This document shows positions 1-64,000 of a stretch of 64,000 bases of DNA, one piece after another. The notes beneath the pieces were generated by a model that saw only the letters and a list, made by a program, of their open reading frames with translations, did not search any database and had not been told where the DNA came from. Position numbers and translations under genes: made by a program. The stretch spans positions 1 through 64,000 of the forward strand of contig JALEPJ010000018.1 of NCBI GenBank assembly GCA_022766385.1, read 5' to 3'. The DNA comes from Rikenellaceae bacterium. Its GTDB lineage: Bacteria; Bacteroidota; Bacteroidia; Bacteroidales; UBA932. Positions within the stretch are counted from its first letter, which is position 1; each line of letters begins with the position of its first letter.

Positions 1-665
1 CCACGCTTGCCAGTCTTTGGACCTGAGTACAGGTACTTGAGGTTGACGTCATCACGGAAGCGACTTATGAGATTGAATCCCAGAGACTTCACTCCTGACA
101 CAAAGCTCTCTTTCGAGAAGTATGCGTCTGCAACTATGAGCTTGCATATTGACAGCAACTGCTTGCAGTTGCGGTTGAGCATCCTCAGATACCATCCGGT
201 GAGAGAATCGGGATCTTTCATCCCCTTGGTGCAGTCAGGTTTTCGTCCTCGCTTCTTGTCTGTGAAGGTCTGTTCTGCCTTTAGGAAGACCGAGTCCTTG
301 GCATCGGCGTCAACAATGGATATGCCAAGTATCTCGAGCCCCTTCTTCATAGCAGCTGCACAACCGGACCAGAACCAGTCAATACCTGGAGTCTTCTTGC
401 CGGACTTGGAGATGTAGCACGGGTCGATGGCTATTGCAATGCGATGTCCCTTTGTCGATTCCAGGAACGACCGGTTGAACGACAGCCAGTCGAATGACTT
501 CCTGAAGTTCTGACGGAACCTGCTTTCGCACGAACGGCCGCACCTCGCCATCTGGGTGAAGTTGAGTCGTCCTGTATGTGTGAGAATAAGTTCCATGGTC
601 TCGATGAAGAAAGATTGAAAAGATTTGCTTAAATATTTCTGGCCGGAGAGAGCTTTCGAAATCAT
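1..665 (-). mobile_element. Partial IS transposase (DDE superfamily, IS4-like), truncated by window edge
   Basis: Manual reverse-strand translation from ATG at 665 is open to base 1: MISKALSGQKYLSKSFQSFFIETMELILTHTGRLNFTQMARCGRSCESRFRQNFRKSFDWLSFNRSF...IAIDPCYISKSGKKTPGIDWFWSGCAAAMKKGLEILGISIVDADAKDS... This resembles Bacteroidales IS4-like transposases. Not listed in the ORF track because it runs off the edge. Confidence 0.75.
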
Positions 666-770
666 CTCTCTGAGCTGGATGAGGTGCTGTAAAGCTACCC
701 GAAAACGGGCTATTGTATACGTAAGTAATTGACAACTATATAATTGTTAATTTTTTAACGAAGTATTGAT

Positions 771-1379
771 ATGAAGAAGACAAAGATTAAGTGCCTTAAG
801 CTATCGTTGTTGCTGCTGCTCTTTTCGCTTGCGACTGCTTGTGATAATAGAGAACCGGAGGTTTATGAAGAGCCGAGTATTCAAATGCTCTATGGAAAGT
901 ACCGCCTTACAAAAATTCATTGGACCGGCTATCCTGTAGAGCTGAATTATGATAAAACAACCTATCACGTTATTCAGCGGGAAATGGAGGAAAAAATCGG
1001 TTATTATGAGCCTAATTATATAGCAAATGTAGCCAAGGGAGAAAGCTATGAAGATGAAGATTATACTGTATTCAATGTGACTCTTCCGTACCCGTACTTT
1101 TTCTACTCAGAAGATAGATGGTACTGCTCTTGTATACGTGACTTCCAAATGAGCCTGACGGGTGACAACAAGTTCTTTGAACTTGGTGGCCTAAATTGCC
1201 CTGCATATCCTAACTATCTTCAAAGCAATGATTTATTCCTTGCTGGTATAGCGAATGTTGGTGTTGTCGTTGAAGCGTTTGAGGATGAATCGTTCGACGT
1301 TCGTCTTCATTGCGTACTTCCGTATGATAATCCGTATAATAATGAACAGAGTTTGAATTACGGGTATTTTGAGGTGTAG
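771..1379 (+). CDS. Hypothetical lipoprotein
   Basis: ORF with lipobox signal MKKTKIKCLKLSLLLLLFSLATAC; no recognised domain. Confidence 0.7.
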   Translation: MKKTKIKCLKLSLLLLLFSLATACDNREPEVYEEPSIQMLYGKYRLTKIHWTGYPVELNYDKTTYHVIQREMEEKIGYYEPNYIANVAKGESYEDEDYTVFNVTLPYPYFFYSEDRWYCSCIRDFQMSLTGDNKFFELGGLNCPAYPNYLQSNDLFLAGIANVGVVVEAFEDESFDVRLHCVLPYDNPYNNEQSLNYGYFEV

Positions 1380-1405
1380 GGGATAATTTGCTGTGTGTCA
1401 GCGCT

Positions 1406-1451
1406 TTAAGCATATGTCTATGGGAAAAATTTCCCATAGACATATGCTTAA
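1406..1451. repeat. Perfect 22-bp inverted repeat with 2-nt spacer (hairpin/cruciform)
   Basis: ttaagcatatgtctatgggaaa-aa-tttcccatagacatatgcttaa read directly. Confidence 0.95.
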
Positions 1452-1571
1452 CTCATTGATTTTCAACGGGTTATCCCCCACGCTCTCCTCTCCCTGTCTG
1501 CTATCGCTTTTTTCTATGGCTGCTATGGAAAATAATCGTTAATATTTATGCCACTATTGAGATATATAAAG

Positions 1572-1579
1572 TATCTTTG
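1572..1579 (+). promoter_or_regulatory. Bacteroidetes -7 box TATCTTTG upstream of LysR-type regulator
   Basis: Matches TAnnTTTG, 20 nt before ATG at 1600. Confidence 0.6.
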
Positions 1580-1599
1580 CTGGCCGAAACACAAAGGGT

Positions 1600-2502
1600 A
1601 TGGAACTAAGGCAGCTCAAATATTTCGTTGAAACAGCGCAGACTCTAAACTTCTCTGAAGCTGCACGTAATCTCTATGTGACCCAAAGCACCCTGTCTCA
1701 GCAGATTAAGACTTTGGAAGAAGAACTTGGAACAGCTCTTTTCCAAAGGGATTCTCATTCTGTCTCTCTGACGGAGAGCGGAGCCTCCCTGCTACCTCTT
1801 GCCATAAGAACCCTTCAGGATGCAATGTCCTGCAAGGACAAGATCAGGGATCTGCAGAATATGCTTTCCGGAGAACTTAATATCGGTGTGACATATACCT
1901 TCAGTCCAATTCTGACTGAAGCCATCAAGGAATTCATCAAGCAGTATCCCAATATTAAGCTGAATGTCTTCTATAAGACTATGGAGGAGCTGATGGATAT
2001 GCTCAGACATAGGAGTGTGGATTTTGTCCTGGCCTTCAGACCGAGTCATCCTTTCGAGGAAATCGAATCCCACAATCTTTTTGAAGACCAGCTTTCCGTG
2101 ATTATGCGCGATGACCATCCTTTGGCTTCCAGAACAACACTCGGCCTCAAGGATCTCGAAAACTACAGGCTGGCCATTCCTGCCAAGGGTCTTCAGGCCC
2201 GGAATGCTTTGGAGAAATATGTCAGCATAGAGAACTCCGGCTTGAATGTCAGCGTAGAGCTCAATGATGCCAATATTCTGCTGGAACTTGTTCAGCACAA
2301 CAACCTTATCACTATACTCTCGAATGCCTCTGTGAATAACAGGAAGTATCTGAAGGCGGTTCCTTTGGATTTGCCGGACAATCAGATGCAGGGTTGCATC
2401 CACGCGTTGAAACGTATATACAGAAAGCGCAGTGCAGAAGTCTTTGTGAAGATGCTGCGCGAAACGGCCGCTGTACAGGAGTTGTCTGGAAAGTGGCTGT
2501 AA
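1600..2502 (+). CDS. LysR family transcriptional regulator
   Basis: N-terminal HTH MELRQLKYFVETAQTLNFSEAARNLYVTQSTLSQQIKTLEEELGTALFQR typical of LysR. Confidence 0.95.
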   Translation: MELRQLKYFVETAQTLNFSEAARNLYVTQSTLSQQIKTLEEELGTALFQRDSHSVSLTESGASLLPLAIRTLQDAMSCKDKIRDLQNMLSGELNIGVTYTFSPILTEAIKEFIKQYPNIKLNVFYKTMEELMDMLRHRSVDFVLAFRPSHPFEEIESHNLFEDQLSVIMRDDHPLASRTTLGLKDLENYRLAIPAKGLQARNALEKYVSIENSGLNVSVELNDANILLELVQHNNLITILSNASVNNRKYLKAVPLDLPDNQMQGCIHALKRIYRKRSAEVFVKMLRETAAVQELSGKWL

Positions 2503-2523
2503 TGTTAGTAGTTAGTTAGAGTT

Positions 2524-4008
2524 ATGAACTGTGTGAATGAATTGTTCGAAGGAGCAGCCGGCTCCTGGAGCGGCGGAGTAGCCCACTCCATAATCATTCT
2601 GGCGCTCGTTATAGCGCTTGGAAAGATGATAGGCAAGTACAAGTTTTGTGGTATTTCCCTTGGTGTTACCTGGGTATTGTTCGTTGGTATACTTTTCAGC
2701 CATTTCGGAATGAGCCTTGATCCGAATCTGCTTCATTTTATGAAAGAGTTCGGTCTCATTCTGTTTGTTTACAGCATAGGACTTCAGGTCGGTCCGGGCT
2801 TTTTCTCAAGTTTCAAGTCTGGCGGTCTCAGCTTGAACTTGCTGGCTCTCTCCGTGTGCCTCTTCGGTGTGGGAACTACCATTGCCATAAGCTATCTTAC
2901 TGATACTCCGATTACTACTATGACGGGCGTTATGTCGGGTGCTGTGACCAACACTCCCGGTCTCGGTGCTGCCCAGGCTGCTTATTCCGATATGTTCGGC
3001 AGCAATGAGCCTGATATTGCCCTTGGTTATGCCGTGGCCTATCCTTTGGGCGTTGTGGGCGCGATTCTGTCATTCATCTTGCTGAAATATCTCCTTTACC
3101 GCGATCCTTCGAAGCTGCAGAGGCAGGAGAAGAGCGCTCCTGTCATTGACGTCAAGGCTGAAATCAAGGCTGCGGAGCAGGCCATCATCAAGGTGCATCA
3201 CGAGGCTGCGGACACGAGGTTCATTTCCCGCCGCTTCCTCATCAGTAAGCGCCGTCTCAATGGAGTCACCCTAGGAAGCTTGAACTTCGAGGAGATCCTC
3301 GGCGCCTCTGTGACCCGTATTCGCAGGGCCGGTGTCGAGATCAAGGCAACGCCGCGCACCAAGCTCCAGTACGGTGACCTGGTGACCGTCATCGGCAGCA
3401 AGGAATCTGTTGCCAATGTCGAGAAGGTCCTTGGCAATTCCCTCAAGCGTCTTGACAATCCGAATCTGGTGCCTCTCTTTTTCGGAATTGCCATCGGTGT
3501 CTTCATCGGCAGTATTCCCATTGCCTTTCCGGGCATCCCTCAGCCTGTCAAACTCGGACTCGCCGGAGGTCCTCTCATTGTCAGCATACTCTTGAGCCAC
3601 TTCGGGCCGAGAATGAATGTGATAACCTACACCACTGCGAGCGCAAATCTGATGATAAGGGAAATTGGTATCTGTCTCTTCCTCGCCTGTGTGGGCCTCG
3701 ACGCCGGTGCCGGCTTTGTCGATACCATTGTCAATAAGGGCGGCTATGTCTGGATAGGCTATGGTGCGCTCATCACCATCATTCCACTTCTGCTCGCCGG
3801 CCTTATCGGCCGTTTCATCCTCAAGCTCGACTATAATACTTTGACCGGTGTGCTGTCCGGCGCGACCACCAATCCACCTGCTCTCGCCTTTGCAGGGGAA
3901 CAGGACAAGGACGGCGAATCTGCCGCAGTAGGCTATGCTACTGTATATCCGCTTACGATGTTCATACGCGTCCTCGTCGCCCAACTGATGATACTTTTCC
4001 TCTGCTAG
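2524..4008 (+). CDS. Putative transporter, AspT/YidE/YbjL family with TrkA_C-like domain
   Basis: Two hydrophobic repeats with GVMSGAVTNTPGLGAAQ and GVLSGATTNPPALAFA motifs and a central TrkA_C-like segment. Confidence 0.88.
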   Translation: MNCVNELFEGAAGSWSGGVAHSIIILALVIALGKMIGKYKFCGISLGVTWVLFVGILFSHFGMSLDPNLLHFMKEFGLILFVYSIGLQVGPGFFSSFKSGGLSLNLLALSVCLFGVGTTIAISYLTDTPITTMTGVMSGAVTNTPGLGAAQAAYSDMFGSNEPDIALGYAVAYPLGVVGAILSFILLKYLLYRDPSKLQRQEKSAPVIDVKAEIKAAEQAIIKVHHEAADTRFISRRFLISKRRLNGVTLGSLNFEEILGASVTRIRRAGVEIKATPRTKLQYGDLVTVIGSKESVANVEKVLGNSLKRLDNPNLVPLFFGIAIGVFIGSIPIAFPGIPQPVKLGLAGGPLIVSILLSHFGPRMNVITYTTASANLMIREIGICLFLACVGLDAGAGFVDTIVNKGGYVWIGYGALITIIPLLLAGLIGRFILKLDYNTLTGVLSGATTNPPALAFAGEQDKDGESAAVGYATVYPLTMFIRVLVAQLMILFLC

Positions 4009-4060
4009 CGCTTTTGTGGTCTTGTGCACCTTTTTGAGGGTCTTAATACAGCTTTTTTGC

Positions 4061-4068
4061 TATCTTTG
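4061..4068 (+). promoter_or_regulatory. -7 box TATCTTTG upstream of DUF418 gene
   Basis: TAnnTTTG consensus, with a TTTTTGAG element about 25 nt upstream. Confidence 0.5.
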
Positions 4069-4109
4069 CGACATTGGATCTATTGTGAAATTGAAACAAT
4101 GTATCGTAT

Positions 4110-5273
4110 ATGAAAGAACTGACCACTAACAATCGAATTGACCTTGTTGATTGTCTTCGCGGCTTCGCTGTATGCGGCATCATCATGATTCACTTCCTTG
4201 AGCACATGAACTTTATGACCGTGCCTAAGCCTACAGCCCTTGACCAGGGAATCTGGGACACGGTTTTCTTCCTCGGAGCGAGCAAGATGTACGCGATTTT
4301 CGCGCTGCTTTTCGGCTTCAGCTGTTACATCCAGCATCACAATCAGGAGAAGAGGGGCCTTGACTTCCGTCCTCGCTTTGCCTGGAGAATGGTACTCCTC
4401 TTCATATGGGGCCTTATTGACCTGCTCTTCTACAACGGTGACATCCTCTGCACTTATGCGGTGCTCGGACTCTTCCTCATTCCGCTGGTGAAGGCTCCGG
4501 ACAAGGTGCTCATTGCCTGCGCTGTCCTGCTTTTCATCCAGCCTATCGAGGTGGTATATATGATACTCGGCGCCATCAATCCTGAAATTGCCCCTATGAA
4601 TGTCGGGCTGGGCAAGTATTGGGCAATGGTGATGACCCCTCAGGCTCAGGGTACTATCTTCGACGTGGCCCTTGCCAATCTCAAGGCCGGTCTCCAGATC
4701 AATTTCGGCTGGGCGCTCGAGCACGGTCGTCTCACCCAGACCCTCTTCCTCTTCATCACCGGCATGATCCTCGGCCGCAAGCGCCTCTTCCTTGACGAAG
4801 GTGACAATCTCAAGTTCTGGAAGAAGGTCCTTATCGGCTCGGTAATCGCATTTGCCGTCTTCTTCCCTATGTGGAAGCTCATACCGGGGGCAATTGAGAA
4901 CAAGACCGTATCCTTCAGTGCAGAGATTCTGCTCAATATGTGGAGAAACTTCGCGATGATGGCTTTCTATGTATCGGGACTCACCCTGCTTTATTACAAG
5001 ACCAATGCGCACAAGGCCCTTCATCACCTCGCCTATGTCGGCAAGATGAGCCTTTCCTGCTACCTCATCCAGTCAATTGTCGGAGCTTTCCTCTTCTACA
5101 ATTGGGGACTCGGTCTTTTCAGGACCTGCGGTCATACCGTCAGCTTCCTGATGTCCCTGGCCTTCCTCGTTCTGCTGTACTTCTTCTGCAGATGGTGGAC
5201 TACACACCACAGACGCGGACCTCTCGAGGAAATCTGGTCACGACTCACCTTTATCGGTGTCAAGAAGGCCTGA
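4110..5273 (+). CDS. DUF418 domain membrane protein (YeiB-like)
   Basis: N-terminal RIDLVDCLRGFAVCGIIMIHFLEHM and C-terminal DUF418-like RPLE-type end (RRGPLEEIWSRLTF). Confidence 0.88.
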   Translation: MKELTTNNRIDLVDCLRGFAVCGIIMIHFLEHMNFMTVPKPTALDQGIWDTVFFLGASKMYAIFALLFGFSCYIQHHNQEKRGLDFRPRFAWRMVLLFIWGLIDLLFYNGDILCTYAVLGLFLIPLVKAPDKVLIACAVLLFIQPIEVVYMILGAINPEIAPMNVGLGKYWAMVMTPQAQGTIFDVALANLKAGLQINFGWALEHGRLTQTLFLFITGMILGRKRLFLDEGDNLKFWKKVLIGSVIAFAVFFPMWKLIPGAIENKTVSFSAEILLNMWRNFAMMAFYVSGLTLLYYKTNAHKALHHLAYVGKMSLSCYLIQSIVGAFLFYNWGLGLFRTCGHTVSFLMSLAFLVLLYFFCRWWTTHHRRGPLEEIWSRLTFIGVKKA

Positions 5274-5324
5274 AGCAGCCTTCGGCAATTACTCGTACCA
5301 TAGTTCAAACATACTCGTAAAGAT

Positions 5325-6290
5325 ATGAAACAGAAGCTATTCACGGCAGTAAGCATTGCTGCCTTTGTCCTGACTGTATCCTGCAGGCAGGAGCCTGCCT
5401 TCGAGCAGACGGAGGAGGTCGGACCATATACGGTCTCCCTCATTGAAAAGGATGTTTGGCACATAGAGGACTGCAACAGTTCCAATCCTGCCGGTATCAG
5501 CATCCAGGCTGACGGCAGCGTAAAGCAGAACAATTGCTCCGATATGTACATAATAAGGGGCAAGGACAAAGCCCTGCTGATAGACCTTTCCAACAAAATC
5601 ACCTGGGCCGAAGGTGCAGAGGAGGCTCTCAGAAGCATCTTCTACTCCAGAGCAGGGGAGAGAGAGAAGCTGATCGCCATAACCCACAGCCACGGTGACC
5701 ATTTGGGAATGCTCCCGGCCTTCGAGAATGAGTCTGACGTGCGTTTCCTCCTGCCGGAGAAGGATTTCGCCCAGGACAATAAGTTCCCGGCAGACCGCAA
5801 GACTCTCATTGCTGATTCCGAGCTCATAGACCTTGGCGGTATGCAAGTGGAATGCGTTGAGGTTCAGGGACATACTCCAGGCTCTATGGTTTTCGTCCTG
5901 AAGGGTCATAATATTTTATTCTCGGGAGACGCCATAGGTTCCGGCAGCGGAGTATGGATTTTCTCTCTTGACGCATTCAGACAGTACGCCAGCGGTGTCG
6001 CCCATTTGATGGAATATGTTCAGAATCCGGCCAACGGCATCGATCCTGAGAAGCTCATCATCTACGGAGGACACAGTTGGCAGAAGACCCAGACCAAGCT
6101 TGAAAAACTCGATATGCAGTATCTTCTCGACATGTCCCAACTGGTAGACCAGATAGGTCGTGGAGAGGCTGCACAGGAGCCGTACAGTACCTTTATGGGT
6201 CTGCTTGACACCAATTTCAAATACGGCACGGCTATCGTTACCTGGAACAAGGCCCAGGCTGCGGCTTATGCCGAGGAACTTGGAAACTAA
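5325..6290 (+). CDS. MBL-fold metallo-hydrolase, lipoprotein
   Basis: Lipobox MKQKLFTAVSIAAFVLTVSC; THSHGDHLG, GHTPGS and SGDAIG metallo-beta-lactamase motifs. Confidence 0.9.
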   Translation: MKQKLFTAVSIAAFVLTVSCRQEPAFEQTEEVGPYTVSLIEKDVWHIEDCNSSNPAGISIQADGSVKQNNCSDMYIIRGKDKALLIDLSNKITWAEGAEEALRSIFYSRAGEREKLIAITHSHGDHLGMLPAFENESDVRFLLPEKDFAQDNKFPADRKTLIADSELIDLGGMQVECVEVQGHTPGSMVFVLKGHNILFSGDAIGSGSGVWIFSLDAFRQYASGVAHLMEYVQNPANGIDPEKLIIYGGHSWQKTQTKLEKLDMQYLLDMSQLVDQIGRGEAAQEPYSTFMGLLDTNFKYGTAIVTWNKAQAAAYAEELGN

Positions 6291-9200
6291 AGATTGAAAC
6301 CTTCGACTTCCACGCGTGGAGAACGGCCGTGGAAGTCGTTTCCGTTAAACTCAGCCCTTATGCTCTTGCTCTCGCCCGGCATAAGGAATACGTAGTTGTC
6401 CGAAAGGATGAGCGGGAGGACGAGGGATGAATCCGCATTCTTCACCTTGACACGCAGCATCAAGGCAGGAGTGTCGGATTTGTTGCTCAGCTCGATATTG
6501 CAAATCCACTTCTCCCCGTCACGGATGGCGTCGCTCTCGACAGCGATCTTGGCTTTAGGCAACTCCCTGAGGGCTTGGTAATTGCCTTCCTCGACACCTT
6601 CCCAATAGAAATTCTCCGAAATGGTGCTTCCGTTCTCAAGAAGGCTTAAGCGAATGAAGTATACCGGACTGATGTCGTCAGGGATGCTGATGGCCATGCA
6701 TTCTATAGTGCTGTCTTCGTCTGAAACCAGGCTCTGCTCCTTACAGTCTCTCTGCCGGCCGTACATATCGAGTACTTCCGCTCTGGCAATGAGATTGCGA
6801 CCGTTTCCTGCGCTGAGGTTGATGACCTCCACCTTGCCCGAAAGGGCATTGTACTGAATATGGAGAGGCTCGCTGGCCTTCTTGCAGGCGAAGTAGGCGG
6901 CTGTAGGGTCGAAGTAGTAGTCGTAGGTCTGCCATACCATTGACGGCCAGCAGGAGTGGCTCATCCAGAGCAGGAGACCCTGGCGATGCTTGCTCCGGCC
7001 TTCGAACATTGCCCTGTAGCCGTTGTAGTTTATCCATTGCGCCAGCTGGGTGAATTCGCGGGCATCAGAAGCAGGACCGAAGCCCTGCTCCAGGAGTTCG
7101 TTGAAGGAATTGCCGTACTGCGCACTTTCGAGGGTGAAGTCGTGTATGCCCCAGAGGCTGTTCTGCGGCCATAATTTGTCCTCCGGTATGGTGCGTTCGA
7201 GGCTCTCGTAATTCATTACGTTTGGCATTCCGCGTTCGCTATGGAAACGATTGGCGCCGCTCAGATTGAAATAATCCTTGACCGGAAGAGCCCTGTACGG
7301 ACCGCCGCCTGAGACTTCCGAATCGGCGGAGTGGGAGATGTATTTCATTCCCGGATGCATCTCGCTTACCAGCTGTCTGAGTCCGGCATCAAGAGTGAGC
7401 GTAGGCATACCCTCATTGCGTCCGCAATACAGTCCTATGGAGGCGTGGTTTCTGATGCGTTTTACATAGTCCCTGGCATTGGCCATAAACATAGCTTCGT
7501 CGTAAGGATCCGGTCCGTCCCAAGGATTGGCCAGCCAGAAGTCCTGCCATACCATCACGCCGTGGCGGTCGCAGGCCTCGTAGAACTCCTCGTCGCCTAT
7601 CTGGCCCACCCAGTTGCGTATCATTGTGAAGTTCATATCTGCATGGTAGCGCACGGCAATGTCATATTCCCTGCCTCTGTAAGCGAGATTTGACTCGGAG
7701 AAGCCCCAGTTTCCGCCTCGGCCTATGAAGCGTCTGCCATTGATATAGAGCATCAGGGCTCCGTCCACTATGTCCGAATCCATCTGGCGTATTCCTGTCT
7801 TGAAGCCGGTGGCATCGGATACTGTCCCGTCAAGTTCGAAGCGTAGTTCAGTGTCGTAAAGATAAGGCTCGCCATAGCCTGCAGGCCACCAGAGCCTTGG
7901 ATTGTCAATGATGAAAGAAGGCACTTCCACTATTCTTTCCTCACCCGGGGCGAGTCTTACATCCTGGCTGAAGCTGTGCTCGCCCAGACTGCCGCAGAGT
8001 GTTCCTTTGACGCTTTTGCTGCTGTAATTCTTCAGCTTTGCCTCCACGAAGATGCTTGCCTTTGTGGTGTCGGGGAGATTGATTACGCTGCGGACAAATG
8101 GCTCCGAGAGCCTTACATTGCCCGTCGTGGTCAGGTAAACATCGTTCCAGATTCCTGCCTCGCGCCCCCTGATCGTCGGTATCCAGTCCCAGCCTACGCT
8201 CGCGTGGAAAGTGGGATTGTCCGCACCCAGCATACCTCCGTTCGAGTCTGTGCTCAGGGCGGTCTGCTCCTTGATCGTTCCCGGATGTGCCGGGCTCAAT
8301 ATTTTGACTGCCAATGAATTGAGGCCTTCTTGAACCAGATCGCTCACATCGAAGATGCCCCTCGTGAAGGCACCGTCGATTCTGCCTGCCCTCCTGCCGT
8401 TCACAAAGATCTCAGCCTTCCAGTTAATGCCGTCGAAGTTAAGGAAAAGCCTGTCCTTCTTGAATCCCTGAGGCAATTCAAATTCGTCTCTGTACCAGAA
8501 GTCACCGAGGAAGAATGCCTCGGAGATTTGAAGCTGATTGTCGGAATAATTCGGATCGGGAACGGCTCCTACATTGATATAGCTGCTCAGGACGGTGCCG
8601 GGAACGCTTGCCGGCAGCCAGGACGAGTCATCGTAGCCATTGCCCGAAAGGGTTTCGCCGGAATCCTCCACCAGGCTTGCCCGGGTCAATTTCCAATTGC
8701 CGCCGCTGAGGTCCATCCTTCCGTCCTTCGGTCCGCTCTGCGCTTTTGCACGGGCAATGAGACCGCCGCGACCGAAAACTTCGAATTCGCCGAGGATGAA
8801 GGGACCGCCGCTCTCGAGAGCCAGCCGCAGATATCTCGCTTTCTTTGAAAGCTTTATTTCCGGCGCAATGTCAGCGACTGCCTTCCATTCGCGCGAGTCA
8901 TCCGAAATCTCCAGTTTTCCCTGAGGCAATCCGCTGAGCCAGTGGAGTTTGACCTCCTTGACAGAAGCTCGGGTGCCAAGGTCTACGTAAATCCACTCAT
9001 CCGTGTCTCCTGCGCTCACCCAAGCGCTGCTGAACCCCGGCTGAAGGGCGCTGAGCCCGTCTCTGATATAGCTTTCGGTCATCAGCTGCGGTGTAGGGAT
9101 AATCTGGACGCCTTCGCGGTAGAAGTCCCAGTCTGCGATGCTCCACATTGCAGCAATGTCGGATTCGAGAAGCAGTCTGTAGTGGGACCAGTTGCCGCTT

Positions 9201-9811
9201 TTCGAGAGGCTTTCGAAAATGAGGTTACCGCTGCCGCTAATGCTGTCCAGCTCAGTCCAGTCGCTGCCGTCCTTAGAACCTTGGAAGATGACTCTCCAAT
9301 GGGCGATTCCGGATTGCTGTTCCGCCTTTTGGGTGGGGTTGATGGCTCCGGCTTCCTGACCGGGAACTCCGTAATAGCGCTCCTTGTTTATCTGAGGGTA
9401 GATATTGATTACTAGCTGGATATGATCGAAATTGAGACTGTAGTTGAAGAAATCAAGCTGGAGATGGTTATTTGGTCCGGGTATCTCAAGCTTGGAGTTT
9501 GTTTTCATATCGAAGGCCCATTCTCTCTTGTTTCTTGGCACTGCTCCCTGTGCCGTGCTGAGTTCAAAGAATTGGGGACCACCGTCAGGGAGCAGACCGT
9601 CAGTCACAAGCTGGGCCGTGAGGTTGTAGTCCCTGCTCGAAGAGGCGTATGCGGCTCTGTTCAGTGCAAGGTTCCTGTATTCGTGGTCTTTTACGAGAAT
9701 CGGAGATGAATCTTCTGCAGGATTGCCCGGGTAGAGGTGGGTGCTGTAGTCCTCATTGGAGCTGCAGGCAGTGATGGCCATGCAGATGGCAAGCATCTTG
9801 AGTTGTTTCAT
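6287..9811 (-). CDS. Glycoside hydrolase family 2 lipoprotein (beta-mannosidase / exo-beta-glucosaminidase-like) with F5/8 type C (discoidin) region
   Basis: The long ORF starts at 10039, but the lipoprotein start MKQLKMLAICMAITACSS is at 9811. GH2 motifs: DGINWKAEIFVNGRRAGRIDGAF, CGRNEG, FHSERGMPN. Discoidin-like WIYVDLGTRASVKEVKLHW. Confidence 0.88.
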   Translation of the reverse strand: MKQLKMLAICMAITACSSNEDYSTHLYPGNPAEDSSPILVKDHEYRNLALNRAAYASSSRDYNLTAQLVTDGLLPDGGPQFFELSTAQGAVPRNKREWAFDMKTNSKLEIPGPNNHLQLDFFNYSLNFDHIQLVINIYPQINKERYYGVPGQEAGAINPTQKAEQQSGIAHWRVIFQGSKDGSDWTELDSISGSGNLIFESLSKSGNWSHYRLLLESDIAAMWSIADWDFYREGVQIIPTPQLMTESYIRDGLSALQPGFSSAWVSAGDTDEWIYVDLGTRASVKEVKLHWLSGLPQGKLEISDDSREWKAVADIAPEIKLSKKARYLRLALESGGPFILGEFEVFGRGGLIARAKAQSGPKDGRMDLSGGNWKLTRASLVEDSGETLSGNGYDDSSWLPASVPGTVLSSYINVGAVPDPNYSDNQLQISEAFFLGDFWYRDEFELPQGFKKDRLFLNFDGINWKAEIFVNGRRAGRIDGAFTRGIFDVSDLVQEGLNSLAVKILSPAHPGTIKEQTALSTDSNGGMLGADNPTFHASVGWDWIPTIRGREAGIWNDVYLTTTGNVRLSEPFVRSVINLPDTTKASIFVEAKLKNYSSKSVKGTLCGSLGEHSFSQDVRLAPGEERIVEVPSFIIDNPRLWWPAGYGEPYLYDTELRFELDGTVSDATGFKTGIRQMDSDIVDGALMLYINGRRFIGRGGNWGFSESNLAYRGREYDIAVRYHADMNFTMIRNWVGQIGDEEFYEACDRHGVMVWQDFWLANPWDGPDPYDEAMFMANARDYVKRIRNHASIGLYCGRNEGMPTLTLDAGLRQLVSEMHPGMKYISHSADSEVSGGGPYRALPVKDYFNLSGANRFHSERGMPNVMNYESLERTIPEDKLWPQNSLWGIHDFTLESAQYGNSFNELLEQGFGPASDAREFTQLAQWINYNGYRAMFEGRSKHRQGLLLWMSHSCWPSMVWQTYDYYFDPTAAYFACKKASEPLHIQYNALSGKVEVINLSAGNGRNLIARAEVLDMYGRQRDCKEQSLVSDEDSTIECMAISIPDDISPVYFIRLSLLENGSTISENFYWEGVEEGNYQALRELPKAKIAVESDAIRDGEKWICNIELSNKSDTPALMLRVKVKNADSSLVLPLILSDNYVFLMPGESKSIRAEFNGNDFHGRSPRVEVEGFNL

Positions 9812-9834
9812 AAGAAAATGGGTCTTGGTCTTTG

Positions 9835-9842
9835 CAAATGTA
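9835..9842 (-). promoter_or_regulatory. -7 box TACATTTG for GH2 gene
   Basis: CAAATGTA on + strand; 23 nt upstream of the 9811 start. Confidence 0.45.
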
Positions 9843-9886
9843 AGAAAAATAGGAGGATTAAAACGTTCGTTTTTCGTTACAATTGG

Positions 9887-9894
9887 TATATTTG
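9887..9894 (+). promoter_or_regulatory. -7 box TATATTTG immediately upstream of ppa start
   Basis: TATATTTG-CAAAT-ATG; 5 nt between box and start codon. Confidence 0.55.
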
Positions 9895-9899
9895 CAAAT

Positions 9900-10538
9900 A
9901 TGAATGAGAAAACCATACCGACTATTGCCCATAAGGCCCATCCTTGGCACGGGATAGAGCTTGGCCCGAATTGCCCTGATGAATTAAGGGTGTTCATCGA
10001 GATTGTGCCGACAGATACTGTTAAGTACGAAGTTGACAAGGTGTCCGGCTACCTGTCCCTCGATAGACCGCAGAAATTCTCAAATATCGTCCCATCATTG
10101 TACGGTTTTATACCGCGCAGCTATTGTGGCAGCAGGATGGCTGGCCTGACCAACGAGGCCATTGCCCGTTATGACGTAAAAGGTGACGGTGACCCCTTGG
10201 ATATATGCGTGCTGACCGAGAAGGACGTGACTCACGGTGACATAATAGTAAAGTGCATCCCTATCGGCGGTATCAGACTTCTTGATCACGATCAGGCGGA
10301 CGATAAGATAATAGCCGTGCTCAAAGACGATGCTGTGTATGGCCATATCACTGATATTGAGCAGCTTCCAATGGAGATTTCGCGACGTCTCGTGCACTAT
10401 TTCACCACTTACAAGGATATTCCAGGCGATTCGAAGAAGCGAATGAATTTCATCAGCCTCTATAATGCCAAGGTGGCGAAGGATGTCATCAAGGCCTCTT
10501 TGGAGGATTATAACGAGCTGATGAAGGGGAAACTGTAG
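9900..10538 (+). CDS. ppa: Inorganic pyrophosphatase
   Basis: Start refined to ATG 9900 (MNEKTIPTIAHKAHPWHGIELGPNCPDELRVFIEI); YEVDKVSGYLSLDRP and GDGDPLDICVLTE signatures. Confidence 0.93.
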   Translation: MNEKTIPTIAHKAHPWHGIELGPNCPDELRVFIEIVPTDTVKYEVDKVSGYLSLDRPQKFSNIVPSLYGFIPRSYCGSRMAGLTNEAIARYDVKGDGDPLDICVLTEKDVTHGDIIVKCIPIGGIRLLDHDQADDKIIAVLKDDAVYGHITDIEQLPMEISRRLVHYFTTYKDIPGDSKKRMNFISLYNAKVAKDVIKASLEDYNELMKGKL

Positions 10539-10562
10539 TCCGCACTTTATATGTTTTTTTTG

Positions 10563-10600
10563 GACGGTACTATGATTTTTTATGGTTCCGTCTTTTTTTT
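10563..10600 (+). terminator. Intrinsic terminator after ppa
   Basis: gacggtac...gttccgtc imperfect stem followed by tttttttt. Confidence 0.7.
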
Positions 10601-10660
10601 GTAGCAAACCATATGTTTCAGTTGTCCAATGTCTGAAAGCTTTCAATAACAAGCTAAAGA

Positions 10661-11149
10661 ATGAGTACCAAAGAAACACAATTCACAGAACTTGTAAGGG
10701 ACCAGAAGAGTACCATCTACACCGTGTGTATGATGTTCGGCGAGGGACACGATGAAGTGGAGGACCTTGTCCAGGAGACTCTGGTAAGGCTGTGGCAGGG
10801 CTTTGACAGTTTCCAGGGCCGCAGCGGAATAGGGACTTGGGTATGGCGGGTGGCAATGAACACCTGCATCTCAAGCGACAGGAAGAAGCGCAGGCATTCA
10901 GAAAAGAATACCTCTCTGGACGAGCTTGGCATCAAGGCTGTTGACAAGGCCGTTGATGCGGATAATGACCGTCAGATCAAGCTTTTGCACGAGCGCATAC
11001 ACCGTCTCGGAGTATTCGACAGAGCAATAGTGCTGCTCTGGCTGGAGGATATCTCTTATGAGGAGATTGGAGAAATCGTAGGAATCTCTGCCAAGAATGT
11101 GGGAGTGAGACTTGTACGTATCCGTGAACAATTGAAAAAGATGAAATGA
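10661..11149 (+). CDS. ECF-type RNA polymerase sigma factor
   Basis: EVEDLVQETLVRLWQGFDSF (region 2) and RAIVLLWLEDISYEEIGEIVGISAKNVGVRLVRIREQLKK (region 4). Confidence 0.93.
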   Translation: MSTKETQFTELVRDQKSTIYTVCMMFGEGHDEVEDLVQETLVRLWQGFDSFQGRSGIGTWVWRVAMNTCISSDRKKRRHSEKNTSLDELGIKAVDKAVDADNDRQIKLLHERIHRLGVFDRAIVLLWLEDISYEEIGEIVGISAKNVGVRLVRIREQLKKMK

Positions 11150-11751
11150 GTATGGAACAGGAAAGGAATGCAGATTATGAAGAACTGAAGAGACAATTGA
11201 ATGTTCTTCGCGACAGGATTGAAAAGAATGCGGACATCAGCGACAGGATGATCAGAAAGGCCATAGGCAGGAATATGGACCATCTGTACAGGATGGGAAT
11301 AATTGCCCTTATTGTATGCATTGCCGCGCTGATTTTTGTGGAATTGATATTGATAGGGATGGGAGTGAGCCGTCTGTTCCTTGTGGTGACTTTCATTTTT
11401 CTCTCGGTCAATGCATATTTTGCTTTCAAACTGAGAATCAGGAAGATATCATTCTCACCTGAGTCCAGCCTTATGGAGACGGCCAAAAGAGTGGTCAAAT
11501 ATAAGAAAGACAATGAATTGAGTCTAATGATAGGTTTGCCTCTCGCTTTTGTTTGGTGTATTTGGTGTGTTCGCGAGATTGGTATTGCCAGCGGAATGGA
11601 TGATATCAAGCAGTTTGCCCTGCTTGCTTGCTCGGCACTCGTTGGATTCTTGATAGGAGGCTTCATCGGCTACTTCTCTATGTTCCGTCCGGCAATGCGT
11701 GAAGCTGATGCGATTCTGGACCAGATAGACGAACTCCACGAGACCGAATAG
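11146..11751 (+). CDS. Hypothetical multi-pass membrane protein, cotranscribed with ECF sigma factor
   Basis: 4-bp ATGA overlap with the sigma gene; cytoplasmic N-terminus followed by paired hydrophobic segments. Confidence 0.75.
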   Translation: MSMEQERNADYEELKRQLNVLRDRIEKNADISDRMIRKAIGRNMDHLYRMGIIALIVCIAALIFVELILIGMGVSRLFLVVTFIFLSVNAYFAFKLRIRKISFSPESSLMETAKRVVKYKKDNELSLMIGLPLAFVWCIWCVREIGIASGMDDIKQFALLACSALVGFLIGGFIGYFSMFRPAMREADAILDQIDELHETE

Positions 11752-11880
11752 TCCACTGAAGGCGAGGGAATGTCATTGCCATAGCATAATATCAAAATAT
11801 AGCTATTCTTTTGGTAATCAAAGGAATAGGCTTTGAGTCCATCTTTCGACAACTCATCATCACACTTATAATGTAAGAAA

Positions 11881-11910
11881 CCGACCCTTTTGGGTCGGCT
11901 TCTCGTTTTC
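11881..11910. terminator. Intrinsic terminator
   Basis: ccgaccc-tttt-gggtcgg stem followed by a T-rich tract (cttctcgtttt). Confidence 0.7.
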
Positions 11911-11987
11911 TATAATCTGCAATGCTTTATCAGCTTAACGCTCTGGTTCCGCTGAGCAGCATTGCTGATTATCTGATGTTGGGAAAA

Positions 11988-14342
11988 TTACTTTGCGCTG
12001 GCCATTTTGTTGAGCTCCTCAACAGGTGCACAAGCGTGTGCGCTCACTGAGAAGGTAGATGGCTTAGCCTTCTTGTAGCTTGCAGATGCCTTCACAGTAG
12101 CTGCGTCTGAAGCGAACTTCACTGTGTAGGTTCCTGCTGCAGTCTCCCACTGTGAAACCTCCTCGTTGAATGAAGCGAGCTCATATGCGCTGACCTTGAA
12201 GCTGAGGGTCTGGCTCTCGCCCGGCTTCAGTTCGCGTGTCTTTGCGAATGCCTTAAGTTCCTTCTCAGGCTTAATCATACCGCCCTTAGGTGCAGTAACA
12301 TAAACCTCGACAACCTCCTTGCCTGCTACAGAACCTGTGTTCTTAACAGTGATAGAAGCGGTGAAGCCACCCTCCTTGTCAGCCTTTACTACAGGAGCGC
12401 TGTAAGCGAATGTAGTGTATGAAAGACCATAACCGAATGGATATGAAACTTCCTTCTGAGCTGCATCGAAGTAGCGGTATCCTACCCAGATGTCCTCCTC
12501 GTACTTGGTGTAGTCAACATCCTTGGTCTTGACAGGCTGGCGGTTACCGCCCCACATCATCATAGGCTGCTGGTTGCTGTTCCTGTTGTACTCGTAAGGG
12601 AAGTTGCGTGAAGATGGGTGATCGAAGAAGTTGATAGGGAAGGTCATAGGGAGCTTACCTGAAGGGTTTACCTTACCTGTTATCACGTCAGCGACAGCGT
12701 TTGCGCCTTCCTGGCCAGGAGACCAAGGGAGGATGATAGCATCAGCAAGATACTTCCAAGAGTTGGTCTCGATTACACCACCGATATTGAGGACAACGAT
12801 GACCTTCTTGTTCTGCTTGTGGAATGAGGTAGCGACGTTGTTGATGAGTGTGCGCTCGATGTCGGTGAGGTTGAAGTCGTCAACCATCTTGCGGTCAGCG
12901 CCTTCACCTGCGTTACGGCCGATTACGATGACAGCAGCGTCGTTTCTTGTTGAGTGAACATTGATAGCCTCTGCAGGAATCTCAACCTCAGCGAGCTTCG
13001 GTGAACCCCACATACTGCGTCCGCCGGCTGCTGCACTGAGCTTGGTCTTGGCGTCGTTGAGGGCAATGATCTGCTGGTAGTAGTTGGTGATAGCCTCATC
13101 AACCTTAAAGCCAGCATTCTCGAGACCTTCCTTCATATTGACAACATATGCCTTGTTCACGTTACCTGAACCGGTACCGCCGGCTACGAAATCGATAGCG
13201 CCGATACCATAGAGTGCTACGTTCTGAACGCCCTGGAGAGGAAGGGTGTTGTCCTCATTGCGAAGGAGTACCATAGATTCGCCTGCAGCCTCGCGTGCAA
13301 CCTGTGCGTGAGCCTTGAGGTCAGGCTTGTTTGAGAACTTGTAGCCGTTGAAGCGTGGAGTCTTAACGATGTACTCAAGCATTCTTCTTACGTTTCTGTC
13401 AAGATCAGCCTCATCGAGGGTGCCGTTCTTCACAGCCTCTACGATGCGGTCGATTTCGCTCTGGTTACCTGGTTCCATAAGGTCGTTGCCAGCGTGTACG
13501 GCTGCAACTGTACCAGCCTTGTTTCCCCAGTCGGTCATTACTATTCCCTTGTATCCCCAGTCGTCGCGGAGAATCTTGGTGAGGAGGTCGTGGCTCTGCT
13601 GGGTGTAAGGTCCGTTGAGCTTGTTGTAAGATGACATAATGGTCCAAGGATCGGACTCTCTTACAGTGATTTCAAAGTTCTTGAGGTAGAGTTCGCGGAG
13701 TGCGCGCTCGCTGACGATAGCGTCGTTCTCGTTACGGTTGGTCTCCTGGTCATTGGCTGCGAAGTGCTTTACTGAAACACCCACACCATTGCTCTGGATA
13801 CCGTTTACGTATGCAGCAGCGATCTTACCTGAAAGAACAGGGTCCTCAGAGAAATACTCGAAGTTACGTCCGCAGAGAGGATTTCTATGAAGGTTCTGGC
13901 CAGGAGCGAGGAGTACGTCTACACCATACTCGAGAACTTCGTTACCCATAGCTGTGGTAACTTTCTGTACGAGCTCGACATCCCAAGATGAAGCGAGAAG
14001 AGTACCTACAGGGAAACCTGTGCAATAGAAGGTATCGCTTGTTCCCTGACGGGTAGGGCTGATACGGAGTCCAGCAGGACCGTCGGCAAGGACGGTGTTA
14101 GGAATTCCGAGGCGGGCAATACTTCTGGTATTGCCGGCAGCACCCTGAACGATTGAGGTGACACCTGATGTAACACCTTCGACGACAGCAGCTTGAGCTC
14201 CACCGACGCAAAGTCCGGCCTTCTCCTGAAGAGTCATTGCCTTGAGTACTTCATCGATGTTGTCCTTTGTGAGCTTCGGCTGAGCCACAAGAGGCAGTGC
14301 GCAGATAATGGCAGCACCTGCAAGAATAAGTTTTTTCGTCAT
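11988..14342 (-). CDS. Glycoside hydrolase family 3 (beta-glucosidase-like), secreted
   Basis: Signal MTKKLILAGAAIICALPLVAQ; GH3 motifs ADGPAGLRI, SVKHFAANDQETNR, GIVMTDWGN; C-terminal FnIII-like domain. Confidence 0.95.
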   Translation of the reverse strand: MTKKLILAGAAIICALPLVAQPKLTKDNIDEVLKAMTLQEKAGLCVGGAQAAVVEGVTSGVTSIVQGAAGNTRSIARLGIPNTVLADGPAGLRISPTRQGTSDTFYCTGFPVGTLLASSWDVELVQKVTTAMGNEVLEYGVDVLLAPGQNLHRNPLCGRNFEYFSEDPVLSGKIAAAYVNGIQSNGVGVSVKHFAANDQETNRNENDAIVSERALRELYLKNFEITVRESDPWTIMSSYNKLNGPYTQQSHDLLTKILRDDWGYKGIVMTDWGNKAGTVAAVHAGNDLMEPGNQSEIDRIVEAVKNGTLDEADLDRNVRRMLEYIVKTPRFNGYKFSNKPDLKAHAQVAREAAGESMVLLRNEDNTLPLQGVQNVALYGIGAIDFVAGGTGSGNVNKAYVVNMKEGLENAGFKVDEAITNYYQQIIALNDAKTKLSAAAGGRSMWGSPKLAEVEIPAEAINVHSTRNDAAVIVIGRNAGEGADRKMVDDFNLTDIERTLINNVATSFHKQNKKVIVVLNIGGVIETNSWKYLADAIILPWSPGQEGANAVADVITGKVNPSGKLPMTFPINFFDHPSSRNFPYEYNRNSNQQPMMMWGGNRQPVKTKDVDYTKYEEDIWVGYRYFDAAQKEVSYPFGYGLSYTTFAYSAPVVKADKEGGFTASITVKNTGSVAGKEVVEVYVTAPKGGMIKPEKELKAFAKTRELKPGESQTLSFKVSAYELASFNEEVSQWETAAGTYTVKFASDAATVKASASYKKAKPSTFSVSAHACAPVEELNKMASAK

Positions 14343-14410
14343 AACTGTTTGTATTGGTATTTGGTTTTATGTGTAGCCAAAAAATGGCCAATAAATATAA
14401 GTATTTTTTT

Positions 14411-14418
14411 TAAATTTG
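14411..14418 (+). promoter_or_regulatory. -7 box TAAATTTG upstream of dus
   Basis: 8 nt before ATG 14427. Confidence 0.45.
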
Positions 14419-14426
14419 TCTGTGAA

Positions 14427-15461
14427 ATGAAGATAGGAAACACAAATGTCGGGGAAAGACCTGTATTCCTCGCTCCGATGGAGGATGTGACAGACGCCTC
14501 TTTCAGGATACTCTGCCGGGAGCAGGGTGCAGCTATGGTCTATACCGAGTTCGTCCCCTCCGACGGATTGATCCGTGATGCAGCGAAGGCCAAGGCCAAG
14601 ATGTGCACAATTGCCGAAGAGGCTCCCGTTGCCATTCAGATTTATGGCAATATTCCTGAATCGATGGTGGAGGCTGCGAGAATGGCCGACCGTGCCTCCG
14701 AAATCTGCGGAGGCTATGGCTGCGACGTCATTGACATAAACTTCGGCTGTCCTGTCAATAAGATTGCGGGAAGGGGAGCCGGCAGCGGTATGATGCGCGA
14801 GCCCGACAAGATGGTGATGATCACGAAGATGATAGTCGATGCTGTTGACAAGCCGGTGACGGTCAAGACCCGTCTGGGCTGGGACGACAGCTCGAAAATC
14901 ATTGTCCCTCTCGCGGAACGTCTCCAGGATGCGGGAATCAGCGCTCTGACCATACACGGCCGCACCCGTTGCCAAATGTACAAGGGCGAGGCCGACTGGA
15001 CGCTGATAGGTGAGGTCAAGGCCAATCCGCGTATGCACATTCCCATCATTGGCAATGGCGATATCAACTCTCCTCAAAAGGCGAAGGAGTGCTTCGACCG
15101 TTACGGCGTTGACGGCATAATGGTAGGGCGCGCATCCTTCGGTCATCCATGGATTTTCAGGGAAATCAGGCATTATCTCGATACGGGTGAATTGCTACCG
15201 CCGCTGAGTGTCGGGGAAAGAGTGGATCTGGCGAAAAGGCAGCTCCGCTTATCGCTTGACCTGAAAGGGGAGCAGCGGGGAGTGTTCGAGATGAGGCGTC
15301 ACCTGTCCTGTTATTTCAAGGGCCTTCCTGACTTCAAGGAGACCAGAATCAAGCTCGTTACCACTATGGATGTGGGGGAACTTTTCAACACTCTGGATTA
15401 TGTTGCGGAAAGATGGGGCGATGTGGAGATAGAAAATCCTGAAAGCATTTACGGTCTCTGA
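14427..15461 (+). CDS. dusB: tRNA-dihydrouridine synthase
   Basis: Start refined within the ORF beginning 14193; FLAPMEDVTDASFRILCREQGA, DVIDINFGCPVNKI, TIHGRTRCQMYKGEADW, NGDI motifs. Confidence 0.93.
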   Translation: MKIGNTNVGERPVFLAPMEDVTDASFRILCREQGAAMVYTEFVPSDGLIRDAAKAKAKMCTIAEEAPVAIQIYGNIPESMVEAARMADRASEICGGYGCDVIDINFGCPVNKIAGRGAGSGMMREPDKMVMITKMIVDAVDKPVTVKTRLGWDDSSKIIVPLAERLQDAGISALTIHGRTRCQMYKGEADWTLIGEVKANPRMHIPIIGNGDINSPQKAKECFDRYGVDGIMVGRASFGHPWIFREIRHYLDTGELLPPLSVGERVDLAKRQLRLSLDLKGEQRGVFEMRRHLSCYFKGLPDFKETRIKLVTTMDVGELFNTLDYVAERWGDVEIENPESIYGL

Positions 15462-15470
15462 GTTTTTCTT

Positions 15471-15478
15471 TATTTTTG
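15471..15478 (+). promoter_or_regulatory. -7 box TATTTTTG immediately upstream of lpxK
   Basis: TATTTTTG-TACT-ATG; 4 nt between box and start codon. Confidence 0.45.
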
Positions 15479-15482
15479 TACT

Positions 15483-16637
15483 ATGTTGGACAAGATACTT
15501 CTGTTTCCATATATTGCCGTCCTGAAGATCAGGCATCTTATGTATGACAAGGGCTTCATTCTTAAGTCGGTGACACCGGAAGTCCCGACTATATGTCTGG
15601 GCAATGTTACTGCCGGTGGCACGGGAAAGACTCCACATACCGAACTGCTTCTGGATTTGCTTCAGAAAAGTGACGAATGGGCCTACAGAAATGTGGCCGT
15701 CCTCTCTCGGGGCTACAAACGCAAAAGCAAAAAATTTCAGCAGGTTTCCATGGACGGCAGCGCGAATTTCTATGGAGATGAGCCTCTCCAGATAAAGAAG
15801 AAGTTCCCTGCCGTGACTGTTGCTGTGGACAAGGACAGGGTTGAAGGCTGCCGTTTTCTGGCACATCCCGATGATCTGGACCGGGCCAAGGGCGGAAGAA
15901 AGTGCCTGAACAGGGATTTCCCCACAGCTGATGTCATTGTTCTGGATGATGCCTTTCAGTACAGAAAGCTCAAGGCTACTTACAATATTATACTGGTGGA
16001 CTACAACCGTCCGGTGACCAAGGACAGGATGCTTCCTTTCGGGCGGCTAAGGGATCTTCCATCCCGCATGAGGGTGGCAGATTCAATTTTTATCACCAAA
16101 TGTCCTCAATATATGGAAGATGAGGAAAAGGCTGCCTTTCTGACACTGCTGGGCTATAAGGACTTCGATTCTGAAACCTGCACTGCGGTGAACAGCAAGG
16201 GAGGAGTGCAGAAGGTCTTCTTTACCTGCATCAACTATCAGCCGATGAAGCCGGTGTACAACGAGGGCAATCCCCGCTATATCTACTCCAAGAAGCTCGT
16301 GCTCTTTACCGGAATTGCCAAGGATTTGCCGCTCAGACAATATTTGAGCGGAAGCTACAAAATAGTGAAGCGTTTCACTTTCGGAGACCATCACAAATAT
16401 ACACGTTCGGACATACGCTCGATTATGGCGGCATCGACGGCCAATCCTACGGCCGCAATTGCCACTACCGAGAAGGATGCCCAGCGTTTGCTCGACTGTC
16501 CTGATGTGCCGGCACGCATCAGGGAGCGCATCTTTGAAGTGCCTATCTCGGTCAAGTTCCTGACTGAGCACGAAGAACTTGTGTTTACCTCCACTCTCCT
16601 CGGAGAGCTGAGGTCAGAAGCCACGATGAACAAATAA
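15483..16637 (+). CDS. lpxK: Tetraacyldisaccharide 4'-kinase
   Basis: TICLGNVTAGGTGKTPHTELL P-loop, SRGYKRKSKKF, GDEPLQIKKKFP, VIVLDDAFQYRKLK. Confidence 0.94.
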   Translation: MLDKILLFPYIAVLKIRHLMYDKGFILKSVTPEVPTICLGNVTAGGTGKTPHTELLLDLLQKSDEWAYRNVAVLSRGYKRKSKKFQQVSMDGSANFYGDEPLQIKKKFPAVTVAVDKDRVEGCRFLAHPDDLDRAKGGRKCLNRDFPTADVIVLDDAFQYRKLKATYNIILVDYNRPVTKDRMLPFGRLRDLPSRMRVADSIFITKCPQYMEDEEKAAFLTLLGYKDFDSETCTAVNSKGGVQKVFFTCINYQPMKPVYNEGNPRYIYSKKLVLFTGIAKDLPLRQYLSGSYKIVKRFTFGDHHKYTRSDIRSIMAASTANPTAAIATTEKDAQRLLDCPDVPARIRERIFEVPISVKFLTEHEELVFTSTLLGELRSEATMNK

Positions 16638-16648
16638 CAGCGGAAATA

Positions 16649-18826
16649 ATGTCGAAACAAGGAAAGCGCGGGAAAGGTCCCGCAAAAGTGAGCCGCATCG
16701 CAAAGAACGGCCGGAAAAGCGTAAAGAATATGCCACAGTTCACTGGCAAGGCCCTGATGTCGAGAGACGGATCCATCTATGTCCGTATGGAGGGTGATCC
16801 GGACGATATTTATGTAAAGCCTTCCAAGACCAGGAATGCCCTGCACGGGGATACCGTGCGCGTAGCCTTGACCAAGGAAAAAATCGGCAACAGGCACCGC
16901 GAGGGCGAGATACTCGAGATTGTGGAGCGTTCTGGCAAGCCTTTCGTGGGCGTGCTGCATTTCGTGGGCAGCCAGGCCTGGGTGCTGATGCAGAGCAGGA
17001 CTATGCCTTACGATATAGAGGTGGACCAGGCGCAGGCCTTGGAGATGGGCGGTCAGGCCGGTTACAAGGCTGCCGTCGTCGTTGACGGCTGGGAGAGACA
17101 TCAGATCAGCCCTCACGGCCATATAGTTGACGTCCTTGGCCTTCCTGGCGAGAATGATACCGAAATGCATGCCATCCTGGCCGAATTCGGTCTTCCTTAC
17201 AGGTTTGAGAAGGAAATCGAGGATGCCGCTGACCTCATTTCCGAGGAAATAACCCCTCAGGACCTCAAGGGCAGGGAGGATTTCAGAAATACATTGACCT
17301 TCACCATAGACCCTGCGGACGCGAAGGACTTCGACGACGCTTTGTCCTTCAAGAAGCTGGATAACGGCAATTTCGAGGTCGGAGTCCACATTGCCGATGT
17401 CTCTTATTATGTGCTCCCGGGCACTCCTGTCGACAAGGAGGCACAGGCTCGCGGAACCTCGGTCTATCTCGTTGACCGCACCGTCCCTATGCTTCCGGAG
17501 AAGCTCTGCAACAAGCTCTGCTCGCTCCGTCCGAACGAGGACAAGCTCACCTTCTCTGCCATTTTCGAACTGACCCCGCGCGCCGAAGTGAAGCACTGCA
17601 GGCTCCGCCGCAGCATCATCAATTCCGACCGGCGCTTCAACTACGACGAGGCTCAGGCCATCATTGAGGCCGGAACTGCCGGCAATGACATTGACGAGGC
17701 AATATTGACTTGTCACAAGCTTGCGACCCTTATGCGCGAACAGCGCTTCAGGAACGGAGCGATGAACTTCGAGCGCCCTGAGATGAAGGTGCTGGTCGAT
17801 GAGAAGGGAAAGCCGGTGGATGTTTACGAGAAAATCTCGAAGGAGGCCAATTGGCTCATCGAGGAGTTTATGCTCCTTGCCAACAGGAGTGTCGCCGAAT
17901 TCATTGCCACCGATGGCAAGATGAACGGAGTGGCTTCGAAGAAGGCGAAGACCTTTGTTTACCGTATCCACGACGAACCGAATATGGAGAAGGTCGAGGG
18001 CCTGCGCGAACTTGCGGGAAGTTTCGGCTTCACTATGGGTGAGACCAACAGCCCCGAGGCCGTGGCCAGAACCCTCAACGGACTGCTGAATGAGGCCAAG
18101 GGCTCTCCGTCATTCAGTGCGATACAGATAGTTGCGTTAAGGTCAATGGCCAAGGCCAAGTACAGCACCGACAACATCGGCCACTACGGACTTGCCTTCA
18201 AGTACTACACCCATTTCACCTCACCTATTCGCCGTTATCCGGATACTATGGTGCACAGGCTTCTGGCAATGTATCTCGACGGCAAGGACAGTCAGGACAA
18301 GGGCTACTACGAGGCTCAGTGTGTCCACGCCTCAGAGCGTGAATTGATAGCCGCCGATGCGGAGCGCGCTTCGGTCAAGTACAAGCTCGTTGAGTTTATG
18401 CAGGACAAGCTGGGTCAGGAGTTCGATGGCCACATTTCGGGCGTTACCGACTGGGGTATGTATGTCGAAATCGAGCCTACAAAGATTGAAGGTATGGTAT
18501 CCCTCAGGGAAATACGTTCGGATTTCTTTGAGTTCGATGAGAAAAAGAGCAGACTCGTGGGACGCAGGACACACAAGGTATACAACCTGGGTGATCCGGT
18601 GAGGATACGCGTCAAGGCTACCAATCTCGAACAGAAACTTCTGGACTATGAGCTGATAGAAGATGTTGCTCAACAGCTTTCAGAAGAGCTTACGGAGGCA
18701 GTCGAGCCGGCTCCTGTTCACAAGCCGTCAAGGGCCCGCCGCCCATCACGCCCGAGAACATCCGGGAAGGCTTCGGGCAAGACTGTTGGAGCGAAAAGGA
18801 ATTCTGGCAGAAAAAATAAACAGTAG
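16649..18826 (+). CDS. rnr: Ribonuclease R (RNB family) with basic C-terminal tail
   Basis: TIDPADAKDFDDALSF and GLAFKYYTHFTSPIRRYPDTMVHRLL RNB signatures; S1 domain; Arg/Lys-rich tail. Confidence 0.95.
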   Translation: MSKQGKRGKGPAKVSRIAKNGRKSVKNMPQFTGKALMSRDGSIYVRMEGDPDDIYVKPSKTRNALHGDTVRVALTKEKIGNRHREGEILEIVERSGKPFVGVLHFVGSQAWVLMQSRTMPYDIEVDQAQALEMGGQAGYKAAVVVDGWERHQISPHGHIVDVLGLPGENDTEMHAILAEFGLPYRFEKEIEDAADLISEEITPQDLKGREDFRNTLTFTIDPADAKDFDDALSFKKLDNGNFEVGVHIADVSYYVLPGTPVDKEAQARGTSVYLVDRTVPMLPEKLCNKLCSLRPNEDKLTFSAIFELTPRAEVKHCRLRRSIINSDRRFNYDEAQAIIEAGTAGNDIDEAILTCHKLATLMREQRFRNGAMNFERPEMKVLVDEKGKPVDVYEKISKEANWLIEEFMLLANRSVAEFIATDGKMNGVASKKAKTFVYRIHDEPNMEKVEGLRELAGSFGFTMGETNSPEAVARTLNGLLNEAKGSPSFSAIQIVALRSMAKAKYSTDNIGHYGLAFKYYTHFTSPIRRYPDTMVHRLLAMYLDGKDSQDKGYYEAQCVHASERELIAADAERASVKYKLVEFMQDKLGQEFDGHISGVTDWGMYVEIEPTKIEGMVSLREIRSDFFEFDEKKSRLVGRRTHKVYNLGDPVRIRVKATNLEQKLLDYELIEDVAQQLSEELTEAVEPAPVHKPSRARRPSRPRTSGKASGKTVGAKRNSGRKNKQ

Positions 18827-18832
18827 AGAGAT

Positions 18833-20302
18833 ATGAGAAAATTGATTATCAGTTTGGCCCTGGTATTGGGCTTGGGCTTGGGGTTCACATCGGGAGCTCA
18901 GGACAAGGTGGTGAAGACCGTTATGGAACTCGGAAGGACCGACAACCGCACTATGGAGCACAATGACTTCCTGTCGAATGTAATAGGCGGCCGAATCGTA
19001 GGTTCACATAACCTTGAAGATGCAGAAAAATGGGTGGCATCCCGCTTCAAGGAATGGGGACTTGAAGTTGAAGTTCAGGAAGTTGGACAGATCAATGTGG
19101 GCTTCAGCCGCGGACCTTGGTCGGGCCGCATGATAGGAGACCAGAGCCTTGAATTGCATTTCGGAACTCCGTCATACACGGCAGGCACCAGAGGTGTACA
19201 GAAAGGACATGTCCTGCTTGAGCCGAAAACCCAGAGAGCTTTTGACAACTGCAAGGGCGCTCTCAAGGGAGCCTGGGTGCTCATCGATGGCAAAACCAAT
19301 GGAATGGCCCTTGACTCGACACCTGCTGCCGACTCTACCCGTGCCGCAAAACGTGAGGCAGGGGAGGATGTGATCGCTCCTTTCTACAGGGAAATGGTTG
19401 AGGCTGGCGTCCTCGGTTTCATCAGGTCAGGAGAACTCCCGCTCCAGATACTGTACGACAGGGCAAATTGCTACAATATCACGATGGAGACCCTTCCGAA
19501 GGTGTGCGACATCATACTCGATTCCCGCCAGTTCGATCTGATAAAGAGCAAGGTGCAGGCCAAGGACAGTTTCCAGCTGGAGTTCAGCATACGCAACAAT
19601 TTCTTCGAGGGGCCGGTGAAATACCACAATATCATAGGCAAGATCAAGGGCAGCAAGTATCCTGACGAGTACGTGATACTGGGCGGACATCTTGATTCTT
19701 ACGATGTTGCTACCGGATCTGTCGATGATGGCAATGGCGTTGCCCTGACTATGGAGGCTGCCCGTCTGCTTGCGGCTGCCGGAGCCAAGCCAAAGCGCAG
19801 CATACTCTTCTGCATATGGACCGGAGAGGAATACGGCCTGCTCGGCTCGCGCTTCTTCGTCGAAAACAAAAGCGTTCCCCTCGAAAAGATTTCGAATTAT
19901 TTCAATCGTGACGGCGGCCCTCTCGCTTCCACGGCCCTCAACGTGCCAGAGGCAATGTACGAGGATTTCGTAAAGGTGGCGGCCCCTATACTTGACTATG
20001 ATCCGGAAATGCCTGTCAGTGTGAATAAGAGGAAAACAGAGCCTCAGCCTCGTCCGACTAAGGCCGGCGGTTCTGATCACGCCTATTTCGCAATGAACGG
20101 CGTCCCTACTATATCCTTCAGCGAGACAGACCCGCTCGGATACAACTTCAATTACAGGACCATATGGCATACCGATATGGACCGTTCGAACCAGGTGATT
20201 CCTGAGTATATGAACCACTCGACCGTGGTCACAGCCGTGGTAGCATACGGACTCGCCAATCTCGACCATCTGCTCTCAAGAGAAGGCCTTTACAGCAATT
20301 AA
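18833..20302 (+). CDS. M28 family metallopeptidase (secreted, PA domain inserted)
   Basis: Signal peptide; GGHLDSYDVATGSVDDGNGV, WTGEEYGLLGSRFF, GGSDHAYF metal/catalytic motifs. Confidence 0.93.
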   Translation: MRKLIISLALVLGLGLGFTSGAQDKVVKTVMELGRTDNRTMEHNDFLSNVIGGRIVGSHNLEDAEKWVASRFKEWGLEVEVQEVGQINVGFSRGPWSGRMIGDQSLELHFGTPSYTAGTRGVQKGHVLLEPKTQRAFDNCKGALKGAWVLIDGKTNGMALDSTPAADSTRAAKREAGEDVIAPFYREMVEAGVLGFIRSGELPLQILYDRANCYNITMETLPKVCDIILDSRQFDLIKSKVQAKDSFQLEFSIRNNFFEGPVKYHNIIGKIKGSKYPDEYVILGGHLDSYDVATGSVDDGNGVALTMEAARLLAAAGAKPKRSILFCIWTGEEYGLLGSRFFVENKSVPLEKISNYFNRDGGPLASTALNVPEAMYEDFVKVAAPILDYDPEMPVSVNKRKTEPQPRPTKAGGSDHAYFAMNGVPTISFSETDPLGYNFNYRTIWHTDMDRSNQVIPEYMNHSTVVTAVVAYGLANLDHLLSREGLYSN

Positions 20303-20305
20303 GAT

Positions 20306-21637
20306 ATGAAAAGAATCCTGTTGATGCTCTCAGCACTGCTCTCAATGAGCCTGTTGTCCTACTCGCAGGAAGGATATGTTCCAAGTGCTGAGAACATTGC
20401 CGCTCGAGAACGTTTCTCTGCAGACCGTTTTGGAATCTTCATCCACTGGGGCATCTATTCGATGCTCGGGGACGGAGAATGGGTGATGCATAATAAAAAC
20501 ATTGATTATCAGGAGTATTCAAGATTGGCGCAGGGCTTCTGCCCATCCAAGTTCGATGCTTCGCAATGGGTGAGTGCCATCAAGGGTTCAGGCGCGAAGT
20601 ACATCACCATCACCTCCCGTCATCACGACGGATTCTCGATGTTTGACTCAAAGGTTTCCGATTACAATGTGGTCGATGCCACACCTTTCGGACGCGACGT
20701 GATAGGTGAACTGGCTGATGCTTGCTCCGAGCAGGGCATCAGGCTCCACCTCTACTACTCCCATCTGGACTGGGGGCGTACCGATTACGCACCCAAGGGT
20801 CGCACGGGACTTGGCACCGGACGCCCTGAACCTGAAGACCAGGAAGCGAGCTGGGAGCACTATATGGCCTTTATCGACGCCCAGCTGACCGAACTCCTCA
20901 CCCAATACGGTCCTATCGGAGCCATTTGGTTTGACGGCTACTGGGACAAGGACGCGTTGAACCGTGAGGAACTCCATAAGGTATGGAAACTCGACCATGA
21001 GTATGAGCTGATCCACAAGCTACAGCCAGCCTGCCTGGTGGGTAACAACCATCACGTCGATACCTTCCCGGGCGAGGACATCCAGATTTTCGAGCGCGAT
21101 GTTCCGGGACACAATGATTACGGCTACTCCACTCAGCAAATCTCCAGACTTCCACTCGAGACCTGCCAGACTATGAATGACAGCTGGGGCTATCGTATCA
21201 AGGACCTTAACTACAAGAGCCCTGAGTATCTCATCAAGTATCTTGCACAGACTGCAGGCAAGGGAGCAAATCTTCTCCTGAACATAGGCCCCCGCCCAGA
21301 CGGAACCCTTCCTGAAGAAGCCCTCACCAGACTTGAGGCTATGGGCAAATGGCTGAGTGTCAATGGAGAAGCTATCTATGGAACAGAGGCCGGATATGTT
21401 CCTGAGCAGCTTTGGGGCGTTAGCACGCAGAAGGGCAACAAGCTCTATATACACGTCCTTGAATGGCAGGAAAGCATACTCATTCCATCAGGCAGGAACA
21501 GAGTCCTGTCTGCTTATCAGCTTGACGGAGGCCGTAAGGTGGAATTCACCCGGGACAAGCAGTCCATCAGGATTCAGGTTCCTCGTAGCAGCGATCCGGA
21601 CCAGGTGATAGTACTCGAGTTCAAAGAGAATCTCTAA
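20306..21637 (+). CDS. Alpha-L-fucosidase (GH29), secreted
   Basis: RFGIFIHWGIYSMLGDGEWVMHN, ITSRHHDGFSMFDS, GAIWFDGYWD. Confidence 0.94.
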   Translation: MKRILLMLSALLSMSLLSYSQEGYVPSAENIAARERFSADRFGIFIHWGIYSMLGDGEWVMHNKNIDYQEYSRLAQGFCPSKFDASQWVSAIKGSGAKYITITSRHHDGFSMFDSKVSDYNVVDATPFGRDVIGELADACSEQGIRLHLYYSHLDWGRTDYAPKGRTGLGTGRPEPEDQEASWEHYMAFIDAQLTELLTQYGPIGAIWFDGYWDKDALNREELHKVWKLDHEYELIHKLQPACLVGNNHHVDTFPGEDIQIFERDVPGHNDYGYSTQQISRLPLETCQTMNDSWGYRIKDLNYKSPEYLIKYLAQTAGKGANLLLNIGPRPDGTLPEEALTRLEAMGKWLSVNGEAIYGTEAGYVPEQLWGVSTQKGNKLYIHVLEWQESILIPSGRNRVLSAYQLDGGRKVEFTRDKQSIRIQVPRSSDPDQVIVLEFKENL

Positions 21638-23030
21638 AATGTCTGCGCAGCACTTCCTTTTTGTACTGCAGGCTCATTACGAGTGTGCGGGCAAGAAGGT
21701 GCGCGAAGTATGCTCCCATAAGAATGTGTATGGCCAGAGTCTGAAACTCGGCGCTGTCCTGAGATAAACCGCTCTTGGCCTCGAGCAGTCTGATTCCTGC
21801 GCACCAGAAACAGAAGAAGGCAGCACAGGCCGCAAGCATAGCATTGCGTACTCCGGTGGAGGCGGTAGCGCCCAGATAGATGCCGTCCCAGGTGAAGGCA
21901 GGACAGCCGATAAGAGGCATAAGCACCAGCCAGGGCAGGAACTCTCTGCAGGCCTCGTTAACGGCGGTATCAGAGCTCATCAGGGCCAGCAGAGGCTCTC
22001 CTCCGAAGTGATAGAGGGCCATGAATATCAGCACTATACTCATACTCCAGGCGAAAACGTACTTGACTGATTTTCTGGTCATCAATAGGTTTTTCGCACC
22101 TATGAACCTGCCCGTGAGAGCCTCTCCCGCATAGGCGAAACCGTCAGTGAAGAATGAGAATATCATCAGCAGCTTCATCATTATTGTGGTGGAAGCGAGC
22201 ATCAGGTCCCCGTAGCGGGCGGAGATGACGGTCACACCTATGTATATTGCCGTAAAACATATGGAACGCACGAAGATGTCTCCGTTCATTGACATAAATG
22301 CCTTCATTCCACTGCCTTTGAAGGAGGCTGCCAGTTCATCGCGCTTCAGACCTTTGAAGACGATGCTGCGGTACTTGACAAGGGTCCTGACGCAGGCGTA
22401 GAGCAGGCCGGAGTATTGGGCAATGACGGTTCCGAGCGCGATTCCGGGGAAGCCGAGTCCCTGCCACTCGCCCACGCCGAGACTAAGGATTATGCTGGCA
22501 ATGATATTGGTGACGTTGATCACCAGATCTGTCATCATCGAGCTCATCGAGTCCTGCATTCCTATGAACCAGCCCCTGAAGGACATCAGGGAAAGAGTCG
22601 CGGGAGCTGCCCAGATGCGAATAAAGAAGTACTTGAGAGCCAAGGTTTTAACCTCTGGAGAACAATCGACTGCGAGGAAGGCCAGCTTCGTGAAGGGCCA
22701 TTGTACTGCCAGGGTCAATGCGGCTAGACCGAGAGCGAGCAGCAGCGCCCTTGCGAGCAGCAGACCGCACTCCTTCATATCGCTGCGGCCAAGAGCCTGA
22801 GCCGTAAGCCCGCCTGTGCCGACTCTCAGAAAGGCGAAATTCCAATACAGCAGGTCGAAGAGCATTGAACCTACTGAGATGCTTCCTATGAAGGCTGCAA
22901 CGGTGGCGAAGCCGTCGGAGCCGATATGACCTGCCACTGCCACATCGACCATACCCACTATGGGCACGGTGATGTTTGCGAGTATGCTCGGCAGTGCGAG
23001 TCTCAATATTTCCTTGTTGAGTGACTTCAT
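21621..23030 (-). CDS. MATE family efflux transporter
   Basis: LALPSILANITVPIVGMVDVAVAGHIGS and multi-TM architecture. Confidence 0.93.
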   Translation of the reverse strand: MKSLNKEILRLALPSILANITVPIVGMVDVAVAGHIGSDGFATVAAFIGSISVGSMLFDLLYWNFAFLRVGTGGLTAQALGRSDMKECGLLLARALLLALGLAALTLAVQWPFTKLAFLAVDCSPEVKTLALKYFFIRIWAAPATLSLMSFRGWFIGMQDSMSSMMTDLVINVTNIIASIILSLGVGEWQGLGFPGIALGTVIAQYSGLLYACVRTLVKYRSIVFKGLKRDELAASFKGSGMKAFMSMNGDIFVRSICFTAIYIGVTVISARYGDLMLASTTIMMKLLMIFSFFTDGFAYAGEALTGRFIGAKNLLMTRKSVKYVFAWSMSIVLIFMALYHFGGEPLLALMSSDTAVNEACREFLPWLVLMPLIGCPAFTWDGIYLGATASTGVRNAMLAACAAFFCFWCAGIRLLEAKSGLSQDSAEFQTLAIHILMGAYFAHLLARTLVMSLQYKKEVLRRHFRDSL

Positions 23031-23045
23031 CTCTGTTGCAAGGCC

Positions 23046-24044
23046 CTATCTGAATTTGCTGTCCTCCTCAAGCATTCCGAGGTAGGAAGAATAGCGCTCC
23101 GGACTGATGCTGCCATCTTCGACAGCCGCCTTTACTGCGCAACCAGGCTCGTGGGTGTGCGTGCAGGGAGAGAAGCGGCAGTTTCGGGATAATTTGAACA
23201 TTTCAGGGAAGTAAAGGGCGATTTCCTCCTTTTTCAAATCCACCAGTCCGAAACCTCTCAGTCCCGGTGTATCAATGATATATGCTCCGCATTCGGCCCT
23301 GTACATCTCATAGAGGGAGGTCGTGTGCTTGCCCTGAAGATGAACCTCCGAAATGTCTCCCACTTTTAGGTCCAACTTGGGGTCAATGGCCCTGACCAGG
23401 CTGGATTTGCCCACCCCGGATTCGCCGGAAAGGAGACAGATCTTCCCTTTGCAGGCCTCGCGGAGCTCATTTATGCCCTCGCCAGTGACTGCTGATGTCT
23501 CAATGATGCGGTAGCCTGCGCTTTCGTAGATTTCGTGGAAGAGCTTTATTGATTCCGGTGCCTGGTCCCTGTACAGGTCAAGCTTGTTCAGGACTATGGT
23601 CGGCTTTACATTATAGACTTCGCAGGTGAGCAGTATGCGGTCCAGGAAGGGAAGCTTGATTTCGGGGAAATATAGGGATACTATGATGAAGGCCTCATCC
23701 ACGTTGGCCGCAATGACGTGGGACTGGCGGGACAGATTCGTGGATTTCCTTATCAGACAGTTCTTCCTTTCCCGTATGCCAGTAATCACTGCCGGCTTCC
23801 CGGCTACAGCCGGAGGGGCTGAACAAGGCTTGTCATTGCCAAAGTCCTCTGCAACGCTGCCTGGGCGTCCCGTTTCATCCCATTCCCAGCTAACGACATC
23901 TCCTACGGCAACAGGATTGGTGGCAGAACTTCCCTTAAGCCTGATTTTTCCTCTCAGGACAGCGGGAAAAAGCTCCCATTCCGGAAGGCAGCTCAAAAGG
24001 AAATGACTGCCCGCATTCTTGACTACTGTTGCTTCTCCTTTCAT
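23046..24044 (-). CDS. rsgA: Ribosome small-subunit-dependent GTPase A
   Basis: Start refined to MKGEATVVKN at 24044; circularly permuted GTPase motifs NKLD, GESGVGKSSLV, DTPGLRGFG; C-terminal CRFSPCTHTHEPGC zinc motif. Confidence 0.94.
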   Translation of the reverse strand: MKGEATVVKNAGSHFLLSCLPEWELFPAVLRGKIRLKGSSATNPVAVGDVVSWEWDETGRPGSVAEDFGNDKPCSAPPAVAGKPAVITGIRERKNCLIRKSTNLSRQSHVIAANVDEAFIIVSLYFPEIKLPFLDRILLTCEVYNVKPTIVLNKLDLYRDQAPESIKLFHEIYESAGYRIIETSAVTGEGINELREACKGKICLLSGESGVGKSSLVRAIDPKLDLKVGDISEVHLQGKHTTSLYEMYRAECGAYIIDTPGLRGFGLVDLKKEEIALYFPEMFKLSRNCRFSPCTHTHEPGCAVKAAVEDGSISPERYSSYLGMLEEDSKFR

Positions 24045-24052
24045 ATTGAAGG

Positions 24053-24060
24053 CAAAGATA
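24053..24060 (-). promoter_or_regulatory. -7 box TATCTTTG for rsgA
   Basis: CAAAGATA on + strand; 8 nt upstream of ATG 24044. Confidence 0.55.
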
Positions 24061-24085
24061 AGAAGTAGTTTTGAAAAATGATTCT

Positions 24086-24093
24086 TATCTTTG
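24086..24093 (+). promoter_or_regulatory. -7 box TATCTTTG for polyprenyl synthetase gene
   Basis: Divergent to the rsgA box; 21 nt before ATG 24115. Confidence 0.55.
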
Positions 24094-24114
24094 CGTGATA
24101 CTATTGTACACGAT

Positions 24115-25095
24115 ATGATTTCAGAAGCACAGATAAACAGCGCCGTAGCGGAATTATTCGAAAGGATCAGTTTCCCGGAGGAGCCTGCAGCTCTGTACGA
24201 GCCACTCAGATATATGATTTCCATAGGCGGGAAACGCATACGCCCGAAGCTTTGCCTTCTGGCCTATTCGATGTTCAAGGATGAGCTCGACAGCGAAATC
24301 TTCGAGCCGGCAGCCGCCCTGGAGGTCTTCCACTCCTTCACCCTGCTTCACGACGACATTATGGATAAGTCCCCTCTGCGCCGTGGTATGCCTACGGTCT
24401 GGAAGAAATGGGGCGAGGATACCGCCATCCTGTCCGGTGACGTGATGAACATAGACAGCTACAGGCGCATTGCGATGAGTCCTGCTTCCTGCCAGTCAAA
24501 AGTCCTTGCTCTCTTTACGAAAACCGCAGCCGAGGTTTGCGAGGGTCAGCAGTATGATATGGAATTCGAGAAGGTGGAGCAGGTCTCCATTGCCGAATAT
24601 ATGAAGATGATAGGCTTCAAGACAGCAGCCCTTCTGGCCTGCTCTGCCAAGGTGGGCGCTATTATTGCGGGCGCTGACGGGGAGGCACAGGACGCTCTCT
24701 ACGACTATGGTTACAATCTGGGACTTGCCTTCCAGGTAGCCGATGATTTTCTTGATACCTACGGTGACGAGAAGGTTTTCGGCAAGCCTATAGGCGGCGA
24801 TATCGTGAACGGCAAGAAGAGCTGGCTCGTGACCCGTGCTCTGGAGCTGCTCGAAGACAGGTCGGAACTGTTTGAGGCAATGGAACTTCCAAGCCGGACT
24901 GAAGAGCAGAGGGAGTACAAGATCTCTGCCGTCAAGGCCATTTATGCCCGCCTCGGAATCGCTGAGGCTGCCAAGGCTGAAATCGCCCGTTTGACTTCAT
25001 TGGCAATGGGTTCGCTTCACGGACTCAGCCTTTCGGAGGAGAGACTGGCGCTTCTCGACCGTTTCGCAGACTCACTGGTTTCGCGTGCCAAGTAA
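24115..25095 (+). CDS. Polyprenyl (geranylgeranyl/farnesyl-type) diphosphate synthase
   Basis: GGKRIRPKLCLLAY, LLHDDIMDKSPLRRGMPT (first Asp-rich motif), FQVADDFLD (second). Confidence 0.94.
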   Translation: MISEAQINSAVAELFERISFPEEPAALYEPLRYMISIGGKRIRPKLCLLAYSMFKDELDSEIFEPAAALEVFHSFTLLHDDIMDKSPLRRGMPTVWKKWGEDTAILSGDVMNIDSYRRIAMSPASCQSKVLALFTKTAAEVCEGQQYDMEFEKVEQVSIAEYMKMIGFKTAALLACSAKVGAIIAGADGEAQDALYDYGYNLGLAFQVADDFLDTYGDEKVFGKPIGGDIVNGKKSWLVTRALELLEDRSELFEAMELPSRTEEQREYKISAVKAIYARLGIAEAAKAEIARLTSLAMGSLHGLSLSEERLALLDRFADSLVSRAK

Positions 25096-25113
25096 GACCC
25101 AAAAGCTCAGGAA

Positions 25114-26406
25114 ATGAATCACAAGGAACTCGAGATAATGGCCCCTGCGGGCAATTTTGAATGTTTGATGGCCGCAATTGAAGGCGGCGCCGATTCCGTT
25201 TATTTCGGAGTGGGAAACCTCAATATGCGCTCACATTCCGCGAATAACTTTTCGCCTGACGACCTCGAGGAGGTGGTGCGCATCTGCCGCCAGTATGGCG
25301 TCAAGAGCTATCTCACCCTTAATATAGTCCTCTATCCCGAGGATATGGAGGCGATGCAAGAGGCCTTGGACGCAGCGAAGAGAGCGGGGGTCTCTGCCGT
25401 AATCGCATCTGATATGGCGGCGATTTCATATTGCCGCAGCATAGGACTTGAGGTGCATATCTCCACCCAACTCAGTATTTCAAATGCGGAGGCATTGCGC
25501 TTCTACGCCCAGTTCGCCGATGTGATAGTGCTGGCCCGTGAGCTGCGCCTCGACCAGGTGCGAACCATTTACGATACCATTGTCAATGAGCATATTACCG
25601 GTCCTTCGGGAGAGCTTGTCCGTATAGAGATGTTCGCTCATGGAGCGCTCTGCATGGCCATTTCCGGGAAGTGCTATCTCAGCCTTCATACCTATGGAGC
25701 GTCTGCGAACCGCGGATCTTGTTATCAGATCTGCCGCCGCGGCTATGAGGTGACCGACCTAGAGACCGGCAATCAGCTGAACATTGACAATAAGTACATT
25801 ATGTCTCCGAAGGACCTGTGTACCATCGAGTTTATGGACAAGATCATCGAAGCAGGAGTGAAGGTCTTCAAGATCGAAGGCCGTGCCAGGAGCGCCGAGT
25901 ATGTGAAGAAGTGCGCATCCTGCTATCGCCGCGCCGCCGATGCCGTATGTGACGGACTCTACACCCAGGACCTGGCTGCCACCCTCAAGAACGAGCTGGC
26001 GCAGGTGTTTAACCGCGGCTTCTGGGATGGCTATTATCAGGGAGCCTATCTTGGGCAATGGAGCGAAGTATATGGTAGCCAGGCCACCAGGAAGAAGGTT
26101 TATTGCGGCAAAGTCACCAATTGGTTCGACCGTATCGGAGTCGCGGAAATCAGCGTCGAATCTGCCGCGCTGAATGCGGGAGCCAAGGCAATGGCCATAG
26201 GCGCGACCACGGGAGTGGTGGAATTCACCGTCAATGATATGCGTGTGAACCTGAAACCGGCACAGACAGCCGCCAAGGGTGTGAAGTGCTCCGTAGCAAT
26301 AGTTCCGGATGAGGTGCGCAATGCCGACGGCAGCATCCAGCAGACTCCTGTGAAGTTCGAACGCCTTCGCCGCGGAGACAAAATCTATATTTGGGAGGAA
26401 CTTTGA
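25114..26406 (+). CDS. U32 family peptidase / tRNA hydroxylation protein-like (TrhP/YegQ-type)
   Basis: MAPAGNFECLMAAIEGGADSVYFGVG; FAHGALCMAISGKCYLS; FKIEGRARSAEYV U32 signatures. Confidence 0.92.
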   Translation: MNHKELEIMAPAGNFECLMAAIEGGADSVYFGVGNLNMRSHSANNFSPDDLEEVVRICRQYGVKSYLTLNIVLYPEDMEAMQEALDAAKRAGVSAVIASDMAAISYCRSIGLEVHISTQLSISNAEALRFYAQFADVIVLARELRLDQVRTIYDTIVNEHITGPSGELVRIEMFAHGALCMAISGKCYLSLHTYGASANRGSCYQICRRGYEVTDLETGNQLNIDNKYIMSPKDLCTIEFMDKIIEAGVKVFKIEGRARSAEYVKKCASCYRRAADAVCDGLYTQDLAATLKNELAQVFNRGFWDGYYQGAYLGQWSEVYGSQATRKKVYCGKVTNWFDRIGVAEISVESAALNAGAKAMAIGATTGVVEFTVNDMRVNLKPAQTAAKGVKCSVAIVPDEVRNADGSIQQTPVKFERLRRGDKIYIWEEL

Positions 26407-26414
26407 TTCTGCTC

Positions 26415-27068
26415 TCAATTCCCGTACAATTCACGTAACACCTTCAGGGACTGGACGTTGATCCTGGTCTCGGAGTGATAGGATATGTAGCGGAGCAGCG
26501 CATCAGCGAGTTTGTTGCGCACATTTCCGTTCATAGGAATGAGCATCGATTCAGCGAAGGAAGCCTTTATGAAGCTGGCGAGAAGCTCGATATTGTCGGC
26601 GGCGAAGGGTGTGAGATCAGCGATGCTGGGGCTGAATCCCAGGACTATTGCCAGTTCGAGCAGGAAGCGCAGGTGAAAATTCGAGTAGTCGCTCTTGATC
26701 GCATCGAGTGTGAGTATGCTCTTTTCACACCATGAGAAGAGGTCTTCACCCGCACTGCCCTCCCTGACAATTCTGAACAGTACTTCGCTCATAAAGAGTG
26801 TCATAGTGTTCTTATAAATGTCGGAACGTATGCCCATCAGGGGATGTTTCACCGTGATATTCCTGATTCTCCACAATTTGGACTTGGGATTCTCGATTAC
26901 TTCGGCCTCAAGTATGTTTAGGGGCAGAAACTGTGACATAGGGGTCTTCCTGTTGACATTGACAATGAAGCCCTTGCGGCCGTGGGCGGCACTGAGGGTG
27001 TGGAGGACAATGGCATTGTCCCCAGTTTTGGTAATCCCGAGTATGATAAGGCTGGTCTTCGAGAGCAT
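26415..27068 (-). CDS. recO: DNA repair protein RecO
   Basis: N-terminal GITKTGDNAIVLHTLSAAHGRKGFIV OB-fold and overall RecO-like length and layout. Confidence 0.85.
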   Translation of the reverse strand: MLSKTSLIILGITKTGDNAIVLHTLSAAHGRKGFIVNVNRKTPMSQFLPLNILEAEVIENPKSKLWRIRNITVKHPLMGIRSDIYKNTMTLFMSEVLFRIVREGSAGEDLFSWCEKSILTLDAIKSDYSNFHLRFLLELAIVLGFSPSIADLTPFAADNIELLASFIKASFAESMLIPMNGNVRNKLADALLRYISYHSETRINVQSLKVLRELYGN

Positions 27069-27085
27069 TGCGACCGTTCAGCGTA

Positions 27086-27676
27086 TCAGAATCCGTTTTC
27101 CTTCAGCCAGGCGGCCATTGCCCTCAACGATTGGCCTCTGTGAGAGACAGCATTCTTGGCCTCTTCCGGAACCTCGGCAAAGGTGCGTCCAGGGTAGGCA
27201 TCGGCAATGAAGACGGGGTCGTAGCCGAAGCCGTTGACACCGCTGCGGCTTTCAGCGATGCGTCCCTCTATTGTCCCCTCGAAGAAGTGCCTTTCACCGT
27301 TGATTAGGAGGGTTACGACACTTTTGAATCTGGCGCTGCGGGGCTCTCCCGGGTGCTTTGACAGCTCAAGCAGCAGCTTGTCGATATTGGCATCGAAATC
27401 ATGGCCGTCGGTGGCATACCGGGCCGAATGCACTCCCGGAGCTCCTCCGAGGGCATCCACCTCCAGTCCCGTATCGTCGGCAAATACGTTCATTCCTGTC
27501 CTCTTGTAGAGGTATTCCGCCTTGATGAGGGAGTTCTCCTTCAGGGTGTTTCCTGTCTCTTCTATCTCTTCGTTTATGCCCAGCGAGGCCGGGGTTATGA
27601 TTTCATAGTCCTCTCCCAGAATCTCTGAGGCCTCCCTGATCTTTCCCTTGTTGCCGCTTGCAAAAATGATTCTCAT
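27086..27676 (-). CDS. rdgB: RdgB/HAM1 family non-canonical purine NTP pyrophosphatase
   Basis: Start refined to MRIIFASGNKGKIREASEIL; VFADDTGLEVDALGGAPGVHSARY; FGYDPVF; SHRGQSLRAM. Confidence 0.96.
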   Translation of the reverse strand: MRIIFASGNKGKIREASEILGEDYEIITPASLGINEEIEETGNTLKENSLIKAEYLYKRTGMNVFADDTGLEVDALGGAPGVHSARYATDGHDFDANIDKLLLELSKHPGEPRSARFKSVVTLLINGERHFFEGTIEGRIAESRSGVNGFGYDPVFIADAYPGRTFAEVPEEAKNAVSHRGQSLRAMAAWLKENGF

Positions 27677-27769
27677 ATCAGTCGGTTTATTTTGCAAATA
27701 TACTCAATAAAATGTCATGTTCTTATGATGTAAGCGCTCTATTTCATGGCTTATTATCTGAAAAACATT

Positions 27770-27777
27770 AATTTTGC
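27770..27777 (+). promoter_or_regulatory. -7 box TAATTTTG upstream of susC-like operon
   Basis: TAnnTTTG, 26 nt before ATG 27804. Confidence 0.5.
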
Positions 27778-27803
27778 AGAATTGTTCGACTTAGTAATTG
27801 TTA

Positions 27804-30710
27804 ATGAGAAGATTTAAATACTTTCTGGTAATGCTCTTGACCTTTGCTTCCGCAATGGGTTCTTCTGCCCAGACACGCGTAAAGGTCAGCGGAGTGATTA
27901 CTTCGTCTGAAGATAAGCAGCCGCTTATCGGAGCTGCTGTGATGGATGCTGCCGGCAATGGCGTCATTACCGACCTCGACGGACACTATGAGATTGTGGC
28001 GGACAGCGGGAGCGAACTGCTTTTCAGTTGCTTCGGCTATGTAGATGAAAAAAGGCTCGTACCAGATGCTCCTTCCTGCACCATTGACGTGGCTATGGAT
28101 ACCGAGAGCCTGAAGCTTGAGGATGCCGTGGTGATTGCTTATGGTGTGCGAAAGAAAGGCACTGTAGCAGGTTCCGTTTCCACGGTCAAGGCCGACAAGC
28201 TGGAGAATACTCCTGTTCCCGCTTTCGACCAGGCCCTTCAGGGTCAGGTAGCAGGACTCAGTGTGCTCTCCTCCACCGGTGAGCCGAGTGCATCTGCGAC
28301 TATGGTCATTAGAGGAACAAACTCTATCAATTCCGGCACCGCTCCGCTTTACATTCTGGATGGTGTAGCCATCTCTGCTTCGGATTTCAATACCATCAAT
28401 CCTGCCGATATCGAGAGTATGTCTGTGCTCAAGGATGCCTCTTCCACTTCGATTTACGGAGCGCGCGCATCCAACGGTGTGATTGTCATCACCACCAGAC
28501 GCGGCCGCAATATGGATAAGGCCAATCTCAGCCTGAAAGCCCAGTTCGGTGTTTCTTCAATCGCTTATGGCAATTGGGACTTGATGAATACTGCAGAGAG
28601 AATACAGTATGAGAAAGAGACCGGAATGGATGCCGGCCAGAATTATGAACTGCTCTCGAAGACAGATGTGAACTGGCTGGATGCGGTGTTCAACAAGGCC
28701 GCACTCCTGCACAACTACGAAACCTCGGTATCGGGCGCCACGGACAAGACCAATTATTTCATTTCCGGAGCTTACTACAATCAGGATGGTATCGCTCCAT
28801 CATCTGGTTTCGAGCGCTACTCGTTCCGCAGCAACTTCGAGCAGAGGCTCAGTTCCAAGGTCAAGGCCGGCGTGAATGTGATGTTCAATTTTCAGAACAT
28901 ACAACAGGCCGATGAAGGCAATTATACCCTCGTTACCCCTATTTCCGCAGCCCGCTTCATGCTTCCATATTGGAATCCTTACCGCGAGGATGGCTCGCTG
29001 ACCTCCATTTCTGACGGCAGCTGGAAAGGACAGGGACAGAACCCGCTGGAGTGGATTGCCAACAATCCTATGAAGTACAAAAAGTACAAGACTATGGCAA
29101 TGGGCTTCGTTGAGGCTGAGCTTTACAGGAATCTCGTCTTCCGTTCGCAGCTTTCCGCCGACTATTCGCACGCCACGGGCTTCGGCCAGTCCTTCCCGAG
29201 CTATACTCCGAACCAGGGCGAGGGTACGGCTTCCAGATCTTCAAGTGACGGGCTCAACCTTCAGATTTCCAATACTTTGACATACAAGTTCAATCTTGAT
29301 GGCATCCACGATTTCACCTTCCTGCTCGGACAGGAGGGGGAGAACTATCACGCGGAAGGCTTCTCCGTGACAGGCAAGGGACAGACCAACGATCTGCTCA
29401 CCGACCTTGCCTTTGCCACCAGAGTCACTTCCTGGACCAGTTATGCTGACCAGGACTATTCCAGAATATCCTTCTTCGGAAGAGGGGAGTACAGCTATCT
29501 TGATAAATACTATCTGGAAGGCTCTCTTCGTACCGATGGATCCTCTCGCTTCGGAAAGAACAAGCGCTGGGGAATGTTCGGCGCTGTGGGCTTTATGTGG
29601 AACCTGCGCAATGAGGACTTTGCGGCCTCTGCCCGCGATTGGTTAAGCAATGCTCAGATTTCCTTCAGCAGCGGTACAGCCGGCAATTCATCCATCCCCA
29701 ACTACGAGCACCTCGAACTTATCGGAGGCAATGGTAACTATGTGGGTGACAGCGCGATGCGCCCTGTACAGCCGGGCAATGAGAGCCTTAGCTGGGAAAG
29801 CTGTTGGACCACCAACCTCGGTTTTCACGCCGCTTTCCTGAACCGCTTGAACATTGACCTCGAATTCTATAATAAGTATACTACGGATATGCTGATGGCC
29901 GTACCTCTGTCCTATGCTCAGTCGAATGGCTATGGTTACCGCTGGGAGAACGTGGGACGTATGGTGAATGCAGGAGTCGAGTTCAACATATCCGCCGACC
30001 TTGTCAGGGCAGGGGATTTCTCATGGAATCTGAATGCCAACTTCGGCTATAACCTGAACCGCATAACTGAGCTCTACAACGGAGTCGATGAATATGAAAA
30101 CGCCAATACCAATACCAAGCTTGTAGTGGGACATCCACTTGGTGAGTTCTATATGAACCGCTTTGCAGGAGTCAACCCGGCTAACGGTGACGCTCTTTGG
30201 TATGACAAGGACGGCAATATCACCAACGTGCTCCGTGACAGTGACAGGGTACTCCTGGGCAAGAGCTGCAATGCTCCATGGCAGGGAGGTTTCGGTTCCG
30301 CCCTCTCTTGGAAAGGCCTGAGCCTAAGCGCCCAGTTCAGCTGGGTGGCAGGCCGCTATATGGTCAACAATGACCGCTATTTCGATGAGTCCAACGGCCG
30401 TTTCGCGACTTACAATCAGTCCCGCAGGCTGCTTGAGCGCTGGAAGGAGCCTGGAGACATTACGGACATCCCACGCCACGGTGTATTCACCGAATTTGAC
30501 AGCCGCCTGCTCGAGAACGCCTCTTTCCTCAGACTCAAGAACCTGATGCTGTCTTACAGCTTTCCAAAGGCGAGGATTTATGCACAGGCTCAAAACCTCT
30601 TTACCCTGACCGGTTTCAGCGGACTGGATCCTGAGGGCGTGGCCAATATCTATGCGGCCCAGTACCCTATGTCCCGCCAGTTTACCTTCGGACTTGACCT
30701 GATGTTCTAA
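27804..30710 (+). CDS. SusC/RagA family TonB-linked outer membrane protein
   Basis: CarboxypepD_reg-like N-domain, plug DQALQGQVAGLSVLSSTGEPSASATMVIRGTNSINSGTAPLYILDGV, C-terminal QFTFGLDLMF. Confidence 0.97.
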   Translation: MRRFKYFLVMLLTFASAMGSSAQTRVKVSGVITSSEDKQPLIGAAVMDAAGNGVITDLDGHYEIVADSGSELLFSCFGYVDEKRLVPDAPSCTIDVAMDTESLKLEDAVVIAYGVRKKGTVAGSVSTVKADKLENTPVPAFDQALQGQVAGLSVLSSTGEPSASATMVIRGTNSINSGTAPLYILDGVAISASDFNTINPADIESMSVLKDASSTSIYGARASNGVIVITTRRGRNMDKANLSLKAQFGVSSIAYGNWDLMNTAERIQYEKETGMDAGQNYELLSKTDVNWLDAVFNKAALLHNYETSVSGATDKTNYFISGAYYNQDGIAPSSGFERYSFRSNFEQRLSSKVKAGVNVMFNFQNIQQADEGNYTLVTPISAARFMLPYWNPYREDGSLTSISDGSWKGQGQNPLEWIANNPMKYKKYKTMAMGFVEAELYRNLVFRSQLSADYSHATGFGQSFPSYTPNQGEGTASRSSSDGLNLQISNTLTYKFNLDGIHDFTFLLGQEGENYHAEGFSVTGKGQTNDLLTDLAFATRVTSWTSYADQDYSRISFFGRGEYSYLDKYYLEGSLRTDGSSRFGKNKRWGMFGAVGFMWNLRNEDFAASARDWLSNAQISFSSGTAGNSSIPNYEHLELIGGNGNYVGDSAMRPVQPGNESLSWESCWTTNLGFHAAFLNRLNIDLEFYNKYTTDMLMAVPLSYAQSNGYGYRWENVGRMVNAGVEFNISADLVRAGDFSWNLNANFGYNLNRITELYNGVDEYENANTNTKLVVGHPLGEFYMNRFAGVNPANGDALWYDKDGNITNVLRDSDRVLLGKSCNAPWQGGFGSALSWKGLSLSAQFSWVAGRYMVNNDRYFDESNGRFATYNQSRRLLERWKEPGDITDIPRHGVFTEFDSRLLENASFLRLKNLMLSYSFPKARIYAQAQNLFTLTGFSGLDPEGVANIYAAQYPMSRQFTFGLDLMF

Positions 30711-30712
30711 AG

Positions 30713-32227
30713 ATGATGATTATGAATAAGATATACAGCCGAATACTGATACTGGGCAATGCTCTACTGCTCTCCGTGTCCTGTCTGGACAAGACACCCG
30801 GAGACTACATCCCTATTGACAATGGTATGGCTTCCGTCACCGACGCAGAGCAGATTGTCAACGGAATCTACAATACTCTCAAGAGTGGCAGCCTTTACAG
30901 CGGCTACCTGACTCTCTGCCCCGATATTCAGTGCGATCTCGTTCACGCTGTCCAGGGCAACTCAAACAGCTATGTGAACATCTGGCAGTGGGACATCCTT
31001 TCCAGCAACAGCTATATCGAGTCCGTCTATGCTGGCCTGTATGCAGTAATTGGACAATGCAACTACTATCTTGACAAGGTAGCCGGGCTAAAGGCCAGCC
31101 TCACTGACGATGTGAAAATCCAGCAGCTCGATGCGCTGACAGGAGAAACCTATTTCTGCAGGGCTTTGGCATACAGTGAGCTCATCAAGCTTTTCTGTAA
31201 AGCCTATGAGCCTGAAAGTGCTGAAAATGAGCTCGGAGTCGTGCTCGCCACCAGCTATTTCGACGAGAAGCCAGCTCAAAGGGACAATCTCAAGAATTCT
31301 TGGCTGCAGGTCATCAGCGACCTCAGCGAGGCTGACAAACTCCTTGATCCGGCTGACAACTCCTTCGATGCAGTTTATGCAAAGAACGGAGCAGTGCACG
31401 CTCTTTGGGCCAGGGTCGCCCTTTATATGCAGGATTGGGATGCTGCCATCGAACACTCTTCGGTTTTGATTGACGACAATGCGGATGCCTACAGACTGGC
31501 GGATTGCAATTCAAGATATAACTCGAGCACAAGCCTCCTCCAATATCTCTGGAATGATGATGCTTCGTATGAGAACATCTTCAAGCTGGGTTATACCTCG
31601 ACCTCATACGGCTCTCCTATCGGCTCCGTGTTCCTTAACTTCACCCGCGACTTTTACTACTATTATCCGGACTTCGTGCCTTCGCAGTCCGCCCTTGACC
31701 TGTACCAGAGCGCCGACCAGCGCTACAATTGCTATTTCCGCAGCTTGCAGACCGGTTACAGCCATCAGCTCAACTGGCCTCTGCTGATCAAATATTATGG
31801 CAATGAAGCCCTCATTGCCTTGAAAATCTATCACGTCAATATGCCGAAGGTGCTCAGGCTTTCGGAGCAGTATCTCATACGTGCGGAGGCTTGGTGCCAC
31901 AAGGGCAATTTCGCCAAGGCCAGTGCGGATTTAAGCACTCTGCGCGCCGCCCGCTTCACCACCGGAGGCAATATTTCGGTAAACGAATCCAACTGGCTGG
32001 AGACCATTTCAGAGGAAAGGGTGAGGGAGCTTTATATGGAGGGCTTCCGCCTGATGGACCTCAAGCGCTGGCATATGGGCTTCGAAAGACAGGAGCAGGC
32101 TTCCTGCGTGGCAGAGGGAGGCTCTCTCAAGATTGAGGCTGACAACCCTCTCTTCGTATGGCCTATACCTCGCAATGAGCTCGAGGCTCCGGGTTCGCAG
32201 ATTCAGCCTAACGAGAGCAACAGATAA
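30713..32227 (+). CDS. RagB/SusD family nutrient uptake lipoprotein
   Basis: Lipobox ...LLLSVSCLDKTP; ERVRELYMEGFRLMDLKRW; follows susC by 2 nt. Confidence 0.96.
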   Translation: MMIMNKIYSRILILGNALLLSVSCLDKTPGDYIPIDNGMASVTDAEQIVNGIYNTLKSGSLYSGYLTLCPDIQCDLVHAVQGNSNSYVNIWQWDILSSNSYIESVYAGLYAVIGQCNYYLDKVAGLKASLTDDVKIQQLDALTGETYFCRALAYSELIKLFCKAYEPESAENELGVVLATSYFDEKPAQRDNLKNSWLQVISDLSEADKLLDPADNSFDAVYAKNGAVHALWARVALYMQDWDAAIEHSSVLIDDNADAYRLADCNSRYNSSTSLLQYLWNDDASYENIFKLGYTSTSYGSPIGSVFLNFTRDFYYYYPDFVPSQSALDLYQSADQRYNCYFRSLQTGYSHQLNWPLLIKYYGNEALIALKIYHVNMPKVLRLSEQYLIRAEAWCHKGNFAKASADLSTLRAARFTTGGNISVNESNWLETISEERVRELYMEGFRLMDLKRWHMGFERQEQASCVAEGGSLKIEADNPLFVWPIPRNELEAPGSQIQPNESNR

Positions 32228-32231
32228 CAAA

Positions 32232-33140
32232 ATGAAAAGGACTATATATACAATTACTGCTCTGCTCGCCTTCCTGCTGCTTGCAGGGGCCTGCGTTGAG
32301 AACAGGAACATCTACGATGCTGAAGAGTATGTGATGTTTGCCGACACCCTCAAGGTCTATCCGGTCCAGGAGGATGTGGAGTATTTCAGTGTACCTGTCG
32401 TATCCACGGTTAGCAGGGATTATGACAGAACCTTCGGCGTAGAGATTATCGATAAGGGAAGCGACGCTACGGAGAACCTCCACTACCGTCTGGCATCCAA
32501 CAGCGTGACCATAAAAGCGGGTGAGACCCGTGCCGATGTGCTTGTGCACGGCATCTATGACAATCTTGATCCGTCTTCGACTCCTACCTTCACTCTGGCC
32601 CTGGTGATGCCGGAAGCCCTGGAGATGCCCCTCTACGGAAGAAGCACCAAGGTTGGACTGCAGAAATGCTGTCCTTTCGACATCAACGCTTTTACCGGCT
32701 GGTGCGTGCTCTCTTCCACTTTCCTCCAGTCCTTCAACCCTTACGGCTCATATCAGAGGCTGGTCAGGACATCCTTGAATCCGGACAGGCCGAACAGCAT
32801 TATCTGCCACAACTGGATGCTCAAGGGTTATGACATCGAACTTGATTTCGATGACTCGGATCCTCTTGCGCCTACAATGGACCTCCCTGAGGGCCAGACT
32901 ATGAGCGATGAAGGCTCGTTCTTCGGCCAGACCCACGGAGACGACCGCATACTCATCAGGAAGAGCAATGTCTATCCTTCCTATTTCAGCAGCTGCGGCA
33001 ATTATCTCTATGTCTGGACCCAGATGTACGTATATGATTTGAATACCTATTTTGGCAGCGTCGGCCATTTCTACACAGTAATGGAATGGGTAAGTGACGA
33101 AGAGGCTGAACGTCTCCGCCGCGAGGGTATGGCAATGTAA
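32232..33140 (+). CDS. DUF4843-like lipoprotein
   Basis: Start refined to MKRTIYTITALLAFLLLAGACVENRNIYD; YVMFADTLKVYPVQEDVEYFSVPVVSTVSRDYDRTFGVEI resembles DUF4843 proteins that follow SusD. Confidence 0.8.
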   Translation: MKRTIYTITALLAFLLLAGACVENRNIYDAEEYVMFADTLKVYPVQEDVEYFSVPVVSTVSRDYDRTFGVEIIDKGSDATENLHYRLASNSVTIKAGETRADVLVHGIYDNLDPSSTPTFTLALVMPEALEMPLYGRSTKVGLQKCCPFDINAFTGWCVLSSTFLQSFNPYGSYQRLVRTSLNPDRPNSIICHNWMLKGYDIELDFDDSDPLAPTMDLPEGQTMSDEGSFFGQTHGDDRILIRKSNVYPSYFSSCGNYLYVWTQMYVYDLNTYFGSVGHFYTVMEWVSDEEAERLRREGMAM

Positions 33141-33162
33141 TTACTATCTAATTCTACAAATA

Positions 33163-35475
33163 ATGAGAAAAACTTTATTTAAGGCAGCGTCTGTGGTTTT
33201 TGCCGCTTGCTGCGTATTCGCAAGTTCTTGCCAAGGGCCGGAAGATATCAAGCCGGTCTTTCCTGAAAATGAGGTCATTCTGACTCTTCAGTCAGGACAA
33301 AGTACAGATATCAAGTTCACAGCCAATATGGATTGGACAGTGAAAGTCAGCGGTGATGGTGCCGGAAACTACTTCGGAATACTTGATGCCGGCATTATGG
33401 AGACCTCTGTCAGCGGACAAGCAGGTGACCAGACAGTCACAGTAGGCTTTACCGATGATATCGAATTCGATGTCGACCGCGTTTGTACCGTGACCCTTGA
33501 GATGGGCGGTGAATCAAAGGAAATCGCCAAGCTCACCAAGATGCGCGGCAACCGTGTGCTCAGCATCTATGTTGCAGAGACCGATGATTTCGATTTCAAG
33601 AAGTCAGAAGACGCCTATGTATATGGAAGCGAGCCGGTGTCAAGCCTTGAACTTGTTACCTTCCCCGGTAGCACTGTCTATAGCATCCCTGTCAAGGTGG
33701 TTGCGAACTACAAGTGGTTGCTCAATACCAATTCAGAGTATCTGACTGCAAGCGTAAGCGAGGCATCGTCGGATTCAGAGGCTACCGAACTTCTTCTTAC
33801 TCTCACTACAGATGAATCTCTCGCTGCAGGTGCTACAATCGAGCTTAGCTTCCTCAGCTCAGCTTCATCCGATGCTGCTTCCTATCCTGTCAGCCTGACC
33901 GTTCCTGCTTTTGGCAACAGAATGGAAATCGATTGCCAGTCAACGCTTTACTTCAATAAGGCTGGAGAACTCAAGATGCCTACCGGAAGCTTTGCCCAGA
34001 ATCCGGCTATCTGCTACCTCCTTGCAGCCAAAGGCGCTAAGGTAAGGGCTTTGGAATGGAATGCAGAGCAGGGCTGGTACGACGTCAGTTATGCAGCCTG
34101 GGTTGGCTGCGAGCTCAATTTCGATGAGAACGACAGCTATCTCCAGTCCGCTACCGCTTTGATCAGTGTTGAAGCCAACGACGGCGCTGAGAGATATGCT
34201 GACATTATGGTGCTCCCTGCATCCATTGCCAACACTTCAGCAGAGGATCTTTGCACGGAAGACGGCAGCGCCATCAAGGAAGAATATAAGCAGTATCTTG
34301 TCGGCAGACTCACCCAGGAAGGTCTTAAACCTGATTTTGTAAGCCTTGACCCTGATGCAGACAACTACAAGGCTACACTTGAGAAGAACGCAGCCGGTAC
34401 AGATTGGATGAAGGATCAGTTCGGCACCGATGAAATCTATACTCTCACATATTCTGACCCTTATTCTGAATCTGCTCTCGTTTTCCTCCAGGCCGTAAAT
34501 GCCGAGATTTATGACTACGACTGCAACCGGGTATCGGAAAGCGCTCTGAGTACTTTCTGGCTCGAGTTCAACTCATTCGCTATGAACAAGAAGGGCAGGG
34601 TTTATATGTATCCTGATGCTTATGTAGCTTCTTCTGGCGAGAATCCTGAGTCGTTTATCCTTCTCAAGGATGCATCGGGCAATGCTCTTGCTCTCATCGA
34701 TTGTGTTTACAATGAAGCCGGTGGCTCCGAAAGCGGTGAAATGTTCAGCATCAGCCAGGGAAACGGAACTGTGACCAGACTCACTTCCGGTGACTACTAT
34801 GAAGGCATCTGCGGCAATTACAGCGTCAGTGAGGTTTATGATATCACTGTCTCAAGTGCTGCTACCATAATCAAGTCTGCAACCGCTCCTTCTGCTTTCA
34901 ATATTTACAATATGGAGCTCTCGCTAATCAAGGACGGCAGCCTCATGATTGAAGGCCACACAAGCAACGAGTTCTATGTATACGTAGGTGATAATGTCAG
35001 CGAGAAGACTTCTTGGATTGTAGTCGGAAAGGATTATAACGGCGTTAACTACGCAGCTTTCATCTTTACCTATGACCCTAATGCAAGTGGTTCAAAATCA
35101 ATTTCATTCGCATATCCGGAATATGTAAAGAACGCTGAAATCACCAAGTACAGCGGCAGCCTGCTCGGTAATATCAAGAACGAGCACTACGGTGTTGACG
35201 AAAATGTGATTTATGAGCTCAAGTACACTGGTGAGCCTCAGATGGCTCTTCTCAACGTGCCGGGAGAGCCTTACGGTCAGGCTGCTTGGAATAACTTCGA
35301 TGAGTCAACCTACAACCCTTATCCGAACTATTGGCTGACTTACGAGATGGAGGGTAGCTCACAGATGTATGTGAATATGGCTGAGACAGGAAAGTCTGAC
35401 TGGTTTGTCTGGATGGATAGGGATACCTACAAGCCAATTCTCATTCTCGTATGCACGGCTGTTGCAGCCAACTGA
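33163..35475 (+). CDS. Large lipoprotein with BACON-like N-terminal domain (putative surface binding protein)
   Basis: Start refined to MRKTLFKAASVVFAACCVFASSC; VILTLQSGQSTDIKFTANMDWTVKVSGD resembles BACON/DUF5003-type proteins. Confidence 0.72.
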   Translation: MRKTLFKAASVVFAACCVFASSCQGPEDIKPVFPENEVILTLQSGQSTDIKFTANMDWTVKVSGDGAGNYFGILDAGIMETSVSGQAGDQTVTVGFTDDIEFDVDRVCTVTLEMGGESKEIAKLTKMRGNRVLSIYVAETDDFDFKKSEDAYVYGSEPVSSLELVTFPGSTVYSIPVKVVANYKWLLNTNSEYLTASVSEASSDSEATELLLTLTTDESLAAGATIELSFLSSASSDAASYPVSLTVPAFGNRMEIDCQSTLYFNKAGELKMPTGSFAQNPAICYLLAAKGAKVRALEWNAEQGWYDVSYAAWVGCELNFDENDSYLQSATALISVEANDGAERYADIMVLPASIANTSAEDLCTEDGSAIKEEYKQYLVGRLTQEGLKPDFVSLDPDADNYKATLEKNAAGTDWMKDQFGTDEIYTLTYSDPYSESALVFLQAVNAEIYDYDCNRVSESALSTFWLEFNSFAMNKKGRVYMYPDAYVASSGENPESFILLKDASGNALALIDCVYNEAGGSESGEMFSISQGNGTVTRLTSGDYYEGICGNYSVSEVYDITVSSAATIIKSATAPSAFNIYNMELSLIKDGSLMIEGHTSNEFYVYVGDNVSEKTSWIVVGKDYNGVNYAAFIFTYDPNASGSKSISFAYPEYVKNAEITKYSGSLLGNIKNEHYGVDENVIYELKYTGEPQMALLNVPGEPYGQAAWNNFDESTYNPYPNYWLTYEMEGSSQMYVNMAETGKSDWFVWMDRDTYKPILILVCTAVAAN

Positions 35476-35487
35476 TAACAATTTGAA

Positions 35488-38097
35488 ATGAATTTCTCCA
35501 AAATACTGAAATACAGCATTCTGGGCCTGCTTACCTTTATACTGTCCAGCTCTTGTGTCCGGGAAGATGTCCCGGACCTGAGGGACAGTGACTACGGTTA
35601 TGTCCAGTTCAAAGTATATAAGGAGGCTTCCTACACCAAGGCCTCCAGCCTGGAATATCTCCGGGATGCATCCAAGGTGATGGTAATGCTGAAGTACGGT
35701 GATGTACAGATTAGCCAGACCCTGACTTTGTCCTATTCCGATGAGGAGTCGGCCGAATTCGGTTTGCGCAGCGCCAAACTCAAACTGCTCAAGGGAGAAT
35801 ATGACGTAGTCGCATATACCATATTCGACAAACTCGACAACGAGGTCTATAAGGGCGGCGCCCGCGGCAGCTTCGAGGTGACTGAGGGCGGTCTGACCGT
35901 TCACGACCTTACGGCTGACGTAGTGGCCAGGGGCAAGGTACGCTTCAGCTTCGTCAAGTATTTCCTGTCCGGCACCAAGGCCGCAAGCAGGGAATATACC
36001 TTTGATGAGGTGTCAAAGGTGGATCTTGTACTCCGCAACAGCACAAGCGGTGTCCGTACGGCTGTTAAGGGCCTGAAAACCAAGTTCTCAACCCACTTCT
36101 ACGACAAGGACGAGGTGGAAGACGGCTATATGACCTCAAGCTTGAGCTGCGACAGCCTCGTCAGCCTCAGGGCCGGCCGCTATGTAGTCGAGAACTACAG
36201 CCTCTTTGACAAGAGCGGAGAACTCCTGGAGCTCGCGGAGCCCGTTGAGGAGACAGCCTTCGAGCTCAAGGACAATACCACCGCTGATGTGGAAGTACCA
36301 GTGACAATGAACGAGTCTGCAGCCTATATCAAGGATTACTATGCTCTCAAGCAGATTTGGGAGTCCCTCGACGGCCCGAACTGGTATTATTTTGGAGAAG
36401 ATTGGCCTAACGGGGCCAATTGGGATTTCAACAAGTCCCCGGATCTTTGGGGCGACCAGCCGGGAGTGCAGCTGCATTCCAACGGCCGAGTTGCGCTCAT
36501 CAATATTAGCGACTTCGGTTTCCGGGGAGACCTCTCCCCGGCAATCGGACAGCTCAGCGAGCTGGTCGAACTCTACCTCGGCTCGCACAATGATCTGAAC
36601 CTCGTCGAATTTGATCCGACGATGGAAAGCGGCGGCGGCAAGGCTGCCCGTATGGAGCGTCACAAGCAATACCTTTCGATGCTTCATCCTATGCACCAAC
36701 TTTCCGAGCCTGTAGCCAGGGCCCTCAAGGAGCACGAAATCAGCATCCCTGAGATTGCCCTGTATGACCGTTATTCGGAGGCTGAAATCTTTGCAATGGA
36801 GAATGAACGCAGTATTTCACCTCGGGACATTACCATAGGCAAACTGGTGAACGGACTGCGTTCATTGCCGGCTGAAATAGGAAAGCTCAGCAAGCTCGAG
36901 CGCCTTTATATTGCCAATGGCGAACTCACCGACCTGCCTGCCGAGATGAGCAGGCTGGAGTCGCTGCTGGAGCTTGAACTTTACAATTGCCCGAAGATGA
37001 CACGCTGCCCCGAGGTGCTCGGACAGATGCCGGGTCTTGAGGTGCTCAATATGGGAGCGAATCCGCAACTGCTTGATGGTGAGCCGGAAAGAATCATTGA
37101 CCTGCTCTCGAAGAGCCCATCCGCTCCTCTTATCCAGATACTCTACCTGAACAAGGGCAATATGCAGGTGCTTGACGGAGCCGCTATTGCCAAAATGACC
37201 AAACTTGGCCTGCTTGACCTTTCGGACAACCGTATCGAGACCATTACCGAGGCCTTCGGCAATGAGGTGGGGCCCGTTCAGCTCTACCTGAACAACAACC
37301 GTCTTTCTTCCTTCCCTGTGAACGAAGACGGAGTATTCTGCAAGATGGAGGATATCGAGACCTTCAGTGTCAGCAACAACCTCTTCACTGAGTTTCCTGA
37401 CATCTTCTCATCCAAGTCCATCTTTATAATGGGTTCCGTTGACTTCTCCTTCAACCACATTTCCGGCTTTCAGAATGCCGGTAACGGCTACAAGGGCATC
37501 AATGTTACGACACTTACCCTGAACAACAATCCGGAACTGACAGTATATCCGGCCTGCCTGGCCGAGTCTGGCTCCATCATTGCCAACCTCGCCTTCAGGG
37601 GCTGCTCTCTCGAGCGCTTCGAGGAGGGCTGCTTCACAGGTGACAAGGTGGTCAACATTCAGTCTCTGGACCTCTCGTACAATCACTTGACCAAGCTTTC
37701 AGAGGAACTCATTGCTACCAATGTTCCTTACCTCTATGGCGTGGATCTTTCTTACAACCGCTTCTCGAAGTTCCCGTTCGAGCCTTTGGACTGTGCCGGC
37801 CTTACTGTGCTGGGTGTCAGGGGTCAGCGCAATGAGGCGGGGGAGCGCTGTCTGAGCCAGTGGCCTACAGGTATCTACAAGCATAAGGGCCTCAGGGGCC
37901 TTTATCTGGGCTCAAACAATCTTGGCAAGATTGACGACACCATCTCCACATTGATCTATTTCCTGGATATCAGCGACAATCCGGAAATTATCTTCGATGC
38001 CAGCGATATCTGCGCAGCTTATGCGAACAAGGTTTATTACCTGATATATGACAAATCGCAGGAAATACGCAATTGTGAGTACATAGAACTGGATTGA
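35488..38097 (+). CDS. Leucine-rich-repeat lipoprotein with DUF4458-like N-terminal domain
   Basis: Lipobox LLTFILSSSC; cap ALKQIWESLDGPNWYYFGEDWPNGANWD; repeats such as LGLLDLSDNRIETI, VQLYLNNNRLSSFP, LDLSYNHLTKL. Confidence 0.86.
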   Translation: MNFSKILKYSILGLLTFILSSSCVREDVPDLRDSDYGYVQFKVYKEASYTKASSLEYLRDASKVMVMLKYGDVQISQTLTLSYSDEESAEFGLRSAKLKLLKGEYDVVAYTIFDKLDNEVYKGGARGSFEVTEGGLTVHDLTADVVARGKVRFSFVKYFLSGTKAASREYTFDEVSKVDLVLRNSTSGVRTAVKGLKTKFSTHFYDKDEVEDGYMTSSLSCDSLVSLRAGRYVVENYSLFDKSGELLELAEPVEETAFELKDNTTADVEVPVTMNESAAYIKDYYALKQIWESLDGPNWYYFGEDWPNGANWDFNKSPDLWGDQPGVQLHSNGRVALINISDFGFRGDLSPAIGQLSELVELYLGSHNDLNLVEFDPTMESGGGKAARMERHKQYLSMLHPMHQLSEPVARALKEHEISIPEIALYDRYSEAEIFAMENERSISPRDITIGKLVNGLRSLPAEIGKLSKLERLYIANGELTDLPAEMSRLESLLELELYNCPKMTRCPEVLGQMPGLEVLNMGANPQLLDGEPERIIDLLSKSPSAPLIQILYLNKGNMQVLDGAAIAKMTKLGLLDLSDNRIETITEAFGNEVGPVQLYLNNNRLSSFPVNEDGVFCKMEDIETFSVSNNLFTEFPDIFSSKSIFIMGSVDFSFNHISGFQNAGNGYKGINVTTLTLNNNPELTVYPACLAESGSIIANLAFRGCSLERFEEGCFTGDKVVNIQSLDLSYNHLTKLSEELIATNVPYLYGVDLSYNRFSKFPFEPLDCAGLTVLGVRGQRNEAGERCLSQWPTGIYKHKGLRGLYLGSNNLGKIDDTISTLIYFLDISDNPEIIFDASDICAAYANKVYYLIYDKSQEIRNCEYIELD

Positions 38098-38099
38098 GT

Positions 38100-39749
38100 A
38101 TGAACATAAACAAGATATATCTTTTATCGGTGTTGGCTGTCCTTTCCCTGAGCTCCTGCGTAGAAAGCAACGAGCCCGGCTTTGAATTGGATACCGACAG
38201 CATAGAAATAGATGCTGCCGGTGGACAGGTCAGAGTGATGCTGGAGTCTCCCGACTCTTGGGTGGCCAAGACCCAGAACCCGTGGATTACTGTCACTCCT
38301 GCCAACGGAATAGGTTCGACAGAATGTACCATAATGATAGATTCGGCCTTAAGTGTGAGCCCGAGAGAAGGTCTGGTGAGAATTGAAAGATTGGGCAGCG
38401 GTGAACGCAAGGACATCAAACTGCACCAGGATGGCTTTGATTATCAGATTGCCGCCAGGACCAATACGGTGAGCCTCAAGAGCTATGCCCCTTTGGATGA
38501 GCGATATTTTGATGTGGTCGTGGATGCAAACCTGCCTTTTACCGTGGAGATACCTGAGAAGGACCGCGTATGGCTTTCCTGCTCGGTTCCGGAACTGGTT
38601 CTCGACAGGGGAGCGCGTCCGCGCAGCGTGACTGTCCGCTTCTCCTGGGACCTTAATTTCACCCAGGACCCGCGTGCTACGAAGGTCGAATTGAAGCCTC
38701 TTGCTTCTGAGAGCCCAGTGGCGCTCACGAAGGGTGTAGCTGTTTCACAGGCTGCCGCGGATGCCATTGAAATAGGCGTCAAGGGCGATTCCCTTGCTCT
38801 GATTGCTATAAGTCAGGCACTGGATTGCTGGGCTTCCTTCGACACATCCGAAAGAATGGAGCATTGGAATGGTGTGACCGTCTGGAAATCGGGACCGAAC
38901 AAGGGCCGCGTACGCTCTGCCGCTTTCAAGCTCTTCTCTACCAAGGAAGGCCTTCCTTTCCAAGTGAAGTATCTAACCGCGGCTGAGGAACTCACTTTCT
39001 TCGGAAACTCGAACACCTTCCTTAAGAACCTGGATCCGGGAGAGCACATTTGCGAACTTACTCAGCTCAAGCGCTTGAATATCAGTGCTTACGGCTTGGT
39101 TTCCCTGCCGGAAAGTTTCACCAGACTGAAGAATCTGGAGTATTTGAACCTATCCAGCAACAACTTTGCAAGCCTGCCGGCCATACTCACTCCTGAGAAT
39201 TTCCCTAAGCTTCACAGTCTTATCCTGAACGCCAACCAGCGCCACGTATATTACGACCTATCGAACACCGTGACCAAGGATTTGGGCGGTTTTATCGATG
39301 AATCGGATACTGACGAGTCCCAGAACAGATCCTTCCCTCTGCGTCTTCTGCGCTGGAGCCAGCTCGACACGCTCGTGCTCTCAGTAAACTACCTTCAGGG
39401 CAGCATCCCTGAGCTCAGCGACAACCCTGACTTCCCGAAATGGACTGCCGAAGAGGTTAATGCCTGCGACACCCTCCCTTCAAGACTCATAGGACTGCCA
39501 AAGGTTCTGCCGAACACAACTTTGTTCACTATGAACCTGAACCGTCTGAGTGGAACCCTGCCGGACTGGCTGCTCTATCATCCTTGTCTTGACCTTTGGG
39601 TTCCGGATGCCCTTGTATTCCCTCAGGAGGGCAAGGACCAGAAGGGCAATAATTGCGGTTTCACCAATGAGCCGGCAAATCTTGACTACTACTACAAGGA
39701 GTATGTCAACAAGAAGTACAATCCAAAGAATATGCAGACAAGCCGATGA
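38100..39749 (+). CDS. BACON domain + leucine-rich-repeat lipoprotein
   Basis: Lipobox LLSVLAVLSLSSC; VRVMLESPDSWVAKTQNPWITVTPANG BACON signature; LEYLNLSSNNFASLP LRRs. Confidence 0.84.
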   Translation: MNINKIYLLSVLAVLSLSSCVESNEPGFELDTDSIEIDAAGGQVRVMLESPDSWVAKTQNPWITVTPANGIGSTECTIMIDSALSVSPREGLVRIERLGSGERKDIKLHQDGFDYQIAARTNTVSLKSYAPLDERYFDVVVDANLPFTVEIPEKDRVWLSCSVPELVLDRGARPRSVTVRFSWDLNFTQDPRATKVELKPLASESPVALTKGVAVSQAAADAIEIGVKGDSLALIAISQALDCWASFDTSERMEHWNGVTVWKSGPNKGRVRSAAFKLFSTKEGLPFQVKYLTAAEELTFFGNSNTFLKNLDPGEHICELTQLKRLNISAYGLVSLPESFTRLKNLEYLNLSSNNFASLPAILTPENFPKLHSLILNANQRHVYYDLSNTVTKDLGGFIDESDTDESQNRSFPLRLLRWSQLDTLVLSVNYLQGSIPELSDNPDFPKWTAEEVNACDTLPSRLIGLPKVLPNTTLFTMNLNRLSGTLPDWLLYHPCLDLWVPDALVFPQEGKDQKGNNCGFTNEPANLDYYYKEYVNKKYNPKNMQTSR

Positions 39750-41761
39750 AAAAGATTTCAGCAATAATTGCAGCCCTGGCCCTTGTGGCTTGTTCGGGTG
39801 TGACGACGGAAACACTGCAGCCTGCCCTCCCCATTTTCGGAGAGGATGTGGTGAAGGGTGAACTTCTCGTCCGTTTCGATGAGAGCGTGGCGGAAATAAT
39901 TGATAGGGCAGGCCTTACCAAGAGCGGTCCTTCAAATGTGATGGAAGCCTGTGCCATTCCTTCGGTTGAGGAAGTGCTGGCCATTGCCGGCAAGTACAGA
40001 ATAGAAAGAGTATTCCCTGTTGACAGCCGCAATGAAGAACTCAGCCGTAAGGAAGGTCTGCATCTATGGTATCGCGTCAGCTTCAGCGAGGACGCCCCCA
40101 TGGACAGAATATATGCCGAGCTCACGAAACTGGGAGAGGTGAGCGCAGTGAACTGCAACCGCCGTCTCAAAAAGAATTATTCCGGCAAGTCTATTGCCTT
40201 TGACCCGGGCAGCTTCATCGCATCTGCTCCTGTTGGTGGCAATATCCCCGGCGGCCGTTTCAATGATGAGCTTCTTCCTTACCAGTGGCATCTCGTGAAC
40301 AAGGGCAGTCTGGGTTCCACCAAATTCCTCAGCGGTGCTGATGTGAATGTGGAGAAGGCCTGGGATCTGTGCACCGGTGACCCTTCCATAATAGTAGCGG
40401 TACTCGATGAAGGTATTGACATTAATCATCCTGACCTCAAGGATGCGCTTTGGGTGAATGAGGACGAAATTTGGCGTTCGCACGAGGACAATGACGGAAA
40501 CGGCTATGCCGGAGACGTTTACGGATACAACTTTGCCCTTGGCACCCCTATCATTTCGACTGATGACAATAATGACAGCGGCCACGGCAGCCACGTCGCC
40601 GGAGTAATCGGAGCCGTCAACAATAACGGGCGCGGCATCAGCTCGATTGCGGGAGGCGACGGCACCAAGCCGGGCGTGCGCATCATGAGCTGTCAGATTT
40701 TCTCCGGAGTCAAGAGCGGCACCGTCCTCGACGAGGTACGCGCCATCAAATATGCCGCCGACAATGGAGCCGTCATACTCCAATGCAGCTGGGGCTATAC
40801 CTCAGGAGCGGCTAATGCCTATGACTGGCAGCCGATGTACAGCACTGACGAGGCCTGGATGGCCGACAATATGCTCGAGCGCAAGGCCCTGGACTACTTC
40901 ATCCACAATGCAGGCTCTCCTGACGGCGTCATCGATGGCGGCATTGCCATCTTCGCCGGGGGCAATGAGAGTGCTCCTGCCGCCGGTTATCCCGGTGCCT
41001 ACGGAGATTTCATCTCTGTTGCTGCCACTGCAGGCGACTGGACTCCGGCCGTTTATACCAATTACGGACCGGGTACCACAATCAGCGCTCCGGGCGGAGA
41101 CCAGGATTATTACTACGAATATGGAGAAGGTTCACAGAAAGGAGCTATAGGTTGCGTTCTTTCGACCTTGCCATCAACCATAACTCCTGACGGTTACGGA
41201 TATATGGAAGGCACTTCTATGGCCTGCCCTCACGTTTCCGGCGTAGTGGCACTCGGACTTTCCTATGCAGCCCGCCTGCACCGTCATTTCAAGTCAGAAG
41301 AAATCATAGAACTCCTTTATTCCAGTGCGACTCCGCTGGAGCAGTTCTGGAATATGGATGAGCCTAAGTTCTATTACAAATACGTCACCGACCTCGGCAC
41401 CAATTATCGTAACTCTATGAACCTTAATTCGTTCAAGGGACGTATGGGTGCCGGACAGGTAAATGCCTATGCCTTCCTCAAGGCCATTGAGGGCGCTGGA
41501 AGCGAGATGAGTTTCCCTAATGTGAGTGTTGCTCCGGGAGCCACAACGAGGCTGGATTTGCTCACTTATTTCGATGACCCTTCTTCCGTGAGCGTCAAAG
41601 TGGATGACACATCAATTGCCACGGCTGCATTGAGTTCAAACAAACTCACAATCAGCGGTCTCGCTGAGGGACAGACTTCCGCTACCATTACCGGTGACGG
41701 CAAGAACTTCCGTTTCGTAGTGAGCGTAAGAAAGAACATTTCCAACGGAGGCTGGCTATAG
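39746..41761 (+). CDS. Subtilisin-family (S8) serine protease, lipoprotein
   Basis: Lipobox MKKISAIIAALALVAC; prodomain-like region; catalytic Asp VAVLDEGIDINHPDL, His GHGSHVAGVIG, Ser GTSMACPHVSGVVALG; C-terminal Ig-like domain. Confidence 0.95.
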   Translation: MKKISAIIAALALVACSGVTTETLQPALPIFGEDVVKGELLVRFDESVAEIIDRAGLTKSGPSNVMEACAIPSVEEVLAIAGKYRIERVFPVDSRNEELSRKEGLHLWYRVSFSEDAPMDRIYAELTKLGEVSAVNCNRRLKKNYSGKSIAFDPGSFIASAPVGGNIPGGRFNDELLPYQWHLVNKGSLGSTKFLSGADVNVEKAWDLCTGDPSIIVAVLDEGIDINHPDLKDALWVNEDEIWRSHEDNDGNGYAGDVYGYNFALGTPIISTDDNNDSGHGSHVAGVIGAVNNNGRGISSIAGGDGTKPGVRIMSCQIFSGVKSGTVLDEVRAIKYAADNGAVILQCSWGYTSGAANAYDWQPMYSTDEAWMADNMLERKALDYFIHNAGSPDGVIDGGIAIFAGGNESAPAAGYPGAYGDFISVAATAGDWTPAVYTNYGPGTTISAPGGDQDYYYEYGEGSQKGAIGCVLSTLPSTITPDGYGYMEGTSMACPHVSGVVALGLSYAARLHRHFKSEEIIELLYSSATPLEQFWNMDEPKFYYKYVTDLGTNYRNSMNLNSFKGRMGAGQVNAYAFLKAIEGAGSEMSFPNVSVAPGATTRLDLLTYFDDPSSVSVKVDDTSIATAALSSNKLTISGLAEGQTSATITGDGKNFRFVVSVRKNISNGGWL

Positions 41762-41762
41762 T

Positions 41763-42533
41763 ATGAAGAGAATGGGTGCAATAGCAGTCTGTGCTCTTGT
41801 CTGCAGTGCAATGCAGGCCCAGATCAGGACGGTCCCCAAGGAGCGTCTTCTGGAGCAGGTCTCGCCCAGGCTCAGCATCGATTCTACGGCTCTTGCCTTT
41901 GAACTTTTGGAACTTGAAACTCCTCCTATGAGTGAGGATTCGGAGCCTGTGAGCCTGGATTTCCCTTTCAGGAACGTCAGTAACAGGGAAATTACGATTG
42001 TGAAGACAGTGAGCAGCTGCAGCTGTGTCCGTGTTTCCCTCAGCCGAAAGATCCTTGCCCCAGGACAGGAAGCCGTCCTGACTGCCATTTACGACCCTGA
42101 AGGCCATCCGGGCAAGTTCAGCCGCCGCATCTTTGTCTATACTGCCGCTTCAGAGCAGCACCCGGCCACTGTGTTGAGGGTCAATGCCGAAGTGGCTCAG
42201 AAAGCAGGTCCTGAGGGGGAATATCCCTATGTCTGTGGCTCGTTGCGGCTTCGCAGGAATTCCTTCGAGCTTTCCAGCAAGCCTGAAACGGTGCACATAC
42301 GCTGTTACAACAGCGGCAGCCGTCCCCTGAAAATCAGTGCAGAAACAGCCTTCATACCCTTTCCGCTCAGCTTCAGTTGCGAGCCTGGAATTATTGCCCC
42401 TGGAGAAGAGGCGGTGCTGATTATGAAAATCGATGCAGGAGCCGCAGCGGACGGCACTTATCCCCTGATACTCAAGGGATGCGGCGCCACGCCGTCTGAG
42501 TCCAGGATTATGATCAAGAAAACAACAGAATAA
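41763..42533 (+). CDS. DUF1573 domain protein
   Basis: FPFRNVSNREITIVKTVSSCSCVRVSLSRKILAPGQEAVLTAIYDPEGHPGKFSRRIFVYT. Confidence 0.88.
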   Translation: MKRMGAIAVCALVCSAMQAQIRTVPKERLLEQVSPRLSIDSTALAFELLELETPPMSEDSEPVSLDFPFRNVSNREITIVKTVSSCSCVRVSLSRKILAPGQEAVLTAIYDPEGHPGKFSRRIFVYTAASEQHPATVLRVNAEVAQKAGPEGEYPYVCGSLRLRRNSFELSSKPETVHIRCYNSGSRPLKISAETAFIPFPLSFSCEPGIIAPGEEAVLIMKIDAGAAADGTYPLILKGCGATPSESRIMIKKTTE

Positions 42534-42985
42534 TGAAAAGAATAAAGACAATACTCCTTCTCTCCCTTTGTGCGCTTCTTTCTGCCTGCAACAAGCCGGC
42601 CACGGAAGAAGAGCCTTATCTCGAGATAAACAGAAACAATATCTCCGGCGTCTGGGAGCTCTCGCAGTGGAATGGCAATGACCTTGCCGAAGGCAGTTAT
42701 TTCCATATTAATCTGGTGCGCAATGACGGCACTTTCACCATACTTCAGAATCTGGATGCCTTCCCTGAGTCCCCGCGTGAGATTACAGGACGCTATGATC
42801 TTGTGCAGGATGACGTTTTGGGTACGGTGATCAGTGGCCTCTATGACCATGATTCGGGTTTCTGGGCCCACGATTATGTCATAAGTAAGCTTACAGCCAG
42901 CTCTATGGTGTGGACGGCAGTGGACGACCCCGACTTTGTACAGCTTTTCAAGCGCATTGAAGTCTCAGAATTCGGAAAAGAATAG
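42533..42985 (+). CDS. Small lipocalin-like lipoprotein
   Basis: Lipobox LLLSLCALLSAC; NISGVWELSQWNGNDLAEGSYFHINLVRNDGTFTI; TAATG overlap with the upstream gene. Confidence 0.7.
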   Translation: MKRIKTILLLSLCALLSACNKPATEEEPYLEINRNNISGVWELSQWNGNDLAEGSYFHINLVRNDGTFTILQNLDAFPESPREITGRYDLVQDDVLGTVISGLYDHDSGFWAHDYVISKLTASSMVWTAVDDPDFVQLFKRIEVSEFGKE

Positions 42986-43054
42986 GGAGTTACGGGCTTT
43001 TGGAACACTGTTTGCTGTCCTTCCACCCGTTTGACCCTGAAATATAGCTATGAT

Positions 43055-44674
43055 ATGAAAAGAATCATCATAAGTTCACTTTTGGTGCTCGCAATGGGCA
43101 CTATCTGCTCGGGACAGTCCAGGAGCTTCAAGCTCGGCCAATGGATCGAGATTCAGAATGCAATACTTAAAGAGCTGAACCAGAGCTATGTGGATTCATT
43201 GCCGCTGGACCGTATCGAACGTGCTGGAATCGATGCCATGCTGGCGAATCTCGACCCTTATACAGTTTACATCCCTGAAGAGGAGGAAGCGGACTTCGAA
43301 ATGATGATCAACAATTCCTACGGCGGTTTCGGTTCAGTCATCTACAAGCCGGAGCTGAATGGCAATGTCATCATCAGCGAGCCTTACAAAGGTACTCCTG
43401 CGGACCGTCTGGGCTTCGTCTGCGGAGATGAGATTATGGCCATTGACGGCGTCTCGGTGCATGGCCTCAGCAGCCAGGAGTGCTCGGACAGGATGAAGGG
43501 CAAGCCGGGCTCGACCGTTGTGTTCACTGTTAAGAAGGTCCGCAGCGGAGAGGTGAAGGACGTTACCGTGACCAGGGAGAGAATCAAGCTGCCCGATGTG
43601 GAATACTATGGTATGCTGGACTCCCACACCGGCTATATCTACCAGTCAGGATTCACCGAGAATGTCTCTTCCGAGATCAAGAATGCCGTCCTCGAGATGA
43701 AGAGGCAGGGAATGGACAAGCTCGTCCTGGATTTGAGGGGCAATGGCGGAGGCATACTCCAGGAAGCCGTGAAGATAGTATCGCTCTTCGTTCCCAAAGG
43801 CTCGCTCATCGTTACTGCCAAGGGCAATGATTCCAGCTACAAGCAAGAATACAGGACTACAGCTGAACCTGTGGATACTGAGTTGCCATTGATAGTGCTC
43901 GTGGATTCAGGCTCTGCCTCGTCTTCAGAGATCGTAGCCGGAGCGCTTCAGGACCTGGACCGCGCCACCATTATGGGTACCAGGACCTATGGCAAGGGCC
44001 TCGTCCAGTCCATACGCACCCTGCCATACAACGGAAAGATGAAAATCACCACCGCAAAGTACTATACTCCTTCAGGACGCTGTGTCCAGGCTATAGACTA
44101 CTCGCACAGGAATGAAGACGGCTCCGTAGGCCATATTGCCGATTCCCTTACCAAGGAATTCAAGACCCTTCATGGAAGGACGGTGCGTGACGGTGGCGGC
44201 ATTACCCCCGACGTTATTTTGGAGCCAAAGGAATACAGTCGTCTCACTTACTCTCTGGTCGCTAACGGTATCCTGAATAATTATGCCATCAAGTATGCCT
44301 GCGAGCACGAATCCATCCCTGCAGTGGATGATTTCCACTTCAGCGATGATGATTATGATGATTTCGTGGAATATGCCAAGACCCGTGAATTCGATTACAG
44401 GTCTTATGCCAAGACCATTTTCGACCAGATGAAGAAGGAACTGGAGCGTGATGATCTGGCGGAAGGGATGAAGGAGCAGCTCGATGCTCTGGAGCAAGCC
44501 CTGGAGATGGATAAGGAAAGCTTCCTCAGGCTCAAGAAGGATGAAATCATACCTTTCATCGAGGAGGAGATAGTGGTGCGCTACTATTATCAGGAAGCCG
44601 GTCAGAAGCTGAGGATCAGGTATGATGAACAATTGAAGAGGGCCCTTGAGAGCCCTCTCATTTCAGTCAATTGA
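43055..44674 (+). CDS. S41 family C-terminal processing peptidase with PDZ domain
   Basis: Start refined to MKRIIISSLLVLAMGTICSG; PDZ GDEIMAIDGVSVHG; DLRGNGGGILQEAVKI; DSGSASSSEIVAGALQD; GTRTYGKGLVQ. Confidence 0.95.
   Translation: MKRIIISSLLVLAMGTICSGQSRSFKLGQWIEIQNAILKELNQSYVDSLPLDRIERAGIDAMLANLDPYTVYIPEEEEADFEMMINNSYGGFGSVIYKPELNGNVIISEPYKGTPADRLGFVCGDEIMAIDGVSVHGLSSQECSDRMKGKPGSTVVFTVKKVRSGEVKDVTVTRERIKLPDVEYYGMLDSHTGYIYQSGFTENVSSEIKNAVLEMKRQGMDKLVLDLRGNGGGILQEAVKIVSLFVPKGSLIVTAKGNDSSYKQEYRTTAEPVDTELPLIVLVDSGSASSSEIVAGALQDLDRATIMGTRTYGKGLVQSIRTLPYNGKMKITTAKYYTPSGRCVQAIDYSHRNEDGSVGHIADSLTKEFKTLHGRTVRDGGGITPDVILEPKEYSRLTYSLVANGILNNYAIKYACEHESIPAVDDFHFSDDDYDDFVEYAKTREFDYRSYAKTIFDQMKKELERDDLAEGMKEQLDALEQALEMDKESFLRLKKDEIIPFIEEEIVVRYYYQEAGQKLRIRYDEQLKRALESPLISVN
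44637..44658. terminator. Hairpin at the 3' end of the S41 coding region, candidate bidirectional terminator
   Basis: agagggc-ccttgaga-gccctct between convergent genes. Confidence 0.45.
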
Positions 44675-44684
44675 CGCAGTCTTT

Positions 44685-45539
44685 CTATTGTGTGTTCGAG
44701 CCGTAGACGAGCAGGCCCATTGCAACAAGCAATATCAGCATTTCGATGGCCTTCTCACGTATCTTGTTCTCCTTGAACAGTATGGCTCCCATTACGAAGC
44801 TTACTATCACAGAGCTTCTGCGTACCAGGGAGATGACCGAAAGCAAGGCATCATCCTGCTTGAGAGCGAAGAAGTAAAGCGCATCCGCTGCACATATGAG
44901 CACTGAAATGAGCACTATAATCCAGTCCCAATGGAACTTTTCCCTCTCAGGGCCATCGATTATTGCCTTGGAGAGAACGCAGATGGCGAGAAGGACGGTG
45001 ATATAGACATTGCCCCAGCTCTGAACGAACAGAGGCTCCATTTCATAGAGTATGTGCTTGTCATACAGGGCGCTGGCCACTCCTGCCAGGATGGAGATCA
45101 TCATTGCGAAGAAGCCCACATTGCTCTTGAACCTGAAGCCCTCTTTCTTTGAGGAAATGCTCAGGAGGGTCAATGAAAGAAGGGCCAGAGCCACTCCTCC
45201 CCATTGCCACAGGTTAAGGCTTTCTCCGAAGAGAATGATGGAGAAAATGACGACGAAGAAAGGCCTGGAGGCTTTCAGGGTGCTGACAGTGGTGAGGGGC
45301 AGGAGCTTGAGTCCCACCATTCCGCTAATCCAGGAGATTGTGACCAGAATGGCCTTGAAGATCAGGCTGAGATGCTCCGTAATGCTTCCCTTGCTCAGGA
45401 AAGGTGACATTATCAGCGCTGACAATGCCGTGGCTGCCAGAAGTACCCAAAGCACACTGTTGCGCTTCAGGCTCTGTTTCTTAGCAACGTCGTAAAGGCC
45501 CAGCAGTATGGCTGAAGCCAGTGTCATCCAAATCCACAT
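44685..45539 (-). CDS. DMT superfamily (EamA-like) transporter
   Basis: Multi-TM protein; SWISGMVGLKLLPLTTVSTLKASRPFFVVIFSIILFGESLNLWQWGGVALALLSLTLL. Confidence 0.88.
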   Translation of the reverse strand: MWIWMTLASAILLGLYDVAKKQSLKRNSVLWVLLAATALSALIMSPFLSKGSITEHLSLIFKAILVTISWISGMVGLKLLPLTTVSTLKASRPFFVVIFSIILFGESLNLWQWGGVALALLSLTLLSISSKKEGFRFKSNVGFFAMMISILAGVASALYDKHILYEMEPLFVQSWGNVYITVLLAICVLSKAIIDGPEREKFHWDWIIVLISVLICAADALYFFALKQDDALLSVISLVRRSSVIVSFVMGAILFKENKIREKAIEMLILLVAMGLLVYGSNTQ

Positions 45540-45542
45540 TGC

Positions 45543-46538
45543 TTATTTGAGTGTTTGTCCGCCTATGAATTCTCTCATTATTGAAGTAGGAGGCACGGCT
45601 GCAATTTCAGCAGGAGTCAGAGCCTTAATGTGACGGAGTATGGTCAACAGCTGCTGAGCCTTTTCGTAGGCAGGGGAAGATTCCGCGATGCCGTGAAGTA
45701 TCGGTTCGGTGTAATATTTCAGCATAGGCAGGTCGTAAAGCAGGGTGGAGTTGAACACGACATCTGCATTTTCCTCGTAAGGGAAGATATTGTTCTTCTC
45801 TCCTCTGCGTACGCTAGGCCATCTGAGTATGTTCTCCTCAGGACTGATGCCCCTGGTTCTGTTGTCCCTGAGTATTCTTCTGAGCAGGCGTTTGTCTGTA
45901 GGGGAATTCTGAAGCATCTCGCTGATGAACAGGGCACTGAGGGCTGAAACATAAACGTGGAAGATTCTGTTCCTGTCAACGTGAGGGGTGAGGTCGGGAT
46001 TCAATCCGTGTATTCCTTCCATGATGAGTATGTCATTCTCCTCGAGTTTCAGGAAATTGCCGTCATAGACCTTCTTGCCCTTGGCGAACAGGAAATGAGG
46101 AATCTCGACAGCCTTGCCCTTAAGCAGTTCGTTGATCTGGCGGTTGAGGAGCTCTGTATCCATTGCCCCAAGACATTCGAAATCTGGCTTGCCGTCAGGT
46201 CCGAGAGGGGTCAGTTCGCGGTCCACGAAATAATTGTCCAGCTCAATGACCTTGGGATTCAGTCCGAGGACGCGGCATTGGAGAGCGATTCTGAGGGACG
46301 ATGAGGTCTTGCCGCTGGATGACGGGCCGGCCATCAATACGATTTTTGCTTTGTCTCCCCTTTCCTTTATCATATCCGCGATGTCGGCATAATCCCTTTC
46401 CTGCTTAGCTTCGCAGAGATTAATCAGTTCTATACCGCCCCTTTCCTCGAGGAAGCGGTTAAGTTCATCCACACTGTCTATGCCTATGCCGCGGCACCAG
46501 TCGGTGTACTTCTTTCTTGCTTCAGCTATTTTGTTCAT
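45543..46538 (-). CDS. Uridine kinase-like nucleoside kinase (P-loop), short form
   Basis: VLMAGPSSSGKTSSSLRIALQCRVLGLNPKVIELDNYFVDRELTPLGPDGKPDFE; IMEGIHGLNPDLTP. Confidence 0.86.
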   Translation of the reverse strand: MNKIAEARKKYTDWCRGIGIDSVDELNRFLEERGGIELINLCEAKQERDYADIADMIKERGDKAKIVLMAGPSSSGKTSSSLRIALQCRVLGLNPKVIELDNYFVDRELTPLGPDGKPDFECLGAMDTELLNRQINELLKGKAVEIPHFLFAKGKKVYDGNFLKLEENDILIMEGIHGLNPDLTPHVDRNRIFHVYVSALSALFISEMLQNSPTDKRLLRRILRDNRTRGISPEENILRWPSVRRGEKNNIFPYEENADVVFNSTLLYDLPMLKYYTEPILHGIAESSPAYEKAQQLLTILRHIKALTPAEIAAVPPTSIMREFIGGQTLK

Positions 46539-49303
46539 TATCTTATAGTTAATAAGTTTCGTAAGTATGGTCCCGTGACGGAATCGGGATTCTGGCAGAG
46601 CTCTTCCGGTGTGCCTTGCGCGACTATTCTTCCACCCCTCGCTCCTCCTTCCGGACCAAGGTCGAAGATGTAGTCCACTGACTTCAACACATCCAGATTG
46701 TGCTCGATGATGATGACAGTATTTCCCTGGTCAACCAGTTTTCTGAGCACCGAGAGCAGAATATTTATGTCTTCAAAATGCAGGCCTGTTGTAGGCTCGT
46801 CAAGGATATAGAGTGTGTTTCCTGTCGCCGTGCGGGACAATTCGGCCGCGAGCTTCATTCTCTGGCTTTCTCCTCCCGAGAGGGTCACTGCCGACTGCCC
46901 GAGATGCACATAGCCCAGCCCCACATCCACCATGCATTTCAGTTTCTGGGCAATTTTCGGGATGCCCTTGAAGAACTCGTAGGCCTCGCTGATCGGCATT
47001 TCCAGGACTTCGTTGATATTGCGCCCCTTGTACTTGACGGCCAGGGTGTCTTCCTTGTATCGCTGTCCGCGGCATTTGTCGCAAACAACATTGACCGGAG
47101 GCAGGAAATTCATTTCAATGACCTTTATGCCCGCTCCCTTGCATTCCTCGCAGCGTCCTCCGGAGACGTTGAAGGAGAACCTGCCGGCCTTGAATCCCCT
47201 GACCTTTGCGTCCGGGGTGCTCTCGAACAGGGCTCTGATGTCACTGAATACTCCGGTAAAGGTCGCAGGATTCGAGCGTGGAGTCCGTCCTATCGGATCC
47301 TGGTCTATTTCAATTATTTTGTCTATGTTGCTCACTCCATCTATTCCCTCGTAAGGGAGGGGTTTCATCTTGGCGTGCTGCAGCCTGTTCTTGAGTATGG
47401 GCATAAGGGTCTCGTTGATGAGGCTGGATTTGCCCGAGCCGCTGACCCCGCTGATTCCTATCAAGCAGCCGAGGGGGAAGTGGATGTTCACGTCCTTAAG
47501 ATTATTGCCCCTGGCTCCCAAAAGGCTGAGTGTGAGACCATTGCCCTTGCTTCTGAGCTGGGGTACGGGGATGCGCTTCCTGCCGCAGAGGTAGTCCAGA
47601 GTGATGGAGCCCGTCTTGCAGCTGTTGTAGTCTCCGGCCGGTCCCGAGTAGCAGATGCGCCCTCCTTCGGCGCCTGCTCCCGGACCTACGTCCACTATCC
47701 AGTCGGCAGCTTCCATAGTCTCGGCATCGTGCTCCACGACTATTACGGTATTGCCCTCATCCCTGAGCTTCTTCAGCGAGCTTATGAGCTTTCTGTTGTC
47801 CCTCTGGTGCAGTCCGATGGACGGCTCGTCGAGGATGTAGATGACGTTCACCAGCTTGGAGCCGATTTGGGTGGCAAGTCTGATCCTCTGGCTTTCACCG
47901 CCCGAGAGCGAAGCCGTGGTCCTGTCGAGGGAAAGGTACTCCAGTCCCACGTCCATAAGGAAATCAACCCTGTCGTGAAGTTCCTTCAAAATATCCCTGG
48001 CAATGGTGTTTTCCCTGTTGCTGAACTTCGCAGGGAGGCTTTCCAGCCAGGTTTGGAGCTGAGAAATCTCCATTGCTGACACCTCCGATATGGTCTTTCC
48101 GTCAATCTTGAAGCATTCGCTGTTCTTGTTCAGACGGCTTCCGTGGCAGACCGGGCATACTATTTTATCCTCAACATCCTCCACCACGCCGCTGAAGCCC
48201 ACCATCTCGCTGTCTCCGTCCCCGCCAATACGATAGAGCTCGTCTGAGCCGAAAATCAGCAGGGAAACAATCTCCTCCGGCAGGTTCTCAATAGGCTCGT
48301 AAAGTGAAAAGCCGTGCCTGAGTGCCACTGAACGTATGACTTCGAATTTCTTGGTTTCGCGCAATTTTCCCAAAGGCGCAAGTCCTCCGTCTGCGATGCT
48401 CAGGCTGCGGTCGGGGATAATGCTGTCCACATTGACATCCACTATCATTCCCAAGCCCTTGCAGTGAGGGCAATAGCCTTCCGGGGAGTTGAAGGAGAAG
48501 GAGTGGGGAGCCGGTTCCTGAAGCGAGATGCCGCTTTCCGGATCGACGAGATGCTTCGAGAAATGCTCCAGCTTTCCGCTCTCCACATCGAGCATTGCCA
48601 ATGAGCCCTTGCCTATGCCGAGGGCTGTGAGCACCGATTCGCGTATGCGCTTGACATCTCCGCAGCCGGGCTTGAGCTTGTCCACGACGAGTTCGATGAC
48701 ATGTGCCTTGTAGCGGTCCAGGGCGTCGATTTCATTGAGATTCATCAATTCGTCATCGACTCTTATCTGGGTGTATCCCCGCTTGCGCATCTGCTCGAAA
48801 AGCTCGCGATAGTGTCCCTTGCGGCCCCTTACGAGAGGCGCGAGGAGTATGCACTTGCGGCCATTGTAATGCTCCATTATCAAATCTACGATCTGCGTGT
48901 CGTTGTAGCGTATCATCTCCTTTCCGGTGAGCGGGGAGTAGGCCTTCGAGGCGCGGGCGTAGAAAAGACGGAGGAAATCGTAAATCTCCGTGATGGTGCC
49001 GACGGTCGAGCGCGGATTCGAGCCTGTGGTCTTCTGTTCTATAGCAATGATGGGACTGAGGCCACTGATGTTCTCCACCTCAGGTTTCTCGAGTATGCCC
49101 ATAAAGTGCTTCGCGTAAGGGGAGAGGGTGTTCATATAGCGCCTCTGTCCTTCCGCATAGATGGTGTCGAAGGTCAATGATGACTTGCCGCTGCCGGAAA
49201 GCCCCGTAATCACAACTAGTTTTCCGCGCGGGATGCTGACATTGACGTCCTTCAGATTGTGGGATCTCGCTCCTTCTATGTTTATGTAGCCGCTATTGTC
49301 CAT
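46538..49303 (-). CDS. uvrA: Excinuclease ABC subunit A
   Basis: GLSGSGKSSLTFDTIYAEGQRRYMNTLSPYA, two ABC domains, LSGGESQRIRLATQIG, zinc-finger CxxC motifs. Confidence 0.98.
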   Translation of the reverse strand: MDNSGYINIEGARSHNLKDVNVSIPRGKLVVITGLSGSGKSSLTFDTIYAEGQRRYMNTLSPYAKHFMGILEKPEVENISGLSPIIAIEQKTTGSNPRSTVGTITEIYDFLRLFYARASKAYSPLTGKEMIRYNDTQIVDLIMEHYNGRKCILLAPLVRGRKGHYRELFEQMRKRGYTQIRVDDELMNLNEIDALDRYKAHVIELVVDKLKPGCGDVKRIRESVLTALGIGKGSLAMLDVESGKLEHFSKHLVDPESGISLQEPAPHSFSFNSPEGYCPHCKGLGMIVDVNVDSIIPDRSLSIADGGLAPLGKLRETKKFEVIRSVALRHGFSLYEPIENLPEEIVSLLIFGSDELYRIGGDGDSEMVGFSGVVEDVEDKIVCPVCHGSRLNKNSECFKIDGKTISEVSAMEISQLQTWLESLPAKFSNRENTIARDILKELHDRVDFLMDVGLEYLSLDRTTASLSGGESQRIRLATQIGSKLVNVIYILDEPSIGLHQRDNRKLISSLKKLRDEGNTVIVVEHDAETMEAADWIVDVGPGAGAEGGRICYSGPAGDYNSCKTGSITLDYLCGRKRIPVPQLRSKGNGLTLSLLGARGNNLKDVNIHFPLGCLIGISGVSGSGKSSLINETLMPILKNRLQHAKMKPLPYEGIDGVSNIDKIIEIDQDPIGRTPRSNPATFTGVFSDIRALFESTPDAKVRGFKAGRFSFNVSGGRCEECKGAGIKVIEMNFLPPVNVVCDKCRGQRYKEDTLAVKYKGRNINEVLEMPISEAYEFFKGIPKIAQKLKCMVDVGLGYVHLGQSAVTLSGGESQRMKLAAELSRTATGNTLYILDEPTTGLHFEDINILLSVLRKLVDQGNTVIIIEHNLDVLKSVDYIFDLGPEGGARGGRIVAQGTPEELCQNPDSVTGPYLRNLLTIR

Positions 49304-49997
49304 TCAGTGCAATTCCTTCTGCGTCCCAGTTGATGCCCTCCTGTTCAGGCTCGTTGAAAGGCTCCAAGAAAGGGTTGTGGGTGCGTTCTTCGCTGATATT
49401 GCTTGTCGGGCCGTGGCCTGGAAGTATGTCGGTGCCGCCGTCAAGTCCCATAATTTTGTCCATTATCGACACGATGAGCTTGTCGTAGTCTCCGCCGGGA
49501 AGGTCGCTGCGGCCTATGCTATCCTTGAACAGGGTGTCTCCCGTGAAAAGGATGCCTTCTTTGGGGCAATGATAGCAGACCCCGCCGGGAGTGTGTCCGG
49601 GAGTGCTGATGACGGTCCAGTCGCAGCCCACCAGATGGAGAGTATCACCGTCGCCAACACCCATGCAAGGGAAATCCGTGTCAATGCCTTCTATGCCCAT
49701 ACGGGCGCTCAGCTTCGCAAAGTCTTCAAGCATCAGCCTGTCCTCTTCAGCAAGATAGGCCTTGATTCCGTAACGCCTGCAGCAGTCTGCGGCACCGGCG
49801 ATGTGGTCTCCGTGAGCATGGGTCAGAAGCACTGCCTCAAGCCTTATGGAGTGTTGTTCGACAAAGGCGTGGAATGCCTCCCTTTCTGCCTCGGACAGGT
49901 ATCCCGGGTCCACGACTATGGCCTTGCCTTCATTATCCCTGACCAGCCAGGTGTTCTCTTGGAAGGGATTGAAATGAAAATATGATATATTCAGCAT
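49293..49997 (-). CDS. MBL-fold metallo-hydrolase (glyoxalase II-like)
   Basis: Start refined to MLNISYFHFNPFQENTWLV at 49997; LTHAHGDHIAG; TPGHTPGGVCYH; FTGDTLFKDSIGRSDL; LPGHGPTS. Confidence 0.94.
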   Translation of the reverse strand: MLNISYFHFNPFQENTWLVRDNEGKAIVVDPGYLSEAEREAFHAFVEQHSIRLEAVLLTHAHGDHIAGAADCCRRYGIKAYLAEEDRLMLEDFAKLSARMGIEGIDTDFPCMGVGDGDTLHLVGCDWTVISTPGHTPGGVCYHCPKEGILFTGDTLFKDSIGRSDLPGGDYDKLIVSIMDKIMGLDGGTDILPGHGPTSNISEERTHNPFLEPFNEPEQEGINWDAEGIALNGQ

Positions 49998-50109
49998 TTG
50001 TATCCTGATAAGTCCCACAAATTTAAGAAAAAGGTTGTAAATTTGCTGTGTTTGGGCAGGGAAACTCACTTTGGACGCTTGAGCCCCTGAGCCTGAAACC
50101 GGAAAGGAC

Positions 50110-50733
50110 ATGCACATAGGTATAGCAGGAAATATAGGCAGCGGGAAAACTACGCTCACTGAGATGCTTGCAGCCCATTATGGCTGGACTCCGCGTTATG
50201 AGTCGGTCAGCTTCAACCCGTATCTCGAGGACTACTATAAGGATATCCCGAGATGGTCTTTCGCTTTGGAAACCTATTTTCTGAAACAGCGTTTCAAGGA
50301 TGTGCTTGAAATCGCCAAGAGTGACAAGACCATAATACAGGACAGGACCATTTTCGAGGGAGTTTACATTTTCGTAGCCAACAACAAGGCTCTGGGCAAT
50401 CTGTCAGACCGTGACTATGAGACCTTTATGGAGCTTTTCGAGTTGATGATGTCTTTGGTTAAGGTCCCTGACCTGCTCATTTATCTCAAGTCCTCCATAC
50501 CTCACCTGGTGTCCCAGATCCAGAAACGGGGCAGGGAATACGAGCAGGGTATCAGCATCGAGTACCTTAGTGCCCTCAATCAGCGCTATGACCGTTGGGT
50601 GGAGGAGTACAAAGGCCCGGTTCTGGTAATAGAGGCCGATGACCTGGACTTCAAGAACCGCCCTGAGGATTTCCAGTACATAGTCAACAGGGTAGACTCC
50701 CAACTCTTCGGCCTCTTTTCCGAAAAACAATAG
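50110..50733 (+). CDS. Deoxynucleoside kinase (copy 1)
   Basis: MHIGIAGNIGSGKTTLTEMLAAHYGW; IIQDRTIFEG; DLLIYLKSSIP. Confidence 0.94.
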   Translation: MHIGIAGNIGSGKTTLTEMLAAHYGWTPRYESVSFNPYLEDYYKDIPRWSFALETYFLKQRFKDVLEIAKSDKTIIQDRTIFEGVYIFVANNKALGNLSDRDYETFMELFELMMSLVKVPDLLIYLKSSIPHLVSQIQKRGREYEQGISIEYLSALNQRYDRWVEEYKGPVLVIEADDLDFKNRPEDFQYIVNRVDSQLFGLFSEKQ

Positions 50734-50763
50734 AATGTTGAACTTTAATAGATAATTTAGGAT

Positions 50764-51393
50764 ATGCATATTGCAGTAGCTGGAAACATAGGCAGCGGCA
50801 AGACAACTCTTACCAAGATGCTTGCAGCCCATTACGGCTGGACCCCAAAGTTCGAATCTGTGGACTTCAATCCGTATCTCTCTGATTACTATGAAGATAT
50901 GGAAAGGTGGTCCTTCAATCTCCAGATTTACTTCCTTAACAAGCGCTTCAAGGACGTGGTAGAAATCTCCAAGACGGATGAAACCATTATCCAGGACAGG
51001 ACCATCTATGAGGATGCCCGTATCTTTGCTCCCAATCTGCATAGCATGGGACTGATGAGCACAAGGGACTTTGAGAACTACTCCGACCTCTTCGACCTGA
51101 TGATGTCGATGGTCAACCCGCCCGACCTCCTCATATATCTGAAGTCATCCATCCCGAATCTCGTCGCACAGATACAGAAGCGCGGACGTGAATACGAGAA
51201 AGGCATACGTATCGACTACCTTACCGGATTGAATGACAGGTACGAGGCCTGGATTGCAGGATACGAGGGAAAACTGCTTGTAGTGGATGCCGACCACGTG
51301 AAATTCGGCAATATACCGGAGGACTTCCAGAAGGTTGTGGATATGATTGATGCCCAGCTCTTCGGTCTTTTCCCTTCCGGTAATGCAGAATAA
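50764..51393 (+). CDS. Deoxynucleoside kinase (copy 2, tandem paralog)
   Basis: MHIAVAGNIGSGKTTLTKMLAAHYGW; IIQDRTIYED; DLLIYLKSSIP; 30 nt after copy 1. Confidence 0.94.
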   Translation: MHIAVAGNIGSGKTTLTKMLAAHYGWTPKFESVDFNPYLSDYYEDMERWSFNLQIYFLNKRFKDVVEISKTDETIIQDRTIYEDARIFAPNLHSMGLMSTRDFENYSDLFDLMMSMVNPPDLLIYLKSSIPNLVAQIQKRGREYEKGIRIDYLTGLNDRYEAWIAGYEGKLLVVDADHVKFGNIPEDFQKVVDMIDAQLFGLFPSGNAE

Positions 51394-51418
51394 GTTTAAT
51401 CCTAAACCCAATAAATAA

Positions 51419-53329
51419 ATGGCAGAAAGAATCACCATTATTGACTTCGTGGACAAGTACACCGCGAAATACGATAAAGACACCTTCATCAGGGAAAAGA
51501 TTGAAGACGTATGGCAGGAAACCTCATATGCCGATACCAGAAAGGAAAGCCGCGAACTGGCTGCCGCCTTTATGAGTCTTGGCCTGAAGAAGGGCGAAAG
51601 AGTGGCACTTCTATCTGAGGGACGTAAGCTCTGGCTCATTGCCGAGCTCGGAATACTCTATGCCGGCGGTGTGGACGTTCCACTTTCCATAAAGCTCGAG
51701 GAGAGCAATGACCTCCTTTTCCGTCTTCAGCACTCCGATTCGAGGTTCATCGTAGCTTCGAAACAGCAGCTTCCTAAGATTCACCGCATCATTGACCAGC
51801 TTCCTCTGGTAGAGAAGGTCATAGTCCTCGACGAGCTCAAGACCGTTGCCGATAACGAAATCTGTATCAATGATTTCAGGGCAATGGGCAAGGCTTGGAT
51901 TGCTGAGCACGAGGCTGAGCTGGATGAGCGTTCGCGCTCCATCGGTCCTGACGATTATGCCAATATCAGCTATACCTCGGGTACCACTGCCGATCCTAAG
52001 GGAGTCATCCTCACTCATAGGAACTACACAGCCAATGTTGAACAGGGTGCATCCGTCATCAATATAGGCTACAGGGATGTGATGCTCATACTTCTCCCTC
52101 TCGACCATTGTTTCGCGCACGTTGCCGGCTTCTACACTATGATGATGTACGGCGGAAGCATTGCCACCGTCCCTGTCGGCAAGAATCCTCTTGCGACCTT
52201 GCGCAATGTGCCTTCGGCTATTCTCGAGGTCAAGCCTATGGTGATGCTATCCGTACCTGCTCTTGCCAGGAATTTCAAAAAGAACGTCGAGACTGCCATC
52301 AAGAAGAAGGGCGCTTTCACCGAGAAGCTTTTTAATTTCGCAGTAAAGAACGCAATTGCCTATAACAAAGAATATTACAATGCCGGTGGCTTCAAGGATT
52401 GCTGGCGCAAGCCGCTTTTGGCCCTCTTCGACCGTATACTTTTCTCGAAGGTGCGCGAGAGCTTCGGCGGCAGGATGAAGTTCTTCGTGGGCGGTGGCGC
52501 ATTGCTCGATATCGAACTGCAGCGCTGGTTCTGCGCAATCGGCATCCCTATGTTTCAGGGCTACGGCCTTTCTGAGGCTACTCCTATCATCTGTGCCAAT
52601 TCAAAGGGACACGCCATCTTCGGTTCTTCCGGCCGCGTGGTGAAACCTCTTGATATCAAGATCTGTGACGATGAAGGCAAGGAGGTGGCTCCGGGCGTAC
52701 GCGGAGAAATCGTTATCCGCGGCGAGAATGTGATGGCCGGATACTGGAAGAATCCTGAATCTACGGCCAAGACCATAGTTGACGGCTGGCTGCACACCGG
52801 AGATATGGGTTATCTTATGGAGGACAAGGAGTATCTCTGGGTGACCGGACGCTTCAAGTCGCTGCTTATCTCATCCGATGGTGAAAAATACAGTCCGGAA
52901 GGCTTTGAGGATGCACTTACCGACAGCTCCAAGTTCATTGACAATACCTTGCTGCACAACAATCAGAATCCTTATACCATTGCTCTCGTAGTACCTAACA
53001 AGGAAGCTCTTCGCGAATATGTGAAGAAGGAACAGCCTTCTCTCGATCTCGAATCGCTTGAGGCCAAGAAGTTGATGCTCAAGAAGATCCAGTCGGAAGT
53101 GGATGCTTACAAGACAGGCGGAGAGAAGGGAGGACAGTTCCCTGACAGATGGTTGCCTGCTGCCATCGCTGTACTTCCTGAACAGTTTACCGAGCAGAAC
53201 GGTCTGGTTAACAGCACTATGAAGGTAGTCCGCGGAAAGGTGGAGAAGTTCTATGCCGACCGTATCGATTACGCATACACAGCTGAGGGCAAGGACCTCT
53301 TCAATGAAAAGAATATTGCGTCTGTATAG
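51419..53329 (+). CDS. AMP-dependent synthetase / long-chain fatty acid-CoA ligase
   Basis: ANISYTSGTTADPKGVILTHRNY; FQGYGLSEATPIICAN; GWLHTGDMGY. Confidence 0.95.
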   Translation: MAERITIIDFVDKYTAKYDKDTFIREKIEDVWQETSYADTRKESRELAAAFMSLGLKKGERVALLSEGRKLWLIAELGILYAGGVDVPLSIKLEESNDLLFRLQHSDSRFIVASKQQLPKIHRIIDQLPLVEKVIVLDELKTVADNEICINDFRAMGKAWIAEHEAELDERSRSIGPDDYANISYTSGTTADPKGVILTHRNYTANVEQGASVINIGYRDVMLILLPLDHCFAHVAGFYTMMMYGGSIATVPVGKNPLATLRNVPSAILEVKPMVMLSVPALARNFKKNVETAIKKKGAFTEKLFNFAVKNAIAYNKEYYNAGGFKDCWRKPLLALFDRILFSKVRESFGGRMKFFVGGGALLDIELQRWFCAIGIPMFQGYGLSEATPIICANSKGHAIFGSSGRVVKPLDIKICDDEGKEVAPGVRGEIVIRGENVMAGYWKNPESTAKTIVDGWLHTGDMGYLMEDKEYLWVTGRFKSLLISSDGEKYSPEGFEDALTDSSKFIDNTLLHNNQNPYTIALVVPNKEALREYVKKEQPSLDLESLEAKKLMLKKIQSEVDAYKTGGEKGGQFPDRWLPAAIAVLPEQFTEQNGLVNSTMKVVRGKVEKFYADRIDYAYTAEGKDLFNEKNIASV

Positions 53330-53332
53330 GCT

Positions 53333-54070
53333 ATGGCAAAAGTAAAGATAGAGACATCGTACGGAGACATAGTCTTGAAACTCTACGACGAGACTCCTTT
53401 GCACAGGGACAATTTCCTGAAGCTCGTGGGAGAGGGCTTCTATGACGGAACCCTTTTCCACAGGGTTATCAAGGAGTTCATGATCCAGGGCGGTGACCCG
53501 GACAGCAAGGGTGCGCCGAAGAACAAGTCCTTGGGGGCCGGAGATCTGGGGTATACCATACCGGCTGAGTTCAATCCTGCCCTCTACCATAAGAGAGGTG
53601 CCCTGGCCGCTGCCAGACAGGGGGACAATGTGAACCCGGAGCGCCGTAGCAGCTCTTGCCAGTTCTATATAGTCTGGGGCAAGAAGTACAGCGAGGGCCA
53701 GATGGCGCAGCTGTCGAAGCAGATGCGTATGCAGGCTGAGCAGCAGGTCTTCAACGGGCTCGTTGCCGAGCACAGGAAAGAGGTAATGGAATTGCGCCGG
53801 AACAGGGATCAGGCCGGGCTGATGGCTCTGCAGGAGGAACTGAGCGCTCAGACTGATGCCATAGTCAAGGAGAAGGGCCTGGGAGTGATCTCTGAAGAGC
53901 AGAAGGAGGTATATACGAGACTTGGAGGCACTCCTTTCCTCGATGGCCAGTATACGGTTTTCGGAGAGGTCGTGCAGGGACTTGAGGTCGTCGCCAGGAT
54001 TCAGGAGGCCGGAACCGATGGCAATGACCGTCCGCTCAAGGATATACAGATGAAGATCAGCCTTGTTTAG
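53333..54070 (+). CDS. Cyclophilin-type peptidylprolyl isomerase with helical insertion
   Basis: FHRVIKEFMIQGGDPDSKG; SSSCQFYIVWGK; DGQYTVFGEVVQGLEVV. Confidence 0.95.
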   Translation: MAKVKIETSYGDIVLKLYDETPLHRDNFLKLVGEGFYDGTLFHRVIKEFMIQGGDPDSKGAPKNKSLGAGDLGYTIPAEFNPALYHKRGALAAARQGDNVNPERRSSSCQFYIVWGKKYSEGQMAQLSKQMRMQAEQQVFNGLVAEHRKEVMELRRNRDQAGLMALQEELSAQTDAIVKEKGLGVISEEQKEVYTRLGGTPFLDGQYTVFGEVVQGLEVVARIQEAGTDGNDRPLKDIQMKISLV

Positions 54071-54088
54071 GCTGTCCCGGAATACTAA

Positions 54089-54139
54089 TAAGTGAATGAC
54101 TCTCAGGAGTTTCTATACTGGCTGGGAGTCATTCGCTTA
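54089..54139 (+). repeat. Long 3' hairpin, 18-bp arms with two G-U compatible differences
   Basis: taagtgaatgactctcag (54089-54106) / ctgggagtcattcgctta (54122-54139), 15-nt loop, no U tract. Confidence 0.85.
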
Positions 54140-54243
54140 TGTGCCTTGAAGAACTTGCAGGAAACTGGATGGTTCTGATAATTCAGTAAGCAGACTGTTT
54201 TCTTGATGGGTGTGGTTGTATGACGGATTTTGAATACTTCATA

Positions 54244-54251
54244 TACCTTTG
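54244..54251 (+). promoter_or_regulatory. -7 box TACCTTTG upstream of MFS-ROK operon
   Basis: TAnnTTTG match; would give a roughly 120-nt 5' UTR. Confidence 0.4.
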
Positions 54252-54375
54252 CCGCTTTTGAAACAAGAATTATCGTCTTTTTTTGGGGTGAATTGCCGCT
54301 GTTATCCTTTTTTTTAGTAATTTAGTGAACTTTTTGGACTGTTTGAATATTTATTAACTTTAAAACTAATACATT

Positions 54376-55662
54376 ATGTCAAAGAAAAACAGCAATATCG
54401 TCGCTATTGTTACGATGATATTCCTTTTCGGTATGATTTCCTTCGTGACAAACCTTGCCGCACCTGTAGGAAACATCTGGAAACAGCAGCCTAGCATCGC
54501 CGGCTCGAATGCCCTCGGTATGATGGGTAATATGATGAACTTCCTCGCATACCTCTTTATGGGTATCCCTGCAGGTAAGATCCTCGCTAAGTACGGATCC
54601 AGAAAGGCCAATCTCCTCGGTATTGCCCTCGGTTTCATCGGAGTATTCATTCAGTTCCTCTCAGGAGTAGTCAGCTCATTCCCTGCAAACTTCATCGTTT
54701 ACCTTATCGGTGCGTTCGTATCAGGTTTTGCTGTCTGCACCCTCAATACAGTCGTTAACCCTATGCTTACCGTTCTCGGTGGCGGCGGAAACAAGGGAAA
54801 TCAGCTCGTTCAGGTGGGCGGTACCTTCAACTCGCTTATGGGTACCCTCACTCCTATACTCGTAGGCGCTCTTGTAGGCCAGCTTTCAGCCAAGTCAGTC
54901 ATCTCTGACGTGAATCCTGTGCTTTTCATCGCGATGGGAGTATTCGCAGTTGCATTCGTAGTCCTCAGCCTTCTCAAGTTCGATGACCCTCAGTCAGCAG
55001 AGGAAGCAGAAAAGGCAGCAAGCCCAATGAGCTTCCGTCATTTCGTTCTCGGTGTGGTAGCCATCTTCATCTATGTAGGTGTCGAGGTCGGTATCCCTGG
55101 TACCCTCAATTTCTTCCTTTCTGATTCAGGCCCTAAGGGCGCAGGAATGGATCCTGCTACAGCAGCTGGAATCGCCGGTTTCGTTGCAGGTACTTACTGG
55201 TTCCTTATGCTCATCGGCCGTTTCGTTTCCAGCTTCATCAGTGGAAAGGTATCAAGCCGTACCCAGCTCACAATAACCACATCAGTGGCTCTCATCCTTG
55301 TCATTGCTTCCATCATCGCTGGAGCAGGCAAGATGACCACTATGCCTGTATTCACCGGCAGCGCATTCACTATGGCCAGCGTGCCTCTCTGTGCTCTCCT
55401 TCTTGTTCTCTGCGGTCTCTGCACTTCAGTTATGTGGGGCTGTATCTTCAACCTTGCAGTTGAGGGCCTCGGAGCTTCAACCGCTCAGGCATCAGGTATC
55501 TTCATGACGATGGTTGTCGGCGGAGGTGTCCTTCCTTTCGTTCAGAACTTCATCGCAGACCATACTACATATATGGCAAGCTACTGGCTCGTTGTTGCCG
55601 GTATCGCATACATGCTCTTCTATGCTCTCGTAGGAAGCAAGCCTGTTCAGGCAAAGAAATAA
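54376..55662 (+). CDS. MFS sugar transporter
   Basis: Multi-TM; LAYLFMGIPAGKILAKYGSRKANLLGIALGFIGVFIQFLSG; precedes a ROK kinase. Confidence 0.87.
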   Translation: MSKKNSNIVAIVTMIFLFGMISFVTNLAAPVGNIWKQQPSIAGSNALGMMGNMMNFLAYLFMGIPAGKILAKYGSRKANLLGIALGFIGVFIQFLSGVVSSFPANFIVYLIGAFVSGFAVCTLNTVVNPMLTVLGGGGNKGNQLVQVGGTFNSLMGTLTPILVGALVGQLSAKSVISDVNPVLFIAMGVFAVAFVVLSLLKFDDPQSAEEAEKAASPMSFRHFVLGVVAIFIYVGVEVGIPGTLNFFLSDSGPKGAGMDPATAAGIAGFVAGTYWFLMLIGRFVSSFISGKVSSRTQLTITTSVALILVIASIIAGAGKMTTMPVFTGSAFTMASVPLCALLLVLCGLCTSVMWGCIFNLAVEGLGASTAQASGIFMTMVVGGGVLPFVQNFIADHTTYMASYWLVVAGIAYMLFYALVGSKPVQAKK

Positions 55663-55705
55663 ACCAAAAGCATATTTTTAACATTATCACTAATACACTG
55701 GAAAA

Positions 55706-56668
55706 ATGGACAAGAATTTCGTAGTAGGTGTTGATGTCGGCGGACAGACCACCAAGATAGGCGTTGTAGATACAAGAGGTGAAGTACTCGCACAGACCGT
55801 AATCCGTTCGGATATTTTCGGTAAGGATGCGGACGCTTATATCAATGCTCTTGCAGAAGCTATCGAGAACGTTATCAAGGAAGCAGACAAGGAAGGCGAA
55901 ATCCGCGGAATCGGAGTCGGAGCTCCTAATGGAAACTATTATACAGGGTCAGTTGCTTTCGCACCAAACCTCGCTTGGGCGGCGGATACTTCCGTTCCTT
56001 TTGCAAGTATGCTTACCGAGAAACTCGGCGGCATTCCTGTAAGCCTTACCAACGACGCAAATGCTGCAGCTGTGGGTGAAATGACTTATGGCGCAGCCCG
56101 CGGTATGAAGAATTTCATTATGATTACCCTCGGAACCGGTGTCGGCAGCGGTATAGTTATCAACGGCCAGGTTGTTTACGGTCACGACGGTTTTGCCGGC
56201 GAGCTCGGACATACCAACGTTGTCCGTTACAACGGGCGTACCTGCGGCTGCGGCAAGACCGGTTGTCTTGAAGCATATTGCTCTGCTATCGGAGTTGCCC
56301 GCACAGCACGCGAATGGCTTGAAAGCTCTGAGGAGCCTTCTTCACTCCGTCTTGTTGAGAATATTACCTCAAAGGATGTATTCGAGGCAGCCAAGGAAGG
56401 TGACAAACTCGCTCTCCGTGTATTCGAATACACCGGAACCCTCCTCGGAAGATCATTTGCAGATTTCGTCGCATTCAGCGCACCTGAAGCTATAGTTCTT
56501 TTCGGAGGTCTTGCACGTGCGAAGGAGTTCCTGTATGAGCCTATGTTGAGGGCTATGAACGAGAATGTCCTCAAGATTTGGAAAGATAAGGTAAAAATTG
56601 TATTCTCCCAGCTTAAGGAGTCTGATGCTGCCATACTCGGTGCATCGGCACTTGCTTGGGAACTTTAA
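55706..56668 (+). CDS. ROK family sugar kinase (glucokinase-like)
   Basis: VGVDVGGQTTKIGVVD; ITLGTGVGSGIVINGQVVYGHDGFAGELGHTNV; CGCGKTGCLEAYCS. Confidence 0.95.
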   Translation: MDKNFVVGVDVGGQTTKIGVVDTRGEVLAQTVIRSDIFGKDADAYINALAEAIENVIKEADKEGEIRGIGVGAPNGNYYTGSVAFAPNLAWAADTSVPFASMLTEKLGGIPVSLTNDANAAAVGEMTYGAARGMKNFIMITLGTGVGSGIVINGQVVYGHDGFAGELGHTNVVRYNGRTCGCGKTGCLEAYCSAIGVARTAREWLESSEEPSSLRLVENITSKDVFEAAKEGDKLALRVFEYTGTLLGRSFADFVAFSAPEAIVLFGGLARAKEFLYEPMLRAMNENVLKIWKDKVKIVFSQLKESDAAILGASALAWEL

Positions 56669-56680
56669 TTTTAATTATTG

Positions 56681-57454
56681 ATGAAAAAAATCAGATTTAT
56701 TTCGGCTGCTGCCCTTGCGCTGGCATTGATGGTGACAGCCTGCAGTCAGGGACCGAGCGCTACTCTTCCTGACGGAACCAGCGCAAAGCATCTCATCCCT
56801 TCAAAGGCTAAAGTGGATTCGGTCAGTTATCTTATCGGTGTCAATTTCGGAACCTTTATCAAGGGTTACAACTTTGGTGAGAATTTGAACTATGCAGAAA
56901 TCGAGAAGGGTATCAAGGATTTCGTGAAAGCCAAGGGAAATCAGAACGATCCTGAGTTCCTTAAGCAGTTCAGAATCAGCCCAGAGGAGATGAACAATAT
57001 CTTCAACTCATATCTTGAGCAGAGAGTTGAGTATGCAAAGGCATACAATTCAGCAGAGGGCAAGAAATTTCTCGCTGATAACCTCAGAAAGGAAGGCGTA
57101 CAGCAGACTGCAAGCGGTCTCCAGTACAAGATTATCGAGCCGGGCAATGATGTAAAGCCTAATGCTGAGGATACTGTAACCGTACGTTATAAGGGAACCC
57201 TCCTCGACGGTACCGTATTTGACGAGACTCCAGCAGACTCTGATCCTATCCAGTTTACTCTCAACAGGGTCATCCCTGGTTGGCAGGAAGGTCTTCAGCT
57301 CATAGGCGAGGGCGGAAAGGCTCAGCTCTTCATCCCTGCTGAACTCGCTTACGCCGAGCGTGGCGCAGGTGACAGCATACAGCCTAATGCTACTCTTATC
57401 TTCGACGTTGAGCTAATCTCAGTCGCGAGAGCAGTTGCAGAGCCTGCAGAATAA
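56681..57454 (+). CDS. FKBP-type peptidylprolyl isomerase, lipoprotein (FkpA-like)
   Basis: Lipobox ALALALMVTAC; VTVRYKGTLLDGTVFDETPADSDPIQFTLNRVIPGWQEGLQLIGEGGKAQLFIPAELAY. Confidence 0.95.
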   Translation: MKKIRFISAAALALALMVTACSQGPSATLPDGTSAKHLIPSKAKVDSVSYLIGVNFGTFIKGYNFGENLNYAEIEKGIKDFVKAKGNQNDPEFLKQFRISPEEMNNIFNSYLEQRVEYAKAYNSAEGKKFLADNLRKEGVQQTASGLQYKIIEPGNDVKPNAEDTVTVRYKGTLLDGTVFDETPADSDPIQFTLNRVIPGWQEGLQLIGEGGKAQLFIPAELAYAERGAGDSIQPNATLIFDVELISVARAVAEPAE

Positions 57455-57467
57455 GCAGCCTTGAACA

Positions 57468-57520
57468 AAACGGACTGGTCTTAGGCTCAGGCCCTTGACC
57501 GGTCCGTTTATTATTTTATT
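57468..57520 (+). terminator. Intrinsic terminator after FKBP gene
   Basis: aaacggactggtc ... gaccggtccgttt (one G-U position) followed by T-rich attattttatt. Confidence 0.75.
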
Positions 57521-57579
57521 ACATTTATCGTAAGATATCTATCTTACTGATAGAAGGAGAATTATAAATTTTCAGAATT

Positions 57580-57993
57580 ATGGCAAGTCTGGAACTTGAA
57601 GGAAAAATCAAAATGAAATTGACTCCTCAGAGCGGTCAATCTGCGAGGGGGCAATGGGTAAGACAGGATTTCGTGGTGGAGTACCCTGACGGCAACTTCA
57701 CTTCCGAAGCCTGCTTCTCCGCGTGGGGACAGGAAAGAGTGGATGAATTGGGAAAATTCGGAGTAGGCGCCTCTGTGAAGGTTTCCTTCAATGTGAAGGC
57801 GAGGGAGTATTCCGGCAAGTGGTACAATGATCTCAGAGTTTGGAGAATCAGTGCCGTTCAGACTTCCGCTCCTCAGGTGGAGGCTCCTCAGACTACGGCT
57901 CCTCAGGCTGCTCCGCTTACGGTCGGCAATGCCGCTCCTCCTCCGTCATTCAGTGATATGCCTGTTGACCTTGGCGAAGATCTCCCATTCTAG
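57580..57993 (+). CDS. DUF3127 OB-fold protein with SSB-like acidic C-terminus
   Basis: MASLELEGKIKMKLTPQSGQSARGQWVRQDFVVEYPDGNFTSEACFSAWG; Pro/Ala-rich linker; C-terminal DMPVDLGEDLPF. Confidence 0.85.
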   Translation: MASLELEGKIKMKLTPQSGQSARGQWVRQDFVVEYPDGNFTSEACFSAWGQERVDELGKFGVGASVKVSFNVKAREYSGKWYNDLRVWRISAVQTSAPQVEAPQTTAPQAAPLTVGNAAPPPSFSDMPVDLGEDLPF

Positions 57994-58859
57994 GCTTGGA
58001 AATCCTCAATCCAGTGTATTGAAGGGTCGCGCCTCCACCAGGTCAATTGCCTTTTGGCATAGTGACGGGTATTGCGCTGGATGAGACTTACAGCCTCGTC
58101 GAGGGAGCAGTTTCCATCGAAATAGTCGAAGATTTCTTTATAACCGACTGTCTGAAGTGCGGTCTGCTGACGGAAAGCTGTCAGGGATCGCACTTCTGCT
58201 TCCAGACCCTCATCCATCATTTGTATTACTCTTTTGTTGATGCGCTCATAGAGTATTTCGCGTGGTCTGTTGAGCCCTATTTTCTCAATGGTGAATCCTC
58301 TGTCAGCAGAGGCCTTCCTCTTGAATGATGAATAAGCCTTCCCTGTTGTCAGACAAATTTCCACAGCTCTGAAAACCCTTTGCCTATTGGATAGGTCCAT
58401 AGTCGCATAGGCTTCGGGATCCCTTCTGTGCAATTCCTCCAAGAGGCTTTCCATACCCTCGTTTTCCAGCCTGATCTGCAGTTTTCTCCTGATCTCGAGA
58501 TCGGCCGTAGGGATGTGGTCGAGGCTGTTGCAGACTGCATCTATATAGAACATAGAGCCTCCGCTCATAATCAGAGTCTCGTGTCCTTCGTCAAAGAGCC
58601 TCCTGACCAAGGCCAGGGCCTCGGCTTCGTACAAGCCTGCAGTGTAATAATCGCAGACCGACTTGGTCTGAATGAAATAATGCTGCACGGCGGCAAGCTG
58701 CGCAGCGGAAGGGACAGCCGTCCCTATTGACATTTCCTTGTATATCTGTCGGGAGTCGCAGGAAATCACCGGCGAGCCGTACTTTAGCGCAAGTTCGATG
58801 CTATAGTCGGTCTTGCCTACAGCAGTCGGGCCCAGGATGATTTTCAGCGTTTTTCCCAT
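57990..58859 (-). CDS. miaA: tRNA dimethylallyltransferase
   Basis: IILGPTAVGKTDYSIELAL; SCDSRQIYKEMSIGTAVP; Bacteroidetes MiaA C-terminus RHYAKRQLTWWRRDPSIHWI. Confidence 0.96.
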   Translation of the reverse strand: MGKTLKIILGPTAVGKTDYSIELALKYGSPVISCDSRQIYKEMSIGTAVPSAAQLAAVQHYFIQTKSVCDYYTAGLYEAEALALVRRLFDEGHETLIMSGGSMFYIDAVCNSLDHIPTADLEIRRKLQIRLENEGMESLLEELHRRDPEAYATMDLSNRQRVFRAVEICLTTGKAYSSFKRKASADRGFTIEKIGLNRPREILYERINKRVIQMMDEGLEAEVRSLTAFRQQTALQTVGYKEIFDYFDGNCSLDEAVSLIQRNTRHYAKRQLTWWRRDPSIHWIEDFQA

Positions 58860-58887
58860 CCGAATTCACTTCGTTCCGGCTATGGTT

Positions 58888-59541
58888 TTAGAGTGTCAGA
58901 TCCTCGCTGCCGTCGAAGATTTCGATACCATCTTCGTCGCTCCTGTCGAATTCCTCCTCTTCCTCCTCCTCATCTTCGAATTCCTCGTCGTCCAGCTTGA
59001 TGTCTTCATCTTCGTCCGCAGGGTCCAAAGCTTCCTCTTTCAGGGCTTCCAGAAGTGAATCAAGACCGCTCTTCTTCCTGTTCTTGTCGCTTTCGCTCGG
59101 GAGATGCCTCTGATCGTCAGGCAAATCCTCGAAAGCAACGTATCCATTCTCAAATTCTATAGGGTTAGGACCCTTGGTCTCAGCCAGATACGGATGATTG
59201 TGAGGCTTGTCTTCCTCTACTTCGCCCTCGAAGGTGATAATGACACTCTTTTTATTGGTTACATCATAGAAATATTGGAATGAGGCAATGTGTTTTTCCA
59301 CTACCTGCTCTATGGTAATGTCATCCACGGCACCGTTTCCGAGGTCGAAAAGACCGTAGCGGGCAATGACCGTGCTCCCGTCGCCAGCAAAGGCCTTGAA
59401 TAGGATGAGCTGGTCCTGAGGGAACTCCATATCTGCCCTCATCTGTTTATGGAAAGAGTACAAACTGTTGTCCGAACGCAGGTGATATACCCTGAAGAAA
59501 CCCTTAATTCCGGGAAGAGTGACTCTGAATGAGTAAATCAT
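58888..59541 (-). CDS. pRiA4b ORF-3-like domain protein with acidic tail
   Basis: Start refined to MIYSFRVTLPGIKGFFRVYHLRSDNSLYSFHKQM; tail DEDEDIKLDDEEFEDEEEEEEEFDRSDEDG. Confidence 0.75.
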   Translation of the reverse strand: MIYSFRVTLPGIKGFFRVYHLRSDNSLYSFHKQMRADMEFPQDQLILFKAFAGDGSTVIARYGLFDLGNGAVDDITIEQVVEKHIASFQYFYDVTNKKSVIITFEGEVEEDKPHNHPYLAETKGPNPIEFENGYVAFEDLPDDQRHLPSESDKNRKKSGLDSLLEALKEEALDPADEDEDIKLDDEEFEDEEEEEEEFDRSDEDGIEIFDGSEDLTL

Positions 59542-59630
59542 AGTATAAATTGGATTTTTTTCTCGCGCCCAAAGGTACAAAAAAATCCGTCTCGTCCACC
59601 CTGGCTTTTGCAAATAAGGAAGAAAAAAAG

Positions 59631-59638
59631 TAATTTTG
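59631..59638 (+). promoter_or_regulatory. -7 box TAATTTTG with TTTTG -33-like element (59606-59610) upstream of yigZ-like gene
   Basis: 20-nt spacing between the elements; TAATTTTG-GTTTA-ATG. Confidence 0.6.
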
Positions 59639-59643
59639 GTTTA

Positions 59644-60252
59644 ATGGATGTAAAAGATACATATCTCAGTATAGCCGGAAGTTCGGACGGGCTCTTCAAG
59701 GACCAGGGCAGTCGTTTTATTGCCAAGGCATATCCTGTGGAATCCGAGGTGGAGGTGAAAGCCATAGTCGATGCTCTGAAAAAGGAGTATCACGATGCCC
59801 GCCATCATTGCTATGCATACCGCATTGGCCTTGACGGTTCCGTTTTCCGAGCCAACGACGATGGCGAACCGTCGGGCTCTGCCGGCCGGCAGATATTGGG
59901 ACAGATAGACTCTGCCGGTCTGAGTGATGTGCTTGTTGTGGTGATACGCTATTTCGGCGGCATCAAACTGGGCATACCCGGTCTGATACGGGCATATAAG
60001 AGCTCCACTGCCGAGGCCTTGTCTTCAGCGGAGAAGATCGAAAAGATTGCTGCGAAGAATTATCGGCTCGCATTTGATTATATGTCAATGAATTCAGTGA
60101 TGAAAACGGTCAAAGATATGGAATTGCCGCAGAAGAATCAGCAGTTCGGAATGGCTTGTTCCATCGACTTAAGGGTCAGATTGGCTCAAGAAAAGAATTT
60201 TTTGGAGAGAGTTGCAGGAATTGAGACCTGTTCGCTTGAAGAAATATACTAA
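59644..60252 (+). CDS. YigZ/IMPACT family protein
   Basis: Start refined to MDVKDTYLSIAGSSDGLFKDQGSRFIAKAYPV; HHCYAYRIG; DDGEPSGSAGRQIL; VVVIRYFGGIKLGIPGLIRAY. Confidence 0.94.
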   Translation: MDVKDTYLSIAGSSDGLFKDQGSRFIAKAYPVESEVEVKAIVDALKKEYHDARHHCYAYRIGLDGSVFRANDDGEPSGSAGRQILGQIDSAGLSDVLVVVIRYFGGIKLGIPGLIRAYKSSTAEALSSAEKIEKIAAKNYRLAFDYMSMNSVMKTVKDMELPQKNQQFGMACSIDLRVRLAQEKNFLERVAGIETCSLEEIY

Positions 60253-60336
60253 AACTTGCTTTATTAAATAAAAAATCATTACCTTTCGTACAAGATTTAA
60301 TTATTTTTTTTACTTATCATTAAGTATTTTTTAACA

Positions 60337-61410
60337 ATGGCTAAAGTTCATGTATTCAACGCAGGCCCTTGCCTCCTCCCGCAGGCCGCCATTGATGCTT
60401 CAATCGAAGCATTGAAGGATTTCAAGGGTACAGGTGTATCCTTACTCTCGATTTCTCACCGTACAAAAGAGTGGGAATCAGTGATGGATGAGTGCAGAAG
60501 TCTTTGGAAGGAATTGCTCAACATTCCGGACACTCATGAGGTGGTCTTCCTCGGCGGTGGCGCCAGCCTTCAGTTCCTGTATGTGGCGATGAATTTCCTT
60601 GAGAAGAAGGCTGCATACCTTGATACTGGAGTCTGGGCGCATAAGGCTCTCAAAGAGGCTCAGGGGATAGGAGAGGCATACGCCCTTGCTTGTTCTAAGG
60701 ATAAGAACTACAGCTATATCCCTAAGGACTATGAAATTCCTTCTGACCTGGACTACTTCCACATCACCACTAACAATACCATTTATGGTACTGAAATCAA
60801 GGAAGATATGGCTTGTCCTGTACCTCTCATCGCCGATATGTCTTCAGACATTCTCAGCCGTCCTGTAGATGTATCCAAGTACACAATGATTTATGGTGGA
60901 GCGCAGAAGAATGCGGGCCCTGCAGGCGTCATTTTCGCCATCATCAGAAAGGATGCCTTGGGAAAGGTTTCCCGTTACATCCCTACTATGCTGGATTACC
61001 GCACCCACATCGACAAGGAGTCTATGTTCAACACCCCTCCTGTTTTCTCCATCTTCGTAATGAACGAAACCCTGAAGTGGGTAAAAAGTATGGGTGGAGT
61101 CGAGGCTGTCCACAAACTGAATCTCAAGAAAGCCGAGACCATCTACAATGAAATCGACAGGAACTCCCTTTTCGTTGGTACTGCAGCCAAGGAGGACCGC
61201 TCGATTATGAATGTATGCTTCGTTATGGCACCTGGCCACGAAGATCTTCAGGATGAGTTTATGGCTTATGCCAAGTCTCAGGGTATGATAGGCATCAAAG
61301 GCCATCGCTCAGTCGGCGGCTTCAGAGCATCCATCTACAATGCCTGCACTCAGGAGGATGTCGAGGCCCTCGTAGCCTGCATGCAGGAATTTGAAAAACT
61401 TCACAAATAA
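60337..61410 (+). CDS. serC: Phosphoserine aminotransferase
   Basis: [60 protein letters not shown]. Confidence 0.97.
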
Positions 61411-61434
61411 GCTCAAACTCAATCGTCTTTTCTT

Positions 61435-62355
61435 ATGAAAGTACTTATTGCTACTCAGAAGCCCTTTGCCGCTGCAGCTGTCAACGCTATTAGGGAGATC
61501 CTGGAAAAGGCTGGCCATCAGGTAGCTCTCCTCGAGAAATATCCTGATACAGAAGAACTTATCCGTAATATTTCGGATGTTGATGCGATGATTATCCGCT
61601 CCGACAAAGTGACTGCAGCCGTGCTGGATGCCGCCCCTGCCCTCAAACTTGTCGTACGCGCCGGCGCAGGTTATGACAATGTCGACCTCGAGGCCGCAAG
61701 CGCTCATAAGGTAGTGGTAATGAATACTCCCGGCCAGAATTCAAATGCCGTTGCAGAGCTCGCCATCGCTATGATGATCTTTATGGCCAGAAACCAGTTC
61801 ACCCCTGCAACGGGAACTGAAATAATGGGCAAGACCCTTGGAATCCAGGCATTTGGCAATGTAGGCCGCCTCGTCGGCAGCAAAGCCTCCGCTTTGGGAA
61901 TGAAGGTCAAGGCTGTGGATCCTTTCCTCAGCAAGCAGCAGATTGAGGACGGAGGCGCTGAGGCGCTTGAATCGCTTGAGGAACTCTACTCGAGCTGCGA
62001 CTACATCTCAGTTCACATCCCTGCCACTCCTCAGACCATAGGCTCCATCGGCTATAAGCTCATCACCAGTATGCCTAAGGGTGCGACCCTTGTCAATACC
62101 GCCAGGAAAGAGGTAATAGACGAGGCCGGACTGGAAAAGGCCCTTGAAGACCGTCCGGACCTCAAGTACGTCACAGATATCGCTCCTGACAATCTCGCTG
62201 CGCTTAAGGAGAAATTCGGCCTTAGAGTGTTTGCGACTCCAAAGAAGATGGGTGCCCAGAGTGCCGAGGCCAATGTCAATGCCGGCCTTGCGGCCGCAAG
62301 GCAGATCGTTGCTTTCTTCGAGAGTGGTTGTACAAGATTCCAAGTAAACAAATAA
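61435..62355 (+). CDS. serA: D-3-phosphoglycerate dehydrogenase family
   Basis: VRAGAGYDNVDLEAA; NTPGQNSNAVAELA; GKTLGIQAFGNVGRLV; adjacent to serC. Confidence 0.93.
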   Translation: MKVLIATQKPFAAAAVNAIREILEKAGHQVALLEKYPDTEELIRNISDVDAMIIRSDKVTAAVLDAAPALKLVVRAGAGYDNVDLEAASAHKVVVMNTPGQNSNAVAELAIAMMIFMARNQFTPATGTEIMGKTLGIQAFGNVGRLVGSKASALGMKVKAVDPFLSKQQIEDGGAEALESLEELYSSCDYISVHIPATPQTIGSIGYKLITSMPKGATLVNTARKEVIDEAGLEKALEDRPDLKYVTDIAPDNLAALKEKFGLRVFATPKKMGAQSAEANVNAGLAAARQIVAFFESGCTRFQVNK

Positions 62356-62365
62356 GATTCAAAAT

Positions 62366-63607
62366 ATGGTACGCGTTAAACCTTTCGCAGCATTGCGTCC
62401 GCCAAAGTCCATTGTAACAGAGCTTGCAGCACCGCCTTATGACGTCCTTGATTCAGTTGAGGCCAAGGAGATGGCAGGGGAGAAATCCCTCCTTCACATC
62501 ACCAAACCCGAGATTGACTTCGATCCTATTCTGCCTGACCACGACCAGCGTGTCTATGACAAGGCTGTGGCCAATTTCAAGGAATGGCAGGAAAAGGGAT
62601 GGTTGGTACAGGACAGTAAATCCTGCTACTACGTCTATGCCCAGACTATGGGAGAGCGCACCCAGTACGGTATAGTGCTCTGTGCCCACACTGACGACTA
62701 TGCAGAGGGCAAAATCAAGAAGCACGAGCTCACCCGAAAGGACAAGGAAGATGACCGTATGATTCACGTGAAGATTCAGAGAGCCAATATCGAACCCGTA
62801 TTCTTCGCATACAGGGACAATGAAGGCATCTCGGCAATAGTGTCCAAGTACATTGCAGGTGAGTCTGAATACCGTTTTGTGGACGAACACGGATTCGGCC
62901 ACGAGTTCTGGGTAGTGGATGAGGACGCGGACATCGAGCGCATTACAGAGCTGTTCACCAACGAGGTCGATGCTTTTTACGTTGCTGACGGACACCATCG
63001 CACTGCAGCAGCAGCCAGAGTGGGAGCCGAACTTCGTGCGGCCAATCCGAATCATAACGGCAGTGAGGAATACAACTACTTCATGGCCGTATGTTTCCCT
63101 GAGAGTCACCTCAGAATCATAGACTACAACAGGGTTGTAAAGGATCTCAACGGACTGGCTCCAACCCAGATAATAGGAATGCTCGGTGAGGATTTTGACA
63201 TCACCTGCAAGGGCAGTGAAATCTATCATCCTCAGGAACTCCATGACTTCGCGATGTATCTTCAGGGCAAGTGGTATTCACTCAAGGCCCGTCCTGGAAG
63301 ATATGACGACAATGACCCTATCGGAGTTCTGGATGTCACCATCCTTTCCCGCCTTGTCCTGGATAAGATATTGGGAATAAAGGATTTGCGCACCGATAAG
63401 AGAATAGATTTCGTCGGAGGTATCAGAGGTCTCGAGGAATTGTCGCGCAGAGTCGACAGCGGTGAGATGCAGATTGCCTTCGCCCTCTACCCTGTGTCAA
63501 TGACACAGCTTCTCAACATTGCGGACAGTGGATGCATTATGCCTCCTAAGACGACTTGGTTCGAGCCTAAACTTCGCTCGGGTCTGGCCATACATAAACT
63601 TGATTGA
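62366..63607 (+). CDS. DUF1015 family protein with ParB/SerK-like motif
   Basis: MVRVKPFAALRPPKSIVTELAAPPYDVLDSVEAKEMA; DAFYVADGHHRTAAAARVG. Confidence 0.93.
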   Translation: MVRVKPFAALRPPKSIVTELAAPPYDVLDSVEAKEMAGEKSLLHITKPEIDFDPILPDHDQRVYDKAVANFKEWQEKGWLVQDSKSCYYVYAQTMGERTQYGIVLCAHTDDYAEGKIKKHELTRKDKEDDRMIHVKIQRANIEPVFFAYRDNEGISAIVSKYIAGESEYRFVDEHGFGHEFWVVDEDADIERITELFTNEVDAFYVADGHHRTAAAARVGAELRAANPNHNGSEEYNYFMAVCFPESHLRIIDYNRVVKDLNGLAPTQIIGMLGEDFDITCKGSEIYHPQELHDFAMYLQGKWYSLKARPGRYDDNDPIGVLDVTILSRLVLDKILGIKDLRTDKRIDFVGGIRGLEELSRRVDSGEMQIAFALYPVSMTQLLNIADSGCIMPPKTTWFEPKLRSGLAIHKLD

Positions 63608-63628
63608 CATTCATCCAAAACGACTATA

Positions 63629-64000
63629 TGTCCACCATTGATTCGGCTGCATTGCGCCTGAAACTTAAAGAGTTCTTCGGTTATGACAATTTCAAGGGAG
63701 ACCAGGAACAGATAATAATGCATTTGATTGAAGGCAACGATGCTTTCGTTCTGATGCCGACCGGAGGAGGCAAATCACTTTGCTTCCAGCTTCCGGCTTT
63801 GGTGATGCCGGGCACTGCCATCGTTATTTCTCCTTTGATTGCCCTGATGAAGAATCAGGTGGATGCCATACGCGGTTTTGTGTCTGAAGATGACGGAATA
63901 GCGCACTTTCTGAACTCTTCTTTGAACAAGGCGCAGATACAGGAAGTCCGTGAAGACGTGCTTTCAGGCAGGACCAAGCTGCTCTATGTGGCGCCGGAAT
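63629..64000 (+). CDS. recQ: ATP-dependent DNA helicase RecQ, N-terminal part (truncated by window end)
   Basis: Manual translation: MSTIDSAALRLKLKEFFGYDNFKGDQEQIIMHLIEGNDAFVLMPTGGGKSLCFQLPALVMPGTAIVISPLIALMKNQVDAI. Confidence 0.95.

Follow-up and report, generated by a model that had tools for sequence, protein, structure and literature searches.

A conserved SusCD operon of gut Bacteroidales with LRR lipoproteins and an S8 subtilase is a candidate route for the import of protein-derived peptides

Introduction

Loci that encode a SusC transporter and its SusD lid are usually read as glycan systems. In the Sus and levan 'utilisome' polysaccharide utilization loci (PULs), SusCD, surface lipoproteins and a surface hydrolase are encoded together in one operon. 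Peptides have been described as the cargo of other SusCD pairs. RagAB of Porphyromonas gingivalis is reported to take up gingipain-cleaved peptides (PMC11817032), and oligopeptide ligands are described both in RagAB and in Bt2261-64 (PDB 5fq6), a complex in which SusCD is joined by extra surface lipoproteins (PMC7782687).

Here we analyse a nine-gene operon in a 64-kb stretch of a gut Bacteroidales genome, which we call the window, and compare it with these systems. Like the Sus and levan PULs, it combines SusCD, predicted surface lipoproteins and a putative surface hydrolase, but the hydrolase is a protease, the receptors are LRR and BACON proteins, there is no glycosidase and the SusC falls in another clade. 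RagAB is closer: RagA is the nearest solved relative of the SusC and belongs to the same clade, RagB is among the nearest for the SusD, and RagAB works with surface proteolysis, as we propose for the window operon. The rag locus is essentially a barrel and a lid, whereas the window operon adds seven genes, including receptors and an S8 protease of its own. The SusC of Bt2261-64 is distant from that of the window (114 bits), and to our knowledge Bt2261-64 has neither an LRR protein nor an S8 protease.

The operon is not unique to the window genome. A transcriptome table of Bacteroides thetaiotaomicron (B. theta) lists BT0207 as SusD, BT0208 as DUF4984, BT0211 as BACON, BT0212 as S8 and BT0213 as DUF1573, with lower expression of BT0207-BT0213 under iron depletion that was not significant (P 0.08-0.57; PMC10434189). 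Protein types and order match those of the window operon, a match that rests on published annotation, and B. theta thus carries the same operon by annotation. A search of the open-access literature found no named function for DUF4984, DUF4458, PF18805 or BT_0206-0213.

Results

Nine co-directional genes behind one promoter box

Nine open reading frames run in the same direction on the forward strand, from 27804 to 42985. The first two encode a SusC/RagA-family TonB-dependent transporter (27804-30710; TIGR04056, 748 bits) and a SusD/RagB-family lid lipoprotein (30713-32227; PF14322 and PF07980), and such adjacency of SusC (TIGR04056/TIGR04057) and SusD (PF07980/PF14322) marks the locus as a SusC/SusD nutrient-uptake locus. 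The eight junctions measure 2, 4, 22, 12, 2, -4, 1 and -1 nt, exactly as in an earlier sequence-only reading of the locus, which was also right that seven of the nine products carry a lipobox and that SusC and the DUF1573 protein do not. Six of these lipoboxes lie in products encoded downstream of SusD, which are auxiliary lipoproteins with a predicted surface location. Profile searches of the Pfam/TIGRFAM type found no carbohydrate-active domain in any of the nine products, which bears out the claim that the operon has no glycosidase; a polysaccharide utilization locus, by definition, has one or more carbohydrate-active enzymes encoded in its operon, and none was recognised here. An S41 protease gene follows after a gap of 45 nt. 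We left it out of the operon because this neighbour is conserved only in the nearest relative.

A Bacteroidetes-type -7 promoter box, TAATTTTG, lies on the forward strand at 27769-27776, 35 nt upstream of the susC ATG; the box had been placed at 27770, one base off its start. Among 21 close relatives, 14 have the motif TAnnTTTG at a distance of 28-60 nt ahead of susC, compared with an expectation of 2.7% in shuffled sequence, and before internal genes in 2 of 202 cases. A box restricted to the head of the operon, together with the tight gaps, speaks for a single promoter in front of susC. The head-only box and the conserved gene order described below lend independent support to the single operon proposed earlier, and we infer from these sequence features that the nine genes are probably co-transcribed as one unit.

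The operon recurs across Bacteroidales

A search with LRR-1, the product of the fifth gene, over 84,980 named genomes returned 27 loci, many of them titled as gut metagenome-assembled genomes from goat, sheep, buffalo, deer and yak. All nine genes appear in unchanged order in every one of these loci whose contig extends far enough. Further loci add two more families, which brings the range of the operon within Bacteroidales to three families or more. The order SusC-SusD-DUF4984-BACON-LRR1-LRR2-S8-(DUF1573)-lipocalin is maintained across three families, and gene order is conserved in about 50 loci. SusC and SusD head the operon and are never missing where the contig reaches them. The housekeeping genes that flank the operon are common only to the nearest relative. 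Of 393 genomes of the order, 8 score above cut-off for DUF4984, and it is precisely these 8 that do so for LRR_10; the two lie 3-4 kb apart (hypergeometric 7.6e-17 under independence, a figure that ignores shared ancestry), and LRR_10 above cut-off is present in 22 of 101 sampled genomes of the genus. The operon is real and recurs well beyond chance, and the association of SusD, gene 3 and LRR genes suggested by the sequence-only reading holds throughout, with DUF4984 as gene 3, while S8 belongs to it in 44 loci. Chance juxtaposition of unrelated lipoprotein genes, read from several promoters, is extremely improbable as an explanation, given the order conserved in about 50 loci, the tight gaps, the perfect co-occurrence of the markers and the head-only box; in practice, conservation already refutes it.

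The genes of the cassette diverge at very different rates. Median identity to the window is 66% for SusC, 61% for S8, 56% for DUF4984, 54% for both SusD and LRR-1, 51% for LRR-2, 47% for the lipocalin, 33% for DUF1573 and 29% for gene 4, which is the fastest-diverging gene. DUF1573, the next fastest, is missing altogether from one locus (L069).

The locus exists in two forms

In 44 loci, which we call type A, the S8 gene directly follows LRR-2, and the position of the lipocalin-like gene is conserved as well. Six loci from members of four families (L042, L043, L044, L080, L087 and L088) form type B. They keep SusC-SusD-DUF4984-BACON-LRR1-LRR2, and a third LRR lipoprotein and another lipoprotein replace S8 and the lipocalin; L087 and L088 also retain DUF1573. 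Four loci stand outside this count, since the contig ends first in L016, L024 and L025 and unrelated DNA follows in L075. No other protease was recognised beside the type B loci. The importer therefore does not depend on the S8 enzyme, and the gene content of type B points to a core of importer and receptors with an exchangeable protease module. Conservation of SusCD without the LRR and S8 genes had been named as grounds for refuting the earlier reading. The type B loci go part of the way towards that, since S8 is absent from these six, whereas the LRR genes always stay.

Predicted surface lipoproteins and the S8 subtilase

Gene 3 (32232-33140), in the SusE position, had been described as DUF4843-like. 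The match to DUF4843 is below threshold, and the protein is instead a DUF4984 lipoprotein (PF16372, E = 4.5e-42). Its AlphaFold model (pLDDT 91.6) has its top Foldseek matches among DUF1735-type and auxiliary binding proteins of Bacteroides, with low overall TM-scores; in the model, the protein resembles SusE-position auxiliary binding proteins and has an N-terminal domain that looks Ig/Calx-beta-like. Gene 4 (33163-35475) is predicted to encode a BACON/Ig-like multi-domain surface lipoprotein. It has no Pfam match itself, so the label 'BACON-like' stands by way of its relatives: BACON is matched in 24 of the 40 members of its homologue alignment (best E = 1.5e-17). AlphaFold models gene 4 as an all-beta chain of Ig-like domains (pLDDT 87), and a Foldseek search for a closer identity went no further than generic chains of the Ig/cadherin-like type, at low TM-scores.

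The two LRR lipoproteins are present as first described, and the label of one could be refined. LRR-1 (35488-38097) consists of two DUF4458 domains, LRR_10 and further LRRs, and is homologous to PDB 4ecn (487 bits), which we take to be BT_0210 of B. theta, and to 4eco (352 bits). LRR-2 (38100-39749) combines LRRs with an N-terminal BACON domain that is weak in the window (E = 7.7e-4) and stronger in the L043 homologue (E = 9.7e-12). The last two genes encode a secreted DUF1573 protein (HYDIN/VesB-like Ig; 41763-42533; PF07610, E = 5.6e-19) and a lipocalin-like lipoprotein (42533-42985), the latter on a weak PF13648 match below cut-off.

Between them and LRR-2 lies the S8 subtilase lipoprotein (39746-41761), with Peptidase_S8_N (the propeptide family PF16361), Peptidase_S8 and a weak Big_2 match. 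D221, H280, N407 and S491, the Asp/His/Ser triad and the oxyanion Asn, are conserved in 34 of 34 sequences, which confirms that the catalytic motifs are intact, and judged by these residues the protein is probably an active subtilase. A B. theta mutant in BT_0212, the S8 gene, kept cleavage of EspB, the one protein tested (PMC6282197). The relatives share the lipid cysteines. After this cysteine, acidic residues of the export type stand out in several relatives (CSDDDD, CKDDDE) and are weaker in the window; the window S8, with CSGVTTE, has few and the least of the window set, whereas some relatives read CSDDD or CADED. Surface display of the window S8 is thus less certain than that of such relatives.

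So many LRR and Ig-like lipoproteins could also mean that the operon serves primarily in adhesion or colonisation, with the LRR and BACON lipoproteins binding host or bacterial proteins and S8 acting on a partner or on lipoproteins of the operon itself, which it would trim or mature. This would fit the rapid divergence of gene 4, of the kind seen in recognition surfaces, and the third LRR protein that takes the place of S8 in type B. But the operon is led by SusC and SusD, which are importers by family and persist wherever the contig reaches them, and the S8 protein has its catalytic residues complete and sits directly behind LRR-2 in all 44 type A loci. We therefore consider a mainly adhesive role improbable.

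The SusC groups with RagA

The best solved relative of the window SusC is RagA (528 bits, compared with 340 bits for the next SusC), and the SusD has 3kez and RagB as solved relatives. This preference is not generic to all SusCs, as two other SusCs of the same genome served to show. The SusC of L045 also prefers RagA (602 versus 377 bits), and that of L050 prefers 8aa4 (271 bits, versus 231 for RagA). The L045 locus has the order SusC-SusD-lipoprotein-S8 (PF16361), with a beta-barrel-like protein next, and contains neither DUF4984 nor LRR proteins.

A first tree covered the operon SusC family, RagA, the levan SusC BT1763, PDB 8aa4 and ten further SusCs of the genome. In it, the operon family, RagA and the L045 SusC form one clade with a support of 1.0, and the genome's own starch SusC (L052, beside SusG) lies outside it. 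A larger tree contained 20 S8-linked loci and 40 controls, 20 of them added as low-scoring; 4 of these 40 turned out to have an S8 link as well. The node joining the operon family and RagA again had a support of 1.0, and the node joining a sister pair, L091, had 0.986. This clade holds only RagA, S8-linked SusCs and the operon family, and its unlinked members are type B only. In an earlier wider tree with high-scoring SusD controls, the S8-linked SusCs had all seemed to make up a single clade. The 20 low-scoring SusDs split them into several, with second and third groups elsewhere in the larger tree. S8 linkage thus extends beyond the RagA clade, and we dropped the broad claim and kept the narrow statement on the RagA clade. 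By sequence, the window SusC is placed in that clade (support 1.0, among few reference sequences with a known ligand), which gives independent support to the analogy with peptide import by RagAB.

It could be argued that SusCD imports a non-peptide ligand, such as a glycan or glycopeptide from a glycoprotein, that S8 only strips the protein away and that type B imports the same ligand with no protease. Type B does keep importer and receptors without S8, and the BACON folds of gene 4 and the SusE-position fold of DUF4984 are of kinds that are often glycan-binding. Against this stand the lack of any carbohydrate-active enzyme in the operon and the placement of the SusC with RagA, apart from the levan and starch SusCs, and we regard a non-peptide ligand as unlikely.

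Discussion

The operon described here is real and conserved. It is an undescribed variant of SusCD loci, and its genes can already be seen in the annotation of B. theta. We think it reasonably probable that it captures proteins, cleaves them at the surface and imports the resulting peptides in the manner of RagAB. The two LRR lipoproteins, the BACON/Ig rod of gene 4 and the DUF4984 protein would bind a protein or glycoprotein and keep it at the surface of the outer membrane, where the S8 lipoprotein would cut it, and the SusCD 'pedal bin' would enclose the resulting oligopeptides and import them with TonB energy. Surface display, proteolytic activity, a peptide substrate and the formation of a complex are all presumed in this scheme. 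Weighing against it are the type B loci with no S8, the S8-linked SusCs in other clades, the few acidic residues behind the lipid cysteine of the window S8 and the EspB cleavage retained by the BT_0212 mutant. The capture-and-cleavage system first read from the sequence is supported in part: the operon, the lack of a glycosidase, the S8 motifs and the RagAB analogy hold, and S8 is not obligate.

A more ambitious model, which we put forward tentatively and think rather doubtful, is that of a proteolytic counterpart of the glycan utilisome. The LRR proteins, the BACON/Ig rod, DUF4984 and S8 might be docked on a RagAB-like SusCD that comes in two interchangeable forms, type A with protease and lipocalin and type B with a third LRR protein and another lipoprotein, while gene 4 diversifies to follow the protein targets. 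Because the operon is present in the genetically tractable B. theta, for which an S8 mutant exists, the hypothesis of peptide capture and import is directly testable. If it is true, gut Bacteroidales would have in this widespread and conserved operon, with its LRR receptors and protease, a dedicated means of feeding on proteins or glycoproteins.

Flanks and variants of the operon

In the window, the S41 C-terminal processing protease gene (43031-44674) begins 45 nt past the operon end, an arrangement found elsewhere only in the nearest relative, L014. Genes for a GH2-like protein, a GH3 protein, an M28 peptidase and an alpha-L-fucosidase lie upstream, outside the operon (6287-21637).

Type B loci carry, in place of the S8 protease and the lipocalin-like protein, a third DUF4458/LRR-type lipoprotein and a lipoprotein of approximately 350 amino acids (variant regions: L042, 3721-8320; L043, 11632-16246; L044, 4088-8464; L080, 10812-15550; L087, 2908-8352). 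The latter lipoprotein matched no Pfam family when searched in L042 and L043. Part of the last lipoprotein gene of L044 (4088-5287) is N in the source sequence. Because genome G227 has a second LRR_10 place (on C11), types A and B may coexist there.

At L075 (1-2145), the operon stops at LRR-2 and gives way to unrelated DNA. S8 is present in L076 and L077, other members of its genus, and the end in L075 could reflect an insertion, a loss or an assembly break.

Further S8-linked loci

The window's own genome holds a second SusC-SusD-lipoprotein-S8 locus on contig C33 (L045, 1454-10337), in which a beta-barrel-like protein comes after S8 and whose SusC falls within the RagA clade. Another S8 protease on C33 (L046, 4790-7510) carries a sorting tail for type IX secretion (Por_Secre_tail).

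The larger SusC tree also contained a second clade, independent of RagA (support 1.0; L092, L094, L096, L097, L098, L100, L101, L103, L107, L110, L144, L148, L149 and L150), and all sampled members had an S8 subtilase nearby. This clade is possibly a further protease-linked SusCD type.
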